Origin: Methylacidiphilales bacterium
Lineage (GTDB): Bacteria; Verrucomicrobiota; Verrucomicrobiia; Methylacidiphilales; UBA1321
Length of the DNA: 64,000 bases
Reading direction: 5' to 3'
NCBI GenBank assembly: GCA_021272315.1
Contig: JAJSLI010000021.1
Location: 1-64,000 of the forward strand
In this document: one piece after another, positions 1 through 64,000 of the stretch
Layout: each line of letters opens with the position of its first letter
Position numbering within the stretch: position 1 is the first letter of the stretch
The notes under the pieces: model-generated
What the model saw: the letters and a program-made list of their open reading frames with translations, nothing else
The model's database searches: none
What the model was told of the DNA's origin: nothing
Made by a program: the position numbers and the translations under genes

Positions 1-369
1 GGGTTCAACGAGCCGACGGGGTCGCTGAATTCGCGCACCTGGATCAAGATTTTGTCGGAGAAGACGCTCAAGGACAACGCAGCCCATTTCCGGACGCCGG
101 AAGAGCAGCCCCGGCATGTGGTGAGCATGGGGATTGGCACGATTTTGGAAGCGAAGCATTGCGTGGTGCTGGCCTGCGGCGCCCAGAAGAGCAGCGCGGT
201 GAAGGCGATGATCGAGGGGCCGGTCGCGTCGATGTGTCCGGCGTCGGCGCTGCAGCTCCACCCGCGCACCACGGTGATCGCGGACGCGGCGGCGGCGGCG
301 CGGCTCGACCATCCGGAGCATTACCGCTGGATCGAGCAGCACAAGCTCGATTGGCAGAAGTATGAGTAG
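1..369 (+). CDS. nagB: Glucosamine-6-phosphate deaminase (NagB), C-terminal part, truncated by window start
   Basis: Frame 1 open from base 1: GFNEPTGSLNSRTWIKILSEKTLKDNA...MGIGTILEAKHCVVLACGAQKSSAVKAMIEGPVASMCPASALQLHP, characteristic of NagB. Confidence 0.9.
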   Translation, partial: GFNEPTGSLNSRTWIKILSEKTLKDNAAHFRTPEEQPRHVVSMGIGTILEAKHCVVLACGAQKSSAVKAMIEGPVASMCPASALQLHPRTTVIADAAAAARLDHPEHYRWIEQHKLDWQKYE

Positions 370-399
370 TCCACCCTGTAGCGGCAACCACCGCTGCAG

Positions 400-900
400 T
401 TAAGAGCTGGCGCGGAGCTGGTCGATGAGCGGTCGGTCGGCCTCGGGAAATTGGAAATTGAGCAACTCGCCGGGGGCGACCCAGCGGAGGTCGGCGACTT
501 CGAGCTTCTGCGGTTCGCCGGAGAGGATGCTGACGGAGAAGAAATGGAGTCGCACGTCGCGGTCGGGGTAGGGATGGACGATGTAGTGAATTACGGGGCC
601 GATTTTGGTCTCGATGCCGACTTCCTCCTTGAGTTCGCGGTAAAGGGCCGTGGTGAGGTCTTCACCGGGATCGACTTTGCCGCCGGGAAATTCCCAGTAA
701 CCGCCGAGGGTATCGTCGGCCAGGCGCTGGGTGATGAGGAGGCGTCCGTCGTTGCGGCGAATGACCCCGGCGACGACGTCGATGGGCGGATGGGTGACGA
801 CGCGTTCGTGCGGAGGCACAAGATATCGGGGGGGTTTAAGGACTTTGCAGCGGAAGAAGGGCGCCGCGAGGGTCGATTCCGGCGACGCGGCTTCGGTCAT
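400..900 (-). CDS. NUDIX hydrolase (8-oxo-dGTP diphosphatase / MutT-like)
   Basis: Nudix box [25 protein letters not shown]; overlaps transaldolase stop by 4 bp. Confidence 0.9.
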
Positions 901-1541
901 TTCTTGGCTTTCTCCCAGTCGGCCAGGAACTGCTTGAGGCCGCTGTCGGTGAGGGGGTGGTGAAGGAGCTGCTTGATGACTTTGAACGGCGAGGTGATGA
1001 CGTCGCTGCCGATGCGGGCCGCTTCCAGAAAGTGCATGGGCGAGCGGGCGCTGGCGGTGAGAATCTGGGTCTCGTAGCCGTAGTTGTCGTAGACGGTGCG
1101 GATGTCGCGGATGACCTGCATGCCGTCCGTGCTGATGTCGTCGAGCCGGCCGACGAACGGGCTGATGTAAGTTGCCCCGGCCTTGGCGGCGAGGAGCGCC
1201 TGCGGAGCGGTGAAACAGAGGGTGACGTTGGTCTTGATGCCTTTGGCGGTTAAAACCTTCACGGCCTTGAGGCCCTCGGCGATGAGGGGAACCTTGACCA
1301 CGATGTTTTTATGCCAAGTGGCGAGTTCTTCTCCCTCCTTGATGATTTCGGGCGCGGTAACGCTAACGACTTCGGCGCTGATCGGGCCGTCGACAATTTC
1401 GGTGATCTCCATGATGAGCTGCTTGAAGGGCTTGCCGCTTTTGGAGGCGAGAGTCGGGTTGGTGGTCACGCCGTCAATCAGGCCCATGTCATGGGCTTCG
1501 CGAATTTCGTTGGTATCACCGGTGTCGATAAAGATCTTCAT
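897..1541 (-). CDS. Transaldolase / fructose-6-phosphate aldolase family
   Basis: [37 protein letters not shown]...[15 protein letters not shown]. Confidence 0.92.
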
Positions 1542-1598
1542 AATGAGCCCAATTTATCAGCAGATGGCGTTGAAACAACCGGGAAAATGAGTCTGCCA

Positions 1599-2336
1599 TT
1601 AAATCGTTACGATGGGGTTGTCATTTTTTGATCCCTGACGCCAGCTTTCCAGAGACCCTTTGAGGCGACCGAGGGCTTGGCAGTGGAGTTGCGAGACGCG
1701 GGCAGGGGTGACGGCAAGAATGGCGGCGACATGGCGCAGAAGGACATTTTGGAGGTAGTGGAGGACGATGACCGTGGCCTCGGATTTCGGCAGTTTGCCG
1801 ATGCATTTGAGGAGGGTACGGCGGTCCTCGGCACTGACCATGGCTTGGTCGGGCCGCAGGTCGTGGGGGTTGGGAAGGCGCTCGGCGAGGGAGAGGCTTT
1901 CCTCGCCGTTGAGGTTTTCGTTTGTTTCGTCAAAGGAAACGAGCTTGCGGATCTGAATTTGGGTCTGAAAAGTGGCGAATTCGCCGGGCTCGATGCCAAG
2001 GGCGGTGGCAAGTTCGGTGTTGGTGGGCTTGCGGTCGAGTTGGCCGGTAAGGTGGGAAGTTGCGCATCTCATACGCCGCCGGTTCTTATGAATAGAACGG
2101 GGAGCCCAGTCCCATCGGCGTAACTCATCGAGCATGGCGCCACGGATGCGAACAGCGCAGAATCCGCGGAAGGAAGTGCCCTTGGAGACGTCATAGCGGT
2201 CTGCAGCCCTGATGTAACCGAGCAGGCCTGCACTCTGGAGATCATCCTGATCGAGATGGCGGGAAAGTTTGGCGGCGCAGACCCGGGCAAAACCTTGGGC
2301 CCAAGGAAGAAATTCCAATAGAAGGTCATAACTCAT
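1599..2336 (-). CDS. RNA polymerase sigma factor, sigma-28 / FliA-WhiG type
   Basis: Region 2-like DQDDLQSAGLLGYIRAADRYDVSKGTSFRGFCAVRIRGAMLDELRRWDWAPRS; C-terminal region 4 HTH. Confidence 0.88.
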   Translation of the reverse strand: MSYDLLLEFLPWAQGFARVCAAKLSRHLDQDDLQSAGLLGYIRAADRYDVSKGTSFRGFCAVRIRGAMLDELRRWDWAPRSIHKNRRRMRCATSHLTGQLDRKPTNTELATALGIEPGEFATFQTQIQIRKLVSFDETNENLNGEESLSLAERLPNPHDLRPDQAMVSAEDRRTLLKCIGKLPKSEATVIVLHYLQNVLLRHVAAILAVTPARVSQLHCQALGRLKGSLESWRQGSKNDNPIVTI

Positions 2337-2360
2337 ATGTGTTACTTATGTAACACATAT
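2335..2360. promoter_or_regulatory. Perfect 11-4-11 inverted repeat over the sigma-factor start codon
   Basis: ATATGTGTTAC-TTAT-GTAACACATAT; start codon complement (cat) is at 2334-2336. Confidence 0.7.
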
Positions 2361-2543
2361 CGTGATACGTCAACGAAAAAGTGACGTTATGAGATGAGAC
2401 GCGTACGCTCAGGGTGCAAGGGGCTTTTTTCTCGCTCTTAGCGTAGCCTGAGTCTATTTTTGAGGTCGCAAAGCCTTGGCGCAAAAAAGTTTCGCGTAAC
2501 CTTTGGGCATGGCCGGCGTCTACCCGTTCAAGATAAGAGAAAC

Positions 2544-3674
2544 ATGTCACGACGCTCGCGCTTTTTTATTTTTGTGATGGTTGCGGCGGCTTGGCCGGGG
2601 GCGTTTCTTTTTGCGCAAGACGATACGGGCGCCGAGGGGTTTCATTTCAACGGGCCGGGGAAGGTCTGTCCGCAAATCGTTTCGTTGGTGGAGCGGACGG
2701 GCGGCCGGGTCGATTGGGGCGTCAACAACCTGATTGCCTACGACCAGATCGATCCGGAGGACCGGCGGTTCCAGGTCTGGGTGATGGCGCCGGACGGTTC
2801 CGGCAAGCGCAATGTTTCCAGCCTGAACTCGACGCTGGCGGCGATCGACGCGGGCAACCCGGTTTGGCATCCGTCGGGAAATTATCTTGTTTTAGAGGCG
2901 GCGGACATGCAGGCGCCGGATTGGGCGGCGACCAAGCCCGCGGTGTACAAGCGGATCACCAATCCGGGCGCGGGCTACAACAACGATCTGTGGCTGATCT
3001 CGACCGACGGCGCGCACGCGGCGTGGCTGTCGCAACTTAACCCGGGCCAGGGTGTGCTGCACCCCCGCTTTTCGCACGCGGGCGACCAGTTGCTATGGGG
3101 TGAATTGGAATCGACGAACCCGCAGAAGTGGGTGATGAAAGTGGGCAAGTTCCGGGTCGGCTCCGACGGGCCGCACCTGACCGACGTGCGGACACTCGAC
3201 CCGTTGAATAACGCGTTTTACGAGACGGACGATTTCTCGCCCGATGATAAAAAGATTCTTTTCGCGACCACAAAAACGGCGGGCGATTTCAAGCACATGA
3301 GCATCGTCGAGATGGACCTGGCTTCGGGTGCGACGAGGGAACTCACCGGCTCGGATGAGGGAAACGAGCACGCCAATTATTCCCCCGACGGGTCGAAGAT
3401 CATCTGGGCTTCGAGCCGGGACATTCCGCAAAACGATGCGCTAAAAATAACCCGCAACGATTATTGGATCATGAATGCCGACGGGTCGGATAAAAAGCGG
3501 CTGACCTTTTTTAACCAGCCGGGCGCGCCCGAGTACCGGGCCTCATTCAACATCGCGTCCGACATGAGCTGGGCGCCGGACGGGAAGGCATTCGTGGCCT
3601 ATCTGCAACTGCGCACCACGGGCGAAGCGGCGAATGATTTCACAGGCTCGATCCTGCGGATCACGCTGCCTTAG
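2544..3674 (+). CDS. TolB-like WD40/PD40 beta-propeller secreted protein
   Basis: Signal peptide MSRRSRFFIFVMVAAAWPGAFLFAQ; PD40-like repeats (HANYSPDGSKIIWASSRD, DMSWAPDGKAFVAY). ORF track opens at 2460; ATG at 2544 preferred for the signal peptide. Confidence 0.8.
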   Translation: MSRRSRFFIFVMVAAAWPGAFLFAQDDTGAEGFHFNGPGKVCPQIVSLVERTGGRVDWGVNNLIAYDQIDPEDRRFQVWVMAPDGSGKRNVSSLNSTLAAIDAGNPVWHPSGNYLVLEAADMQAPDWAATKPAVYKRITNPGAGYNNDLWLISTDGAHAAWLSQLNPGQGVLHPRFSHAGDQLLWGELESTNPQKWVMKVGKFRVGSDGPHLTDVRTLDPLNNAFYETDDFSPDDKKILFATTKTAGDFKHMSIVEMDLASGATRELTGSDEGNEHANYSPDGSKIIWASSRDIPQNDALKITRNDYWIMNADGSDKKRLTFFNQPGAPEYRASFNIASDMSWAPDGKAFVAYLQLRTTGEAANDFTGSILRITLP

Positions 3675-3734
3675 CCGGCTTCTCGCATTGACCTGCCCGG
3701 CGGAATGGGCGAATTTGTCCGGGTTCAGGCCAAT

Positions 3735-3821
3735 GGACGAGTGGCAGAGTGGTTGAATGCGGCTGACTTGAAATCAGCTTTACCCTCGCGGGTAACGTGG
3801 GTTCGAATCCTACCTCGTCCG
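3735..3821 (+). tRNA. tRNA-Ser (anticodon TGA)
   Basis: Acceptor GGACGAG/CTCGTCC, anticodon arm CTGACTTGAAATCAG, long variable arm, T arm GGGTTCGAATCC. Confidence 0.93.
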
Positions 3822-3906
3822 CTTTTTTGCAAGTTAACATGCGGCAACCGCCGTAGATTTTTTTCCAAGGCTTGTCCTGTACCCTTGCTTTTGTATCGTA
3901 ACCTTT

Positions 3907-5472
3907 GTGTATAACTCGAGAAAGACCGGGTTCGCGGTTGTTTTCATTAAATCACTCGTCATCTTTGCTGCTTTGGCAATTCCAGGGCATCTGCTTGCGA
4001 CCGATGCCGCCAAGGACGCATCACCGCTAACGGTTGGGCACGGTTCCGGCCTTCCTGCCCTGAAAGTTGAAGGAAACCTCCTCGTGGCCAATGGCCGGCC
4101 CATTCGTTTGCGTGGCATCAACTGGGGTTGGTGGCATCTGTGCGGAACCCGGTACTCCGAAACCGACATGCAACACTTGGCCCAGTGGGGAGCCAACACG
4201 GTCCGGCTCGCGTTTTCGTACAACGACCTTGAGACCGACGACAATCCCGCTGTCTGGAAGGAAGACGGCTTTAAGCAATTCGACGACGTTGCGCAATGGG
4301 CGAAGCGTTATGGCCTTTATGTTATTTTGGATATGCACGTCACGCCAGGAGGCCAAAGCCCGCAGCCCTACTGTGCGGGCGGACGCAACAGCCTCTGGAC
4401 GGATGCGAGTGAGCAGTCGCGGTTCATCGCCCTCTGGAGCGAGATCGCCCGGCGCTACCGCAACCGGCCGGAGGTCGCCGCCTATGAATTGCTGAACGAG
4501 CCGGGCTCGGGTCAAAAGACGCCGGAATTACTCCACAGTATTGATCAGCGGGCCATCACCGCCATCCGGGCCGTGGACCCGAATAAGATCATCGTGGTCG
4601 GAGGCGACGTTGGATCGGGGCCGGATCAGCTCACCGAAGCGATGAAATTTTCCGACAATAATATCCTCTACACCTTCCATTGGTACTTGGGAGCGGGTGG
4701 CAACGAGGATTTTGTCAGCGAAGTAAAACAGGATTCGGGAATTGCGGGCACTCACGACTGGGTTAAAATCGAGAAAACCGTCCAAGTTCCGCCCGGCGCG
4801 GACCACATGAGCGTCGTCGTTCGATCGACCCGCAACTTCGGATCGGCCTGGTTTGATGACGTCGAGGTGGACGATGCCTCGGGAAAAGTCCTGCAATCTT
4901 ATGGCTTTGACCAAGGCACGCAGGGTTACCATCCCGAGGCTCTACCGGAAACCATGTCCTTCGATCCTTCGATGGGACACGACAAACCCGGAAGCCTCAA
5001 AGTGCACGCATCAACCGAATTCAATGACTGGGCCGGCTGGGTGAGCAAGCGCCTGCCCGTTGAGCCGGGCCAGTCCTATCACGTCTCCACCTGGGTGAAG
5101 CTCGATCAAGCCACGGGAGACACTTTTCTGAACGTGCAATTCTTCAGGGTCAAAACACAACTCGATCTCGATGCGTTTCAAAAGAAAATCATCCCCGCCG
5201 TCGACTTCGCCAAAAAATTCAACGTCCCGGTCTGGGTGGGCGAATTCGGCTGCGATGCCTCAAATCCGGATCTTCAACCCAAGTGGGTAAACGCCTGCAT
5301 TTCGCTCTTTGAAAAGAACGGTTTTAGCTGGACCTATTGGAACGACAGGTCAACCGCCTCTCCGGCGGGGATGGATTTGCAGTCCGAACATGCAGACGGC
5401 AGCGACTATCCGGTGAACGAGCGCCTCCTGGCGGTGTTTCGCGCCGGCTGGGCCCTGAATCAACCCTTCTGA
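3907..5472 (+). CDS. Glycoside hydrolase family 5-like (cellulase fold) secreted protein with an internal carbohydrate-binding-like insert
   Basis: RLRGINWGWW...GANTVRLAFSYNDLE...YELLNEPGSG...ILYTFHWY...VWVGEFGC...GFSWTYWND; GTG start, hydrophobic N-terminus. Confidence 0.82.
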   Translation: MYNSRKTGFAVVFIKSLVIFAALAIPGHLLATDAAKDASPLTVGHGSGLPALKVEGNLLVANGRPIRLRGINWGWWHLCGTRYSETDMQHLAQWGANTVRLAFSYNDLETDDNPAVWKEDGFKQFDDVAQWAKRYGLYVILDMHVTPGGQSPQPYCAGGRNSLWTDASEQSRFIALWSEIARRYRNRPEVAAYELLNEPGSGQKTPELLHSIDQRAITAIRAVDPNKIIVVGGDVGSGPDQLTEAMKFSDNNILYTFHWYLGAGGNEDFVSEVKQDSGIAGTHDWVKIEKTVQVPPGADHMSVVVRSTRNFGSAWFDDVEVDDASGKVLQSYGFDQGTQGYHPEALPETMSFDPSMGHDKPGSLKVHASTEFNDWAGWVSKRLPVEPGQSYHVSTWVKLDQATGDTFLNVQFFRVKTQLDLDAFQKKIIPAVDFAKKFNVPVWVGEFGCDASNPDLQPKWVNACISLFEKNGFSWTYWNDRSTASPAGMDLQSEHADGSDYPVNERLLAVFRAGWALNQPF

Positions 5473-5566
5473 AGCGCCGAAATGCTTCCAGGTTCTTCTT
5501 TTTGTGTTTGAGCGAAGAACCAACGGCAAGCCTTGCGTCGGTTAACAAATCTGTTATTTCTCCTGC

Positions 5567-6115
5567 ATGCGCCCCTTGTTTGGCGGCCTCATCGCCGCAG
5601 CCTCTTTCGTACTCACCGCCATGAACCTTTTCGCCACTCCCGTTGAGTCTCTCTATGAACTCAAGGTCAACTCCCTCGACGGTCAGCCCGTCGATCTCGG
5701 CCAGTACAAGGGTCACGTCGTGCTGGTGGTCAATGTCGCCTCAAAGTGCGGCTTCACGCCCCAGTATGCCGGCCTGGAAAAACTTTACCTCGATTACAAG
5801 GACAAGGGTTTTTTCATTCTCGGTTTCCCGTCGAACGATTTTGGCCATCAGGAGCCGGGCACGCCCGAGGAGATTGCGGCTTTTTGCACCAGCAAATACA
5901 ACGTCACGTTTCCGATGTTTGAGAAAGTTGTGACCAAGGGCGACGGACAATCGCCGGTCTATCAATTTCTCACCACCGGATTCCCCGCGCCGACTTGGAA
6001 CTTCTGCAAGTATCTCGTTGATCCCAACGGCAAAGTGCTCAAGGAGTTTCCCAGCAAGGTGAAACCAGATGACAAGGAATTGACCGACGCAATTGACGCT
6101 GCGTTGAAGGGGTGA
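5567..6115 (+). CDS. Glutathione peroxidase family (Cys-type) with signal peptide
   Basis: NVASKCGFTPQYAGLEKLY...GFPSNDFGHQEPGTPEEIAAFC...FPMFEKV. Confidence 0.92.
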   Translation: MRPLFGGLIAAASFVLTAMNLFATPVESLYELKVNSLDGQPVDLGQYKGHVVLVVNVASKCGFTPQYAGLEKLYLDYKDKGFFILGFPSNDFGHQEPGTPEEIAAFCTSKYNVTFPMFEKVVTKGDGQSPVYQFLTTGFPAPTWNFCKYLVDPNGKVLKEFPSKVKPDDKELTDAIDAALKG

Positions 6116-6165
6116 AGGGATGGGTATTCATCCAATAGGGGTGAATATATTCCCGGGGCAACCGG

Positions 6166-6963
6166 CTATTCCTTCTGCGACAGGACCTGTTGATTGCTTG
6201 TTTCCAGCGCCTCGACTTTTTCACGCAACAATTTCATTTCTTCGAGCACCAGCTTGAGTTCAGAATCTTCCTCTTTTTGCATTTTTTGCATGGGTTCAAG
6301 AAAGACGGTGGCGATGTAAGCCGTGATGCAGCCAAAGAGGCAAACGCCGGTGGCCATCAGGAAAAGCGCGACGGCGCGTCCGCCCTCGGTCACGGGATAT
6401 TTTTCGCAGGAGACCGTGGTGATGGTGCTGAAGGACCACCAAAGCGCGTCTTCCGATGTTTTGATGTTTGAATCGGGCGAGAAGGTTTCAAAATTCAGTA
6501 CAGCGATGGCCGAGAAAACCGCGACCAGAAAGGAAACGAGAATGACCGAAATCACTCCGGTCCGGGCCCGGTGCCGAAAGAGAAAGTGCGCGATGATTTT
6601 GGTGGAGCGGAAAGCGCGGAGAATGCGGAACATCCGGATGATTCGAAGCAAGCGTATGTGGTTGGAGGCGGGCAGGAATAGAATTGGAATGCTGGAAATA
6701 AAATCGATCCAGCCCCACTTCATAAATTCGAGCTTGGAGGGCGCTTTCCAGAGCCGAAAAAAGAAATCCCATAAAAAGAAAACGCAGACGACCAAATCCA
6801 TTCCATCGAGAATTTCGTTTGTTTCCGGTGAGAGATCACGGACGAAGGTTTGAATGGCAAAAACGATGAGGACGTAAACGGAAAGAATCAGAATGATGAT
6901 CTGAAGCATGCCGGGTTCATCGGACTCCTTGTTTGCGACCGCTTCGTTTTCTGGTTCGGGCAT
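6166..6963 (-). CDS. Voltage-gated-like ion channel / ion transporter, C-terminal coiled coil
   Basis: S4-like RLLRIIRMFRILRAFRSTK; pore region WWSFSTITTVSCEKYPVTEGGR; further TM helix after the pore. Confidence 0.85.
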   Translation of the reverse strand: MPEPENEAVANKESDEPGMLQIIILILSVYVLIVFAIQTFVRDLSPETNEILDGMDLVVCVFFLWDFFFRLWKAPSKLEFMKWGWIDFISSIPILFLPASNHIRLLRIIRMFRILRAFRSTKIIAHFLFRHRARTGVISVILVSFLVAVFSAIAVLNFETFSPDSNIKTSEDALWWSFSTITTVSCEKYPVTEGGRAVALFLMATGVCLFGCITAYIATVFLEPMQKMQKEEDSELKLVLEEMKLLREKVEALETSNQQVLSQKE

Positions 6964-7167
6964 AATCGGAAGTTTTTAGACAAGAGCCGTTTGAACTGTG
7001 ATGCAAACAGGTGACGTTCTGGTGTCATTTCGACTAAGCGGTCGGATGCAGGGCAATGAACCGGCTTCCGTTTCAACGACGGGGATTGTCACAAAATTGG
7101 CACGGTACAGTCGTTGACGACCGGCTCGGTTTCACGTTGGCTTTATGGAATTATCCAAAGGAGGCCC

Positions 7168-7818
7168 ATGTTATTTTCGGAACAAACTCCAGCCAGTGAT
7201 CGCAACGGAATCAACTCCGGGTTTCCTCAAGGTACAAGCCACACGCTGCGGGAGATTCTCGAGGCTAACCGCGCCTATGCTGAAAATTTTGGCGATAAAG
7301 CCAGGCTGATCGGCGCGCCCCGCCGCCGCATGGCGATTTTAACCTGCATGGATGCGAGGATGGATCCCGCCAAGTTCAGCGGACTAAACGAGGGCGATGC
7401 CCATGTTATTCGCAATGCGGGCGGGCGGGCCAGCGACGATGCCATCCGCTCGCTCGTTGTGTCGTGCAAGTTAATGGGCACAACCGATTGGTTCGTCATA
7501 CACCACAGCGGCTGCGGCATGCAGTCCTACACCGATGACGAAATCAGGCATTTGCTTGGACTGGATACCGATGAGCATCCCGAAGGCAGCAAGTGGCATG
7601 ATGTCAAAAAAAGCGCCCAAACGCCGGCCGATATTCATTGGCTGACCTTCAGTGACCTGGTGCAAAGCATCGTTGATGATGTCAAACGCATCCGCCAACA
7701 TCCGCTCGTGCCACCCTCGGTGGCGATTTGCGGCTACATCTACCACATACATCACGGCATGCTGGAGCCCGTGCCCGAGGCGAATCGGATCGGAGCGCCG
7801 CAGATGGAGCCAGCCTAG
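7168..7818 (+). CDS. Beta-class carbonic anhydrase
   Basis: LTCMDARMD...HVIRNAGGRASDDAIRSLVVS...VIHHSGCGM; SD AAAGGAGG upstream of ATG 7168 (ORF track opens at 7114). Confidence 0.9.
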   Translation: MLFSEQTPASDRNGINSGFPQGTSHTLREILEANRAYAENFGDKARLIGAPRRRMAILTCMDARMDPAKFSGLNEGDAHVIRNAGGRASDDAIRSLVVSCKLMGTTDWFVIHHSGCGMQSYTDDEIRHLLGLDTDEHPEGSKWHDVKKSAQTPADIHWLTFSDLVQSIVDDVKRIRQHPLVPPSVAICGYIYHIHHGMLEPVPEANRIGAPQMEPA

Positions 7819-8183
7819 GTTTGGTGATGGGGTTCGTGGCCGGACTTGGCCCGCTTGCTTGGTGTTCTGTCTTTTGTAAAACCGGTTTGTTGCAAAATGT
7901 GCAAAAAGCTTTCGCGTAGAAGAGCCCGTTTCTTGTTGGAAAAAAGCATCTTCGCCCAGAAGGGCGCGGACCCAAATATGGTGACGCGGTGGGGCGCAAA
8001 CCAGACCTCCCATTTCACCGGATGAGTCGTGACGTGGAGCAGGTGGTCGTTTCCCCTGTCCCACTCATGGGAGGTGGGCCACTTCGACCTCGGCGCATTT
8101 TTCTTCAGGAATTGATCGAGAGCTTTGCGCCTGGGGGCGGTCAGCGGATGCTCAATATTGAATTCGTAAATTTTTTCTTTCAT
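7815..8183 (-). CDS. Conserved-looking hypothetical protein
   Basis: 122-aa ORF with Cys-free, basic/aromatic composition; tail-to-tail with carbonic anhydrase. Confidence 0.55.
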   Translation of the reverse strand: MKEKIYEFNIEHPLTAPRRKALDQFLKKNAPRSKWPTSHEWDRGNDHLLHVTTHPVKWEVWFAPHRVTIFGSAPFWAKMLFSNKKRALLRESFLHILQQTGFTKDRTPSKRAKSGHEPHHQT

Positions 8184-8237
8184 CGACGAAAAGTCATTAC
8201 CCGTCGTGCAGCCGGGAGATGGAAGGACGAATATGGA

Positions 8238-8645
8238 CTAACCGCCAAAGGTGCCGGTGGCGAGGGGTGCTTCCGCTTTGGTGACAACAACCGGCTTGCG
8301 GCGTGAAACCTTGCGCTTGGGCGAGGGACGGACCCTTGAAAACCCGGCATGCTGGCCATTGCGACGAGAGATCGGTGGGGCGAACGCTTCGCCGGGTTGC
8401 GTTGCTTTCGCCGTGCTGTGGCGGCGCGCGCGGGTACGCGAGGGCTTTGTTTCCGCATACATCGCTTCGGTGGCGAAATCCTCCACACCGGCAGCGGAAA
8501 GAAAATCACCCAAGTCGGCCATTTGGAGACCAAACTTTTCAAGAAGCGGTCCTATTTTTTTGCGCAGCTTTCCCCAATTCGCGCCAACAGCAACACCCGC
8601 TCCAAAGGCAATTAATCCGGTAAGAACAACGTCACGTCTAGGCAT
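8238..8645 (-). CDS. Small protein with N-terminal GxxxG hydrophobic helix and basic, Ala/Arg/Lys-rich tail (YtxH/DUF-like)
   Basis: MPRRDVVLTGLIAFGAGVAVGANWGKLRKKIGPLLEKFG...RRKPVVVTKAEAPLA. Confidence 0.65.
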   Translation of the reverse strand: MPRRDVVLTGLIAFGAGVAVGANWGKLRKKIGPLLEKFGLQMADLGDFLSAAGVEDFATEAMYAETKPSRTRARRHSTAKATQPGEAFAPPISRRNGQHAGFSRVRPSPKRKVSRRKPVVVTKAEAPLATGTFGG

Positions 8646-8773
8646 GGCGAAAGGATTGTGGGTTCATCCGCTTCATGGCAATCCTAATCGAGGCAAGGTA
8701 GTGTTACATTTCCGTGACAAGATCCGGGATGCACTTGACTTGAATGCCGCTCCACCCAACCTGATCAATAACT

Positions 8774-9499
8774 ATGACTGCCGCAGCTCTTCCCGGTAAT
8801 ATCCTCGTTCTACCCAGGACGGCCACTCGCTCCCGTAAGAAGGCACCTGCTAAAAGCGCGACTGCCGCCCGATCCGGGGCCAGACGCGCGGGGAAAACCG
8901 AGGTCCGTGCGGTGCGCACGTCTAAAATTTTGCGCGATCTCTTGGAAAAAAACCCGGACAAAAGTTTTACCGTGCAAAAGATCGTCGATTCCATCGGGGG
9001 CTCCTCCTCCTTCGGCACCTCCCTGCTGGTTTCTTCCATTCCGGAAGTCCTGCCAATCCCGATACCCGGTATTTTTGCCATAGTCGTCATTCCCACCGGG
9101 ATCATCTCGGCGCAGATGATCGCAGGTAATAAACAGCTCAAGCTGCCCAAGTTTATTTTAAAGCGCACCATTCACCGCAAGGCCTTGGCTACCGCCATCC
9201 ATGCCATTCTCCCTTTTTTGGAAAAGACCGAGAAATACGTCAAACCGCGCTGGCAATGGGCGGTGCATCCGGCGTCCCGGCGATTTATCGGTGCGTTCAT
9301 CCTCCTGCTGGCGGCGGCCATGGCCCTGCCGGTCCCTTGGACCAACATGCCGCTGGCCATTTCCATCTTTATCATCGCGCTTGGTCTCATCGAGAAGGAT
9401 GGCATGATGATCACTCTGGGCATTTTGATAGGATTAGCATCATTGGCTTTTCTTGGGGGAATCATTTGGGGAGCGTTATCGCTATTTAGCATGCTTTAA
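8774..9499 (+). CDS. ExoD-like exopolysaccharide synthesis family membrane protein with a basic N-terminal extension
   Basis: VQKIVDSIGGSSSFGTSLLVSSIPEVLPIPIPGIFAIVVIPTGIISAQMIAG and C-terminal TM helices. Confidence 0.8.
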   Translation: MTAAALPGNILVLPRTATRSRKKAPAKSATAARSGARRAGKTEVRAVRTSKILRDLLEKNPDKSFTVQKIVDSIGGSSSFGTSLLVSSIPEVLPIPIPGIFAIVVIPTGIISAQMIAGNKQLKLPKFILKRTIHRKALATAIHAILPFLEKTEKYVKPRWQWAVHPASRRFIGAFILLLAAAMALPVPWTNMPLAISIFIIALGLIEKDGMMITLGILIGLASLAFLGGIIWGALSLFSML

Positions 9500-9589
9500 G
9501 TTTGGGGCAGGTTTGAGCAGGCGGGAATGTCATCTCTTTGTTACACTACATTCCTTGTTAGTTTTGCCGTGTTCGCCTAGGTAATCTGC

Positions 9590-10021
9590 ATGGCCACCAA
9601 AACCCGAAAACTTGAAACCAATGCATTTTCCGTTCTGGGCGATGCGCTTGAATCCGCAGCCGAGAGCTTTGAAGAGGTCACTGTAAATGCCCGGGATTCC
9701 GCGAAGAAGGCCGCGGCGACCACCCGCCGGGCTTTAAGCAAAGGCGTCCACAGGACCGGGTATGGAATTTCTTACGGCGTGATTTACGCCGCAGTTTTTT
9801 TGACTGAATTGTTTCCCGAGGAAAATCCCTGGCGCCGAGGCCTGGAGGAAGGCGCGCATGATGCCTTGGAGGAACGGAGCAGGATTCGCGAACAAAAGAC
9901 CAAGAAAAGCAAGACTTCCGCCAAATCCAAAACGGCCGCCAGGACCAAAAAACCCAAAGCGAGCAAAGCCGTGAAAGCGCGCGCCGATCAGTTTGACGCT
10001 GCGGTTGAAGCGACCGCTTGA
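9590..10021 (+). CDS. Small protein with one hydrophobic segment and a Lys/Ala-rich (histone-H1-like) C-terminal tail
   Basis: GYGISYGVIYAAVFLTELFPEENPWRRGLEEGAHDA followed by KTKKSKTSAKSKTAARTKKPKASKAVKARA. Confidence 0.65.
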   Translation: MATKTRKLETNAFSVLGDALESAAESFEEVTVNARDSAKKAAATTRRALSKGVHRTGYGISYGVIYAAVFLTELFPEENPWRRGLEEGAHDALEERSRIREQKTKKSKTSAKSKTAARTKKPKASKAVKARADQFDAAVEATA

Positions 10022-10076
10022 TGGTATACGGGCAGGATTTCGGTCATGACTGTCTGATCCTCTGTTTTGGGCCACC

Positions 10077-12680
10077 TTGAAAGAGAGGGTACGTTTTATG
10101 TCTTCACCCGAAACGGCCCTGGCCACCCTTGAGCCACCGCGTCAAAATGGGAGTTACAATGGCTCGTCTAAAGCGCGTCTGAAAGTTTTACGTCCCGTTG
10201 CCAAACGCAAGCGGCCTCGCCTGCGGGATGATCTGCAGGTGCTTTTCCCCGGGCCGGGCCGTCTTGAATTTCGAAGCGAGAGCAGATTTTCCACCTGGAA
10301 CAACAACCGTTGCCGCCAGTTTATCGAGTTAAGTCTTGGGATTCACGAAGTCCGCGAAGTTGAAATCGATTCGTTCAACCGGACAGCTGCGGTCGTTTAT
10401 CGTCATGGTGGAAATTCCTCACAAGTCGTCCGCAAGATCGCCCGAATATATCGAGGCGACCTTGCGCCCGATTCCCGCCCCACCCTTTCACCCGAACTGC
10501 TTCGCGCGCTGCCGAAGAGTCAGCCGACCTTGCGCGCCTTCCGCTACGGCGAGGTTATCAGCACCTGGGAGTTACGCATGCAGCTACCCGGCTGGATCCG
10601 GCTGCGCAACGCGCTGGTTCTGAACAAGCCCCACCTTGCCCGGTATCTTGAAAAGGAACTGGTCAGCCTGATGGGTATCAAGCACCACGAAATCCATGTG
10701 CGTGGCGGCAGTATTACGATCGAGTTTAATCCGCAGATCATCCACAAGCAGCAAATCGTCAGTCATCTTGACGCTGCCCTCTGTCGTGCTCCCAAGCGTC
10801 CGCTCAAGCAGGTGGGCGATCACCACTTCAAAATCGCCTCCGCATCACTGGCCCTCTCCGCCACGGCGACTTTTTTCAATCCCGCTCTGCTGCCCATCGG
10901 CGCGGTGCTGATGCTTTACACGGCCATTCCCAGTTTTCGCCGGGCCTATCATTCGATGCGTCACGAGCGCCGGCTGGGAATCGATTCACTCGACACGATC
11001 ATCTTCACCGCGTGCCTGTTTACCGGAGAAATTTTTGCCGGTGCCATGACGGCATGGTTCCTCAGTCTTGGCCGCAAACTGCTTAAGCAGACACGGGCGG
11101 AATCCGCCAAGGTCCTGCTGCAAATGTTCGGCAAACAACCCACCCTGGCCCGCGTGTTGAAGGATGGAAGGGAAATCGAAACGGACCTGGAAAAAATCAA
11201 GCGCGATAATCGCATCGTGATATACACCGGAGAAGTGGTGCCGGTCGACGGCGTCATTGTCGAGGGTGATGCGATTTTGGACCAACACGCGCTCACCGGG
11301 GAATCGGCCCCGGCGGAAAAGAGTGTGGGCGGCAAAGTCTTCGCCTCGACGGTGATGCTGGCTGGAAAAATCGTGGTGCGCGTCGAACGTGCGGGCAAGG
11401 ACACCGCTTCAAGCAAGATTAGCCGGATTTTGAACAAAACCGTCGCCCACAAACTGCGCGCGCAATCGCGGGGCGAAGAACTGGCCGACAAGGCGGTGCT
11501 GCCCGCCTTGGGATTATCCGCCTTGGCGGGAGGAACCGTTGGCGCCAGCGGAGCCTTGGCCGTCATCAATTCCGATTTGGGCACCGGCATCCGTATGGCG
11601 GCGCCGCTGGGCATGCTCACTTCGATCACGCTTTGCGCCCAGCAGGGCATTCTCGTGAAGGATGGCCGGGCATTGGAGTTGATGCGGAATGTAGACACCG
11701 TTCTTTTCGACAAGACGGGGACCCTGACCCGGGAAAAACCGGAGGTCGGGAAAATCCTTTGCTGCGGAGACTATCCGGAAGAGCAAATTTTGACTTTTGC
11801 CGCCGGAGCTGAACAAAAATTTACCCATCCCATCGCCCGCGCCATTCTCGATAAATTTGCCGCGTTGAAAAGACCCATGCCGCGCTTGGATGCCTCCAAA
11901 TACCATGTCGGTTACGGAATTACGGTGGAGATAGAGGGCTATACGGTGCGCGTGGGCAGCCGCCGCTTTATCGAAATGGAAAACCTCGCCATCCCGGACA
12001 GAGTCGAGTTGGAGATGAAGGAATTACACGCGACGGGACATTCCTTTGTTTGCGTGGCCATCGGGAATCAACTGGCCGGTGTCATCGAATTACAATCCTC
12101 GCACCGGCCCGAGGTGGAGGAAATCATCTCGGGTTTGCGCACCCGCGGCGTGAATCACATGGCCATTATTTCCGGCGATCATGAGAAACCGACGCGCCGT
12201 CTGGCGGAACACCTCAAGATGGATCGCTATTTCGCCGAAGTCCTGCCGCAGGACAAGGCGCGCTACGTGGAGCTTTTGCAGAAGGAAGGCCGCACCGTCT
12301 GCTTTGTCGGCGACGGGATCAACGATTCCATCGCGTTGAAAAAAGCGAACGTTTCCATCTCGCTCCGGGGCGCGTCCTCCATTGCCACCGATACCGCGCA
12401 AATCGTTTTCATGGAAGAAAGTCTGGCCAGGATTTGCGACTTGAAGGATTTCTCCCTGGCTCTTGAACATAACGTGCAGAGGAGTTGGAACCTCATTCTG
12501 ATGCCGAACGGTTTTTGCATCGCCGGCGTATTCCTTTTCGGTTTCAACATCTGGCATTCGGTTTTTTTCAACAACGCCTCCGCCATACTGGCATTGTTGA
12601 ACGGTTTGCTGCCTTTGCGCAAGGCGGCGAGACTGCACGAGGAACGACAAAAGAGCCGTCAGTTGTTGGTGGAAATTTAA
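10077..12680 (+). CDS. P1B-type (heavy-metal-like) P-type ATPase lacking the canonical CPx motif
   Basis: LTGES, LFDKTGTLT, VGDGINDS present; TM motif before the P-domain reads GIRMAAPLGMLTS in place of CPC/SPC; basic N-terminus. Start may be the ATG at 10098 (MSSPETALATLEPP). Confidence 0.9.
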   Translation: MKERVRFMSSPETALATLEPPRQNGSYNGSSKARLKVLRPVAKRKRPRLRDDLQVLFPGPGRLEFRSESRFSTWNNNRCRQFIELSLGIHEVREVEIDSFNRTAAVVYRHGGNSSQVVRKIARIYRGDLAPDSRPTLSPELLRALPKSQPTLRAFRYGEVISTWELRMQLPGWIRLRNALVLNKPHLARYLEKELVSLMGIKHHEIHVRGGSITIEFNPQIIHKQQIVSHLDAALCRAPKRPLKQVGDHHFKIASASLALSATATFFNPALLPIGAVLMLYTAIPSFRRAYHSMRHERRLGIDSLDTIIFTACLFTGEIFAGAMTAWFLSLGRKLLKQTRAESAKVLLQMFGKQPTLARVLKDGREIETDLEKIKRDNRIVIYTGEVVPVDGVIVEGDAILDQHALTGESAPAEKSVGGKVFASTVMLAGKIVVRVERAGKDTASSKISRILNKTVAHKLRAQSRGEELADKAVLPALGLSALAGGTVGASGALAVINSDLGTGIRMAAPLGMLTSITLCAQQGILVKDGRALELMRNVDTVLFDKTGTLTREKPEVGKILCCGDYPEEQILTFAAGAEQKFTHPIARAILDKFAALKRPMPRLDASKYHVGYGITVEIEGYTVRVGSRRFIEMENLAIPDRVELEMKELHATGHSFVCVAIGNQLAGVIELQSSHRPEVEEIISGLRTRGVNHMAIISGDHEKPTRRLAEHLKMDRYFAEVLPQDKARYVELLQKEGRTVCFVGDGINDSIALKKANVSISLRGASSIATDTAQIVFMEESLARICDLKDFSLALEHNVQRSWNLILMPNGFCIAGVFLFGFNIWHSVFFNNASAILALLNGLLPLRKAARLHEERQKSRQLLVEI

Positions 12681-12694
12681 CCGCGAAAAATACG

Positions 12695-13543
12695 ATGATC
12701 CAGATACTGTTGCCGGGAGAAAGTTCGCTGAGCAAGGTTGAACTTCAGGATACCAAGAATTTTCGCGACCAGTTGGGCAGGGCGCGCTGGGTCGATTTAT
12801 TCGACCCCGAACCACACGAGGAAAAATTCCTGGAAGAGGTGTTGAAGCTCGACATTCCCAGTCATGAGGAAATGACGGAAATTTCCGAATCGAGCCGCCT
12901 GTTCGTCGAGGGGGATGCTCTCTACTTGTCGTGCTGGTTGCTCTGCTATGAGACGGCCATTCCGCAAAACGCCTCGATCTCCTTTATCATCACGCCAAAG
13001 CACTTCATCAGCATCCGCTACTCGGACCACCACGCCTTCCGCATTTTTCGCAGCGCGCAGAAAGGCATCCAGCACCACCGCTTCCGCAGTTCGGATGGGG
13101 CGTTGTTGGAGGTGCTGGAGGCGGCGGTGGGGCACATCGCCAGCACCCTGCGCTTGATCGAACAGGACCTGAATAGTCTCTCGCTGGTCATCTTCGGGGA
13201 ACAAAAAAAGCAAAAAACCGGGGCTCCCAATATGGGGCTGAAACGCATCGTTCAGCGTCTCGGCAAACGTAACTCTCTTGTGGCCAATTTGAGGGAAAGT
13301 GCTGTCAGCCTATCCGCGTTGACGCCATTTTTGATCGAAAATGTCCGCGACTGGATGAACCCCGATCTCAAGCTTCGGTTTGAGATTTTGGTGAAAGACA
13401 TCGAGTCGTTGCGCGAGTACGATGGCCAATTGACGTCGGAGATCGGTTTTCTGCTCGACTCCACAGTTGGTCTCATCGGCTACGAGCAAAATCAGACCAT
13501 GAAGTTCCTAAGCGTGGCTGCCCTGCTGGTCGTTTTTGTCTAA
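12695..13543 (+). CDS. CorA-like transporter soluble domain, truncated before GMN motif
   Basis: CorA-family features (SFIITPKHFISIRYSDH, NLRESAVSLSALTPFLIENVRDWM..., IGYEQNQTMKFLSVAALLVVFV then TAA). ORF track opens at 12485, overlapping the ATPase; ATG 12695 preferred. Confidence 0.75.
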   Translation: MIQILLPGESSLSKVELQDTKNFRDQLGRARWVDLFDPEPHEEKFLEEVLKLDIPSHEEMTEISESSRLFVEGDALYLSCWLLCYETAIPQNASISFIITPKHFISIRYSDHHAFRIFRSAQKGIQHHRFRSSDGALLEVLEAAVGHIASTLRLIEQDLNSLSLVIFGEQKKQKTGAPNMGLKRIVQRLGKRNSLVANLRESAVSLSALTPFLIENVRDWMNPDLKLRFEILVKDIESLREYDGQLTSEIGFLLDSTVGLIGYEQNQTMKFLSVAALLVVFV

Positions 13544-13561
13544 ATTTAATCAAAAACACCG

Positions 13562-15679
13562 ATGGCCAAGCATACGACCCATCTGGCAATCATTCCAGCT
13601 CGTCACAACGGCGCCACTCGCCGCCCAACGCGCTCAACGACCCCCAATGGTGGTCTCCGGGACATTCATGCCAGAATGACCGGCGGCAACAGGACCCTTC
13701 ACTTGCAAGGCGATCTCCTGGTCGAAGCTTTGTCCCACACCACGCGGCGAGACTTGATCGACCGCTTTTTTGCGCTTCCCAGGTTGAGCTTCTTGCACCT
13801 GAATACCCGCAAGGGCAAGGCGCGCCTTCACTTCGAAGAAAAAACGACCAAGTCGGAAGTTCTCACTGCCCTGGCCGTTATCATGCGCAGCCGGGTCATT
13901 GAGCGTCTTCCTCTGGCCAATGATCACTTGCTTCTTGATGAAGAGCATCCTGACGCGATTGAAATCAGCCGTGTGGGCCGTGAATTGACGTTCTGGCGGA
14001 TTGAGATGCGCAACCCGGGACATTATCGATTGTGGCATCCGCTGCTTCACTCGGACATCGCCCGGCAGCAGGTTTTGCAAGAGTTTGCCACCCTGCCCGA
14101 TGTCGTCAGGAAAGCGCCCTCCTTCCTTCATCGGGCCGCCATCCATATCTGGGTCCGCCCGCACCGGATCGATCCCGCGCATTTGATCGACATACTCGAT
14201 CCCGTGTTGGCCGACTACATGGTGGGACCAACGGAGATCGCGCGCCAGCCCTTCAAGGAAGCCGTGATCAACGCCAATCTTGCGCTGTCACCCATCTCCG
14301 ATTTCCTCTTTCCACCGGTCGGGCTGGCCAATGCGGTCCTGGTCGGCGCCATCAATCGCAGCCACATCATGCCGGCTTTTCGCGACCTGCGCCACGGCCG
14401 CACCAACCTGCATCTGCTCTATCTCTCCATCGGTGGGCTGACCCTTCTCACTTTCAATTTCTTCGCGGCGGCGGTCATGTATTGGCTCCTCCTATTTTGG
14501 CCGCGCGAGGCCAAACGCCTGCGGCAGCAATACGAAACGGACTTTCTTTCCTCTTACCGCCGCCGACCCCTGCGTGTCTGGGTGGAACGCAAGGGATCGG
14601 TCATTGAAACCCGTGTGCGGGAACTCACGCCCGAAAGCGTTGTTGTGCTCAATCCCGGTGATCTGGTTCCGGGTGATGGCGTCGTATTGAGCGGCAGCGC
14701 CAAAATCGACGATCGCCGGATCACCGGTGCGATGGAATCCCAAACCAAGACGCAGGGAGAACCGGTTTACGCTTCAAGCCAGGTGCTGGAAGGAGAACTG
14801 CGCATTCAGGTCCGCTCGACGAACGAGGACTCGGCCGCGGCCCGCATTGCGGCCTGGTATGTCGAGAATCTGAAAATCAACCCCGAACACCAAAGCCTGC
14901 GGGCCAATGAGTATGCCGAGTCCGCGGTGCTCCCGGTTTTGCTGATCGGCCTGCTGGGTCTTTACCGTGGAGGTCTCTCCATGGCCAAGGCCGCAATTCG
15001 CCCGGACTATCTGACCGGACCGATGATCGCTGAGGACTTTGTCGACCTCGCGATGACGATTCGCGCCGCACGGGAAGGCATCCTGCTCGCCAACGCCTCG
15101 TCCCTCGCCGCGCTCGCCACCTGTGACTGCCTTATCCTTGACGACACCGTCCCTTGGAACACCCGCGGGCTGGAAAGCGGCGACTTCGCGGACCGCGTTC
15201 ATGACCACGGCGTTTCGGAAATAGCGTTTCTATCGGGAGAAAAGTCCAGCGCCGTTTCCAAATCGAATTTCGATGCCATCCGTCACGAGTTCACCACGGA
15301 GGCGAAACGGGCCTACATCGCCCAGCGGCAACATTTCGATCACATTGTGGCGTATGTGGGCGATTGCCAGGCGGAAGCGCCGGTGGCTGCCCAGGCTGAT
15401 CTTGCCATCTCCGTGCTGACGCCTCCCCATGTCACGCCGCACGGCACGCAAGCCGCGCTTTTGGGCGCCGATTTAATCAAGATTTTAGGCCTGTTGAATC
15501 TCGTCAAGGAATCTCGCGCCGAGTTTAAGACCGCTTTCGGCGTCAGCCTCGTGCCCAATGCCGCCTCGGTCATCGGCGCGCTCTATTTCCACACGCATGT
15601 GGAAACCTCGGTGATTCTCAGCAACCTCGGTACTCTGGCGAATTACCTGCGTTACCGTTCCATGATGCGTTTGGAATGA
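13562..15679 (+). CDS. Degenerate P-type ATPase-like protein (predicted pseudoenzyme)
   Basis: Collinear with the ATPase at 10077-12680, but TGES->ITGAMES, DKTGTLT->LDDTVPWNT, GDGIND->GDCQAEA; intact 705-aa frame. Confidence 0.82.
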   Translation: MAKHTTHLAIIPARHNGATRRPTRSTTPNGGLRDIHARMTGGNRTLHLQGDLLVEALSHTTRRDLIDRFFALPRLSFLHLNTRKGKARLHFEEKTTKSEVLTALAVIMRSRVIERLPLANDHLLLDEEHPDAIEISRVGRELTFWRIEMRNPGHYRLWHPLLHSDIARQQVLQEFATLPDVVRKAPSFLHRAAIHIWVRPHRIDPAHLIDILDPVLADYMVGPTEIARQPFKEAVINANLALSPISDFLFPPVGLANAVLVGAINRSHIMPAFRDLRHGRTNLHLLYLSIGGLTLLTFNFFAAAVMYWLLLFWPREAKRLRQQYETDFLSSYRRRPLRVWVERKGSVIETRVRELTPESVVVLNPGDLVPGDGVVLSGSAKIDDRRITGAMESQTKTQGEPVYASSQVLEGELRIQVRSTNEDSAAARIAAWYVENLKINPEHQSLRANEYAESAVLPVLLIGLLGLYRGGLSMAKAAIRPDYLTGPMIAEDFVDLAMTIRAAREGILLANASSLAALATCDCLILDDTVPWNTRGLESGDFADRVHDHGVSEIAFLSGEKSSAVSKSNFDAIRHEFTTEAKRAYIAQRQHFDHIVAYVGDCQAEAPVAAQADLAISVLTPPHVTPHGTQAALLGADLIKILGLLNLVKESRAEFKTAFGVSLVPNAASVIGALYFHTHVETSVILSNLGTLANYLRYRSMMRLE

Positions 15680-15726
15680 CGTGCTGGGGAAAAACAGATC
15701 GCGGATGATAAGCGCCGATAACCGAT

Positions 15727-16590
15727 CTAGAACCCAGCCCAGGCGAAGGCAACGACGACAGCCGCAAACGCTAGGCAGTAAAAACCGAAGTAATGCCATC
15801 TTCCCGTTTCCAGCCATCTGGAAAGAAGACGGAGCGCCAGAAGACCGGCAACAAAGCTGCAACCCATTCCGACCATTCCGGGAAAGAGGAGGGATGTCAG
15901 GTGAACGGGCTGGGCGGCGGTCGAGTTGGCTTTAAGCAACCGCTTAAGTTCAAGGATGATCACCGGGGGGGTGAGGATAACCGCCAGGGCAAAACTAAAT
16001 TCCTCGGCCCGGCGCTTATTGATCCCAAGCAACAGGGCGGTTGAAATCGTCGCGCCCGAACGGGAAAATCCCCGGAAGGGAAGACAGAGCGCTTGGACAA
16101 TTCCGATCCAGCCTGAAGCGGGCAAGGTTATCTCCTGATCGTCTCCCCCGTTTTTGGCGAACAGACCGGAAACAATAATCAAGAGACCCGCCGCAGCCAG
16201 CGCCCCGCCGACGAGCGGGAGATTGGAAAAAAGTTCTTCCACTTCAGCCTTCGCGCCTCCTCCCAGGATGACTTTCTCAATCACTACTTTTAGAACGAAC
16301 CCCAGAATGAACGTGATCACGGTTGCAACTGCCAGACTGGGCAGAATGGAAAGGAAACGGTTGAAGCTTGAAAAATAGCTCTCTTTCCATGCGCTCCAGA
16401 AATAAGCGATTACGGCAAACATGGTCCCGGTATGGAGCATCACGAGCAGGAAGGTCAGCTCGGGCCTCGAAGGGTCCAGCCCCATTAATTTTTCAGCCAA
16501 AATGACGTGGGCGGAACTGGAAACCGGCAGTAATTCCGCAGCGCCCTGTAAGAACGCAAGAATGATGATTTGAAACCAAGTAGGTGACAT
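15727..16590 (-). CDS. uppP: Undecaprenyl-diphosphatase
   Basis: QGAAELLPVSSSAHVILAEKLMG and LPFRGFSRSGATISTALLLG, BacA/UppP signatures. Confidence 0.92.
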   Translation of the reverse strand: MSPTWFQIIILAFLQGAAELLPVSSSAHVILAEKLMGLDPSRPELTFLLVMLHTGTMFAVIAYFWSAWKESYFSSFNRFLSILPSLAVATVITFILGFVLKVVIEKVILGGGAKAEVEELFSNLPLVGGALAAAGLLIIVSGLFAKNGGDDQEITLPASGWIGIVQALCLPFRGFSRSGATISTALLLGINKRRAEEFSFALAVILTPPVIILELKRLLKANSTAAQPVHLTSLLFPGMVGMGCSFVAGLLALRLLSRWLETGRWHYFGFYCLAFAAVVVAFAWAGF

Positions 16591-16752
16591 TGGGTTAAAG
16601 GATTTGGGTTCTGGTCAAAGGCAAGGTTGGTCGCGGAATGAGTCGGTCGGCACTATTCACAAATGCGGCGAGTATGCCGGTGTTCGGCCCAAAAGCAATC
16701 TGCCCGTCGTTGACTTCTCGGGGTAATGTCATAGGCTGATAATCAGGGATTT

Positions 16753-17709
16753 ATGGCTGCCGTTTACGAAAACAACGCTTGGGCGCAGGTGAAGGAGGGC
16801 TGGAGACAGCTTTACGGGTCCTTTGCGCGCCAAGGCGTCAGCGTGGAGAATCACGAATTCCGCGCGGCGGCGGCGGTTGATTGGGGCCGGAGTTTTCACC
16901 GCGACAGCGTCGAGCTTTGCCTCAACCTGCGCGGCAACGGTACCGTGCGCGACGGACGGACCGAAGCGCGATATGCGCCCCATACAGTCGGCTTTTACTG
17001 CAATACGAAGTCGGACCTGAAAGCGCAGCGAGCGGCTGGCGAGACCCATTCGTTTATCACCGTCGAGTTTTCCCGGGGTTACGTGGAATCGCAGGTCGAA
17101 TCAATGGAGGATGCGTTGCATCCGGCGCTGCGGCGCTGGCTTTCGGGCCGCGCGGGTTCGGCGGCCGACGTCGGCGTAATGTCGCCGGGGCAGGAAGTGA
17201 CATTTCAGGCACTGCGGCAGCCGCCCGTACCGGTAGCGGCCCGGAAACTCTGGTACCAGGGCAAGACACTGGAACTGCTCTCCCAGGTGCTTTTCGAGCC
17301 TGTGCCTCGGGAGGAATTTTTCTGCCAGCGACAAAAACGGGTGGCACGCGAACGGGTGGAGCGGACGACGGCGATCCTGCGCAGTCATCTGGCCGATCCC
17401 CCCGACATCGAGGCGCTGGGAGCGCAGGTCGGCTGCAGCCCGTTTTACCTGAGTCGGCTTTTCTCGAAAGACATGGGCATGACAATCCCGCAGTACGTAC
17501 GTCAGCTTCGAATGGAGCGGGCGGCTGAATTACTGCTGGCGGGGCGGCACAACGTCACCGAAACGGCGATGGAAGTCGGTTATTCGTCGCTGAGCCATTT
17601 CAGCAAGGCGTTCTGCACGACGATCGGCTGTTGTCCGGCCTTGTTCCCTTCGGCCAGGGCACTGGTGGAAAAATTCCAGGCGCGGAAAATGAATCCTACA
17701 GCCGGATAA
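16753..17709 (+). CDS. AraC-family transcriptional regulator
   Basis: C-terminal double HTH: VGCSPFYLSRLFSKDMGMTIPQYVRQLRMERAAELLLAGRHNVTETAMEVGYSSLSHFSKAFCTTIGCCP. Confidence 0.9.
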   Translation: MAAVYENNAWAQVKEGWRQLYGSFARQGVSVENHEFRAAAAVDWGRSFHRDSVELCLNLRGNGTVRDGRTEARYAPHTVGFYCNTKSDLKAQRAAGETHSFITVEFSRGYVESQVESMEDALHPALRRWLSGRAGSAADVGVMSPGQEVTFQALRQPPVPVAARKLWYQGKTLELLSQVLFEPVPREEFFCQRQKRVARERVERTTAILRSHLADPPDIEALGAQVGCSPFYLSRLFSKDMGMTIPQYVRQLRMERAAELLLAGRHNVTETAMEVGYSSLSHFSKAFCTTIGCCPALFPSARALVEKFQARKMNPTAG

Positions 17710-18154
17710 ATTCGCCGACCTTTGGTAGCGCTTTGAGCGCGGCGGCGTTGGCGGTATCGGGCAGTTCGGGCTTGTCCCGATCAACGTTAACGAGGCAGAG
17801 AAAACCGAGTGGCTCGCCGGTCGTGGCGCGGAATTGGTGCCAGGTCAGTGAGGGGATGTGGATGAGATCGTTGAGGCTGATCTCGTAGATGGCGTCGCCG
17901 ACGAGGCAGTGGCCGCGCCCGCGGATGACCATGACGGAGTGAATGTGGTCGTGGCGCTCGAGCGTGGAATGGCCGCCGGGTAGGATTTCAAAGTAGCGGA
18001 GTTGCGCGCCGAGCTTGGGGCCGCCCTCGAAGAGAACCTGACGTGAGATGGTCTTGAAGTGGGTGCCGTCCTCTTTGTAGTTGAGGACGGGCAGGCCGTC
18101 CCAGCGGAAATCGCCGGCGTGGCGGATGAGGGTGTTCATGATCGTGCCCGACAC
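17696..18154 (-). CDS. Cupin-domain protein
   Basis: RYFEILPGGHSTLERHDHIHSVMVIRGRGHCLVG...IPSLTWHQFRA. Confidence 0.88.
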   Translation of the reverse strand: MSGTIMNTLIRHAGDFRWDGLPVLNYKEDGTHFKTISRQVLFEGGPKLGAQLRYFEILPGGHSTLERHDHIHSVMVIRGRGHCLVGDAIYEISLNDLIHIPSLTWHQFRATTGEPLGFLCLVNVDRDKPELPDTANAAALKALPKVGEFIRL

Positions 18155-18158
18155 CCTA

Positions 18159-18539
18159 TCACCGTTTTCGGGTTAAAAAAAGCAAACCAAGCAAGCCGGG
18201 GATGAACGCCCCCAAAGCGTAGCCGATGGTATCAAGGACGACTTTCCCCTCTTCTTTCAGTCCGATCAGCGCAAAAAGCGCCGCAGCCAGAAACGCGATG
18301 GTCAGACAGTAGCGACGGCGATTATTCCAGACTCGGCAATGCCATCCCAAGGCGGCGCCGGCAAAACTGATCAGCACCACGGGGAAAAAAGGCCACCCGA
18401 ACAAGGCGAGGACGGGCGCGGCAAAAAATCCCATGGGTCCCATGACTGCAATCCCAAAAATTCCGGACGCAAGGAGAAATGCGCTTGCCGAAACGCCTGC
18501 AACTTCGACTGCAATTTCGGAAAAAACATCAAATTTCAT
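18159..18539 (-). CDS. Small multi-TM hypothetical membrane protein
   Basis: MKFDVFSEIAVEVAGVSASAFLLASGIFGIAVMGPMGFF...; the longer 429-aa ORF in the track overlaps glycerate kinase, so internal ATG at 18539 used. Confidence 0.65.
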   Translation of the reverse strand: MKFDVFSEIAVEVAGVSASAFLLASGIFGIAVMGPMGFFAAPVLALFGWPFFPVVLISFAGAALGWHCRVWNNRRRYCLTIAFLAAALFALIGLKEEGKVVLDTIGYALGAFIPGLLGLLFLTRKR

Positions 18540-18558
18540 TGTGAGTTGAGCAAAATAA

Positions 18559-19761
18559 TTAGCGTTGATTCTTTCGATGCCGTTCTGATCCGGCCCGGCT
18601 GTTGGAAGAGGAGGCAAGATCATAGGCAAGTTTTTCAAGTCGCCTGGCGTGCAGGGCGGAGGTGAGCGATTCCGGGGGCGGGCCGGGTTTCTCCCTGGTG
18701 CTGAGGGCGGCGACCTTGTCGAAAGGCGTCTTCGCCAGCGGGAGGGCAACGCGTCCGCAAAAGGCCCAGGCAGGGCGATTGAGTTTGCGCGCGAGTCGGC
18801 CGAGTTGCGCGGGGGCCTTGCCGAGAAGCGAGGTGCGGTCGAAGCTGCCCTCGCCGGTGATGACAAGATCGTGCGCACGGACCAGGGCATCAAGTTTGGC
18901 CAGGCGACGCACGAGTTGGAATCCGTTTTCGCGCCGCGCGTTGAAAAAGACAATGAGTCCGTAACCGCAACCACCAGCGGCACCCGCGCCGGGTTCTTGG
19001 GCGGCATCGCGGCCAAGGTCGCGCCGGACGATGCGGGCGAGACGACGCAGGCCGGCGTCAAGGCGCGCAACCATGGCGGAATCGGCGCCTTTTTGCGGCC
19101 CGAACTGGACCGCCGCGCCCTTCGGGCCGTAGAGGGGATTATCGACGTCGGTGGCGACGACGAAGCGTGCGCGCGGAAGCTCGGCTGGCGGGACGATGCG
19201 GGCCAGTTGAGCGAGGCCGGCGCCGTTAAGCGGAATATCGCGGCCATTTTGGTCGAGAAAGCGGTAACCGATGGCTGCAGCGAGGGAAATGCCGCCTTCC
19301 GTGGTGGCGCTGCCGCCGAGACCGACAAGAATTTCGGTGCAGCCTTCGCGTAGTGCAAGGGTGATGAGCCTTCCGGTGCCAAGATTGTTGGTCTGTTCGG
19401 GATTGCGCAGGGCCGGTGGCAGTTGCGCGATGCCGGAAGCTTCGGCAAGGCCGATGACCGCGGTGTGGCCGTCGTCCAGCAGGCCCCATTTGGCGCGGCA
19501 GGGGCGCAGGGCGGCGTCGATCGTCCGGATGGCTCGGAACCGTCCCCGGGACTGGCGGACCATCACCTCGACGAAGCCTTCGCCGCCGTCGGTTAGGGTG
19601 AATAGGGTGGTCTTTACGCCGGGCCAGGCGCGGCGCAGCCCTTTTTCGATGGCGCGGGCGGCAGCCTCCGACGTGAGCGTGCCCTTGAATTTGTCAGGAG
19701 CGATTAAAATGCGCCGCGGGATTTTGTAAGAAACTTCCCGCGCACGGCGATTTCTGGGCAT
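18559..19761 (-). CDS. Glycerate kinase
   Basis: RRILIAPDKFKGTLTSEAAARAIEKGLRRAWP...LTDGGEGFVEVMV...GLGGSATTEGG; internal ATG at 19761 preferred. Confidence 0.9.
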   Translation of the reverse strand: MPRNRRAREVSYKIPRRILIAPDKFKGTLTSEAAARAIEKGLRRAWPGVKTTLFTLTDGGEGFVEVMVRQSRGRFRAIRTIDAALRPCRAKWGLLDDGHTAVIGLAEASGIAQLPPALRNPEQTNNLGTGRLITLALREGCTEILVGLGGSATTEGGISLAAAIGYRFLDQNGRDIPLNGAGLAQLARIVPPAELPRARFVVATDVDNPLYGPKGAAVQFGPQKGADSAMVARLDAGLRRLARIVRRDLGRDAAQEPGAGAAGGCGYGLIVFFNARRENGFQLVRRLAKLDALVRAHDLVITGEGSFDRTSLLGKAPAQLGRLARKLNRPAWAFCGRVALPLAKTPFDKVAALSTREKPGPPPESLTSALHARRLEKLAYDLASSSNSRAGSERHRKNQR

Positions 19762-19952
19762 GTCTTTGATCAAAGAGAATCTTGCCCGCGACGCAAGGAT
19801 GACCGTACAAAATCTTTGCCGGATGGCGCGCGCGGCGTTTCTGGCGGCGGCAAAATCCCTAGTGGGCGAAGATGTCCTGGTTTGCGCGGCGCCCACCCTG
19901 AACGCCTTTATTTTTCACGCGACAAATCACGCAAGCCGCGTACGTTCCACGC

Positions 19953-20207
19953 ATGTCCAAGCCCCGCCCTTTTCTCTACATTAAATCCGGCTGCCCGTGG
20001 TGCGTCGAAGCCGAGGATTACCTGCACCAGCACGGTATCGCCTACGGCAAGGCCGACGTGCGGACGGACCAGGTCGCCTTCGACGAGATGAAACGGCTTT
20101 CGGGCCAGACCATGGCGCCGACCCTGCGTTGGGACGAGGAAATCCTCGCCGATTTTGGCGTGGAGGAACTCGACGCCTTTTTGCGGAAGCGGAACGTGAT
20201 CAAATGA
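19953..20207 (+). CDS. Glutaredoxin family protein
   Basis: FLYIKSGCPWCVEAEDYLHQHGIAYGKADV...TMAPTLRWDEEILADFGVEEL. Confidence 0.88.
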   Translation: MSKPRPFLYIKSGCPWCVEAEDYLHQHGIAYGKADVRTDQVAFDEMKRLSGQTMAPTLRWDEEILADFGVEELDAFLRKRNVIK

Positions 20208-20225
20208 AGCGGATGGTGCCGTCCC

Positions 20226-20660
20226 ATGAGCCATAAATCGGCGAAAATCGAAGAGTTGTTGACGGGGATGGAGGCGGTGCCCGGGTTCGACCGGCATTAC
20301 GTTGGCTTTTTTCGCTGTTTCAACGCCCAGCTTTATTACGAAGCGCACGATGTGCTCGAGGAGGTCTGGCTGCCGATGCGGGGACAGCCGCAGGCGAAGT
20401 TTTATCAGGGACTGATCCAGATGGCGGGCGGGTTTGTCCATTTGCAGAAAGGGCGGCTTGACCCGGCGGCGCGTTTGTTTGCGCTGGCATTGACGAACTT
20501 CGAGGGTTATCCGTCGCGGCACGCTGGGGTGGACCTCGACGCTATCCGGCATCTGTGCCATCACCATCGCGAGGAGATCATCGAGTCGCACGCCAAGCTG
20601 AACCCGTGGTCGCGGGAACATCCGCCGAAATTCGAATTGCCCGCCGGGGCGTCGATCTAA
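20226..20660 (+). CDS. DUF309-family protein
   Basis: FFRCFNAQLYYEAHDVLEEVWLPMRGQPQAKFYQGLIQMAGGFVHLQKGRLDPAARLF. Confidence 0.85.
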   Translation: MSHKSAKIEELLTGMEAVPGFDRHYVGFFRCFNAQLYYEAHDVLEEVWLPMRGQPQAKFYQGLIQMAGGFVHLQKGRLDPAARLFALALTNFEGYPSRHAGVDLDAIRHLCHHHREEIIESHAKLNPWSREHPPKFELPAGASI

Positions 20661-20921
20661 ATCTAAATGATTTTACGGTTTTGCCGTATACCCGGTTGCT
20701 TGATCAAGGACAAGCGTCGGACGACGACAACCAAGCTCGACCGCTTTCAGCATTTTGGACGCTCTCAAATTTTTTTCCGTTCGACTTCGTCCTCGAACTC
20801 CCGTAATTTTTGCTTTGCTCAAGCAAAGTCGGTTGTATGCCGGGATTGGAAAACCCATGCAAATCCAGAGGGTACCAAGCCTTTTTGCTGAAAGCGCCAA
20901 GTAGTTATAGTTGGGATGTCA

Positions 20922-21012
20922 GGAGCTGTGGCCGAGTGGCTGAAGGCGATGGTTTGCTAAACCGTTGTACGGCCTTAAAACCGTACCGAGGGTTCGAATC
21001 CCTCCGGCTCCG
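20922..21012 (+). tRNA. tRNA-Ser (anticodon GCT)
   Basis: Acceptor GGAGCTG/CGGCTCC, anticodon loop GGTTTGCTAAACC, long variable arm, GGTTCGAATCC T arm. Confidence 0.93.
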
Positions 21013-21280
21013 CTCCTCTGAAAATAGGGTTAGGCGTACCAAAAACGTACCAAACTCTCTTTGGGTGGCCTTGTGATTTTGAGACGGGCCTTCCCCTGTC
21101 TTTATATATCAGGGACTAACCGATGCTGCGACCATCTGCCACCGGAGTCGGAAAGTTATTCAATCGTCTTCTCCGTAACTCATGGAATCGCGCTGGTGGT
21201 CGCCCGCTGCAGGTCGAGTTCGAGTTGGGTGTATCAGCGAAAACCCAAAGAAGAGGAAATCAGCGATATTTTTTTGTTCT

Positions 21281-22663
21281 CTATCTGGTGCAATATTGCA
21301 GCAGCTCGTGGTGGACCGCCTCAGCGGCGATGGATCTCGCCGTGTCCTCAAAAGAGCAAGGTTTCTCGGTCAGCAACACGGGCGAGTCGTTTTCATCCTC
21401 GGGGCGCCTTCCATGCGAACCCCGCACAAGCGCGGCATCGAGCGGGATCACCTTCAACAAGCCCCTGAGTCCGAGTTTTTTTCGCAGCAAAAAGGCGGCG
21501 ATGCGCAGATGAGGCCAGCGTAGTTTGGGGTCAAGAAACAGTTCCGCTGGATCGTAGCCCGATTTGCGATGAATATCGACCGTGCGCGCGAAGTCGGGAG
21601 CAAGCGCATCATCCTCCCAATAATAGTAGGTGAACCAACTGCGCGGTCTGGCCACGGCAATGAGATCGCCGCTGCGTCGGTGTTGGATTCCCCATTCCGT
21701 TTGCGCATGGCGGTCCAAAACCAGTTCGACGCCCGGTTCCGACTCGATGGCCGTGCGCACCTTCGATTCCAACGCGCGGTTGTTGAGATAAATGTGGGCA
21801 ACTTGATGGTCCGCGATGGCGAAAGCCTGACTGGCTCCGCAGTCGAGTGTTTCCAGGCCAAGTTCATCTTTAAGCGCGAGCCAGCCGTGGCGGCGGAAGA
21901 GACGGTTAAGGTGGATGGGCGTGTTGACTTCCGTGATTCCATATTCGGAGAGCACGGCGACCTGAACCGACCGCTTCTGGAAAAAATCGATAAGGTCGCC
22001 GACCAGATCGTCCACCAGGCGCAGATCATCTTCGATTTTGGGATCGCGCGGTCCGAGGCGTTGGAGGTTGTAATCGAGGTGCGGCAAATAAACCAGGCTG
22101 AGCGTGGGTCGATGTCGTTCCTCGATCCAGCGTGCGGCATCAGCAATCCACCGCGAGGAGCCTATCCCCGCCATCGGTCCCCAAAACTGGGTGAAGGGAA
22201 ATTCACCGAGATCTTTCTTTATTTCCGGACGCAGCGAGAGCGGTCCGGTATGGATGTCGAAAATCTTGCGGCCATCAGCGGGATAGAGCGGTCGCGGCGT
22301 GATGGAGTAATCGACGGCGGCATGCATGTTGTACCACCAGAAGAGTTGGGCGCAGGTGAAGGAAGAATCCTGCGTGCGCAGTTTGTCCCACAATTTCGGA
22401 CCCGCCACGAGATGGTTCGATTGCTTCCAGAAATGGACCTCGGCCAACTCTCGGTCGTACCAGCCGTTGCCCACGATGCCATGCTGCGCCGGCGGCAGGC
22501 CCGTTAGGTAACACGATTGGGCGGTGCAGGTGACTGCCGGGAAGGCCGGACAGATCGTGCTTAATTGCCCGTTGCGGGCAAAGGCCGAGAGCCGCGGCAT
22601 GGCCGGGCCGAGCAGCGCGCGGGTTAGACCTACGACGTTGAGAACCACGGTGCGGCGTATCAT
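21281..22663 (-). CDS. eboF: Alkaline phosphatase / nucleotide pyrophosphatase family (EboF-like)
   Basis: FPAVTCTAQSCYLTGLPPAQHGIVGNGWYDRE...LVYLPHLDYNLQRLGP...AVLSEYGITEVN; position in ebo-like cluster. Confidence 0.82.
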   Translation of the reverse strand: MIRRTVVLNVVGLTRALLGPAMPRLSAFARNGQLSTICPAFPAVTCTAQSCYLTGLPPAQHGIVGNGWYDRELAEVHFWKQSNHLVAGPKLWDKLRTQDSSFTCAQLFWWYNMHAAVDYSITPRPLYPADGRKIFDIHTGPLSLRPEIKKDLGEFPFTQFWGPMAGIGSSRWIADAARWIEERHRPTLSLVYLPHLDYNLQRLGPRDPKIEDDLRLVDDLVGDLIDFFQKRSVQVAVLSEYGITEVNTPIHLNRLFRRHGWLALKDELGLETLDCGASQAFAIADHQVAHIYLNNRALESKVRTAIESEPGVELVLDRHAQTEWGIQHRRSGDLIAVARPRSWFTYYYWEDDALAPDFARTVDIHRKSGYDPAELFLDPKLRWPHLRIAAFLLRKKLGLRGLLKVIPLDAALVRGSHGRRPEDENDSPVLLTEKPCSFEDTARSIAAEAVHHELLQYCTR

Positions 22664-22667
22664 GGGT

Positions 22668-23858
22668 TCAGATGGCGACGGGTTGCAGCTTGGAACGACG
22701 CGCCAATTCCAAAATGCTTTCCCGCATCAACGCGGCATCGATTTCGCGCACTTCCACGCCGCGACCGATCTCCTTTAGCAGAGTCACAGTCAATTCTCCT
22801 CCGAGATGCTCACGAAATTCCTCCAAGCCGTCGAGAAGAAGCAAATTTCCGGTCGGGTCGATTTGTGCCATAAGCGGATCGAAGATGGAGAAGCCCAGCT
22901 TCAGGATGAGGGCAAGCGCGCGGTCGGTCGCAACGCCGGAAAACATGCCCCTTTTGTGACTGTAGAGGGTGTCGAGCGCCAGTCCCAAGGCAACCGCCGC
23001 GCCGTGTGAAATCGTGAAGGCCGACATTTGCTCCAGTTTGTGGGCTGACCAGTGACCAAAATCGAGCGGTCGCGCGGAGCCGAATTCAAACGGATCGCCC
23101 GATTCCGCGATATGCCGGACATGGAGTTCCGCGCAACGGCGAATGATCCGTTCCATCGCACCGTTTGCAAGGAGGGCCAGATCGTCCGTCGAGTGCTCGA
23201 TCTCCTCAAAGAAAGCGGCGTCTCGAATCAACGCGACCTTGACTGCCTCGATCAATCCCGCCCTTTTCTCCACCGGGGGAAGATGACTCAGAAACTCGCT
23301 GTCGTTGATAACCGCGAAGGGCGGCGAAAATGTTCCGATAAAATTTTTCTTACCAAAGGCATTGATGCCGTTTTTTACCCCAACGCCACCATCAGCCTGG
23401 CTCAGCGTCGTGGTGGGCAAACGAATGTGTCGCACACCACGATGGGCGGTGGCTGCGGCAAACCCTGCGGCATCGAGCAACGCTCCGCCACCGATGGCGA
23501 GAAGGTAGGAATGCCGGCAAACGCCGTGTTGTTCGATTTGACGATGAAGCTCATCGACCAGATCGCTATTATTTTTTGCCGCTTCTCCTCCCAGCGCAAC
23601 GAGAGGAGGGCAGACAAGTCTTGCCTGACAGGATTCGAGGGAAAAATAGGAAACGACTTGATCGACCAATAAGGGAAAAGTTCGCACCACACCCTGGTCG
23701 ATGACGACAAGCACTTTCGCCGGGCTTCCTGAAGCCGAGGCGGAAACGAGTCGGGCAAGAAGGTGATTCTGTGGCGAGAATGTGCAGCGCGTGAAGTAGA
23801 TGCGATGCGCGAACGAGACCTTGATCGTGCGTTCGAGGGAGGTCGTCATGTTTGGCAT
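22668..23858 (-). CDS. eboD: 3-dehydroquinate synthase-like (EboD-like)
   Basis: YLLAIGGGALLDAAGFAAATAHRGVRHIRLPTTTLSQADGGVGVKNGINAFGKKNFIGTFSPPFAVIND; start at MPNMTTSLER avoids eboC overlap. Confidence 0.85.
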   Translation of the reverse strand: MPNMTTSLERTIKVSFAHRIYFTRCTFSPQNHLLARLVSASASGSPAKVLVVIDQGVVRTFPLLVDQVVSYFSLESCQARLVCPPLVALGGEAAKNNSDLVDELHRQIEQHGVCRHSYLLAIGGGALLDAAGFAAATAHRGVRHIRLPTTTLSQADGGVGVKNGINAFGKKNFIGTFSPPFAVINDSEFLSHLPPVEKRAGLIEAVKVALIRDAAFFEEIEHSTDDLALLANGAMERIIRRCAELHVRHIAESGDPFEFGSARPLDFGHWSAHKLEQMSAFTISHGAAVALGLALDTLYSHKRGMFSGVATDRALALILKLGFSIFDPLMAQIDPTGNLLLLDGLEEFREHLGGELTVTLLKEIGRGVEVREIDAALMRESILELARRSKLQPVAI

Positions 23859-23872
23859 CTCACACGATGAAG

Positions 23873-24790
23873 TTATGTTGCCGGGACGATGCGTTGCAAG
23901 AGGAGAGCAAAACCGAAGAGGAGAAAAAATTCGGCGGTAGAAAATCCAAGCACTGGGGCAACTGCGATCATGTCGACCAGGACAATGCCTGCCAGCAGGC
24001 CGGAAACAACGCGCCCGATGGAGCGATTCGTTTTGCGCCAGAGCGGGACGAGGAGCCAGGCTATCCAGCCAAGGAACAGGAGACAGAATAAAAGTGGACG
24101 GGTATAGTGATAAGGCAAAAGGACACACATTCCGACTGAGAGCAGGACGGGAAGCAGAAACAACGGGAACGCCCAATGTGAAGGCTTTTCGGGTCGGCTC
24201 TCGCCCCGTGCGAGATAGGTGATTCCGGCAACGTAGACGCCAAGAACGACCGCCGGCGGCAGTACTGACCACAAAAGGTCAGGGTTTACGGAGACCGGGA
24301 CCACAGACCAAAGAAGATAGGGGCTTGATGCGGCTGATGCGGCCAGCAGATACAGGAGGAACCGGCAGAAGCCCATCGTGAGCGGTGCCCAGGAGACATT
24401 TTTGTGCCGGAAATCGTAAAGTACGATGACGGCGAGCAGCAGCAGCGCGATTTCGCTGGTGAGCCAGCAGAACGGAATCAGGCAGGCAAGTCCTGCCGCG
24501 AACCAGAGCACGGCAAGCAAGCCGACCGCGCGCCGGGAAATCTTTCCGGCGGGAATCGGACGCTCCGGATAATACTGGGCGTCGAAATTGGCGTCGCAAA
24601 AATCGTTGAGGAACATGCCACCGGTGTAGAGAAGACTTCCGCCGACAAGCAGGAATGCGAGCGCTTTCAAGTCTATCATCCAGGCCATAATCCAGCCTGT
24701 AATCAGATTGGACCAGACCGTTGGCAGGTTGGAAACGCGCCCGAGGATGAGCAAGGTCCGAAAACGTTCGCGGAGTGATTTCATGCGCAT
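23873..24790 (-). CDS. eboC: UbiA-family prenyltransferase-like (EboC-like)
   Basis: RVSNLPTVWSNLITGWIMA...LLYTGGMFLNDFCDANFDAQYYPERPIPAGKISRRAVG, UbiA motifs. Confidence 0.85.
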   Translation of the reverse strand: MRMKSLRERFRTLLILGRVSNLPTVWSNLITGWIMAWMIDLKALAFLLVGGSLLYTGGMFLNDFCDANFDAQYYPERPIPAGKISRRAVGLLAVLWFAAGLACLIPFCWLTSEIALLLLAVIVLYDFRHKNVSWAPLTMGFCRFLLYLLAASAASSPYLLWSVVPVSVNPDLLWSVLPPAVVLGVYVAGITYLARGESRPEKPSHWAFPLFLLPVLLSVGMCVLLPYHYTRPLLFCLLFLGWIAWLLVPLWRKTNRSIGRVVSGLLAGIVLVDMIAVAPVLGFSTAEFFLLFGFALLLQRIVPAT

Positions 24791-24819
24791 GTTATCGGCT
24801 AAGAGATTCGGCTGAACTG

Positions 24820-24840
24820 ATCCTTCGACAAGCTCAGGAT
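24820..24840. repeat. ATCCTTCGACAAGCTCAGGAT imperfect palindrome (REP-like)
   Basis: Intergenic, ends form ATCCT/AGGAT inverted repeat. Confidence 0.45.
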
Positions 24841-24850
24841 GACGGAATCT

Positions 24851-26005
24851 TCAATTAAGACCACGCTGCGCGAGTTGATTCAGACACCACTCATACTCCC
24901 GGACAAGCTGGTCGACAACTGACTTGGCGCGTAACTCTTCGGGCAGAACTTCCCAAGTGTAGGTTTCCATTTCAAGATGGGAACAGAGGCCGGGTTGCCG
25001 CGCGAGAAGGTCGAGCAGCCCCAGGAGATGGGGCGTGGTGGTCTTGCCATGGGCCAGGTTTGTCGCGTGGAGGGGTACATGAAAATGAATACGCCACTCG
25101 TCGTCTCCGGGCGGTTGGTCGAGGGCCACATCCAAGTCTTTGTCGCGGCGAAGCGTTCCGTCCATCGTCTGGGCGACGACCTGGTGCAAATAGGTGTCGT
25201 CGGCAAAACGCCGGAGCCATTCACGTCCGACTTTGTCAGGCACGATCTGGAGCGCGGAGCTCAGATGAATTTTACTGATGCGGACGCCTTCCTTCTGCAA
25301 GGCGGTGACCACATCGGCGGGTTTTTCGTATTCCACCGCCATGTGACAGGTGTCGTAATTGACACCCAGGAGGGTTCGGAGCCGCGAGTCGCCCGGACGA
25401 TCCGCCTCCATCTCCTGGAAGAAGCGAAGGGTTTCGGCGCTCGTCTCCCATAAGCCGAGCGGTTCAGGTTCCACGCCCAGGTGGAGGCGGCGGCCATGGA
25501 GCACGGAGCATTGTTCGATATGATCGAGGCATCTCCAAAGCTGCCCGCGAATTCGAGTTTTTTGTTCTCCGGTGATGATGAATTCCTTGAAGGAACCGGG
25601 CAGCGTGCTGACGCTTCCCTCGACGCCCTCGGGGAGAAGTTGCGCGAGCAAATCAAAAAGCCGATTGGTGTAAGCCAGCCGCTCGGGATGAGTCCAGTCG
25701 GGAAGATAGACCCGCTCCTTAACCTTGGCTCCGTGAAATTGGCCGAAGGGAAATCCGTTGATCGTGAAAACGTAACACTGATGCTGATGCAACCATCTCC
25801 GGAACGCGTCCAGCGTGCGCGGTTCGCTCAACTGGCGCGATGCTAGGTCGCTCAGACGCAAACCGATGGCGTAGAGTCGGCCGGGACAGACCCGCTCCTT
25901 GACTGCGAGCGTGTACTTTTCAAGCGAGGCCTGGGTTTCCGGCCAATCGTCGCCCCGGTGAATGTTCGTGCAGTAGGCAAGATGGAGATTATTTTTGAGC
26001 CGCAC
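24851..26005 (-). CDS. eboE: Xylose-isomerase-like TIM barrel, metabolite-traffic protein EboE-like
   Basis: [42 protein letters not shown]...[18 protein letters not shown]...[19 protein letters not shown] at 26005 with GGAGG 8-9 nt upstream. Confidence 0.85.
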
Positions 26006-26831
26006 GGCATTTGTCCTCCCAGCCGATTTCATCCAGCTGGAACTTGGGATTCTGGCTCAGAAACTGGATGGGATTTTCGTAGACGAGTCGGTCGACGGCC
26101 TCTTCACTGTGTCCGCGCCGCTTCATTTCGAGGGCTGTTTTCGGAACAGCAAGGGGATCACTTTGGCCCCAATCGCAGGCACAGTTGAGCCAGATACGCT
26201 GTGCCCCGTAAACTTCCACCATGTCGATGGCGCGCGCGGGCGTGCATTTCGATTGAGGATAGAGCGTGATGCCCGCCCAAAAGCCCGCGTCGAGCACCAC
26301 ATCCACAGTGTGCTCTTCGACATGGTCGATAATCACCCGCGCCGGGTCGATGCCCCGGTTGTTTTTAAGAACGTCGACGATAAGACGTGTACCCTTCCAT
26401 TTATCTTCGAGGTGCGGTGTATGAACGAGGATCATCTGGTCATAGCGCACGGCGAGGTCGACCTGCTTTTCAAAAACCGCGACTTCGTTGCGGCTGTTTT
26501 TATTCAGGCCAATTTCTCCGATGCCCAGGACATTAGGCCGGTCGAGGAACGCGGGAATCATCGCGAGAACGTCGTTAGCCAGGGAAAGATTTTCCGCTTC
26601 CTTGGGGTTGAGGCAGAGCCACGAATAATGGGGAAGGCCAAATTGTGCGGCGCGACGTGGTTCGTAATCGGTCAACTGGCAAAAATAATCGTAAAATCCC
26701 TGCGCCGAGCTGCGATCAAACCCGGCCCAAAAAGCAGGCTCACAGACGGCACGGCATCCCGCCGTGACCATGGCCGCGTAGTCATCCGTCACCCGGCTGA
26801 TCATGTGGGCGTGAGGTTCGATGTAACGCAT
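25989..26831 (-). CDS. eboB: TatD-family metal-dependent hydrolase (EboB-like)
   Basis: [42 protein letters not shown]...[28 protein letters not shown]...[10 protein letters not shown]. Confidence 0.88.
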
Positions 26832-26854
26832 GCTAGATGGAGAAAAACATGCGG

Positions 26855-27118
26855 TTAGAATCCGCTCCAGGCCCCGCTGGCCGATTTCGTGCCCGCTTCC
26901 GGAACCGGTTTTTCCGTCGGGTCGCTTAATACGAGCAGGATTTTTTTTGCTTTCTCGGGGCCGGGTTTTCCAAGCTCATTGAGCGCAGCGCGCAGCGATT
27001 TTATCCGGAAATCGTCCGTTCCATCGCTCCGCTCGATGCGGTCAAGAAAAGCCGCCAGATCGATCAGCTTGGAACGAGCCTCGGCAAAATAAAGATCGGT
27101 GAGATGCAAGCGATCCAT
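26855..27118 (-). CDS. Small conserved-looking protein at head of ebo cluster (EboA-position, much shorter than typical EboA)
   Basis: 87-aa ORF, 23 bp upstream of eboB on same strand. Confidence 0.6.
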
Positions 27119-27126
27119 GGATCATT

Positions 27127-27867
27127 TCACGGTTTGACGGCGGAGGGTTCCACCAAGGTGATGCTGAATTCGATGGGAGTATCAAGAGGGGGAACCGCCT
27201 TTTCCTGCACCTGCCAAATTTCGTCATTATCGTAGCCTTCGCGCGGGTTGTTGACAAGTGCGGTGGGGTCGGTAACGACGGCCACAATGGAAGACTCCTG
27301 ATCGGCGAGAAAGACGCCGTCCTGAATCATGGAGCCGTTGTAGGTCCAAGACCCAGGAGTCATGGATCGATTGGTTTGGAGGTTAAAAATCCAATTATCC
27401 GCAGGAACTTCCTGCGACTTTCCGTTTTGGGTACAGATTACGGAAATCAGCACCGGCGGCCCTTTCAGCTTCGGGGCCGATTGGAGGTAGGGCGTGTCGA
27501 TGGCGGCAGGGGGGACAGATTCGTTCGGATTGGCGTTCGCATCTGCTTTGAGACCGATCAAGAGCAGGGCCAGTTGAATATCATGAGGGAGTACCTTGGT
27601 GGAGAACAGGCTTTCATGGACTTTCCCTTTTTCGTTGACGAGAAGATATTCGATCAGTCCCTGCCGCTGATTCACAGTGGCTGGAAAAGAGATACGATGA
27701 TTTTTCTTGTCCAGACGGATCCCGTTATATTCAAAAATACCGGGAGTAACCTCCTGTATGGCCGGTGCAGCCGCGGGAGTCCGAGCGTCTGGCGGAGGCG
27801 CCTGCTGGGAAAGCGGGTTGGTTGTTCCCGCCAGCAGGCTGAGCAGAAAATAAACGGAACGGATCAT
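27127..27867 (-). CDS. Secreted YdjY-domain-like protein
   Basis: Signal peptide; GIRLDKKNHRISFPATVNQRQGLIEYLLVNEKGKVHESLFSTKVLPHDIQLALLLIGLKA. Confidence 0.75.
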   Translation of the reverse strand: MIRSVYFLLSLLAGTTNPLSQQAPPPDARTPAAAPAIQEVTPGIFEYNGIRLDKKNHRISFPATVNQRQGLIEYLLVNEKGKVHESLFSTKVLPHDIQLALLLIGLKADANANPNESVPPAAIDTPYLQSAPKLKGPPVLISVICTQNGKSQEVPADNWIFNLQTNRSMTPGSWTYNGSMIQDGVFLADQESSIVAVVTDPTALVNNPREGYDNDEIWQVQEKAVPPLDTPIEFSITLVEPSAVKP

Positions 27868-27869
27868 GG

Positions 27870-29696
27870 TTAATTATCCCGGATGGCAACCGGATCAATA
27901 AAAAGCACTTTGGAGCCGGCAAAGATGGAGTCGGCCTGAAGAGTCACGGTTTTGGGGTTCTGAATCGTGACCTCCATAAATCGCGGTTCCTCTCCAGCCT
28001 TGAAAGGCGGCGTGCGGGCGATTTCCCTCCCATCGGCGAGGACACGAATGTTTACCTGCGAATTCGGCGGTGAATCGGGCGACAGGGCAATCCGCATGCC
28101 CAGCGCGTGAAATTTACCAGGCAGGGGGAATTCCAGAGAAGTTCCGACCGGGGCTTCCATAATCTGCTCTTGATTCGGTCCCTCCCAACACTGGACAGGC
28201 GGAGGAGCATCCGAAACGGCATTGGCGACCTGCGGGGTGTTGGCCACTGGCACAGCTTTGGCAGACGCGACGGCGGGAGGTGGGGTTGCTTTCCAGTCGA
28301 GTTCAGCCAGGGATTGTACTTGCGAGGGGCCGGCGCGGAATTGTGCAATCTCGTCCAGGGAGACCGTGACGTGCAAGCCGGAGGCTTCCTCAATATCAAC
28401 CTCCTTGTTGCTGACGTTGAGGCTGGTGGCATTCAAGCGAGACCCGTCCCTGAGCCGAATTTCGTAATTGCCGGATTGCGCTTGCACGGGATGCAGAATA
28501 CAGACGCGAACCTCAGATTGATCATAGGTGGTCAGGCCGAGAAGAAGGGAACTGACGCTCACGCCTTTTGCATCGATGGCCTCAGGAGTCCCGTCCATGA
28601 TATCGCCATTTTTCATCAGGAGACCAACGTGAGACGCCATATCCGCGATCTGGCTCCATGCCGTGGGAAGCAGGGTGACGGCGGCGATATTCGCGCGCGG
28701 AATGGTCATGAGCGTTCCGTTTCGGTTAAATTTTCCATCCGCGTCAGAGGTTGCCGGGTCAAAATTGAGCGACTGAAAGTAGCCAGCCAGAAACGAGCCG
28801 CTTTGCAACAGCACTCCGGGGGGAAGCACCTGCGCCGAAGACGGCGCGGGGGTGAAGGAGACCTGATCGAAAACGGCCTTACCCAACTCCTTGCCCTCGC
28901 GACTATCGACGTAGAGACCGATCCAGGAGCCGACCGGGGTTTGGAAACTATTCTGCGCGACCGGGTCCCACTCTTTCCCATCGCTGGAAATCGCGGCAAC
29001 GACCCTTGTTCCATATCGCGTCAGGCGCAACCAAACTGGAATATCCATGATGGGGATTCTCGGCCCCTGTAGAGATTTTCCAACCTCGCCGCGGAAAAGG
29101 AATTCGCCCGTTTCCAGAGACATCGCGCCCAGTCTGCACATGCCCGAGTCAGCATCGAGAGTGTCCCGCATCATCAGCCCCGCCACGGCTTGCGGGTCTT
29201 TGGCGTCGATTTCCTTCACCCGCGCCGTCCACTGGCCGTCGCCTGTCCACGGTTGACCCACAAAGAAGAGGTTGTCCGAAATGCCCCTTTTGGGGGCTGC
29301 AGGAACAGGTACGGCTCCAGGAACCGGTTTGGAGGGAGGGGGGAGGGCTTCGTTGCCACTCAGAGTGAATGTTCCGTCGGCGGCAACCACGGCACCGGGA
29401 GGATTGTCCTCTCCCATGGTCTGCTCTTTCCAGGTCGCCGGCAATTGATTGCCCTTGGCGTTGTTACTGAAAAAGAAATCCAACTGGAACGGGGTCTCTC
29501 CAAAGTTCGCCTCCAGAATGTCCGAAAGATTGATTTCCGTCGGACTCAAACCGCCCTCCACGTGGATTGAGGATGCGGAGAGGGAGAGGGTGCCGGTAAC
29601 TTCGTTACCGTCCGTGATGGTGACGACACTGCCCGCCCTGAGGGGCGAAGCGGCATAACCGAGAAAAATGGAACAAATCAAGACGAAATGCTTCAT
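27870..29696 (-). CDS. Secreted hypothetical protein, NPCBM-like C-terminal module
   Basis: Signal peptide MKHFVLICSIFLGYAASPLRAG; C-terminal MRIALSPDSPPNSQVNIRVLADGREIARTPPFKAGEEPRFMEVTIQN; ATG at 29696 preferred over track start 29912. Confidence 0.7.
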   Translation of the reverse strand: MKHFVLICSIFLGYAASPLRAGSVVTITDGNEVTGTLSLSASSIHVEGGLSPTEINLSDILEANFGETPFQLDFFFSNNAKGNQLPATWKEQTMGEDNPPGAVVAADGTFTLSGNEALPPPSKPVPGAVPVPAAPKRGISDNLFFVGQPWTGDGQWTARVKEIDAKDPQAVAGLMMRDTLDADSGMCRLGAMSLETGEFLFRGEVGKSLQGPRIPIMDIPVWLRLTRYGTRVVAAISSDGKEWDPVAQNSFQTPVGSWIGLYVDSREGKELGKAVFDQVSFTPAPSSAQVLPPGVLLQSGSFLAGYFQSLNFDPATSDADGKFNRNGTLMTIPRANIAAVTLLPTAWSQIADMASHVGLLMKNGDIMDGTPEAIDAKGVSVSSLLLGLTTYDQSEVRVCILHPVQAQSGNYEIRLRDGSRLNATSLNVSNKEVDIEEASGLHVTVSLDEIAQFRAGPSQVQSLAELDWKATPPPAVASAKAVPVANTPQVANAVSDAPPPVQCWEGPNQEQIMEAPVGTSLEFPLPGKFHALGMRIALSPDSPPNSQVNIRVLADGREIARTPPFKAGEEPRFMEVTIQNPKTVTLQADSIFAGSKVLFIDPVAIRDN

Positions 29697-29722
29697 GGGG
29701 ATCGCAAAAACGACGACAGCCG

Positions 29723-30826
29723 CTAACGCTGATAGAGGGGAAGATACCCATACGGCAACGAGAGGATGGTGGTGAAAACCGCCGTGCACCAATTCGATCC
29801 AACGCCCTTGGCATTGGGGTCCATGCTCGCATTCCAATAACTCATATCTCCCTGGGTGCTCACATGCTGGAGTAAATACTGCTGACCGAAAGTTTGATAG
29901 TAGGATTTCCACTTGTCGCCGCCCATAAGATAATGGCCGACGCCGGCGTAGTAGCTTCCGTAGGTCAAGTAAGAGGTTTGCCAGCCCGGACTGTTGCAGC
30001 TCATGATGAAATTCTTCATGATGTAGCTCGAACCATCGGCCACCAAAGGATCATCGTACAATCCGGTGATTTGGAGGGCGTAAATCGCCGCCGCCGCTCG
30101 GGCAAAAGTCGAGCCCGGCTTGCCCACCTGGTAAGAAAAACCTCCGGTCGTGCCCAAGGCGCAGCGTTTGATGTAGGCGACGGCCCGGTCGATCGTGGTC
30201 TGGGGCACGGCAATCCCCGCGCGTTTGGCCGCGCATAAGGCAACGGTTTGAGGAACCGTGACGGAAATATCGGCATCTTTCGATCCAGGTTGATAGCGCC
30301 AGCCGCCCTCCGGGTTCTGACCATGAATGATCAGGAGCACCACATGCTCAAGTTTGGGACGAATCGCGGGATTTTGAGTTTCCCCATAAAGTTCAGCCAG
30401 AACCATCGTGCCCAAACCATGGCTGTACATGTAATGAGCGCGGTCACCTTCCTGGAAGGTGCCGTCGGCCTGCACGGAATCGAGCAGGAATTGCAGGCCG
30501 TTTTTCACCTGCTTGGCGTAGGGTCCCGCATCGGGCAGATTGCCATTGGCCATGAAAGCCATCATCACGTAGGAAGTCATCGCCACCGCCCATTTGTTGG
30601 AGGCGGGACTATCCTTGTCTCCGGTCCAGGATCCATTGGGTAATTGCTGGGCGGCGAGATATTTCAAGGCTCCGTTGATGACGGCTTCCGTGCCTGCATC
30701 GACTTTGACGGTGTCATCCGATGCTAATTCCGGCTGGGCTCGCGCGAGGGCCAGATTACCCAGCAAGATCAATCCCGCGGATAAAATGGCCGTGATGCCA
30801 CGAAGGGATAATGACCGTCGCCTCAT
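29723..30826 (-). CDS. Secreted prenyltransferase/squalene-oxidase-repeat (alpha/alpha toroid) protein
   Basis: INGALKYLAAQQLPNGSWTGD...GLQFLLDSVQADGTF...QNPEGGWRYQPGSKDADISVTVPQTVAL. Confidence 0.8.
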   Translation of the reverse strand: MRRRSLSLRGITAILSAGLILLGNLALARAQPELASDDTVKVDAGTEAVINGALKYLAAQQLPNGSWTGDKDSPASNKWAVAMTSYVMMAFMANGNLPDAGPYAKQVKNGLQFLLDSVQADGTFQEGDRAHYMYSHGLGTMVLAELYGETQNPAIRPKLEHVVLLIIHGQNPEGGWRYQPGSKDADISVTVPQTVALCAAKRAGIAVPQTTIDRAVAYIKRCALGTTGGFSYQVGKPGSTFARAAAAIYALQITGLYDDPLVADGSSYIMKNFIMSCNSPGWQTSYLTYGSYYAGVGHYLMGGDKWKSYYQTFGQQYLLQHVSTQGDMSYWNASMDPNAKGVGSNWCTAVFTTILSLPYGYLPLYQR

Positions 30827-33063
30827 GGAGTGGAAACTGAAGATTGGTCGGCCAGATTTTTCATATATTGGTCGATCATCGGAGCATACTCCTGGGGACG
30901 ATTTTCCGTTTGGGTCTGATCGATCGCGGCGCGGTCGCGGGATGCCACGGTGACGAACTTGCCGTTACCCGCAACGCCATGCAGTGTCCCTTTATCCGTA
31001 CTTCCCGCGGAAAGGGCCGTCGTGGCATCCGTGCCGGGAGCCATACCGGGCGTATCGGCTTGACCTGGCTCTGGCGGGCCCCCGGCCATGGGAGCGCCGG
31101 ATGCCGGCATCCCAGCCTGGGCCACAGCCACGGCGGCTTGGGCCTGCGCCAGCGAAGCCTGGGCGGCGGAGGCGGCAGAAGCCGTCGCCGGGGCATTGTT
31201 TTGGGCGGCCGCTTGCCGGCCTTGAGCAATCGACGCCTGCGCCGCCTGCACGGCAGTAGCTGCCGCATCGGGCAGACCGGGTGTGGCGGCGGCCGCAGCC
31301 GTAGCCTTGGCTGCTGCGGCCAAAGCTGCCGCGGCTTGCGCCATGGTGGGTGCGGCAGCCGCTGGAGAATTGCTCGTGCTCGCTTGTGGGGCGGCGGCAT
31401 CGGTAATGGCGGTGCTCACATTACTTTGTGCAGTCTGGAGATCAGTCGCCGCCGCTGCCAATGCGGTAGGATCCGCCGTCTGCTGTTGCGCCTGGGCGAT
31501 TTGCTGGGCGACTTGTTGATTGGCTTGGGCGAGCGCCGTCTGGGCCGCCTGCTGGGCAGTCTGGGCGTTCGTACTCGAGGGATCGCTCAAAGCTTGCTGG
31601 GCCTGATTCATATCGGCGGCCGCGTTCGCCAGCGCTTGAGAAGCAGGTAGGGAAACCGGCTGCGCATTTTGTTGCAAAGTTGCAGTTTGTTGTTGGAGCT
31701 GGCTCTGCTGTTGTTGGGTTTGATTGGTTGCGGTCGGGTCTGGCGGAGAGGCGCTGGCGGCCTGAGCGGTCTCTTGGGTAATCTGTTGTTGTTGCCTCAT
31801 GGCCGCCTGAATTTGATTTTGAAGATCCTGGAGCTTGGCCACCGGATCTTTGTCCGCCTCCTCGGCGGCTTTTTGCGCATCGGCCAGCTGCTGTTGCAGT
31901 TGGTTCTGGGCCTCCTCCAGTTTGGCTATCGCCTCCTGCTGGCTGGCGGCCGCCTTGACGAAGGCCAGCCCTCGCGGGCTCAGTTCGAACCGGCTCACCT
32001 GCATGGGGTCAATGGCCTCCTTGACGAGGCCGGCGGTGGCCGCGCCCAAGCTCTGCATGTCCTCTTGCAATAAATTGGTCTCATCCACCAAGTCGCCCTG
32101 TTTTCCATCGAGACCGGTTACAGGGGGCTTGACGCCGATTGCCGCGTTGGTTTGGTCGAGGAGATTTTTCTGTTCTTCGATCAGTTTGGCAAGAGCGGCG
32201 GCGTTCGCCGCGAGCGCATCAACGGCGTTGGTCGGTGGGTTGAGATCCTTGGTCACGGCCCGCAACTCATCCCGGGCGATTTGCTGCTCGTTCAACGCCT
32301 TGAGCAACTGTCCCGCCTTGAGGTCGTCGCTGGCCTGACTCAGGGCCTTTTGCAGTTGTCCCCCCTTCAGGTCCTGCTGGGCCTGCTGCAAGGCCTTGCC
32401 CTCGTCACCGGTGCTGCCCTGCGCGGCTTTGTCCAACTGCTGCTGCGCCAAGGCCACTTCATTGGCCAGCGAGTCCTGGTCGGACTGGACGATCTGCTCG
32501 GTCGTTTGATCCATGGTCGAAAGATCGGTTGAGGTTTTCCCCGCCGCAGTTTGGGCTATTTTTGCCGTCGTGCGCATCGTATCGGTCTGCTGATCGGCGA
32601 GTTCCTTGAAGCGCTCCGGCAACTCGTAGGCCGCCTGCCGTTCATCGTATTCCTTGAGGATCTGGCGAAATTGCAGAATGATCCCCTTTTCTCCCGCATA
32701 GGCATCGACCGCGTTCTGCTGCCCGGTCGGGGTGCCGGCGGCCTGGCTCGCCGTTTGCAGGGAAGTGATCACCCGTTCCATTTCCTTGGTGGAAAGGTTG
32801 CTGAGCACAGCCTTGGTCGTCTGAAGAACTTTAATGTCATCCCCGGAAATTCCGTTGGCCGTCAGTTCGTCGATCAGGCTCTGAATCTGGGTCACCACGA
32901 CGGCGGTATGAAGGCGGATATCCTGTTCATCCGCCTTGTTCTGCAGAATGGAGGTCTTGCTAACATCCTGGGCCGAAGCGGGATGGATGGAGACGATGAC
33001 GATCCCCAACAATCCAAGGGTGATTCGAGCCACCCGACGAAGAAGAGAAAGTTTTTTCATCAT
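30823..33063 (-). CDS. Secreted Ala/Gln-rich coiled-coil low-complexity protein
   Basis: Signal peptide MMKKLSLLRRVARITLGLLGIVIVSIHPASAQ followed by long A/Q-rich segments. Confidence 0.7.
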   Translation of the reverse strand: MMKKLSLLRRVARITLGLLGIVIVSIHPASAQDVSKTSILQNKADEQDIRLHTAVVVTQIQSLIDELTANGISGDDIKVLQTTKAVLSNLSTKEMERVITSLQTASQAAGTPTGQQNAVDAYAGEKGIILQFRQILKEYDERQAAYELPERFKELADQQTDTMRTTAKIAQTAAGKTSTDLSTMDQTTEQIVQSDQDSLANEVALAQQQLDKAAQGSTGDEGKALQQAQQDLKGGQLQKALSQASDDLKAGQLLKALNEQQIARDELRAVTKDLNPPTNAVDALAANAAALAKLIEEQKNLLDQTNAAIGVKPPVTGLDGKQGDLVDETNLLQEDMQSLGAATAGLVKEAIDPMQVSRFELSPRGLAFVKAAASQQEAIAKLEEAQNQLQQQLADAQKAAEEADKDPVAKLQDLQNQIQAAMRQQQQITQETAQAASASPPDPTATNQTQQQQSQLQQQTATLQQNAQPVSLPASQALANAAADMNQAQQALSDPSSTNAQTAQQAAQTALAQANQQVAQQIAQAQQQTADPTALAAAATDLQTAQSNVSTAITDAAAPQASTSNSPAAAAPTMAQAAAALAAAAKATAAAAATPGLPDAAATAVQAAQASIAQGRQAAAQNNAPATASAASAAQASLAQAQAAVAVAQAGMPASGAPMAGGPPEPGQADTPGMAPGTDATTALSAGSTDKGTLHGVAGNGKFVTVASRDRAAIDQTQTENRPQEYAPMIDQYMKNLADQSSVSTP

Positions 33064-33156
33064 GGGTCCCACGGCCAAAGGATCAGCCAACCTTCTAACA
33101 CGAAATTAACTTGGAAGTTGCGGTCTGTCGAACCTTTAGCCTCTCTTTTAAGACGG

Positions 33157-34950
33157 TTACTTTTTCTCCTGTTTACCCTGGATGGCCGCGCCCAAATCCT
33201 GGTTGATTTTCTCTTGGTTTTGCGAAATGTCGGTGATGGTGCTCAGGCTGTCCATCAGGCGGTTCATGATTTCCGCCTTCTTTTCCATTTCGCTGACAAT
33301 CTTGATGGTGTGATGCTCGCTCTCGCTGATGCCAGGTCCGGTGACGTTGTTGGCATCCTGGGCTTCCATCCAATATTCAATGGTCGTGCCCTCCGTGAGG
33401 GGGGGGCGAACCGCAGCCAAGTCCCATTCATAATGATTCTTCATGTTCAGGGGATGGTCCGTGCCTAGTTCCATGTCGATTCTTTTCGGTTCCGGGGGCG
33501 GAGGTGGCGTCCCGGTCGCATCACCGTTTGCGGAGTCCTGATCCTGAACGATGCGGTAAAGCAGGGCGATTTTCGCCAGTCCGTAATCGTCGCTGGCGAC
33601 AAAGGCAATGGTCGGTTTTGCCTTGAGCGTGTACAACTCTTCCAGCCGTTCCGGGTAGGTGAGTTGGATGGTGGGCGGATGGTCGGGGATAAGATCGATG
33701 CGATACTGGGTTTCATCCCCGGAGGTAACGCCGGCCTCGTTCGTGAGTTGGATGGAAAATCCGGTCAGCCCCGAGGCTGGAATATCGATCTCGCCGGTCA
33801 GGTCCGTGTCCTCCGGGCCGCCGATTTTGAGCGGAAGTTCCTGGCCGGTCCCCACCAGTTTCAGTGACGCCTTGACGATTTTGCCGTTGGCGATCGCGTG
33901 GATTTGCAGGCGGCTGCCCGCCAACAGTGCCAGATTTTCAACCGTGCGCTTGACTGTGCCGAGTCCCGTATAAGCCGGATAAACCTGTTCGCAATCGATC
34001 GAGGTTACGTTGGGACGGGGGATGACCTTCACCCGGTAAGCATCACTCGTTCCGTCGTTGAGCCGGATGGTGTAGGTGAGCGGCTGATCCACGCTGTCGA
34101 TCTTGAGGCTGAAACGATCGCGATGATCGGGCTCCGGATCGAGGGTGATTTCCTGAATCTTTCCGGCATCGTCCACCAGCGTTACCAGACCATGCGATGG
34201 AATGATCCCGAGCGCCTGAGCCTCCAGCACCACGCTGTCACCTTCCGGAATGATTTTGTTTCCGCTCAGGCAGACGACCTCGGTCTTGCGCGGAACCTTG
34301 GCCGGCAAAAGGAAAACCCGCTCCAGCAGGGCCACCGAACCGGGTCGGAAGGTGATCATAAGCAAAATCCAGAGGGCCGTCAGGATCAGCGCCCCCGAGG
34401 CGTAACGCCGCAAGGGACGCGTGGCGACAATCTTGCCAAAATCAAGGCCGACCGTTCGCGCCTCCGTCTCCTGCTGCAGGGCGTAGACCAGCTCCGGGGA
34501 ATCGGTGGTGAAATGGGGTCTGGCCAACTGAATCGTGGCGATAACGCGCCCACGGAGCCGGGGCCAGTGCTTTTCCACCATCAGGGCACAGGCTTCCAGA
34601 TTGGGAGGTAGCAGGACCAGGGGAAGAAGCTTTTTTCGGAGAAAGAAGACAAGCAGTCCGATGTCTCCGGCCAGAATTACCACCCGCTCCAGGAAGTTCA
34701 AATCCACCAGCCAATCGAGAAACATTTGCAGCGTGATCAGCATCACCGCCGCACCCAGGCATTGGGCCGCTCTCTGTCCTGTATGCACGAAGCGAAATTT
34801 CCGACGAAGATTGGTCAACTTTTTGGATAGCCTGGCCGGAACCGGGTGCTGGGCTGGAACCAGCGTCGGAGCGTAGGCCGGGGGTGTTGGAAGCGAGGTC
34901 TGAACCCGCCGGGTCTTCTTTTTTTTCGGGAGGAGGGTGAGGAGGGACAT
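33157..34950 (-). CDS. DUF4175-like membrane-anchored protein in MoxR/vWA cluster
   Basis: Two N-terminal TM helices then large Ig-like region; Lys-rich N-terminus. Confidence 0.6.
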   Translation of the reverse strand: MSLLTLLPKKKKTRRVQTSLPTPPAYAPTLVPAQHPVPARLSKKLTNLRRKFRFVHTGQRAAQCLGAAVMLITLQMFLDWLVDLNFLERVVILAGDIGLLVFFLRKKLLPLVLLPPNLEACALMVEKHWPRLRGRVIATIQLARPHFTTDSPELVYALQQETEARTVGLDFGKIVATRPLRRYASGALILTALWILLMITFRPGSVALLERVFLLPAKVPRKTEVVCLSGNKIIPEGDSVVLEAQALGIIPSHGLVTLVDDAGKIQEITLDPEPDHRDRFSLKIDSVDQPLTYTIRLNDGTSDAYRVKVIPRPNVTSIDCEQVYPAYTGLGTVKRTVENLALLAGSRLQIHAIANGKIVKASLKLVGTGQELPLKIGGPEDTDLTGEIDIPASGLTGFSIQLTNEAGVTSGDETQYRIDLIPDHPPTIQLTYPERLEELYTLKAKPTIAFVASDDYGLAKIALLYRIVQDQDSANGDATGTPPPPPEPKRIDMELGTDHPLNMKNHYEWDLAAVRPPLTEGTTIEYWMEAQDANNVTGPGISESEHHTIKIVSEMEKKAEIMNRLMDSLSTITDISQNQEKINQDLGAAIQGKQEKK

Positions 34951-34965
34951 CGCGGGGAAGGTTTC

Positions 34966-37464
34966 TCAGGCCAACTGCCAGCGTTTGCGTAAAAACCACT
35001 CGACGCTCGCCAGGAGAATTATGATGGCAAAGTAGAGCGGAGAATAAACCAGTTCAACCTCCTGCGGTGAAGGGACCTTGATCGTGCCTCCCCCCAGGCC
35101 GCTCGGTACTTTGTCCGCTCCCGCGGCCGGGGATTCCTCAGGACGGGTCGCTTCTTCCGGCTCCAGCATTTTGTACAAATCCTCCTCGCGGTACAACGCG
35201 CCCCCGCTGGTATCGGCCATCTTTTGCAGCAACTTCAGGTTCAGGGCGGTATCGCCGAATTCAAACCGCGGCTGCGTCACGCGAAAGTCGAGCACCGAAG
35301 AAGGATCGTTCTCCGTGGAGAAGGTGTAGACGCCGGGAGTGGTCACGACGATCTCGCCTTCGTAATAGCCCGGCTTTCCGGGAGTGGCTTGCAGCGAGAC
35401 GGCCTTGCTGAGGTCGGTGGCCGCGACTGAACCGGGTTGATCCGGTTGGATGGTCACGGTACCCGGGACCGTGGGATCAATGACCGGCTGAAATCCGCTG
35501 CGATAAAGCCGGCCGGAGATGGTCACCCGCTCTCCGCTGACATACTGTTTTCGTTCGGTGGTGAGCTGGGTCAGGCGGGAGGCGCCCAGCAGGCGCGGCA
35601 GACCGAGTCGCAGGAGGACCTGACCCCAGAAACGGGTGTAATACTTCTCCCCGACGTTGCGGCGCCAGCGCCAGGTTTCGTCGGTCCCGACAAATAAAGT
35701 CTGGCCCGTACCGTAGCTTTGTATCGCCACCACCGGCATGGGCCCGGCCCGCGTCGCCTTTTCGGGTGACGGGTCTTCGAGCAGCACTTCCGCCGCGGGT
35801 TTGGCTTTGGTGACGTGCGCGTCCCAATAGATGCCGGGAAGATTTTTCCAAATGGTCCGGTTCTCGTCGTCGTTACTATCCAGCCGCAGCGTGGTTGAAT
35901 TCTGGCCCGCGGCAGTCAGCTCAAGGGGGATCTGCCGGGCGGAAGCCGCGCCCGGGATCGACGTTTGTTCTTCGAATTCAACCGGGAAGAGGTTTTCCAG
36001 CGGCGTAAGGCGGTAGGAGTCGGGCATGAAATTTCTTCCGGAGAGAAAAATGAGCCCGCCCCCGAAGGTGGAAACCAGATCGCTGATGCTTTGCATCTGT
36101 TCGTCGTTGAACAGGCGCGAATCGACGTCGCCGATGATGATGACATCGTATTTCAGCCACTCGTCCCGGTTGGCGGGAAGTTCGGCCAGGTAGGGCGAAT
36201 TTTCCTCCCGGCTGAGTTCCGGATCGCCCTCGACGAGATAAAATTTCGGATCGAGACGCCGGTCACGAACCATCATCGCCTGCAGATAGCGAAATTCCCA
36301 ACGGGGTTTTTGCTCGAGGTAAAGGACATGGATTTTTTCATCGATGACCCGTACGCGCTGGGACACCGAGTTGTTGTCTTTCACGGCCTCGTCCGGCAGC
36401 GGATCGATGTGTGCCACCAGTTCAAACTCGCCCTTCTGGGTCGGAAGAAAATTCATCGTGATGACTTGTTCTCCGTCTTCTCCGAACGTGATGTCCTTCG
36501 AATCCATCATCTCATCGCCAAGTTTGAGCACCAGCTTGGCTGTGCGCCCCTTCATCGCCTGCGAACGGACCGTGACCAACGCCGTGGACTGCTCCCGGGC
36601 AAAGACCACCTCCGGCGCATAAATCTGGGAAACGATGATGTCGTGGGGTGAGCTGATGCCGACACCGTAAATATAGAGGGGGACTTTGTCCTGCTGGGCC
36701 AGGGCCGCCGCATCGACAGGCTGGCTCCCGTAATTGTTGCCTCCGTCGGTGATCAGGAATATTCCCGCCAAGGGTTGCCCCCGTTTGAGGTCGAGGAGAC
36801 TGCGCACGGCGTCCCCGATGGCGGTGTAGGGCTTGTCGAAGGTGATCGTGTCGAGGAAAGAAGAGTCCTTTGCCGTTTGAGGCGTTCCCGAGGCATCGCC
36901 GCTGGAAACGGCCTGGAGGGTTTGTCCAAAGGTGTAGGGGACGATATCGTAGGTTTGGCTGAGCTTGGCCAGAAGTTGCAGCCGGTCATTGGTGAGCATC
37001 GACTTGAGCACGTCCGACCGTGCCAGTTGGCTGAAGGAAGAGGTGTCGCCGGGAAGGGCTTGAGTCAGGCCTCCTTTGGGGTCGAGCAGACCCCGGGCGA
37101 TGGCCGCCCGCTTGAGGTCGTCCTGGTCCTGGCGCAAGTCCTTGATCTGCATGCTGGCGCTCGAATCGATCAGCAGCAGGAGCGAGCGGCGGATCGTCCC
37201 CTCCACGGTGAGGAGCAGAACCGATCTCATCAACATCAGCAAAATCATGATCAGCAGAAGCGAGCGCAAAACGGAGAGGATGGTCTTTTGCGTCGCCGAC
37301 AACCGGGGCGCAGCGCGGAGATAGCTCCAGATGGTCGCCCCGACGATGACCAGGGCGATGAGAAAAGCCGTGCCGGGACTGAGCCCGTGAAAGGCGATGG
37401 AAATATCGGACACCTGCACCGAATCGGAGACCGGTATCCCAAAAAATTTAAGCGTCTCTTTCAT
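34966..37464 (-). CDS. Membrane vWA / glutamine-amidotransferase-like protein
   Basis: LLLIDSSASMQIKD, FLITDGGNNYGSQ, DVIIIGDVDSRLFNDEQMQSISDLVSTFGGGLIFLSGRNF; N- and C-terminal TM; ATG 37464 chosen. Confidence 0.82.
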   Translation of the reverse strand: MKETLKFFGIPVSDSVQVSDISIAFHGLSPGTAFLIALVIVGATIWSYLRAAPRLSATQKTILSVLRSLLLIMILLMLMRSVLLLTVEGTIRRSLLLLIDSSASMQIKDLRQDQDDLKRAAIARGLLDPKGGLTQALPGDTSSFSQLARSDVLKSMLTNDRLQLLAKLSQTYDIVPYTFGQTLQAVSSGDASGTPQTAKDSSFLDTITFDKPYTAIGDAVRSLLDLKRGQPLAGIFLITDGGNNYGSQPVDAAALAQQDKVPLYIYGVGISSPHDIIVSQIYAPEVVFAREQSTALVTVRSQAMKGRTAKLVLKLGDEMMDSKDITFGEDGEQVITMNFLPTQKGEFELVAHIDPLPDEAVKDNNSVSQRVRVIDEKIHVLYLEQKPRWEFRYLQAMMVRDRRLDPKFYLVEGDPELSREENSPYLAELPANRDEWLKYDVIIIGDVDSRLFNDEQMQSISDLVSTFGGGLIFLSGRNFMPDSYRLTPLENLFPVEFEEQTSIPGAASARQIPLELTAAGQNSTTLRLDSNDDENRTIWKNLPGIYWDAHVTKAKPAAEVLLEDPSPEKATRAGPMPVVAIQSYGTGQTLFVGTDETWRWRRNVGEKYYTRFWGQVLLRLGLPRLLGASRLTQLTTERKQYVSGERVTISGRLYRSGFQPVIDPTVPGTVTIQPDQPGSVAATDLSKAVSLQATPGKPGYYEGEIVVTTPGVYTFSTENDPSSVLDFRVTQPRFEFGDTALNLKLLQKMADTSGGALYREEDLYKMLEPEEATRPEESPAAGADKVPSGLGGGTIKVPSPQEVELVYSPLYFAIIILLASVEWFLRKRWQLA

Positions 37465-37468
37465 GGGG

Positions 37469-39664
37469 CTACTTCGATTGGGAGAAAAATTGGGCCACGA
37501 ACGTTTCCAGGGTTGCGACGACCAGCGCCGCAATCAGCAGCGGCAGCCAGAGTTCCCAGCCCACCCGGGCGGCGATGAGCGTCGGCGTCAGCCGGGAGTT
37601 CGCATTCCACTTGATGACGTCCGCCACCTCGCCGAGCGATTTCAACTGCTCGGCGGATAGAGGGGTCAGGTTGGATTCATTGGGGTCGGACTGGGCGGCA
37701 AAATAAAGTATGGAAGGCGGATCGGTGGCGATGGAAACACGGTAGGCCCCCGCCAAATCGGTGTCGGTAAACTGCACCATGGGGAGGGCGTTGGCCAGGG
37801 TGACCTGACCAACAACACGGGCGGGGTCGGTCTGCCCCGGCACGCTGACGCTCACGTCCTTGTTCAGCCAGTCATTGCTCACCACGTAGGAAAATTTTTG
37901 CCCCACCCGCACATTTAATCCCTCCTCTTGGCGCTCGACCAGGGAGCCCAGCACGCGCTGGATCAGGGGAACAAAGGCTTGGTGGACGGGCAAGTCGTTC
38001 CAGGCGGTGGTGGCGGTGCTGGCGAACAAAATGACCCGGCCCGATCCCCAAGTGTGCTCCACGGCGGCCGGGTCGTCGCTTTGCGCAAAGTGGAGCACGA
38101 CGCGCGGTTGGCCTCCGGCCGAATTAGGCTCTCCCGGAGCCGGCTCCTTCCAGGGTACCGGCGTAAGCGGGTAGTAGGCATAGAAATGGGCCGTTGCCAA
38201 AGTTCCCACGGTGGGATCGTTCCAGAGCGTGGTGATGGGATGGTCATAATCCTTCGATTGCAGGGTGAAAAACTTGTCCTGCTGGTTCGCGGCGGCATCT
38301 CCCTTGTAGGGGCCGAGCTGAGCCGGCAAAAAACCGTCGCGGTCCAGTTCTTGATTGTAAAAATCGACATTGCAGGAGGGCCCGGGAAATAAAACCAAGC
38401 CTCCGCCCTGGCGCACGTAGTTGCTTAGCGTTGGTATTTCGGACGGATCGATTTGATCGACCCCGAGAAAAAAGACCGCGTCGTAATCATCGAACGAAGT
38501 TCCGCCGAGTTGTGAGGCGCACACCGTCGTCGTCTTGATATAATACTGGCCGACTTCCTCCGGGGACACGGGCACGAGGGCATTGCGCACGAAAAAGTCG
38601 TCGGCCTGCGAAGGCCTGGCGGCTGCGGTTCCCTGGACCAGTAGGACTTTCACCTCGCGGATGGCCCGGACCGCCAGCGTACGCTGGTCGTCGGCCGGGA
38701 GACGGTCGTGGGGAATTTGGGCTGTGATGGTGTGATAGCCTTCGGTGCGGAGCTTCGCAAAAAGCGCCACGCTGCGGGACATGGATGGCGGGATGCTGTC
38801 GATGATCGTTTCGTCCACGGCGGGCTGATCGTCCACCTGCAAATTGACCCGGACATCGCGCACTTCAGTCTCGCTGCCATTGAGCACCGTGACATTGCAA
38901 CGCAGCGGTTGGTCGACCGGAGTGAGACCGCTTTCCAATCGCAGTTCCGTGACGGCCAGGTTGCTCTCGGCCGTGTCCCCCACCAGCACCACATGCACGG
39001 TGATCTGCTTCTGAATTTCAGCCAGTTGCTTTTCCAGTTGATCGAGAGAGGGCCAGCCATTGGCTTGGCCGTCGGTGATCAGGTAAATTTCCTTCGATTC
39101 GCCGCCCTCGTGCTTCTGCAGAGTGGTGACGGCCAGTTGCAGGGCGTTGGACAAATCGGTCGACCTGTCGGTTAATTTCGCCTGTCGGATCGTTTGGCGC
39201 AAAAGATTGAAATCGAGCGTCGGCAAGGCGATTGCCGGCTGCACATTGTCCGCTGCAAAGAAAAGGGCGGAGGAAGAGCCCGTTGGAAACGCTGCCAGGA
39301 CTTGCTCGGCTGCCGCTTGGGCCCGTTGAAAGCTGGTTTGGATTCCGTTGGTCAGCCCCATGCTGTAGGAATCGTCGATAATGATCACGGCGGCGACCTG
39401 ATGAGAGCCGGACGTCTTGGTGCCGGTTTGCCAAGTCGGCCGGGACAGCGCCAGAATGAGCAAGACCACGAGCAGGCAACGCAGCAGCAGCAGCAGGATA
39501 TCTTCCAACTGGAGGCGTCGCTGGTTTTTCTCGATGCTCTCTTGCAAAAAGCGCATCGCCGCCCATGACACTTCCCTGACCTTAAATCTGTTCAGCAGGT
39601 GGATGAGGATGGGAATGCCCACCGCGGCCAAACCAAAGAGAGCGCCTAAATTGAGGAACGTCAT
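37469..39664 (-). CDS. BatA-N / vWA-domain membrane protein
   Basis: MTFLNLGALFGLAAVGIPILIHLLNRFKVREVSWAAMRFLQESI...VIIIDDSYSMGLTNG...YLITDGQAN. Confidence 0.88.
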   Translation of the reverse strand: MTFLNLGALFGLAAVGIPILIHLLNRFKVREVSWAAMRFLQESIEKNQRRLQLEDILLLLLRCLLVVLLILALSRPTWQTGTKTSGSHQVAAVIIIDDSYSMGLTNGIQTSFQRAQAAAEQVLAAFPTGSSSALFFAADNVQPAIALPTLDFNLLRQTIRQAKLTDRSTDLSNALQLAVTTLQKHEGGESKEIYLITDGQANGWPSLDQLEKQLAEIQKQITVHVVLVGDTAESNLAVTELRLESGLTPVDQPLRCNVTVLNGSETEVRDVRVNLQVDDQPAVDETIIDSIPPSMSRSVALFAKLRTEGYHTITAQIPHDRLPADDQRTLAVRAIREVKVLLVQGTAAARPSQADDFFVRNALVPVSPEEVGQYYIKTTTVCASQLGGTSFDDYDAVFFLGVDQIDPSEIPTLSNYVRQGGGLVLFPGPSCNVDFYNQELDRDGFLPAQLGPYKGDAAANQQDKFFTLQSKDYDHPITTLWNDPTVGTLATAHFYAYYPLTPVPWKEPAPGEPNSAGGQPRVVLHFAQSDDPAAVEHTWGSGRVILFASTATTAWNDLPVHQAFVPLIQRVLGSLVERQEEGLNVRVGQKFSYVVSNDWLNKDVSVSVPGQTDPARVVGQVTLANALPMVQFTDTDLAGAYRVSIATDPPSILYFAAQSDPNESNLTPLSAEQLKSLGEVADVIKWNANSRLTPTLIAARVGWELWLPLLIAALVVATLETFVAQFFSQSK

Positions 39665-39673
39665 ACCCGTTCT

Positions 39674-40582
39674 CTACCGCGCCGCCACCTTATGCCGGAA
39701 GGCCAGGTAACCGCTGAGCATTTCTCCCAGGGAAAGACCGGTGTTGGCGAGGATGTAATGGCAGCCGCTGCGGTCGCAGATTTCATGCACCCGCCGGCGA
39801 AAGTCATTCATGGATTTCAGGTAACTTTTTCGGATGGCGGCGGGAGTGGTTTTCATCCGGAGCGTGCCCTCGAGGCCGATGAATTCGACCGTCCCGTGGA
39901 ACGGAAACTCCAGTTCGTAGGGATCCATCACGTGGAAGACGACGACTTCGCTGCCGCCAAAACGAATCTGCCGGATTCCCTTCTCCAGCGCCTCTTCGTC
40001 GTCGAAGAGATCGCTGATGACCATGACAATCCCGCGAGCCTTGGTCATCCGGGCGATGTCATTGAGGGCCGCGCCGATGCGGGTTTGTTCGGTGGCTTTG
40101 AAAGCGGCGAGCCGATCCATGATCGAATGGATTTTTTCCAAGTTGTCGGTGCGCGTCATCGTTTCCCGCAACTCCGTGTCAAAGACGTGCAGCGCGACCG
40201 CATCCCGCTGCAACAGGATCAGGTAGGCCAGACAGGCACCAAGCGCCTTGGCATAGTGGAGCTTGGTGATTTTCCCCGAGCCGTAGTTCATCGACGAACT
40301 GCCGTCAATCAGGAGATGCGCCACGAAATTCGTGTCCTGCTCGTACTGCTTGATGTAATAGCGGTCGGTGCGGCCCAACACCTTCCAGTCAAGGTGACGA
40401 ATATCGTCGCCGGGGGTGTATTCCCGGTGCTGGGAGAATTCGATGGCGAAGCCGCGGAAAGGAGATCGGTGCTCGCCGACGCGATAGCCTTCCACGACTG
40501 TCCGCGCCAGAATACCCAGGGTTTCGCCCCGGGCGATGGCATCGGCGTCGAGCAAGTCGCGATGTGAAGAAGTCTGCTCCAT
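39674..40582 (-). CDS. DUF58-domain protein
   Basis: GYRVGEHRSPFRGFAIEFSQHREYTPGDDIRHLDWKVLGRTDRYYIKQYEQDTNFVAHLLIDGSSSM. Confidence 0.93.
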   Translation of the reverse strand: MEQTSSHRDLLDADAIARGETLGILARTVVEGYRVGEHRSPFRGFAIEFSQHREYTPGDDIRHLDWKVLGRTDRYYIKQYEQDTNFVAHLLIDGSSSMNYGSGKITKLHYAKALGACLAYLILLQRDAVALHVFDTELRETMTRTDNLEKIHSIMDRLAAFKATEQTRIGAALNDIARMTKARGIVMVISDLFDDEEALEKGIRQIRFGGSEVVVFHVMDPYELEFPFHGTVEFIGLEGTLRMKTTPAAIRKSYLKSMNDFRRRVHEICDRSGCHYILANTGLSLGEMLSGYLAFRHKVAAR

Positions 40583-40648
40583 GAAGGATAAAAGCGAAAA
40601 GATCGTTCCTGCTGTCGCAAGGGCTCATGACCGCCATCGAACCGCGGC

Positions 40649-41731
40649 TTAGGCCAGTGGTTCGTTTTGCGGGACTTCCTCCAGAATTTTACGGACCACG
40701 TCATCTGGAGTAATCCCCTCGCTCTGGGCGGCAAAATTGATGGCGATGCGATGTCTTAAAATGGAGAACGCCACGGCCGCCACGTTTTCGCAACTCACAT
40801 AAACCTGCCCCTGGATCAACGCGTGCGCCTTGGCTGCCATGATCAACCCCAGGCTGGCGCGTGGACCGGCGCCGAAGCTGAGCCATTTTTTACAAAAATC
40901 AAAAGCTTCGGAAGTCTTGGGCCGGGAGGAACGGACGATCCGCTCCGCATAACGATAAACATGGTCGGGTACCGGGACGGTTTTGACCGTTTCCTGAATA
41001 AACAGAACATGTTCCGCAGTGAGGACCGGCTGGGGGGCTTCGCCCTTCATGCCCGTCCCCATCTTCATGATCAACAGTTCCTCCTCCTCGGAAGGATAAT
41101 CGACATTGATAAAGAACATGAAGCGATCGAGCTGCGCTTCGGGCAGCGGATAGGTTCCCTCCTGTTCCAGGGGATTCTGTGTGGCAAGCACGAAGAACGG
41201 CGCCGGCAGATCACGCGTGTTGCCGCCCACCGTTACCCGCCGCTCCTGCATCGCTTCGAGCATGGCGGCCTGGGTCTTGGGCGGCGTTCGGTTGATTTCG
41301 TCCGCCAGCACGACATTGGCAAAAAGCGGCCCCGGAAGAAACTTAAACTGCTTTTCGCCCGAGACGGGGTCTTGGTAAATAACCTCAGTGCCTGTGATAT
41401 CGCTGGGCATCAAGTCAGGAGTGAACTGGATGCGGCGAAAAGACATCTGCAGAGTCTGTGCCAGCGTCGAAATGAGGAGGGTTTTCGCAAGACCGGGCAC
41501 CCCGACGAGCAGAGCGTGGTTCCGGGTGAAGATGGCAATCAGGATTTCCTGCACAACCTGATTCTGGCCGACAATAACCTTGGAAAGTTCATATTGAATG
41601 CGGGCATGTGAGGCCTTGCAAAACTCAACGGCCTCGGTGTCGGTCGGCGCATTTGCCTTCATCACCGCGGCGGAATTTTCCTGGGTCGTTGCCTGCGCCT
41701 CCGGAACCTGTTCGAGTGTGTCTGCTTCCAT
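40649..41731 (-). CDS. MoxR-family AAA+ ATPase
   Basis: LLVGVPGLAKTLLISTLAQTL...VVLADEINRTPPKTQAAMLEAMQERRVTVGG. Confidence 0.94.
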   Translation of the reverse strand: MEADTLEQVPEAQATTQENSAAVMKANAPTDTEAVEFCKASHARIQYELSKVIVGQNQVVQEILIAIFTRNHALLVGVPGLAKTLLISTLAQTLQMSFRRIQFTPDLMPSDITGTEVIYQDPVSGEKQFKFLPGPLFANVVLADEINRTPPKTQAAMLEAMQERRVTVGGNTRDLPAPFFVLATQNPLEQEGTYPLPEAQLDRFMFFINVDYPSEEEELLIMKMGTGMKGEAPQPVLTAEHVLFIQETVKTVPVPDHVYRYAERIVRSSRPKTSEAFDFCKKWLSFGAGPRASLGLIMAAKAHALIQGQVYVSCENVAAVAFSILRHRIAINFAAQSEGITPDDVVRKILEEVPQNEPLA

Positions 41732-42178
41732 ACGGTTTATTTCTTGTAATACCTCTATTATCCACTTTTAAACCCCTTAGCTATTGGTTTGTTGCGCAAT
41801 GATTGTGACCGGCGCGCTTTTTGGAACAGGGTGGAGTTAGTCTGAGCTTTTTTGGTTTAAGTTGGGGTGTGGGTTAGTCCAACGTTGGCACAACAAGGGT
41901 TTGGTTTATCGGATTCAGACTACGCCCGCATGTGATTTCTGAAGCTGCAAGACGAGGAAGACGATGGCGCCGATTGTAAAATCAAAACAACAACGCCGCA
42001 AAGCTCGCAGCGAAATAACGTTGCTTTGCCTGAATCACCATCCGAGGTCATAAAAGCACTTTTACAATCCGTGGATTTAGGCACGTACAACCATAAAATT
42101 ATTTCGCGATCCATGACTTGCATCCAAGGAAGTCATGCCCAAAGCCAAGGCTAGCCGCTATGGTGGATTGGCCATCAA

Positions 42179-42496
42179 TCACGCTTTGTCAGTAAAGCAT
42201 TCTTGAGGACGCACACTGCACTGTTTGTGAAAAGCAAGAAGCTGAAGCACGGTTTCATCGCTTAAAGCATGAGCCCACTCGAATCGTTCCTTCAGACTCT
42301 TTTTTCTGATATCGTTCCAAGGGCAGTTGCACGGATTACTTCCGTCAAGAGGACAGGCATCGGACAAGTCAAATATCAGGGATTCGAACAAGTTTCGTTG
42401 AGAATTTGCCATCACGCTCATGGTGCCACCCCCGCCTTTCCGGGCCATTAAGAACCTCTGAACTGAAATCGTAGTATCCTTGTCCGTCGCATGCAA
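42179..42496 (-). CDS. Small Cys-containing conserved-type hypothetical protein
   Basis: DACPLDGSNPCNCPWNDIRKKSLKERFEWAHALSDETVLQLLAFHKQCSVR; Cys/His pattern. True start may be internal. Confidence 0.55.
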   Translation of the reverse strand: MHATDKDTTISVQRFLMARKGGGGTMSVMANSQRNLFESLIFDLSDACPLDGSNPCNCPWNDIRKKSLKERFEWAHALSDETVLQLLAFHKQCSVRPQECFTDKA

Positions 42497-42792
42497 CCTG
42501 AAATTTCCTCCATCATGACCACCTCAAACCCACTCCCCCAATAGAGTGCCCCATCTTTGGTAACCGAAAACATCGGCAAGACGGGCGGGCGCCTTGGACC
42601 CGACTTGCTTCCGTCCATGGCCGCAGGCCAGACTTGGCTTTTCAATCGGAGCCAATATTCAGTTAAGCCCAAAAATATTCTGGCAAGTTGCAAAGACTTG
42701 ACTTAGCTTGGCCGCGGGAGGACAAGCCAGTTGGTTCATGCCTGAGGTTTGCCTCACTACAGCCTAAAACGATTCTACCCTACCGCCATTCC

Positions 42793-43554
42793 ATGAACGC
42801 ATTTCGCTTTATCTCTAAATCCCTGGGGATCTTGGCGTTTCTGATTATCGCCCATGGGCTGGCGCAAGCCGATACGGTGCCTGCCACCGTGAGTTACGTG
42901 AAGGGAGATGCCTACTTCGTGAATGCTTCGGGCCAATCTCAAAAAATTACTGAAAACATGCAAGTACCTCCCGGTACCACAATTACCACCGGGGCCAATG
43001 GCACGGTCGGTTTGAGGCTGGTTCCGGGCACCACAACCGTCGTCGGTCCCAATACGAGCATGAAAGTTGATTCTTTGGATTATTCCCAGGCGCCGTCCGG
43101 GGAGAAGAAACGGAAGATCCTGCTCGATCTGACCAAGGGAACAGTTTATTCCAGCTTGATCAAGCACGATGGGGAGTCCGATTTTCGCATTTCTACTCCT
43201 GAGGGAGTGGCGGCGGCCCGTGGAACAGACTGGAGCGTGACGGTAAGCGGAAGCACGGTTTCGGTAAGCGTCGTCGATGGCACCGTGGTTATCGACCTGC
43301 CCAATGGGCATACCATCGATATTCCGGCCGGTAAAGTTGGAGTATCCACCACGGGAACGGGAGCCAATCTCACCTATGTCATCACCGGGCTGACGGATGC
43401 CGAAAAGAACAAAATTATCCAAGCGATTATCGCCGCAGGATTCAATTTATCCGGCCAAAATGGCCCCGGTGGGCTTAATTTCACCAATCAAGGTCCGGGT
43501 GTTACCAACCCCGCCAATATTTCGGTTAATCCAACCGTATCGCCCACTTATTGA
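42793..43554 (+). CDS. FecR-domain secreted protein
   Basis: Signal peptide; SYVKGDAYFVNASGQSQKITENMQVPPGTTITTGANGTVGLRLVPGTTTVVGPNTSMKV; TPEGVAAARGTDWSV. Confidence 0.85.
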   Translation: MNAFRFISKSLGILAFLIIAHGLAQADTVPATVSYVKGDAYFVNASGQSQKITENMQVPPGTTITTGANGTVGLRLVPGTTTVVGPNTSMKVDSLDYSQAPSGEKKRKILLDLTKGTVYSSLIKHDGESDFRISTPEGVAAARGTDWSVTVSGSTVSVSVVDGTVVIDLPNGHTIDIPAGKVGVSTTGTGANLTYVITGLTDAEKNKIIQAIIAAGFNLSGQNGPGGLNFTNQGPGVTNPANISVNPTVSPTY

Positions 43555-43577
43555 AGCGGCCCCGGATCAGCCAGGGC

Positions 43578-45062
43578 TTATCCTTTTGGGATGGTTGAAG
43601 ACGAGCGGATGGCCGTTTCCAATTCGTTCCAAACGGTTGGCAGCAAGACGCATTTCGGATCGGATTCGACCGCCCTTTGCAGGGAGGCCTTGGCCGAATC
43701 AACCTGTTGCAGGCGCGAGTGGATCATGCTCAACATGGCGTTGGCCGAGGCCGCCAAGGGTGCATAATTGAACACATAGCTCAACGTCCGCGCCGCCTCC
43801 TGCAGGCTGGCCGGATCGCCCTTGCCGAAATAAATGGCCGATAATTTGAAATAGGCCTCAGGATAGCCGGGACGAAGCTGAATCGCCTTTCGGCAGGCTT
43901 CAATGGCCTCATCCACCTTGTCCTGTGCCAACAGGGCCGAGGCCAGGTTCTCCCAGGCCCGCGCATATTCGGGCCTGGATTGGATGGCGGACCGGTAGGC
44001 TCGCTCCGCGTCTTTGAAACGGTCATTCTGGAAATAGAGAATGCCGAGATTGCACCAGACCTTCGGATTGCTGGGGTCCAGTTTTGCGGCGAATCTATAG
44101 AGCGTTTCCGCCTCCGCCATTTTACGGTTCATGCTTTTGGCCAGCGCAAGATTGAAGTAGTTGTTGCTCTCCTTGGGACCGTGCACGTAGGCCTGCAGGT
44201 AAGCCTCCTCCATTTCGAGATAATTGCCCGCCTGGTAATGCGCCCTGCCCAAATTGGACCACATCGCGCAGAGGATGGTCTTTTTGACCGGGTATTTGGC
44301 CGCCTTGAGCAGAAGCTCGTAAACACCCGCGAGATTTCCGTTGGTAAGCTGCCGGGCCGCTTCCTTCAAGCAGTCTTTGATCGCGTCGGGGAGTGCCACC
44401 GTGGTTTGGGCTTTCAAGCTTCGGGCCATGACCACCTTCGCTTGGGGCGAGGGTCGCTGGGTCTTGGTGATAAGCTGCTTGTCTGTTTCCCGGATGATCC
44501 GGGTGACATTGGGATTCGCCGCAAAGGAAGTCGTCACCCCCATGGTTGCAGGTATCTTTTCCGTGGCGGTGTGATGGCGTTGGATCGTGATGGAGGTCAT
44601 CTCGATCAGTGAGCGAAGTGCCCTTTCAGGTCCGCCCAAGCTCAAAGCTCTTTGAAAGTGACGCAACGCGGTATCCGGCAACCCCCATTCCACCATGTAG
44701 TGCAGACCCACCTGCTTAAGTAGTGAGGGATTGTTATACGATTCGGCCAGACGGGAAAAAATGGTGAAGGGGGTGGCGGAAAAACCGGGGGGAGATTGTC
44801 CGGCGCTTTTTCGCGATTCTATGGCTTTCGTGAGATCAACCAGGCCGGAGATGATCACTTCCAGCGTTTGTATGCTGGTGGCGTCTTTTTTATTCTTGGC
44901 CTGCTGCAACAGCAGGAGAAAATTTCGCGCCAACAACCTGCTGAAATCGCCATTCTCCTCGCGGGCGCACTGCTGCAACTGGTTCCATGTCGCCCTCTCG
45001 GAAATCCTTGTTGTACCCAGCCCAATAGATTTGCCGCTGCCAGAAGTGGACTTCGACTGCAT
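43578..45062 (-). CDS. Tetratricopeptide-repeat protein
   Basis: Repeats such as NPKVWCNLGILYFQNDRFKDAERAYRSAIQSRPEYARAWENLASALLAQDKVDEAIEACRKAIQLRPGYPEAYFKLSAIYFGKG. Confidence 0.88.
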   Translation of the reverse strand: MQSKSTSGSGKSIGLGTTRISERATWNQLQQCAREENGDFSRLLARNFLLLLQQAKNKKDATSIQTLEVIISGLVDLTKAIESRKSAGQSPPGFSATPFTIFSRLAESYNNPSLLKQVGLHYMVEWGLPDTALRHFQRALSLGGPERALRSLIEMTSITIQRHHTATEKIPATMGVTTSFAANPNVTRIIRETDKQLITKTQRPSPQAKVVMARSLKAQTTVALPDAIKDCLKEAARQLTNGNLAGVYELLLKAAKYPVKKTILCAMWSNLGRAHYQAGNYLEMEEAYLQAYVHGPKESNNYFNLALAKSMNRKMAEAETLYRFAAKLDPSNPKVWCNLGILYFQNDRFKDAERAYRSAIQSRPEYARAWENLASALLAQDKVDEAIEACRKAIQLRPGYPEAYFKLSAIYFGKGDPASLQEAARTLSYVFNYAPLAASANAMLSMIHSRLQQVDSAKASLQRAVESDPKCVLLPTVWNELETAIRSSSTIPKG

Positions 45063-45188
45063 CTCGCAAGGGAGAGTAGCACATCCGTGCAAATTTACTG
45101 CTTTAAAATGGCCGATTTATGAACAGAGCTCGACAACACACAGGCTGAACTGCCGATGGATCATGTATTCCAAGACGGGTTGGCGAAC

Positions 45189-46013
45189 CTAGCGGTCCGC
45201 TCTGGTGAAGAAGCGGACGTAACCTTCAACGGCTAGATAAAGGACAAAAAAGAGGGCGGTAATCCAAAAAGTCGGCGGTCGGTCGGTCAGGCAGGCCAGG
45301 AGAATTCCCGCCCAGACAACGACAAGGCCCAAAAGAATCGAGACGATCATGCCGGACCAAAAAGTGCGGCAGAGCCGCAGGGCAATCCCCGCCGGGGCAA
45401 TGACGAGGGCGAAGGTAAGAAGGACGCCGACAACCTGGCTGGCGAGGGAGACAGCGATGGCGAGAATGACCATGAAGGCGACGGCGAGACCGGCGAGGGA
45501 GAGACCACGCGCTTCGGCGAGGTCGGGCTGGACGCTGGCGAAGAGGAGGCGGCGCGCGAAGAAGGCTAGGCCGGCGAAGCAGAGGACGGAGAGGACGGCC
45601 ATTTCGACGACCTGGCCGAAGGAGACGCCGAGGATATCGCCGAAGAGAATGGCTTGGGCTTCGCCGGCGTAGCCGCGGTAGAAACTCAGGAAGAGTGCGC
45701 CGAGGCCGAGGGAGAGGGAGAGAACCATGCCGATGGCCATGTCGCTGCGATTGAGCTTGTCCCCGGAGATGCCCATGAAGGCGCCTGCGCCGATGGTGAA
45801 GAGGAGCATGCCCTGGAGCGGGTAGAGGCCGAGGAGGGCGGCGGCGGCGGCGCCGGCAAAGCCGATGTGGGAGAGGGCGTGGGCGGCGAAGGCGACATTG
45901 CGAATGATGACGAAGTAACCGACGACGGCACCGAGGAGGGCGGCGAGCGACCCGGCCATGAGGGCGTTGCGAACGAAGTCATAGCCGAGATAGGTGGAAA
46001 GAGTGTCAATCAT
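45189..46013 (-). CDS. znuB: Zinc/manganese ABC transporter permease
   Basis: ABC-3 family multi-TM, FALVIAPAGIALRLCRTF; operonic with ZnuC/ZnuA-like genes. Confidence 0.9.
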   Translation of the reverse strand: MIDTLSTYLGYDFVRNALMAGSLAALLGAVVGYFVIIRNVAFAAHALSHIGFAGAAAAALLGLYPLQGMLLFTIGAGAFMGISGDKLNRSDMAIGMVLSLSLGLGALFLSFYRGYAGEAQAILFGDILGVSFGQVVEMAVLSVLCFAGLAFFARRLLFASVQPDLAEARGLSLAGLAVAFMVILAIAVSLASQVVGVLLTFALVIAPAGIALRLCRTFWSGMIVSILLGLVVVWAGILLACLTDRPPTFWITALFFVLYLAVEGYVRFFTRADR

Positions 46014-46809
46014 GGTCGTGGTGGAAGCATTCTGATTCGGTCACGTTACCCTCCGCCGAGACGACGAAAACGCGGTTCTCCAGCCGCACGACTTCAATCT
46101 CAAATCCATATAGCTTGGAAAGGGAGGCCGATGTGACCACGTCATCGACCTTGCCCAGCGCGCCATGACCTCCCGCCAGATAGAGGACGCGATCCATGAC
46201 GTGCATCAGCGGATTCATATCGTGGGCCACAAAGAGGACGGTCGTCTGGGTAAGGCGCTTGACCCTCGCCACGCATTCAATCAACAACGCCTGATTTTTG
46301 GGATCAAGGCTGGCCAGCGGTTCATCCAGTACGAGAATCCGGGGATCGCCCAGAAGAGCCTGGGCCAATATCACGCGCTGGCGTTCTCCGCCTGAGAGCA
46401 CGGAAAACGGGCGCTCGGCGTAGTGACTGGCATCCGTTACCTCCAAAACGCGGTCAACTTCCTGCTTCGATTTTTTGGAAGTCCACGGGATCCCCCACTG
46501 ATCTCCGTAACACGCCGCTTCCACCAAAGCCCGCGCGCTCAGGGCCGTGGAGTCAAACCCGGCATGTCCCTGGGGCATATAACCGATTTGCCGGGCCGAC
46601 TTGCCGGGCGGCAAGCCGAGGACTTCTATAGACCCCCGGGTGGGCGGCAAAGTACCGATGATGCAGCGCACGAGCGTCGTCTTGCCGGCTCCGTTGGGCC
46701 CAAAAACCCCGATAAACTCGCCCTCGTCAATTGTCGCATTGACCCCGGACAAAATCGCGTTCCCCCCAAGAGAAATAGTGAGATCGGATATTTGCAGGGC
46801 GGCGGTCAT
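46006..46809 (-). CDS. znuC: Zinc/manganese ABC transporter ATP-binding protein
   Basis: Walker A GPNGAGKTTL, signature LSGGERQRVILAQAL, Walker B ILVLDEP. Confidence 0.92.
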   Translation of the reverse strand: MTAALQISDLTISLGGNAILSGVNATIDEGEFIGVFGPNGAGKTTLVRCIIGTLPPTRGSIEVLGLPPGKSARQIGYMPQGHAGFDSTALSARALVEAACYGDQWGIPWTSKKSKQEVDRVLEVTDASHYAERPFSVLSGGERQRVILAQALLGDPRILVLDEPLASLDPKNQALLIECVARVKRLTQTTVLFVAHDMNPLMHVMDRVLYLAGGHGALGKVDDVVTSASLSKLYGFEIEVVRLENRVFVVSAEGNVTESECFHHDHD

Positions 46810-46830
46810 CGTGGGCGGAGCGGGTGATAT

Positions 46831-47703
46831 TTAGTTTTTAGCACCAAGAGCCGCCTGAACGCCAACCAACTCGTGCATCATCCAGTCGACATAGCTCTTC
46901 TCATCGGGAGGCTGGGTTTCCGTCACTCCTACAATCGGAACCCTCGACTGTTGGGCGATTTTCTTAATACGGTCCGTCGTCGGGTCGGTCACCTGGCTGT
47001 TGTAAAAGAGAATTTTTGCCGTCTTGGACGTAAGACTTTTTTCAAAGGCAACCGTCTGGTCCGCGCTCGGCTCGGTGTCGTTCATGATGTTCACCTGAAA
47101 ATCGTAGTTGAGCATCTTGAACCCGAGAGCCTTGGCCATGTAACCAAACACCGGTTCCGTCGCCGTTACTTCAAGTCCCGCCGAGGACGCCTTGATTTGC
47201 GTGATCTTGTCGAGTTCGGGTTGCATGGAGGTGTTAAAGTCATCCAGCCTTTTTTGATAGGCGCCGGCCTGGGCCGGATCGATCTTGGAGAGCACTTCCA
47301 CCAGCTTGGCTCCCAAAGCCGGCATCGTCCGGGGGTCATACCAGATATGGGGATTGTCCCCGTCTTTGCCTCCAATCAAATCGGCGACGTTGATGACCAC
47401 CCGATTTGGTTTTCCGTTCGTCCCGAGAAGTTTCTCGATCCACGGATCGTAGCTGATTCCGCTGTAGATCACGATGTCGGCATCGGCAACTGATTTTGCC
47501 GTGCTGGCGTTGGTCGTAAACTCATGGGGATCTTGGTTCGGATTGGTGAGGATGCTCGTGACGGTCGCGCTGTCTCCGGCGATTTGCTTGGCCACGCCGC
47601 CGTAGAAATTTTCGGCGGCCACAATTTTGAGGCCGTCCGCATGCGCGGAAACAGCGGTCAGCCAGAGACTGGCGATACAGGTGAATTGGAGGAGTGTTTT
47701 CAT
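46831..47703 (-). CDS. znuA: Zinc/manganese ABC transporter substrate-binding protein
   Basis: Signal peptide; IVAAENFYGGVAKQIAGDSATVTSILTNPNQDPHEFTTNAST...DNPHIWYDPRTMPALG. Confidence 0.92.
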   Translation of the reverse strand: MKTLLQFTCIASLWLTAVSAHADGLKIVAAENFYGGVAKQIAGDSATVTSILTNPNQDPHEFTTNASTAKSVADADIVIYSGISYDPWIEKLLGTNGKPNRVVINVADLIGGKDGDNPHIWYDPRTMPALGAKLVEVLSKIDPAQAGAYQKRLDDFNTSMQPELDKITQIKASSAGLEVTATEPVFGYMAKALGFKMLNYDFQVNIMNDTEPSADQTVAFEKSLTSKTAKILFYNSQVTDPTTDRIKKIAQQSRVPIVGVTETQPPDEKSYVDWMMHELVGVQAALGAKN

Positions 47704-47731
47704 AAGAGCAGACTCCAAGCCTAAACAAGGC

Positions 47732-47760
47732 GCAAGCAACTTGCAAATAGTTCTTGCAAG
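47732..47760. promoter_or_regulatory. Overlapping inverted repeats in znuA / TonB-receptor divergent promoter
   Basis: GCAAG-CAA-CTTGC (47732-47744) and CTTGCAA-ATAGTTC-TTGCAAG (47740-47760). Confidence 0.6.
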
Positions 47761-47789
47761 AATTTTGCATCGTGCTAGCCCGGATTCAT

Positions 47790-50108
47790 ATGCAAACAGC
47801 TTGCGTTTATTCTTCTGCGTTTTTTAAACGGGTTGGTCTGGCTTTTCTTCTGGGAGCGGTCATTAGCCTCACGTGTTTCCGGGCCGACGCCCAGACCGCA
47901 ACGGACACAGCCGCCACCGCTTCGACCGCCGGCAGCCAGACAACAACCACCAACCCAACGACGCTCAACGCAACCAAGGCCGGTTCCCCCGTTACTGCCC
48001 AAGCGGCGGCGCCGACAGGCACGAATCAAGCCGTGCAGATGCCGGAAGTTACGGTCATCGGTCAATTGGATCAGGCGCGTCAGGCCATTGTGCCAAGTCT
48101 CGGGGCCACGGTTTACACCGTCGACCAGCAGGACATAAAGGATTTGAGCCAAGGCGAGAACGTTCCCTTCAGCAAGTTGCTGCTCCGATTTCCCGGAGTA
48201 AGCCAGGATTCAGCCGCGTCGGGAAGTTTGCACATCCGCGATGACCACGCCAATGTGCAATACCGGATTGATGATGTGCTCATCCCGGAAAGCATCACCA
48301 GCTTCGGGACCCAGTTCGACACGCGGTTCGCTGAAAGCGTCGATCTTATCACCGGCGCGCTGCCGGCGGAATACGGCTTTCGCCAGTCGGGAATTATCGA
48401 TATCCACACCAAGAACGGGGTGGTCAACCCTGGCGGCGACGTCGATTTTTACGGCGGGAGCTACGGAACCATTCATCCGAGCTTCGAGTACGGCGGTTCC
48501 CAAGGGAAGTGGAACTACTATTTCTCGGGCGGCTACCTCCAGAACACCCAAGGCATCGAAAACTCGACCTCGAGTTACAATCCCATCCACGACAACTCCG
48601 ATCAGTATCGTGGGTTTGCCTATCTCTCCTACATCATTGATGACACGAGTCGCATCAGCCTGATCGCCGGGGAAGCCTACAACCAATACCAGATTCCGAA
48701 TAACCCCAGCCAGACCCCCGCATTGCAGGCCAATGGCACGCCCTATGTGCTTCCAGGCATAACGACCACCAACTCGGTCAATCTTAATGAAAATCAGCGC
48801 GAGCAGAATAATTTTGAAGTTTTGGCCTATCAAAAAGCCATCGACGATTTCAGCTTCCAGCTTTCGCTCTTCAACAGTTACAGCGCGGTCAATTACGATC
48901 CCGATCCAAACGGGGGCGATCTCTACTTTAATGGAGAATCGGGCAGCCTGAACCGCAGCGTCATGTCCAACGGGACCCAATTCGATGCGAGTTACGACCT
49001 CAATGATGCCCACACTATTCGAGGAGGATGGCAGCTCAACGCCCAAGGCGGGGCCCAAACCGCCGTCACCACGGTGATTCCGCTTGATGGCGCCGGAAAC
49101 CAGTCCGGTCCTCCCGAGACCTTCAACGACAGCGATTACATGACGGCTTACAGCTACGGCTTCTATCTCCAGGATGAGTGGAAAATCACCAAAGCGCTGA
49201 CGCTGAATTACGGCGGCCGGATGGATTTTTATCAAAGCAGTTTCATCCGGCAGAACCAACTGAGCCCACGCATCAATGCAACCTACGTAATTGATCCGGC
49301 GACAACGATCCATGGCGGCTACGCGAGCTACTTCACGCCTCCGCCGGTGGAAAATATTCCGCAGGGCACGACGACCCAATTCGCCGGAACGACGGGCGCG
49401 GCCACGCCGGGATTGCCGAACGGTCCGGTGCAATCGGAACGGGCCCAATATATTGACGCGGGCATCGTGCACAAATTCACCCCTGAATATCAGGTGGGCT
49501 TGGACGGCTATTATAAACAGGCGATCAATCTGATTGACGACGGCCAGTTTGGTACCGCTCCCATACTAAGCGCGTTCAACTACGCGCACGGTCAAATCTG
49601 CGGCATCGAACTGAGCCAGAGCTACACCCGGGGCGGCTTCTCCGCCTACGCCAACCTTGCGGTCGAAGAAGGGCTCGGAGAGCAGGTCAATTCTGCCCAA
49701 GGCGTCCTTTTCAATGCCTACGATTACAACTACATCCAGAACCACTATATTTATCTCGACCACAGCCAGAGTTTCACCGGATCAGCGGGACTCATCTATA
49801 ACATCACCCAGACCGAAACAACCCCCTACCTTGAGATGATCTGCGGCAGCGGCCTGCGCTCCGATACCGACCCCGGCATGCCGGACAACATCCCCAACGG
49901 CGCATCCGTACCCGCCTATGACTCGATCAATATCGGGTTCAGCCAGGGATTCAAGTGGGCCGGGATGCCCAACTTGAAGGTCCGGCTCGATGTGATCAAT
50001 GTCGGTGACCAAATCTACCAAATCCGCAGCGGATCAGGTGTGGGCGTTTTTGCCCCCCAATACGGCCAGCGCCGGAGTGTCTTTGCTGGAGTGACCTACT
50101 CTTTCTGA
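47790..50108 (+). CDS. TonB-dependent outer-membrane receptor
   Basis: Signal peptide; plug domain LDQARQAIVPSLGATVYTVDQQDI...LLRFPGVSQDSAASGSLHIRDDHANVQYRIDDVLIP; beta-barrel; C-terminal aromatic FAGVTYSF. Confidence 0.9.
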   Translation: MQTACVYSSAFFKRVGLAFLLGAVISLTCFRADAQTATDTAATASTAGSQTTTTNPTTLNATKAGSPVTAQAAAPTGTNQAVQMPEVTVIGQLDQARQAIVPSLGATVYTVDQQDIKDLSQGENVPFSKLLLRFPGVSQDSAASGSLHIRDDHANVQYRIDDVLIPESITSFGTQFDTRFAESVDLITGALPAEYGFRQSGIIDIHTKNGVVNPGGDVDFYGGSYGTIHPSFEYGGSQGKWNYYFSGGYLQNTQGIENSTSSYNPIHDNSDQYRGFAYLSYIIDDTSRISLIAGEAYNQYQIPNNPSQTPALQANGTPYVLPGITTTNSVNLNENQREQNNFEVLAYQKAIDDFSFQLSLFNSYSAVNYDPDPNGGDLYFNGESGSLNRSVMSNGTQFDASYDLNDAHTIRGGWQLNAQGGAQTAVTTVIPLDGAGNQSGPPETFNDSDYMTAYSYGFYLQDEWKITKALTLNYGGRMDFYQSSFIRQNQLSPRINATYVIDPATTIHGGYASYFTPPPVENIPQGTTTQFAGTTGAATPGLPNGPVQSERAQYIDAGIVHKFTPEYQVGLDGYYKQAINLIDDGQFGTAPILSAFNYAHGQICGIELSQSYTRGGFSAYANLAVEEGLGEQVNSAQGVLFNAYDYNYIQNHYIYLDHSQSFTGSAGLIYNITQTETTPYLEMICGSGLRSDTDPGMPDNIPNGASVPAYDSINIGFSQGFKWAGMPNLKVRLDVINVGDQIYQIRSGSGVGVFAPQYGQRRSVFAGVTYSF

Positions 50109-50134
50109 TAGCAGCAAAATCAATCGTAAAATTC

Positions 50135-50764
50135 ATGATCGCCGCGACGGACCGACAGCGATGGCTAAGCTGCTGGAGCGCCTCGATCCTGCTTCATCTC
50201 AGCCTCTTCATTTTTGGTGCACTATGGCTGATCCATCCGGCTCGTTTCAGTGTTCGGTCAGGAAAAACGTCGATGGAAATTGATCTCGTTCTTGAAGCCC
50301 CTCCCGTTCCGAGAAGCGCGGTTTTGGCACCCAAACCACCAGCCATAACGGCCCCCTCTCGACCGGCGCCCATAGTTCCCACCCCGCCGGTAATGAAGAC
50401 CGAAATCGCGGTGCAACATCAGCCTCAAAAGCTCCCCTTGCCGTCGAAGTCATCTGCTTCCAGGGAAACGAGCAGTGACTCCAAAGGAGCCGTTCAAGCA
50501 CAACCTGACGAGTTGGATAACGAACCGCCGGAATATCCGGAAGAATCACGAATCGCCCATGAACAGGGCGTGGTGATCCTGCGGGTTGAGGTTACGGCAG
50601 CGGGTGAAGCAGCCAGCGTCAGCATTCTGCAAAGTTCTGGCTATTTCCGGCTCGATCAGGCGGCACGGCATGCCGTCCAACATTGGAAATTTCATCCGGC
50701 CATGACAGCAGGAATACCCGTGCCTTCCGAAGCGGATGTTCCCGTTCATTTTAAACTTCAATAA
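50135..50764 (+). CDS. TonB-family energy transducer
   Basis: N-terminal TM, Pro-rich linker, EPPEYPEESRIAHEQGVVILRVEVTAAGEAASVSILQSSGYFRLDQAARHAVQHWKFHPA. Confidence 0.88.
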   Translation: MIAATDRQRWLSCWSASILLHLSLFIFGALWLIHPARFSVRSGKTSMEIDLVLEAPPVPRSAVLAPKPPAITAPSRPAPIVPTPPVMKTEIAVQHQPQKLPLPSKSSASRETSSDSKGAVQAQPDELDNEPPEYPEESRIAHEQGVVILRVEVTAAGEAASVSILQSSGYFRLDQAARHAVQHWKFHPAMTAGIPVPSEADVPVHFKLQ

Positions 50765-50880
50765 ATCGAAGTCACTTTTCCCAACACAAAAATTTTGGGT
50801 TACAACAGGACTATGACCGGTCAAACGAGCCGTCTCACAAGTCGATGTCCGCGCAGAGTTGATGAACGCGACAACCGTCG

Positions 50881-51429
50881 TTAACCCATGCCCAATTTCT
50901 TTTTTCCTGCTTCGGAAATTTTGTCCGGCGACCAAGGCGGGTCCCAGACCACCTGCACATCGGCATCGGTCACGCCACTAAGTTGGGAAATTTTCTGCTG
51001 CGCTTCGCGGGCAATAACCGGCCCCATGCCGCAGCCGGGGGCGGTCAGCGTCATTTGCACGGCAACTTTTGCGCCGTCCGCAGTTTGCTCGATATCGAGT
51101 TTATAAACCAATCCGAGATCGACGATGTTGACGGGAATTTCAGGGTCGTAACAGGTCTTGAGGGCCTCCCACACCTGTTCTTCACTGACGGGACCGCTCA
51201 TGGTGGATGGTGCGGACGCACCGTCCGCCGGATCTTTTTTCCCAAGCGCGTCGGCATACTCGGCGTCGATCCGATAAAGCCCGGCTTCGCTGGGAACGAC
51301 GACGGTGAAAGAACCGCCCAAAGCCTGGGTAATAATAACCGGCGTTCCCTGTGGAAGCGTGAGCGCTTCGCCCTGGGGAATGCGGGTTGCGGTAATCTCG
51401 CGCTTGAGAACAATCGCTGAATCGCTCAT
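50881..51429 (-). CDS. sufT: Putative Fe-S cluster assembly protein SufT (MIP18/DUF59)
   Basis: VWEALKTCYDPEIPVNIVDLGLVYKLDIE...MTLTAPGCGMGPVIA. Confidence 0.88.
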   Translation of the reverse strand: MSDSAIVLKREITATRIPQGEALTLPQGTPVIITQALGGSFTVVVPSEAGLYRIDAEYADALGKKDPADGASAPSTMSGPVSEEQVWEALKTCYDPEIPVNIVDLGLVYKLDIEQTADGAKVAVQMTLTAPGCGMGPVIAREAQQKISQLSGVTDADVQVVWDPPWSPDKISEAGKKKLGMG

Positions 51430-51432
51430 GCC

Positions 51433-51969
51433 TTAAGCCTCCGGACTAGCTTCGGCGGCGATTCCGGCTCCCAGCGAACTTCCCAGGATTCCCTGAGCCA
51501 GAAATTGCTCGACGAGGAGCAAGCCGCCTTCGCCCGCCCGCTCCACGGTCTTGAGCAGATCGTTCATCGAGGAAACTTCCTCGACCTGCTCCCGGATGAA
51601 CCATTGCAGGAACGTGCTGGTGATGTGGTCGTTTTCCTTGAGGGCGAGATCGTAAAGACTGTTGATCGCCTCGGTCACCTTGATTTCCTGATCGAGCGAA
51701 AGCTTGACCGCGTCCTTGGCGAATTTGAAATCGGCGACCGGGGCCTCGATCGCCGGAATAACGACCTGGGCCCCGGCATCGAGGATAAACTTCATGAAGC
51801 GATGGGCGTGGCCCCGTTCCTCCGTTGACTGTTTGTAGAAGTGCTTGGCCAGACCGGGCAAAGACTGAAAATCAAAATGAGCGCCGATGGCGTCGTATTG
51901 CAGGGATGCGGCCAATTCCATCCCGATCTGGCCGTTGATCGCAGAGATGATCTTTGGAGAAACAAGCAT
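51433..51969 (-). CDS. Ferritin (non-heme)
   Basis: AINGQIGMELAASLQYDAIGAHFDFQSLPGLAKHFYKQSTEERGHAHRFMKFILDAGAQVVIPAIE. Confidence 0.9.
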   Translation of the reverse strand: MLVSPKIISAINGQIGMELAASLQYDAIGAHFDFQSLPGLAKHFYKQSTEERGHAHRFMKFILDAGAQVVIPAIEAPVADFKFAKDAVKLSLDQEIKVTEAINSLYDLALKENDHITSTFLQWFIREQVEEVSSMNDLLKTVERAGEGGLLLVEQFLAQGILGSSLGAGIAAEASPEA

Positions 51970-52224
51970 TGAGACAATATAAGCTCGAAAGTCGATCCTT
52001 GTAAACCGGCAGCAGCAGAAAAGCCACGCGGGTCCTTAATCTCTGCACGGTGGCGTTATTTGAACCCTGCACGTGCTGGAGTTTTCGATCAATTGGGCGA
52101 GTCGTCCAAGAATGCCTTCACTCAGTGCAAGCTGTCGTTAATAAATAGCAACCAACCGTCAGCACGATTTTGAAGCAACGGGCATACTACCCGGGCGGGA
52201 AACAGCCGAAAACAGCATCTTGGA

Positions 52225-53514
52225 ATGGACGGGGCTGACATGAACACCGTGTTCAAAATTAACAATCCACAAACAGAGGCGCTTGCCTCGCCGCCAATTT
52301 CTCCATGGAAATTGGCGTTGATCGTGTTCGGCCCCGGCTTGGTGGTGATGCTGGCCGACACCGACGCCGGCAGCGCCATTGTGGCCGCGCAAAGTGGCGC
52401 GCAATGGGGTTATCGCCTGCTGCTGCTGCAACTGGTGCTCATTCCCATTCTTTTTATGGTGCAGGAATTGACCGTTCGGCTGGGACTGACCACGCGCAAA
52501 GGACACGGAGAACTGATTGCCGAACATTTTGGCAAGGGCTGGGCCTGGCTCTCCGTCGGCACCTTGCTGGTGTCATGCGTGGGGGCCATGCTGACCGAAT
52601 TTTCGGGCATCGCCGGCGTCGGATTGCTTTTTGGCGTTTCGCCGTGGATCAGCATCGGATTGACGGTGGTTTTTCTGGTGGTGGTGGTGGCAACCGGAAG
52701 TTATCGGCAAGTGGAGGTGCTGGCGATACTCCTCGGCCTTTTTGAACTGGCCTTTGTCGCGGTTGCCTTTGTGTCGCATCCCAGCGGCAAGGCGATGCTC
52801 CAGGGCATGGCCCAAATGCCACTGGGCGACCGGCAATACCTGTTCCTATTGGCCAGCAACATGGGGGCGGTCATCATGCCGTGGATGATTTTCTATCAAC
52901 AATCGGCAGTGGTGGACAAAGGACTCGATATTTCCCACCTCAAGCCCGCCCGATGGGATACCGCCATCGGGGCCGTTATAACCCAAAGCATCATGGTGGC
53001 CATTCTGGTGCTTGCCGCCACGACCATCGGCGCCAAAAATCCCAATGCTTCTTTGGATACCGTGCAACAGATCGCCGATGCTTTGATTCCCTTCCTGGGC
53101 CCCTTTTGGGGCAAAATGATTTTTGCGTTGGGCATCTTGGGTGCGGCTTTGGTGGCGACCATCGTCGTTTCCCTCACGGCGGCCTGGGGCTTGGGGGAAG
53201 TGGCCGGTTACAAACGTTCCCTGGCGCACCATCCCTTTGAAGCGCCATGGTTCTACGGAATCTATGTGCTGAGCCTGTTGATTGGAGCGGGAATCGTGCT
53301 CTCCGGCGTCAACTTGATCAAGCTCGCCATCGACGTGAATGTGATGAACGCCCTGCTGCTGCCCATCGTCCTGGGCTTTTTATTTCTATTGGCGCGCAAG
53401 GCGCTGCCGGAGCCTTGGCGGCTCAAAGGGTGGTATGCGTGGCTGCTTGGCGTGATCGTCCTGCTCACCGCCGGCTTGGGTGTGTACGCCGGCATCATGG
53501 GGATATGGCAGTAA
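52225..53514 (+). CDS. Nramp-family divalent metal transporter
   Basis: LIVFGPGLVVMLADTDAGSAIVAAQSGAQWGYRLLLLQLVLIPILFMVQELTVRLGL (DxxG-type TM1 and TM2); 11-12 TM helices. Confidence 0.88.
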   Translation: MDGADMNTVFKINNPQTEALASPPISPWKLALIVFGPGLVVMLADTDAGSAIVAAQSGAQWGYRLLLLQLVLIPILFMVQELTVRLGLTTRKGHGELIAEHFGKGWAWLSVGTLLVSCVGAMLTEFSGIAGVGLLFGVSPWISIGLTVVFLVVVVATGSYRQVEVLAILLGLFELAFVAVAFVSHPSGKAMLQGMAQMPLGDRQYLFLLASNMGAVIMPWMIFYQQSAVVDKGLDISHLKPARWDTAIGAVITQSIMVAILVLAATTIGAKNPNASLDTVQQIADALIPFLGPFWGKMIFALGILGAALVATIVVSLTAAWGLGEVAGYKRSLAHHPFEAPWFYGIYVLSLLIGAGIVLSGVNLIKLAIDVNVMNALLLPIVLGFLFLLARKALPEPWRLKGWYAWLLGVIVLLTAGLGVYAGIMGIWQ

Positions 53515-53606
53515 AACCACCAAGCGCTGCTGTCTCTGCCTTGGTTTAATGCAGAAACGAGTTTCTTCTTGTCCTCAGTCATCATTGTCAATAGGAAGGC
53601 CCAAGT

Positions 53607-54032
53607 ATGAATAATATCCTCAAGTCTCTTCTTCTTGTCTTCGCGTTCGGCTTGGCCGCTTCTCTTACGGCCCGTGCCGACCATCCCTCCTACCTCCACG
53701 CCCTGTCGGATTTGCGTCTCGCCCGCGCTTACGTCGCCTATGGAGACGCGGGTCCGCAAGGCGGCTACGTCATCCAGGAAATTGACCGCGCCATCGGCGA
53801 GATCAAGGCGGCCGCGATTGATGACGGCAAAAATCTGGACGATCACCTCCCGATTGACGCCAATATTGATTTCCATGGCCGGTTTCATCGTGCCCTCGAT
53901 CTCCTGAACCATGCCCACGGTGACGTGAACGAAGACGAAGATAATGGTTACGCCCAGGGATTAAAGCACCGCGCCCTGGAGCATATCGATAGGGCGCGCC
54001 ACACTCTAAGAGACATCATCGCTGGCTGGTAA
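53607..54032 (+). CDS. Secreted His/Asp-rich helical hypothetical protein
   Basis: Signal peptide MNNILKSLLLVFAFGLAASLTARA; HPSYLHALSDL...DFHGRFHRALDLLNHAHGDVNEDEDN...HRALEHIDRARHT. Confidence 0.75.
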   Translation: MNNILKSLLLVFAFGLAASLTARADHPSYLHALSDLRLARAYVAYGDAGPQGGYVIQEIDRAIGEIKAAAIDDGKNLDDHLPIDANIDFHGRFHRALDLLNHAHGDVNEDEDNGYAQGLKHRALEHIDRARHTLRDIIAGW

Positions 54033-54096
54033 AATCAGACTTCGTGCCGGGCTCATTCGGGTTGAGCACTTATATGAGTCCGGCTTTTGATTGTAA

Positions 54097-54123
54097 GCCG
54101 GAATCCACGCCGTGAATTCCGGC
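54097..54123. terminator. Hairpin between convergent genes (bidirectional terminator candidate)
   Basis: GCCGGAAT-C-CACGCCGTG-A-ATTCCGGC; abuts pal stop codon. Confidence 0.45.
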
Positions 54124-54660
54124 CTAGGGCTGGATGATCACGCCTACTTCGACGCGGCGATTTTTGGCGTAAGCCTCTTCCGTGTCGCCCTCCACCGCCG
54201 GGCGGTCCGCGCCATAGCTGTTGGTGAAGAGCGCGGACGCCGGAAGCCCGAGGCCGACCAGGTATTCACGCACCGAAAGCGCGCGCCGTTCGCCCAGCGC
54301 GCGGTTATATTCCGGCGTGCCCCGCTTGTCGGCGTGGCCCGCGAGGAAGAGGGAATGTCCCGGGTTGGCCTTGAACCAGTCGCTGACCGCCTGCAGCTTG
54401 GCCTGTTCCGCGGCCGGGATGGTCGAGCTGTCGAAGGCAAAATAAACCGTGTCCGACGCGAGCATCTGGTAATTCACGTCCCGATCCGGATTGAAATTGC
54501 CCCCCGGACGCGCATTTTCCTGGATCCCCGTGCTCAGCGTATCGCCGCCCGGCAGGGGGCTGTTGTCCTCATCCGAGCCGTTCTCCCCTTTGTGGCCGCT
54601 GCAGGCCGCCAGGACGAGGGTTGAAACGATCAGTAGAGAAGCGAGAAATCTTTTATTCAT
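54124..54660 (-). CDS. pal: Peptidoglycan-associated lipoprotein (OmpA-like)
   Basis: Lipobox-like LVLAACSG; YFAFDSSTIPAAEQAKLQAVSDWFKANPGHSLFLAGHADKRGTPEYNRALGERRA. Confidence 0.92.
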   Translation of the reverse strand: MNKRFLASLLIVSTLVLAACSGHKGENGSDEDNSPLPGGDTLSTGIQENARPGGNFNPDRDVNYQMLASDTVYFAFDSSTIPAAEQAKLQAVSDWFKANPGHSLFLAGHADKRGTPEYNRALGERRALSVREYLVGLGLPASALFTNSYGADRPAVEGDTEEAYAKNRRVEVGVIIQP

Positions 54661-54739
54661 GGAGATGGGTCGGAGGTTAAGGGATCAAACAGTCGATAAT
54701 ACAGATGTGGAGTTTGATTAGCAATAGGTTCTGCGTCGC

Positions 54740-55912
54740 TCAGCGCGTGACGGTTGGTTCCGAGCAGCCCGCCACGCCCATGTCGATCGGCAACGATTGC
54801 CGCGACACGGTGTCGAGCAGGTAGAGGTGCCCGTCGTTGCTGTAAACCAGGTGCCGCGAGTCACGCGTCCAGGCCGGGTCCTGTCCCCCCGAGGTCGTGA
54901 TCAACTCGGCGGTCCGCTTGGCGAGATCAAAAACCCCGATCTGGAACGACCCGCCGATTCGCGCGGTGAAGGCGATCCATTTCCCATCGGGCGACCAGTC
55001 CGGCTTCGTGCAGTAGGAATCCCCCGTCACCAGGTGGTCCCATTCCGAGACTCCCTGCGAGCTGCTGATGAAAAGTTGCGGGCTTCCCCGGTCGTCCGAC
55101 GAATAGACCAACTGGTCGGCCGTGGGCGACCACGACGGCGACGTTTCCGATCCCCGCGTCCGCGTGATCCGGATCGGCGCTGAGTTGTCGAGGGGCAGTA
55201 CGTAAATCTCCGGGTTGCCGTCCTTGCTCAGGGTCAGCGCGATTTTGCTCCCATCCGGCGAAAACGACGGGCCCGAGTTGATGCCCGGAAAATAGGCGAA
55301 CCGGTTCCGGTTCCCCGAGGCGATGTCGATCACGTAGACGTCCGGGTATCCGCTTTTGTACGAGGTATAGGCCAGCTTCGTTCCGTCCCAGCTATAGGCC
55401 GGGCTCGCGCAGATGACGTTGTCGTGGGTGATCGCCCGCGCATGCGCCCCGTCGATGTCGGCGAGGTAAAGTTCCTTCGAGCCGGTCGCATTGGCGATGA
55501 AGGCCAGCTTGCTCGAGGCGAAACCCGGCAGCCCCGTCACCGCCTGGGTGATCGCGTCCGCGAATTCGTGCGCCGCCGTGCGGCCCGTCCCGGGGAATGT
55601 CTTCCGGAAAACTTCCGCGCCTGTCTTTGCGTTCACCAGCCGGCCCGTCAGGCTCTCCTCCGTCGCGTTGCCGGTGGCGAGATAATCGCCGGTTCCACCC
55701 GCCACGGGCGAAATCATCCCCGTGCGCGTCAGGTCCCCGAGCATGATCTGCGTTATGGCATTGCCCTGGAGGCCGTTGATCGGGCCGATCCCCACTTGGA
55801 CCAGCGGCGACACGTTCACGTTGACCTGTGCCTCCAGCCGCGGTCCGGCCGGGCCGAGCAGGGTGAGAAGCGGGAGGAGGACGAGGAGGAATCGGGCAAT
55901 GGATGGTTTCAC
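54740..55912 (-). CDS. tolB: TolB translocation protein
   Basis: Signal peptide; IAFIANATGSKELYLADIDGAHARAITHDNVICASPAYSWDGTKLAYTSYKSGYPDVYVIDIASGNR; next to pal. Confidence 0.9.
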   Translation of the reverse strand: MKPSIARFLLVLLPLLTLLGPAGPRLEAQVNVNVSPLVQVGIGPINGLQGNAITQIMLGDLTRTGMISPVAGGTGDYLATGNATEESLTGRLVNAKTGAEVFRKTFPGTGRTAAHEFADAITQAVTGLPGFASSKLAFIANATGSKELYLADIDGAHARAITHDNVICASPAYSWDGTKLAYTSYKSGYPDVYVIDIASGNRNRFAYFPGINSGPSFSPDGSKIALTLSKDGNPEIYVLPLDNSAPIRITRTRGSETSPSWSPTADQLVYSSDDRGSPQLFISSSQGVSEWDHLVTGDSYCTKPDWSPDGKWIAFTARIGGSFQIGVFDLAKRTAELITTSGGQDPAWTRDSRHLVYSNDGHLYLLDTVSRQSLPIDMGVAGCSEPTVTR

Positions 55913-55931
55913 AATGGAATCTGGCTTAAAA

Positions 55932-56912
55932 TTAACGGGTCAAGTTGAAGTGGATGGAGATATCAGGTGGACAGCCATCCGGCAAGGGTTGAAGCAGATA
56001 GCCCAGGCTGCGCGCGGCGTCCAGCGCCGATTGGTCGTAGGCCTGGTTGCCCGAGGATTGCTGCAGCGTCACCAGTTCCGGCGGGACCCGTCCGTCCTTT
56101 TCCACATGGATCTGCACCACCGGGTTGACCGCCGTTTCATCTTCCAAGTCGGGATGCTGCCACTTGCTCATCACCTGGTCGTGGATCATGAGGTAAAAAT
56201 CCTGGTACGGGTTCGCCTGCGAGTGCTCGGAGCCATCCTGCCCGACGTTCACCTGGTTGGCCGCGCCCGTCTGCTCCAGCTTCTGCCCCAGCCGGGCCGC
56301 GATCTCTTCCTTGCTCAGTCCCGTGGTCTCGGAATCCGGCGTGTTGGCGTTGAGCGTGGCATCCACCGGCTTCTTTTTCGGCTTCGGCTTGGCCGGTTTG
56401 TCCGTTGCGGGACCCTCCGCCAGGCTCAGGTCCGCCTTGGTCAGCTTCACCGCCGGCTTCGGTGGCTTCACCTCCGCCGTCTCCGGCGCTTCCGGCTTGA
56501 TGATGACCGGCTTCGGTTTGACCGGCGCGGTTTGCGCGGCGGCCGGCGCGGGCGGCGGGGTGGCGTGGACTGAGGGAGCGGGCGTGGTCTGGCCGATCTT
56601 GGGCGCGGCCTGCGTCCCCGGCGTTCCCTTCACCGCCTGACCCTCCGGCAAAAGCGAAATGAATTGCTCCGGCGGCGGCGGAGCAGGCTCGTTCCGGTAG
56701 ATCCAGATTGCCACGGCGATGGCCGCCGCGTGGAAAAGCGCGACGATGGCCACCCAGCGCCAGAAATTGCCGGTCTGCCGCTTCTCGATCTCTTCCTCCG
56801 GGTCGGGAGGCGGTTTGGAACGACGCAAATTCAGCCGGGTTTGTCTCTTGGTTCCGGGCAATCGCTTGGGCGGAGGATAACCCACGGGATGATTAATCAC
56901 TTGCGAACACAC
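55932..56912 (-). CDS. TolA/TonB-like periplasm-spanning protein
   Basis: Single TM, Pro/Ala/Lys-rich linker, C-terminal TonB-like NPVVQIHVEKDGRVPPELVTLQQSSGNQAYDQSALDAARSLGYL. Confidence 0.82.
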   Translation of the reverse strand: MCSQVINHPVGYPPPKRLPGTKRQTRLNLRRSKPPPDPEEEIEKRQTGNFWRWVAIVALFHAAAIAVAIWIYRNEPAPPPPEQFISLLPEGQAVKGTPGTQAAPKIGQTTPAPSVHATPPPAPAAAQTAPVKPKPVIIKPEAPETAEVKPPKPAVKLTKADLSLAEGPATDKPAKPKPKKKPVDATLNANTPDSETTGLSKEEIAARLGQKLEQTGAANQVNVGQDGSEHSQANPYQDFYLMIHDQVMSKWQHPDLEDETAVNPVVQIHVEKDGRVPPELVTLQQSSGNQAYDQSALDAARSLGYLLQPLPDGCPPDISIHFNLTR

Positions 56913-57042
56913 TATAAGGTAGTCCGCCCAAAAGACCAGCCCGTATATGGTGTTCTTGGAAATGGTGCCCTGCGGACGGCGGTAACCGACTTTTATCCTG
57001 CGGCGGCTTTGCCAGCGCGGGAGAATCTGTTTAACGTGGGGT

Positions 57043-58416
57043 ATGACTCAGCCCGTTTGGTTCCGCCCGCTTGCCGCGCTTTTTCCGCGCGGAGTCGTCG
57101 TGAACGATGCCGCCGCGCTCTCCGCCCACGCGGGGGACGCCTGGTTTGCCAGCACGCTGCCGGAGGCCGTTGCCTTTCCGCGCCACGCCGCCGACGTCGC
57201 CAAGTTGTTGCGTTACGCCAACCGGAAAGGCATTCCCGTCACCGCGCGGGGCGCGGGGCGCGGCTACGTCGGGGGCTGCGTGCCGAAACGGGGCGGCATC
57301 GTCGTTTCATTCGCGCGGATGAACCGCATTCTCGAAATCAACCCCGTCGACGGCGTCGGCGTCGTCCAGCCCGGCGTCATCACCGGCGATTTCCAGGCGA
57401 AGACGCTCCAGCACGGCCTCCTCTACCCGCCCGATCCCGCCAGCCTGAAGGAATGCTCCCTCGGCGGCAACGTCGCCACCAACGCGGGCGGCCCGCGCTG
57501 CCTGAAATACGGCGTCACGCGCCACTACGTCCTCGGCCTCCAGGTCGTGCTCGCCGACGGCACGCTCGTCCGCGTCGGCGGACGCACGCAAAAGAACAAA
57601 AGCGGCTTCGATTTCGTCGGCCTTTTCGTCGGCGCGGAGGGCCTGCTCGGCCTGGTCACGGAAATCACCCTGCGGCTCATCCCCGTTCCGCCGGCCCGCG
57701 CCGTTCTCGCCGCCTCGTTCCGCAACGCGCCCGCCGCCGCCGCCGGCGTTCAGCACGTCTTCGAGCGGGGATTTCTCCCCTCCGCGCTCGAGATGGCGGA
57801 CCGGTTCACTCTCGAGGCCGCGCGCCGCCACCTCGGCTCGCAGCACCTCCCGCCCGGCGCCGCCCATCTTCTCGTCGAGATCGACGGCCAGCCCAATTCG
57901 GTCCACTCCGAGATCCACGCCCTCGCCGACATCCTCAGGTCGGGTGGCGCGCTCGACATCACCCTGGCCACGACCGAGCCCGAATGCGAACGCCTCTGGG
58001 GCCTGCGCCGCGAATTCTCCGCCTCGCTCAAGGCCACCGGCCTGACCAAGCTCAACGAGGACATCTGCGTGCCGCGCAGCCGCCTCGTCGACCTCTTCGA
58101 TTTCACCGCGCGCCTCCAGAAAAAATACGGCGTCGAGATCGCCTCCTTCGGCCACGCCGGCGACGGCAACATCCACGTCAATCTCATGGCCGACCTCGCC
58201 GTGCCCGGCGTGAAGAAAAAGACCGACCGCGCGCTCGACGAACTCTTTCGCCAGATCATCGCCTGGGGCGGCGCCATCACCGGCGAGCACGGCATCGGGC
58301 TGGCCAAGCTGCCCTGGTGGCCGAAAGCCGCCTCGCCCGAGTTGCGCCGCCTGCACCGTCTGGTCAAGAAAGCCCTGGACCCGAAAGGCATCCTGAATCC
58401 CGGGAAGTTTGTTTAA
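57043..58416 (+). CDS. FAD-linked oxidase, glycolate oxidase subunit GlcD-like
   Basis: FPRHAADVAKLLRYANRKGIPVTARGAGRGYVGGCVPKRGGIVVSFARMNRILEIN; C-terminal GEHGIGLAKLPW, LDPKGILNPGKF. Confidence 0.92.
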   Translation: MTQPVWFRPLAALFPRGVVVNDAAALSAHAGDAWFASTLPEAVAFPRHAADVAKLLRYANRKGIPVTARGAGRGYVGGCVPKRGGIVVSFARMNRILEINPVDGVGVVQPGVITGDFQAKTLQHGLLYPPDPASLKECSLGGNVATNAGGPRCLKYGVTRHYVLGLQVVLADGTLVRVGGRTQKNKSGFDFVGLFVGAEGLLGLVTEITLRLIPVPPARAVLAASFRNAPAAAAGVQHVFERGFLPSALEMADRFTLEAARRHLGSQHLPPGAAHLLVEIDGQPNSVHSEIHALADILRSGGALDITLATTEPECERLWGLRREFSASLKATGLTKLNEDICVPRSRLVDLFDFTARLQKKYGVEIASFGHAGDGNIHVNLMADLAVPGVKKKTDRALDELFRQIIAWGGAITGEHGIGLAKLPWWPKAASPELRRLHRLVKKALDPKGILNPGKFV

Positions 58417-58456
58417 ATGAAAAGATGCCTAGCCGCGTACCTGTCCCTTTTTTCCC

Positions 58457-58984
58457 ATGAATACACAGACAACTAAATTCTTAATAATAGCGCTAATTTT
58501 TCTGATCACCAGTGTAACTGTACCCGCCACGGGAGAGGCAGGAGATCTGGCTTGGGACAAAGAAATAGATGGCATTTTATTGGCGATAGAATGGATAAAA
58601 TGGACGGATAATAGCCGAGAGATGCAGGGCATTCGAATTCATCTGAAAAATGTCTCAGGAGTCACCAGATACTTCATAGAAGAAGGCTCTGATCAAGGTT
58701 TTCATATTTTTTATGATAATTCAGATGGCACCGAAATGCAGTTGCACAAAGATGACGGCCCATCTGGAATACAGACTTATACCTACACGCCAGTAGCTAG
58801 TCCGATTAATCCGGGGCAGACGATAACGGTAATCGTGCATTTACATTCGGAACAGGAAGTCAAAATCGTCAGAACAACACCTATTGGCTGCTCTGTTATG
58901 GTATCGGATCCTGCCGCCGGAGGTTATAAAAAAATAAGAACTACTCCTCGGATGCTGACTGAAATTTCAGTTGCCCCATTTTGA
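58457..58984 (+). CDS. AT-rich secreted hypothetical protein
   Basis: Signal peptide MNTQTTKFLIIALIFLITSVTVPATGEAG; composition clearly more AT-rich than flanks. Confidence 0.65.
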   Translation: MNTQTTKFLIIALIFLITSVTVPATGEAGDLAWDKEIDGILLAIEWIKWTDNSREMQGIRIHLKNVSGVTRYFIEEGSDQGFHIFYDNSDGTEMQLHKDDGPSGIQTYTYTPVASPINPGQTITVIVHLHSEQEVKIVRTTPIGCSVMVSDPAAGGYKKIRTTPRMLTEISVAPF

Positions 58985-59011
58985 AATCTAAAAGATGCCA
59001 TGGTGATGGTC

Positions 59012-59035
59012 AAGGTGCCCTGAAGAGAGCACCTT
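59012..59035. terminator. Hairpin AAGGTGC-N10-GCACCTT downstream of AT-rich ORF
   Basis: 7-bp perfect stem, 27 bp after the stop codon. Confidence 0.4.
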
Positions 59036-59118
59036 CTAAAGGGGTCAGTCCGTAGTATTGACACCACGTTTCCAAGCAAAGGCTTGCTTCCGCTGGTAAA
59101 ACCGCCTAAATTTCGTCT

Positions 59119-59325
59119 GTGAGCCTCACCGAAATCCTCGAAGAACTTCCCAAGCTCAAAACGGAAGAGCGGGACACCATCCTTCACCGCATCGAGGAGT
59201 TGGACGCCTTGGCCAGCCCGGAATTGTTGGCGGCCATCGACCAGGCGGAAGCCTTCCCCAGCGAGCACGATTTGCCGGCGGGAGAGGTGCGCCAGATGGT
59301 GAAGGCATGGGCGCATACCAGGTAG
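59119..59325 (+). CDS. Putative addiction-module antitoxin
   Basis: MSLTEILEELPKLKTEERDTILHRIEELDALASPELLAAIDQAEAF; overlaps downstream toxin ORF by 19 bp. Confidence 0.75.
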   Translation: MSLTEILEELPKLKTEERDTILHRIEELDALASPELLAAIDQAEAFPSEHDLPAGEVRQMVKAWAHTR

Positions 59326-59618
59326 TCATTACCCCTTACGCCTCCGGCGACCTGGAGCGGATCGTCCGTTACATTGCGCGAAATAATCCCGATGTGGCGC
59401 AGCAGTTCGGAGAAAAACTGGTGGATCGCGCCCTGAGCCTCAGTGAGACCGTGGTATGCCAAAGCGGCGGACGGTTGCCGAAGCGTCCCGGCGTGCGCAA
59501 ACTGATCGAAGGCAACTACCTCATCCTCTACCGCGTTTTACCGGAACAAAACAAAGTCCGCGTGCTTCGGTTCTGGCATGGAGCGCAAGACCGCGCCAAA
59601 CTCAGTCTGGGCGAGTAA
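59307..59618 (+). CDS. RelE/ParE-family toxin
   Basis: YQVVITPYASGDLERIVRYIARNNPDVAQQFGEKLVDRALSL...RLPKRPGVRKLIEGNYLILYRVLPEQNKVRVLRFWHGAQDR. Confidence 0.88.
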   Translation: MGAYQVVITPYASGDLERIVRYIARNNPDVAQQFGEKLVDRALSLSETVVCQSGGRLPKRPGVRKLIEGNYLILYRVLPEQNKVRVLRFWHGAQDRAKLSLGE

Positions 59619-59653
59619 AATGATGAGTGAAAAGGGGGACCAGCGCCAAAATT

Positions 59654-60148
59654 TCAAGTTATATCATCGCCAAAGATCGGTCCGGGCGGGTGGCCCTTTT
59701 TCTCGCGCAGAGCCTGCCGGATTTTTTCCAGCTCCTCGGTGCGATCGTCGGTTTCCTCCCACACTTCCTGGCTGACGTAAATCGGCGCCTTGGCCTGCGT
59801 CGCCAGCACCAGGCAGTCGCTGGGCCGCGCGTCGATCTCGATCAGCTTCGAGTGGATTTCGTTCTGGGCGCGCAGGATGATCCGGGCGAAATAAGTGTTG
59901 CTGCGCAGTGCGTTGATGACGACCCGCTCCACCTTGATCTCGAAGGCGTTGAAGATGAAGCCGATCAACTCGTGCGTCAAGGGCCGCTCGTTGTGCTCGC
60001 CGCGCATCGACATCGCGATGGCCCGGCCCACGCTCGGCTCGACGTGAATGACGAAACTCTTTTGCTCGTTGCCGATGAAAATTGCCAGAGTGTGCTGGTC
60101 CGTGGGGAAAACATCGAAGACCTCCACTCGAACAATGTCAGTGTTCAC
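59654..60148 (-). CDS. Bifunctional nuclease (BFN/DUF151) family protein
   Basis: VFPTDQHTLAIFIGNEQKSFVIHVEPSVGRAIAMSMRGEHNERPLTHELIGFIFNAFEIKVERVVINALRSNTYFARI...IDARPSDCLVLA. Confidence 0.88.
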   Translation of the reverse strand: MNTDIVRVEVFDVFPTDQHTLAIFIGNEQKSFVIHVEPSVGRAIAMSMRGEHNERPLTHELIGFIFNAFEIKVERVVINALRSNTYFARIILRAQNEIHSKLIEIDARPSDCLVLATQAKAPIYVSQEVWEETDDRTEELEKIRQALREKKGHPPGPIFGDDIT

Positions 60149-60233
60149 AAGCTATGTGTACCACCGCCGGGCACAAATGACAATGTCGGAAGGATTTCCT
60201 CCCCCGATTTTATCCGTGGAATTATCCGCGGAA

Positions 60234-60485
60234 TCAATCGACCGAAGGCGTGAAGCTCGGGCGGGGCAGGGCATTCGCCGGAGCCAGCGGTTGCGGCTTC
60301 GGAACGAGCGGGCACAAGGCCAGATCACCCTTGTAGTTGGCGACCACCCGCCCTGTTTGATCGTAGCAGGTGAAGGCGCTCTGCGTCACCGCCCGGGAGA
60401 TGTGATCGAGCGTGACATCCACGCCCGAAACAAGTGCGAACAGCGCGATGACCAGCAAGGTGAGAACTTTGAGAAAACGTTTCAT
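60234..60485 (-). CDS. Small membrane-anchored hypothetical protein
   Basis: MKRFLKVLTLLVIALFALVSGVDVTLDHISRAVTQSAFTCYDQTGRVVANYKGDLALCPLVPKP. Confidence 0.55.
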   Translation of the reverse strand: MKRFLKVLTLLVIALFALVSGVDVTLDHISRAVTQSAFTCYDQTGRVVANYKGDLALCPLVPKPQPLAPANALPRPSFTPSVD

Positions 60486-60510
60486 AACGTGGAAAAAATG
60501 TGAAGTCCAA

Positions 60511-61287
60511 CTATGACAGAAAACCGGTCAGAGGGCTAGTCGGATTTGCAGTGCGCGTCGGAGCCCCCAAACCGACCTCCCACGCCGCCCGGCCCGCCTC
60601 GACGGCCGCGCGAAACGCCCGGGCCATGCGCGCCGGGTCGCGGGCCGCGGCCAGCGCCGTGTTCACCAGCACGCCGTCGGCCCCAAGCTCGAGCGCCTCC
60701 GCCGCCTGCGACGGCGCACCCAGCCCGGCATCGACGATCACCGGCACCGTCGCCTGTTCAATGATGATCTCGATCTGAGCGCGCGTTTCCAAGCCGCGGT
60801 TCGAGCCAATCGGCGATCCCAGCGGCATCACCGTCGCCGTGCCCACGTCCTGCAGCCGCTTCGCCAGCACCGGGTCGGCATTGATGTAGGGCAGCACGGT
60901 GAAGCCCTCCTTCACCAATTGCTCCGCTGCCGCCAGCGTCTCAATCGGATCGGGCAGCAGGTAACGGGGATCCGGATGGATTTCGAGCTTCACCCATTTC
61001 GGCAGGCCGGCCGCCACCGCCAGTCGCGCCAGCCGCACCGCCTCGGAGGCGTTCATTGCGCCGCTGGTATTCGGCAACAGGAGATACTTCTTCGGGTCGA
61101 TGAAGTTCAGGATATCGGCGTAAGGATCGTCCTTGCCGGTCAGGTCGGCCCGACGCAGCGCCACCGTCACGATCTCGGTGCCGCTCGCCTCCAGCGCTTC
61201 CGCCATGGCTTGGTTGGAGGAAAATTTTCCCGTACCCACGAGCAGCCGTGAGCCAAACGTCCGTCCCGCAATCGTCAGACCGGTCAT
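60511..61287 (-). CDS. thiG: Thiazole synthase
   Basis: [42 protein letters not shown]...[20 protein letters not shown]...[27 protein letters not shown]. Confidence 0.95.
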
Positions 61288-61426
61288 AACTTCTTACTTT
61301 AGCCGCGACTTGTCACGGTCGCACGAATTATCTCATGCGCAGCGGTCTGTCTGTGACCGGTGCACTCGCTCAACATCAATAAACCCCCGTTGACATCGGG
61401 AGGCGTTTCCGGCAGCTTGGCGGGCT

Positions 61427-61690
61427 ATGGCTAATACTCGTTCCGCTGCCAAGCAGGCCCGCGCCGCGCTGCGCCGCCGCTCCCGCAACCGTGTTCAACT
61501 CAGCACCGTTCGCTCCTCCGAAAAGAAAATCCGCTCCTTGGCCAAGGCCGGCAACATCGCCGAAGCCGCCAAGCTGCTTTCCTCTTTCCAGTCGCAGATC
61601 GACCGCGCCGCCAAGACGGGCGTCGTTCACAAGAACACCGCGTCCCGCCACAAGCAGCGGGTTGCCGCCCTCCTCAAGCCGGCGAAATAA
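61427..61690 (+). CDS. rpsT: 30S ribosomal protein S20
   Basis: MANTRSAAKQARAALRRRSRNRVQLSTVRSSEKKI...GVVHKNTASRHKQRVAALLKPAK. Confidence 0.95.
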   Translation: MANTRSAAKQARAALRRRSRNRVQLSTVRSSEKKIRSLAKAGNIAEAAKLLSSFQSQIDRAAKTGVVHKNTASRHKQRVAALLKPAK

Positions 61691-61886
61691 GCCCTGCGCA
61701 CGGCGGTAACGCTTTGCCCTGAAAGGGCATCGCTGAGGTCAGATCGTCCGGACGGACCTACGGACGAAAAAATCTAACGAAAGGCAATATCTTTCCGGGC
61801 GGAGCCTTACTGCCGTAAGGCAGGTCTGCCGTGGGCGCACCTTTTCTTATTGGCACGCCTCAGAGTCACTGCTACCACTTTGTCGC

Positions 61887-64000
61887 TTGAGGACGCTGCG
61901 TCTTTTCCCACTTTTTACTGCCTTTTGTGTAATTTGCACAGCAGGCGTCTTGCCGTTGTTGGGCCAGGAAATGCCGGGTGCCACCGCCACCTCGACCACG
62001 GTCAGTTCCCGTGAGACGCCGGTTACCATCACGGCGGACGGCCAAAACACCTATCTTGGCGAAATTGCCACCGCCGATGACAACGTTATTCTCCGCTACA
62101 AAGACACGGTTATTTTCGCCGACCACATGATTTACGACCGCTCCAGCCACGTCGTTACCGCCAACGGCAACGTCCGCATCTTTACCGCCGATCGGGTCTA
62201 TCGCGGCGATAGCATGACCTACAATCTCACCACCAAGGCGATGACCTCGTCCGCCTTCTACGGGGGCGAATACCCGAAGTTTCTCACCGCCAAACAGGTC
62301 ACCACGCCGGAATTCAACCACTACCGCCTGACCAACGCCACCTTTACCACCAACAACCGGGAGAACCCCTCGTTCCACCTTGCCGCCAGCACCATCGAGT
62401 ACCGCCCCAACGATGAAGTCGTCCTCAAGAACGTTCTCTTTTACGTGGGCGACGTCCCCATCCTCTACTTCCCGATCATCGTCCAGTCTCTTACCGACTC
62501 GCGCCCCGTCTACCAGTTTTCCCTCGGGGATAGCGGACAGTTCGGCTATTTCATGAACAACGCCTACAACTGGGTGCTCGACGACAAGATACGCGGCACA
62601 GCCGAGTTTGACGTCCGCGAAAAGCGCGGCTATGCCGGCGGCGTCGACGTCCAGTACTACCCCAGCGCCTACAGCGAGATGCTCCTCAAGACTTACTATG
62701 CCCAGGACAACCTCTACGCCAAGACCTACACCCCGGGCGCCGTCTCCCGCGGCGATCTCTCCGACAATGACGTTTACGACGGCGTTCCCTCCGACAACCG
62801 TTACCGTATCGCTTATCAGCAGCATCTCCAATTCACGCCCGACTTCACTTCCATCGCCGACATCAATGCCTGGAGCGATCCCTGGATCACCCGCGACTAC
62901 TTTACCGGAGAGTACCAGCAGGAAAACCAGCCGCCCAACTTTGTCAACCTCCAGCAGTACAACCCCAACTACACCGTCTCCCTTCTGGCCAGCCCGCAGG
63001 TCAACCCCTTCTTCGAAACCGCCCAGCGCCTGCCCGAGTTTCAGGTCGAGACCAAGCAGCAGAAAATCTTTGATTGGCCCGTCGAGTACACCAGCCAGAG
63101 CAGCGTCGTCAGTTTCGAACTCCACTACGCCGACGTCAACGACTTCCAGAATCCCAGCGGGTACATTTACAGGTCCATTCCAAACTCCACCGCTTATGCG
63201 TATTACCACCCCAACGCCACCTACGACTACAATCCCAACCAGCTCACCAATTACAGCGCCGACCGTTACGATACCTACCACGAGTTCTCCTATCCGCACC
63301 AATACTTCAACTTTCTCTCCCTTACTCCGCGCATCGGCGGACGCCTCACCATCTATAACGACGACAACCAACCCGCCAACACCACCGACAATGACAAGAC
63401 GCGGCTGGCCGGCGATGTCGGTCTCGAGGGCGACTTCAAAATCTCCCGCACCTGGCTCAACGTTTCCAATCCCAACCTTGGCATCGACGGCATCCGCCAC
63501 GTTATCGAACCCTTTTTTGACTCCGAATTCGCCCCCTCGCCCACCGTCACGCCCAACAATATCCGCGGTTTCGATGACCGCCTCTATTCCACCACACCTC
63601 CCCCGCTCGACTGGACCGAATACAACTCCATCGACTCGATCGATAAGGAGGCTGTCGTCCGCTTCGGCGTGATCAACAGCCTCCAGACCAAGCGCGACGG
63701 CGCCAACACCGACCTTATCACCTGGAAGACTTACGCCGACGCTGATTTCGACCACAACTTCAGCGCCGCCACCCCCAACTCCACTTTCAGCAATCTCTTC
63801 AACAACATCAACTACAACGCCACCCAGCAATTCTCGTTCAGCTCGCAGAGCGCTCTCGCCATTACGGGCAACAGCTACAATCAGGTCATCAACTCCATCA
63901 ACTGGTTCCCCGACGCCTCCGTCAAGGCCAGCCTCGGCGACGCCTACATCAACCACAGCCCCATTTTCCCCAATGGCAACAGCATCGTGCTCGATCTTTT
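61887..64000 (+). CDS. lptD: LPS-assembly protein LptD (OstA), truncated by window end
   Basis: + strand frame stays open to the window end (absent from ORF track): TITADGQNTYLGEIATADDNVILRYKDTVIFADHMIYDRSSHVVTANGNVRIFTADRVYRGD...NVLFYVGDVPILYFPIIVQSL. TTG start with signal-peptide-like LRLFPLFTAFCVICTAGVLP; start uncertain. Confidence 0.82.
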   Translation, partial: MRTLRLFPLFTAFCVICTAGVLPLLGQEMPGATATSTTVSSRETPVTITADGQNTYLGEIATADDNVILRYKDTVIFADHMIYDRSSHVVTANGNVRIFTADRVYRGDSMTYNLTTKAMTSSAFYGGEYPKFLTAKQVTTPEFNHYRLTNATFTTNNRENPSFHLAASTIEYRPNDEVVLKNVLFYVGDVPILYFPIIVQSLTDSRPVYQFSLGDSGQFGYFMNNAYNWVLDDKIRGTAEFDVREKRGYAGGVDVQYYPSAYSEMLLKTYYAQDNLYAKTYTPGAVSRGDLSDNDVYDGVPSDNRYRIAYQQHLQFTPDFTSIADINAWSDPWITRDYFTGEYQQENQPPNFVNLQQYNPNYTVSLLASPQVNPFFETAQRLPEFQVETKQQKIFDWPVEYTSQSSVVSFELHYADVNDFQNPSGYIYRSIPNSTAYAYYHPNATYDYNPNQLTNYSADRYDTYHEFSYPHQYFNFLSLTPRIGGRLTIYNDDNQPANTTDNDKTRLAGDVGLEGDFKISRTWLNVSNPNLGIDGIRHVIEPFFDSEFAPSPTVTPNNIRGFDDRLYSTTPPPLDWTEYNSIDSIDKEAVVRFGVINSLQTKRDGANTDLITWKTYADADFDHNFSAATPNSTFSNLFNNINYNATQQFSFSSQSALAITGNSYNQVINSINWFPDASVKASLGDAYINHSPIFPNGNSIVLDL

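Follow-up and report, generated by a model that had tools for sequence, protein, structure and literature searches.

The window, that is, the whole 64-kb stretch of DNA that was analyzed, harbors a gene set that recurs elsewhere and consists of ExoD, one-TM small proteins, ATPase A, the CorA-like protein CorA-t, pseudo-ATPase B, and a small soluble protein (Table 1). Every gene named in the original prediction exists, and the majority gave clear family matches in profile searches. The named genes all belong to the module, but its extent had been set too short, since h7815, which lies beyond the predicted limits, is also part of the conserved set. The start of ATPase A is more likely ATG 10098, which lies behind a GAGAGGG motif, than TTG 10077, and CorA-t starts at ATG 12695, matching its relatives; a longer CorA open reading frame that begins at TTG 12485 and runs into the ATPase is spurious. 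A scan for promoters and terminators was uninformative.

Table 1. Module genes and neighboring genes in the window
Feature	Coordinates	Strand	Description
VIC-type ion channel (Ion_trans)	6166-6963	-	Frequent neighbor, not core
Beta-carbonic-anhydrase-like protein	7114-7818	+	Frequent neighbor, not core
h7815	7815-8183	-	122-aa soluble protein, unknown family
small1	8238-8645	-	135 aa, one TM, basic tail; divergent
ExoD-family membrane protein	8774-9499	+	PF06055, 3e-49
small2	9590-10021	+	143 aa, one hydrophobic segment, basic Lys/Ala-rich tail
ATPase A	10077-12680	+	Catalytically intact P1B-type ATPase, P1B-6-like superclade
CorA-t	12695-13543	+	282 aa; funnel and stalk of the CorA cytosolic part
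Pseudo-ATPase B	13562-15679	+	Degenerate P-type motifs, N-domain deleted
UppP/BacA (undecaprenyl-PP phosphatase)	15727-16590		In window, outside module

ATPase A matched TIGR01525 with 397 bits (cut-off, 346), retains the DKTGT, TGES, HP, and GDGxND motifs, and has a dN/dS of 0.03. Its two N-terminal HMA-like domains are devoid of CxxC, and its TM4 reads N[SCA][DE]xGTGIRMAAP in place of CPx or SCA, in agreement with the CPx-less P1B ATPase that had been predicted. The TM4 Cys (SCA) and the TM6 HN motif of P1B-6 ATPases are absent from the A proteins of the module, which carry GTG and NN/NQ instead, and TM4 keeps the ion-site architecture of P1B-6 relatives. Phylogenetically, A fell within the P1B-6/PacL (DUF1490)-associated superclade (support, 95 to 100), grouping with Azospirillum (99), Fusobacterium (95), and the DUF1490-linked ATPase of Rhodococcus (100), the Azospirillum ATPase with its DYSCA...LHN motifs serving as the P1B-6 reference. 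Placement in a known Cu or Zn exporter clade, which would have spoken against the original prediction, was not observed: A lies outside both the CopA (Cu) and the ZntA (Zn/Cd) clades and has no CPC or CPx. Since the TM site of A lacks the P1B-6 Cys and His, its substrate is probably a hard, oxygen-liganded cation (e.g., Mg2+, Mn2+, or Fe2+) and not Cu or Zn, an assignment drawn only from absent side chains.

Pseudo-ATPase B matched the P-type A-domain (PF00122, 3e-19) and retains HMA-like N-terminal domains and TM segments. In its phosphorylation loop DKTGT is replaced by DDTVPW (DDxxxW), TGES has become TGAME (TGxxx), GDGxND has become GDCQAE, and the N-domain is missing together with the HP motif. 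B thus carries none of the P-type enzyme motifs for phosphorylation, dephosphorylation, and ATP binding, and the predicted P-type pseudoenzyme is upheld by these losses. The former phosphorylation loop is occupied by an invariant, B-specific motif, D527 D528 ... W532, and the gene is under purifying selection (dN/dS of about 0.12, zero stops). The pseudo-ATPases B and D group in a single clade (support, 100), sister to A within the P1B-6-like superclade; B is an ancient duplicate of A. In the A clade (branch support, 99), each of the seven genomes or plasmids with an A copy also has a pseudo-ATPase partner, and no B without A was detected among 295 sampled genomes of the host class. The AlphaFold model of B (pLDDT, 50) was too poor for claims on the fold past two N-terminal ferredoxin-like domains.

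CorA-t matched PF01544 (5e-22, profile positions 5 to 243 of 292), as expected from the CorA-like soluble domain of the original prediction, and ends inside TM1 (at NQTMKFLSVAALLVVFV, directly followed by the stop), before GMN and TM2; the full-length relatives that we sampled run on through PPTLIASIYGMN. Stopping where it does, without the TM1-GMN-TM2 pore of CorA channels, CorA-t is therefore unable to form a pore. Its end point is identical in every module copy found, and its dN/dS is 0.08. Restoration of TM2 by frameshift or read-through was rejected, as no frame past the stop codes for GMN or TM2 and only 18 bp separate the stop from the next gene. CorA-t is not obligatory, since it is missing from the G008 and G204 module loci.

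The small proteins have the basic tails that had been predicted (net charge of +12 for small2 and +10 for small1), which are Cys-free and contain no His-rich metal motif. The TM segment of small1 harbors an invariant AGxxxG (GAGVAVG), confirming the GxxxG small protein, while the hydrophobic segment of small2, which accompanies nearly all A copies, is SYGVIYAAVFLTELFPEENPWRRGLEEGA. Neither protein gave a family match in profile searches, and a comparison with the PacL (DUF1490) and DUF5132 proteins available revealed no detectable sequence homology. Two candidate identities of small2 were discarded, namely, a Mic10-like membrane bender (PF04418; a match in only one of eight homologs, E=0.008) and CbtA (weak matches in four of eight, best 0.011, attributed to a TM helix matching by chance). 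In another family, distant homologs of small2 sit in unrelated neighborhoods. ExoD, for which we know of no established biochemical role, is present in most module loci, including that on plasmid pMRAD05, and h7815 is likewise conserved with the module, pMRAD05 included. The latter had no Pfam match, a PDB profile search was empty, and its best Foldseek match was weak (2jpi/PA4090, E=2e-3). The carbonic anhydrase was rejected as a core part, being widespread in relatives without the module and absent beside the module in G204 and pMRAD05. The ion channel, which adjoins the module in the window, in G028, and, as pieces, in G004, was also set aside as a mere neighbor.

Several Verrucomicrobiota families have the gene set, although with its order shuffled, and it is common to at least five loci in two phyla. 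A near-complete copy lies on pMRAD05 of Methylobacterium radiotolerans JCM 2831, a culturable alphaproteobacterium. The module proteins share 47 to 73% identity with their counterparts in another family, and this, together with purifying selection and recurrence in another phylum, indicates that the module is more than chance. The module is rarely encountered in bacteria yet clearly conserved, so that the neighborhood conservation in relatives on which the original prediction depended was indeed found. No description of this gene set was found in the literature searched, consistent with its having been called undescribed.

The gene set, the catalytic losses, the CorA truncation, the selection, and the phylogeny are directly supported, and the reading that best explains them, to which we give an even chance taken as a whole, is that the module is horizontally mobile and encodes a heteromeric inner-membrane transport platform with non-catalytic partners around a sole motor, A. 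We infer the physical complex itself; within it, A would be the only ATP-driven component, and the type of cation and the direction of transport are likewise deduced. B would be incapable of conventional ATP binding, and its most likely role is that of a structural or regulatory subunit paired with A. CorA-t, a leftover funnel and stalk, is a candidate sensor of divalent cations in the cytosol that may be anchored on the A/B assembly and take part in its regulation. The one-TM proteins small1 and small2, included in the same even estimate, are putative GxxxG-type scaffolds, as PacL proteins are for the CtpC/CtpG effluxosomes, a role assigned by analogy only because homology to DUF1490 or DUF5132 was not detectable. 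In Mycobacterium tuberculosis, platform assembly depends on conserved TM residues of PacL, two glycines among them (PMC13043812), and P1B6-like ATPases are typically encoded beside PacL-like DUF6110/DUF1490 proteins (PMC9374683).

These precedents would also fit an effluxosome-type platform for the export of a toxic divalent metal by A, which B and the small proteins would stabilize. The DUF1490/CtpC systems are the closest characterized relatives by clade and gene context, and a resistance trait would fit with the patchy spread and the location on a plasmid, but we consider this unlikely given that TM4 and TM6 of A are without soft or borderline metal ligands, that the HMA-like domains and the small-protein tails offer no metal motifs either, and that no adjoining ArsR/CsoR/MerR-type metal regulator was recognized in the clusters. 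The missing ligands would be compatible with an envelope function, in which A and B, along with the frequently present ExoD, would serve polysaccharide or envelope assembly by transporting a lipid or some other non-metal substrate. In G204 and G008, A is adjoined by SRPBCC/START-like genes, which we recognized by eye only. This possibility appears quite doubtful, since TM4 of A still has a P1B-6-type ion-site architecture, since the CorA and HMA-like domains are more in line with cations, and since UppP/BacA is not conserved beside the module and was rejected as a part of it.

The original prediction had put forward, as a plausible hypothesis, a ferrosome-like compartment, in which A would supply ferrous iron to a membrane-bounded store that owes its shape to small hydrophobic proteins. 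It is in keeping with the single-TM small proteins and with the superclade of A, FezB being a P1B-6 ATPase according to that prediction and entering our comparison through this class only. However, the idea gained no support: a DUF4405-type FezC cytochrome, present in the D. magneticus cluster (PMC10979944), is absent from the conserved neighbors (the genome gives one sub-cut-off match only), the P1B-6 Cys/His ligands are lost in A, PacL homology was not detectable, and the host genome encodes an ordinary ferritin. No Fur box of the E. coli type was found in the 64-kb window at up to three mismatches, although the host may use another consensus, and the literature searched does not list a pseudo-ATPase, ExoD, or CorA-t among the fez components. 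Iron storage by the module is thus weakly supported and such a compartment very improbable. We grant a similarly slim chance to CorA-t acting on the host full-length CorA-family protein in mixed pentamers, the module then being mainly a Mg2+-influx regulator. The funnel and stalk that CorA-t retains do pentamerize in CorA, and the host genome encodes such a separate protein, but at the loop the latter carries GTWYEQ in place of GMN, and it is no close relative of CorA-t, which travels with A and B instead of with a CorA partner gene of the host. Finally, the loss of catalytic residues and domains might indicate that B and CorA-t are decaying, functionless genes, which is scarcely credible in view of their low dN/dS values, the lack of stops, and the occurrence in two phyla of one and the same CorA end point and of invariant motifs specific to B.

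P-type ATPases are viewed as pumps that are complete in themselves. We tentatively propose, at somewhat less than even confidence, that the platform represents a new type of P-type transporter, in which a catalytic P1B subunit and an ATP-dead one form an obligate heteromer under the control of a CorA sensor without a pore. Such a transporter would parallel, among P-type ATPases, the heterodimeric ABC exporters that have a degenerate site, and it would have arisen at least twice (in the module and in a cyanobacterial HMA2 protein). If true, a conserved cross-phylum pump with an N-domain-less sister and a pre-pore CorA would mean that an asymmetric assembly is possible for P-type pumps, and the PacL/ferrosome group of P1B-6-like membrane platforms would widen. 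Since a second, cyanobacterial origin is likely, more pseudo-ATPases may be hidden among "HMA2 domain-containing protein" annotations. Because of the near-complete copy in culturable M. radiotolerans, function, partners, and substrate are directly testable.

Compared to known systems, the module resembles ferrosome (fez) clusters in its small membrane proteins and in the P1B-6-like superclade of its ATPase, the ligands of which are lost, while it differs from them by the lack of a nearby DUF4405 cytochrome and of a recognizable E. coli-type Fur box and by the additional pseudo-ATPase, CorA-t, and ExoD. CorA-t has the homologous cytosolic funnel and stalk of CorA Mg2+/Co2+ channels (PF01544; solved CorA cytosolic domain 5n77) but only half of TM1, no GMN, no TM2, and no pore. 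With P1B-6-like/DUF6110/DUF1490 (PacL) loci and the M. tuberculosis CtpC-PacL1 effluxosomes (PMC9374683, PMC13043812), the module has in common the ATPase superclade and one-TM small proteins with Gly motifs beside the ATPase, an arrangement taken here as a mark of PacL effluxosomes. A DUF1490/DUF6110 scaffold protein was not found for the module (the DUF6110 search of 20 relatives, run without a positive control, was empty), and, unlike these loci, the module has no Cys/His transport ligands, its small proteins are not detectably homologous to theirs, and it includes a pseudo-ATPase partner, a poreless CorA, and ExoD. The locus of Gloeothece verrucosa PCC 7822 (NC_014533) encodes a P1B-6-like ATPase, a DUF5132 protein, and an "HMA2 domain-containing protein." It has no ExoD or CorA-t, and its pseudo-ATPase is an independent duplication (support, 100), but, as in the module, an active Cys-less ATPase (DFGTGIR) adjoins a degenerate ATPase without DKTGT and A-domain.

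All genes named in the original prediction, which had proposed an undescribed, ferrosome-like metal or membrane-compartment system, were found in the window, which lies in the 3.8-Mb draft genome of the host. Pfam and NCBIfam searches matched ExoD, a heavy-metal P-type ATPase (A), a CorA domain (the truncated CorA, CorA-t) and a P-type A-domain protein (the pseudo-ATPase B), and gave no family match for the single-TM proteins small1 and small2. The small soluble protein h7815 is an alpha/beta protein weakly matching PA4090. Gaps between the forward-strand genes of the module are 90, 55, 14, and 18 bp. The start of CorA-t was corrected to the tabulated position, giving a product of 282 amino acids, and the corrected gene model of A probably begins at the ATG at 10098. 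The window also holds a metal uptake/storage neighbourhood, MoxR and DUF58 genes heading an apparent BatA-type operon, and the beginning of a protein 704 or more amino acids long (no Pfam match at E<=0.001), around which GC skew is strongly negative (-0.315 at 62-64 kb).

Coordinates of features in the window and in related loci
Feature	Locus	Position	Strand	Basis
Carbonic anhydrase	window	7114-7818	+	
h7815	window	7815-8183	-	
small1	window	8238-8645	-	
ExoD	window	8774-9499	+	Pfam/NCBIfam
small2	window	9590-10021	+	
ATPase A	window	10077-12680	+	Pfam/NCBIfam
CorA-t	window	12695-13543	+	Pfam/NCBIfam
Pseudo-ATPase B	window	13562-15679	+	Pfam/NCBIfam
MoxR AAA ATPase, DUF58	window	39674-41731		
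Metal uptake/storage neighbourhood	window	45189-53514		Pfam
ZnuA-like binding protein, ABC ATPase, ABC-3 permease	window	45189-47739		Pfam
TonB-dependent receptor	window	47754-50108		Pfam
TonB	window	50135-50764		Pfam
Ferritin	window	51433-51969		Pfam
Nramp	window	52225-53514		Pfam
Protein start	window	61887-64000		
Second pseudo-ATPase type, D	L055	15052-17787		
D	L043	7462-10188		
D	L042	7218-9866		
SRPBCC/START-like protein	L043	6279-6761		by eye
SRPBCC/START-like protein	L055	8081-8584		by eye
small2, pMRAD05	L064	14482-14943		
HMA2 domain-containing protein, Gloeothece	L065	9819-11387		

The nearest module-bearing records are environmental genomes. In G028 (same order, other family), the entire set lies on a single 14-kb contig in changed order, comprising h7815, small1, small2, A (73% identical), CorA-t (61%), B (47%), ExoD, an ion channel, and carbonic anhydrase; in G004, of the same genus, it is split across three contigs. 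Another family of the class is represented by G381, with carbonic anhydrase, B, CorA-t, A, small2, and ExoD, and by G204, with A, ExoD, small2, B, D, small1, and h7815; G008 has two A copies, small1, small2, ExoD, and D-type pseudo-ATPases. Outside the host's phylum, the module occurs on plasmid pMRAD05 of Methylobacterium radiotolerans JCM 2831 as ExoD-small2-A (49%)-CorA-t (45%)-B (24%)-h7815, where small2 is unannotated and absent from the PLSDB gene table. Occurrence is patchy, with A in 6/384 genomes of the class and 3/388 of the phylum sample (E<=1e-90), and B is confined to A-bearing genomes in the class sample. Since many module-less relatives also have carbonic anhydrase, it and the ion channel were treated as neighbours. 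SRPBCC/START-like proteins, recognized by eye rather than by family search, adjoin ATPase genes in two genomes.

The catalytic motifs of A are complete and all intact. Its TM4 reads N[SCA][DE]xGTGIRMAAP, corresponding to DYSCA... in P1B-6, and its TM6 carries NN or NQ in place of the HN of P1B-6 and CtpC-type pumps. Because the soft P1B-6 ligands are absent, we infer that the ion moved is probably hard. A, B, and D form a single clade (support 100), whose sister comprises Cys-less ATPases from Gloeothece and Deinococcus (100). Azospirillum P1B-6 (99) and then Fusobacterium (95) join further out, and outermost comes a Rhodococcus ATPase that is co-encoded with DUF1490 (100). Both the ZntA and the CopA group fall outside the superclade containing A; the original prediction is thus not contradicted by a Cu/Zn exporter placement.

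Compared with A, B lacks the entire N-domain. Its phosphorylation site has changed from DKTGT to DDTVPW (DD[TSG]xxW-like in other copies), TGES and the final Asp of GDGxND are gone, and the pMRAD05 copy has also lost the A-domain motif. D527, D528, and W532 are invariant in 6/6 aligned copies. B is not a decaying gene, since two same-genus copies show zero stop codons and a dN/dS of 0.12 (approximate, as dS is 1.27). B and D group together (100), with Mrad_B nested within B (98), so the duplication is older than the split between the two phyla's copies. An AlphaFold model of B from a three-sequence input was poor (pLDDT 50), with two N-terminal ferredoxin-like domains visible. D, of about 900 amino acids, has disabled catalytic motifs and keeps an insert of N-domain length without the HP motif.

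The five copies of CorA-t, from two phyla, are 46 to 85% identical to the window copy and share the end '...MKxLxVAALLVxF[VI]*', where the closest full-length CorA proteins in the class run on '...ASVLFMPPTLIASIYGMN...', with TM2. No GMN or TM2 remnant was found 3' of the stop in the window. CorA-t is a CorA funnel and stalk without the pore. The host encodes a separate full-length CorA-family protein elsewhere (L124, G000:C48), with GTWYEQ in place of GMN in the loop after TM1.

AGxxxG is invariant in the single TM of small1, and small2 combines a conserved segment, SYG...LTELxPEENPxRRGLEEGA, with a basic tail. Profile comparisons with DUF1490, DUF5132, and the Azospirillum P1B-6-linked small proteins detected no similarity, so any PacL-like role would be one of analogy.

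The evidence fits best with a heteromeric membrane platform in which A would be the sole motor, accompanied by dedicated non-catalytic partners. The ferrosome idea gained no support beyond shared P1B-6 ancestry: a FezC-type gene, a ferrosome component (PMC10979944), was absent from the conserved neighbours, with one sub-cut-off match in the genome; the window had no Fur box by the E. coli-type consensus (<=3 mismatches), although the host may use another; and the P1B-6 Cys (TM4) and His (TM6) ligands are missing from A. The open-access literature searched held no description of the active/pseudo pair or the module. That this pair and a poreless CorA represent a new architecture for P-type pumps is conceivable, though we lean against it, and we rate the module as belonging with P1B-6 platforms, as a variant. 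A degenerate ATPase, annotated 'HMA2 domain-containing protein', adjoins an active one in Gloeothece verrucosa (NC_014533) as well; there VFAAKSF replaces DKTGT and the A-domain is missing, and this is a second, independent case. For the module's small proteins, the PacL analogy is reasonable, because published PacL platforms, in which P1B6-like and other P1B ATPases are clustered in the membrane, use single-TM proteins with conserved TM glycines (PMC9374683, PMC13043812).

Follow-up and report, generated by a model that had tools for sequence, protein, structure and literature searches.

A conserved, catalytically degenerate P1B-like ATPase paralogue encoded beside an active-looking pump and a truncated CorA-like protein

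An ATPase gene cluster with a truncated CorA-like gene

In the window (the whole 64,000-nucleotide stretch of DNA that was analysed), genes for an active-looking P1B-like ATPase, a CorA-like protein, and a second, degenerate ATPase, here called the dead paralogue, lie on the same strand with intergenic gaps of 14 bp and 18 bp (Table 1). The preliminary description had reported an uninterrupted frame for the dead paralogue and an active-looking paralogue nearby, and both observations hold: a 705-codon ORF is open across positions 13562-15679 of the forward strand, and an intact-looking P1B-type ATPase ORF occupies positions 10077-12680, with one CorA-like gene between the two. The product of the active-looking gene carries TGES, DKTGTLT, HP, and GDGxND, and it scores above the cut-off of the P1B family (396.9 versus 346.25 bits, TIGR01525). 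Note that the CPC motif is absent from M4 of both ATPases (the active partner has MAAPLGM), and that CxxC is absent from the N-terminus of the active partner.

Upstream, between positions 6166 and 9499, lie genes for an ion channel, a carbonic anhydrase, and an ExoD-family protein that recur near the cluster in other genomes. Elsewhere in the window, an Ebo-type cluster on the reverse strand (21281-26831) encodes EboE (NF035939, E=5e-130) and an EboC-like UbiA protein, together with 3-dehydroquinate synthase-like, TatD-like, and phosphodiesterase members.

Table 1 Features of the ATPase cluster and its surroundings (positions are those of the window)
Positions	Strand	Feature	Basis
6166..6963	-	Ion-channel protein shared with the G028 cluster	Pfam, neighbourhood comparison
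7114..7818	+	Carbonic anhydrase (Pro_CA), also near the G382 and G393 clusters	Pfam, neighbourhood comparison
8238..8645	-	Small protein (MPRRDVVLTGLIAFGAGVAVGANW...) shared with the G028 cluster; no Pfam/NCBIfam family	ORF, neighbourhood comparison
8774..9499	+	ExoD-family membrane protein, conserved neighbour in related clusters	Pfam, neighbourhood comparison
9590..10021	+	Small membrane-type protein conserved beside the ATPase cluster; no Pfam/NCBIfam family	Family search, neighbourhood comparison
10098..12680	+	Active-looking P1B-like ATPase; 860 aa when counted from the first ATG, with the ORF opening at TTG 10077	Motifs, family profile
12695..13543	+	CorA-like protein of 282 aa that stops in the middle of TM1 and lacks the GMN loop and TM2	Pfam, alignment
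13562..15679	+	Dead P1B-like ATPase paralogue, 705 aa, N-domain deleted	ORF, Pfam PF00122, alignment, purifying selection
14723..14731	+	T388-G389-A390 at the TGE(S) position of the actuator domain; Glu lost in 9/9 dead paralogues	Alignment
14999..15010	+	RPDY (480-483), M4 region	Alignment
15140..15148	+	D527-D528-T529; Asp in place of the DKTGT Lys, with the phosphoacceptor Asp and the Thr retained	Alignment
15149..15181	+	Approximate junction of the missing N-domain (about 127 aa in the active partner)	Alignment
15233..15235	+	S558, HAD motif II Ser, invariant in 6/6 short dead copies	Alignment
15305..15307	+	K582, HAD motif III Lys, invariant in 6/6 short dead copies	Alignment
15359..15364	+	G600-D601, HAD motif IV; second Asp of GDGxND lost	Alignment

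The CorA-like product matches positions 5-243 of the 292 positions of PF01544, and its structure model is poor (pLDDT 44). A stub of this kind lies between both ATPase genes in five clusters (genomes G000, G004, G028, G382, and G393), and each of the five stops at an identical aligned position, with a C-terminus of LSVAALLVVFV or nearly so, whereas the nearest full-length CorA relatives (compared as L076-L086) continue with F(M/L)PPTxxASIYGMN. Because the end residue is identical in five genomes, a sequencing error is unlikely to be the cause of the truncation. Readthrough or a frameshift joining the stub to the dead ATPase was likewise rejected, since the relative frame of the two genes differs between genomes (shared in the window, with two stops in between, but not shared in L043 or L044) and none of the frames past the stop yields a GMN continuation. 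In a search of the class the stubs scored more than 515 bits and the next CorA 235, and the genome from which the window derives has a separate CorA elsewhere that covers positions 4-292 of the 292-position family model. The cytosolic part of known CorA channels holds regulatory ion sites and, by analogy, the stub could act as a divalent-ion sensor. The operon thus appears, as judged from the encoded proteins, to hold two transporter relatives that are unable to transport in the usual way beside one that seems able to do so.

Lost and retained motifs of the dead paralogue

The homology of the dead paralogue to P-type ATPases is, by sequence comparison, well above chance. Residues 336-463 match the actuator domain (E1-E2_ATPase, PF00122, E=2.9e-19), the sole Pfam domain found; the NCBIfam P1B profile is matched with E=3.1e-29; and residues 74-531 are 25% identical to the neighbouring ATPase (E=1.3e-32). 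The Pfam model of the HAD hydrolases is not reached by this protein, and its second half is matched by some of the orthologues. When a profile built from three orthologues was run against the PDB, it matched CopA and ATP7B in their A-domain and P-domain. The protein had been described as full-length and P1B-like in layout. Its membrane part, actuator domain, and P-domain are indeed kept, but the nucleotide-binding (N) domain of approximately 127 residues has been deleted, such that the Asp of DKTGT and the Gly of GDGxND are 73 residues apart in the alignment versus 200 in the neighbour. The N-terminus has two HMA-like folds without CxxC metal ligands.

The AlphaFold2 model of the dead protein, built from a shallow alignment of six sequences, is weak overall (pLDDT 60, pTM 0.36), with much of the P-domain (511-650) and two N-terminal ferredoxin-like domains modelled better. 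When this weak model was compared with known structures by Foldseek, P1B ATPases ranked first (7r0g, E=4e-12) with a low global TM of 0.34, and the P-domain reached a TMt of 0.76 with a piece of CopA (2voy_I). P-type ATPases can form oligomers, a point in favour of the pairing proposed below: the matches include, by their entry titles, MgtA dimers and hexameric Pma1.

All three catalytic signatures had been called altered. The altered strings ITGAMES, LDDTVPWNT, and GDCQAEA are present, but the phosphoacceptor Asp is retained, with D-D-T aligned over D-K-T. Among the nine dead copies that we identified (see below), the dephosphorylation motif TGES (TGAM in the window's protein) has lost its Glu, and the second Asp of GDGxND is missing from all nine. 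The Lys of DKTGT is lost in eight of nine, with Asp in its place, and the motif alignment of the nine shows that the Gly of DKTGT and the Asp of [ST]GD are lost as well; in the window's protein, DDTVPW keeps the Asp and Thr of DKTGTLT and lacks its Lys and Gly. The HP motif has disappeared with the N-domain from the six short copies, and its His is lost from the three long ones. Set against these losses, eight of nine copies keep the motif I Asp (the ninth has Glu), Thr or Ser at the DKT position, the motif III Lys, and the Asp of the motif IV GD, and all nine keep the motif II Ser or Thr and the motif IV Gly. The P-domain alignment of the six short copies has 18 invariant columns out of 140, and Asp527, Ser558, Lys582, and Gly600 all fall within these 18; the chance of this is about 2e-4 under random placement, an estimate that takes no account of structural constraint. 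The alignments therefore argue that ATP delivery and dephosphorylation are gone from the dead copies and that a core suited to phosphoryl and Mg2+ binding (Asp527, Thr529, Ser558, Lys582, and Gly600-Asp601) is kept. Note that one dead copy, G008b (L042:5218-7866), differs from the other eight in having Glu at the position of the phosphoacceptor Asp and no motif III Lys. At M4, the place of CPC in classical P1B pumps and of NSDL...MAAPLGM in the active partner, the dead paralogue has RPDY; its Tyr483 occurs in every dead copy and in none of the active ones.

Relatives, co-occurrence, and selection

The nine dead paralogues come from seven genomes of three families. Orthologues without an N-domain were found in G004 (76% identical), G028 (46-47%), G205, G382, and G393, and longer copies with an N-domain in G008 (two) and G205 (one). 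These longer copies (L040:5462-8188, L042:5218-7866, and L060:12552-15287) are apparent intermediates between the active and the N-domain-less forms. In a phylogenetic tree the nine dead copies fall on one side of a branch (support 100/99), the six short ones form a single clade (100/100), and the active copies form another group (98/97); a topology that joins the short dead copies to the active copies was rejected (p-AU 5e-5). Because the tree has long branches we also looked for shared residues, and found that H159, M306, W313, Y483, and L634 are invariant in the dead copies and absent from the active ones. On the simplest history, catalysis was lost once and the N-domain was then lost once.

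When a sample of 385 genomes of the class was searched for the active family (cut-off E<=1e-170), it was found in six (G000, G004, G008, G028, G205, and G382), and dead copies were found in exactly those six. A seventh genome, G393, which came from a targeted search of one family, also has both. Since the system is in seven genomes only, the co-occurrence rests on few independent events. The distribution of the pair is patchy: seven congeners of the window genome were sampled, and six of them lack it. In a sample of the phylum no further active/dead pair was found, the matches being ordinary ATPases, and three matches from the wider searches (G172, G491, and G660) were set aside as ordinary P-ATPases with their catalytic motifs present. 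A search for plasmid-borne homologues covering 80% of the query returned none. G008 carries one dead copy on contig L042 and one active copy on another contig, L041; in G205 the active and dead genes do not share an operon, and a CorA stub was looked for there and not found.

The dead-copy orthologues are intact and in frame, with open frames in nine of nine. The dN/dS (NG86) of the dead gene is 0.117 for the window/G004 pair and 0.081 for G382/G393, values from two independent pairs that indicate strong purifying selection. The corresponding values are 0.028 (C-terminal 549 codons) and 0.034 for the active gene, and 0.078 and 0.037 for the CorA stub; all are approximate because dS is near saturation. 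Within the dead gene, dN/dS is lowest in TM5-6 (0.05) and highest at the N-terminus (0.21), the P-domain standing at 0.118, and identities of 0.81, 0.90, and 0.51 at the three codon positions agree with purifying selection. At the protein level, the window and G004 share 76% identity in the dead copy versus 93% in the active one.

Interpretation and comparison with known systems

The preliminary description had favoured a maintained non-hydrolytic partner or regulator over decay, a view that is supported by the intact orthologues, by a dN/dS of about 0.1, and by the co-occurrence in six of 385 genomes. Because operon layout, co-inheritance, and selection all agree, a maintained partner or regulator is the best-supported reading, and we think it somewhat probable that the dead paralogue is a non-hydrolytic subunit or regulator of the pump encoded at 10098-12680, with the pore-less CorA protein as a possible sensor. 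The dead paralogue keeps its membrane part, actuator domain, and P-domain; normal ATP uptake would be precluded because the N-domain is deleted, and normal dephosphorylation because the Glu of TGES is lost. It would pair in the membrane with the active pump and either set the activity of the pump or complete its permeation path, and the pore-less CorA, attached to this complex, would sense divalent ions in the cytosol. We infer physical contact, the regulatory role, and CorA sensing from genomics. Note that adjacency and co-inheritance are possible without a physical complex, and that the separate contigs in G008, the lack of a shared operon in G205, the weak single-chain model, and the small number of genomes also weigh against a subunit or regulator.

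Other roles for the dead paralogue were considered. Simple decay is ruled out by dN/dS, by intact frames, and by the shared derived residues H159, M306, W313, Y483, and L634; the dead copy does change faster than the active one (76% versus 93% identity), but with nine of nine frames open, dN/dS near 0.1, and constraint in every domain, a gene heading for loss is exceedingly improbable. Retention of the HAD core would allow a phospho-switch or Mg2+-binding role, in which the protein would not be inert: the core would bind Mg2+ and phosphate, or would become phosphorylated by small acyl phosphates or by the active partner in trans, and could not run a pump cycle. The retention of HAD core residues in eight or nine of nine copies while the residues for ATP delivery and dephosphorylation were lost, and the invariance of Asp527, Ser558, Lys582, and Gly600, are in keeping with such a switch. 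Nevertheless, this retention may serve only the folding of the core, the equivalent of D707 is lost, the DKTGT Lys is Asp, G008b departs at motifs I and III, and the six short copies share ancestry; we hold a switch to be unlikely.

A role as passive permease, as ion sensor, or as scaffold would fit the conservation of the pump-like membrane region (dN/dS of 0.05 in TM5-6) and the precedent of human TMEM94, whose P-ATPase fold shows no visible Post-Albers cycle (PMC12134183); a protein of this kind would work independently of ATP and of the partner's cycle and would only be co-inherited with the pump. The strict co-occurrence with the active copy and the operon position speak against such a protein, which we likewise judge to be rather unlikely. 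Ferrosomes depend on FezB as transporter and on FezA as membrane protein (PMC12574912), FezB being a P1B-6 ATPase, and small membrane-type proteins stand beside the pump here, so that the dead copy might be a structural membrane component of a similar metal-storage organelle; but ExoD, the CorA stub, and carbonic anhydrase are not among the ferrosome parts described in the literature examined, and a system of this type is very improbable. A further proposal, a heteromeric P-type pump composed of the catalytic ATPase, an N-domain-less paralogue whose phosphoryl/Mg2+ site would act as a receiver-like switch, and a pore-less CorA divalent-ion sensor, is unlikely; if true, two former transporters would regulate a live one.

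The usual picture of a P-type pump is one catalytic chain, joined at most by helper subunits that are small or unrelated. In the literature searched, in which subscription journals are thinly covered, no case of a dead paralogue accompanying a P-type pump was found. If a catalytic P-ATPase were always accompanied by a dead, N-domain-less copy, this would be a new way of controlling such pumps. The staged series of active copies, dead copies with an N-domain, and dead copies without one makes the evolution of a pseudo-pump directly testable, and the CorA stub, which adds a second former transporter to the operon, is a finding in its own right.

The dead copy shares with P1B-type ATPases (CopA/ZntA, TIGR01525) the A-domain, the P-domain, and the membrane layout. 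Unlike them, both it and its active partner lack CPC and a CxxC domain, and the dead copy further lacks the N-domain and the catalytic signatures. The CorA stub shares positions 5-243 of PF01544 with the CorA magnesium/cobalt channel but ends before PPTxIASIYGMN, and hence is without the selectivity loop and the second TM helix. The FUPA24 proteins of mycobacteria (CtpH/CtpI) are unusual bacterial P-ATPases whose function is unknown and which carry extra non-pump sequence (PMC3573892); they are, however, single long chains with functional motifs present, and there is no separate dead paralogue.

The closest precedents are TMEM94 and prozyme. Human TMEM94 (ERMA) has a P-ATPase-like fold and its proposed phosphorylation Asp, lacks TGES, and shows no Post-Albers cycle in six cryo-EM structures (PMC12134183); its status is disputed, in that another report presents it as an ER Mg2+ pump (PMC13322241). 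Like the dead copy, TMEM94 is P-ATPase-like with the phosphorylation Asp position filled and TGES absent; unlike the dead copy, it is eukaryotic, has ten TM helices, and still contains an N-like domain. We know of no active paralogue that acts as a partner of TMEM94. In Trypanosoma brucei, prozyme is a dead paralogue of AdoMetDC that heterodimerises with the live enzyme and activates it (PMC5201418). AdoMetDC is a soluble decarboxylase whereas the system here is a transporter, and what the two have in common is a dead paralogue that is kept by selection and accompanies an active copy.
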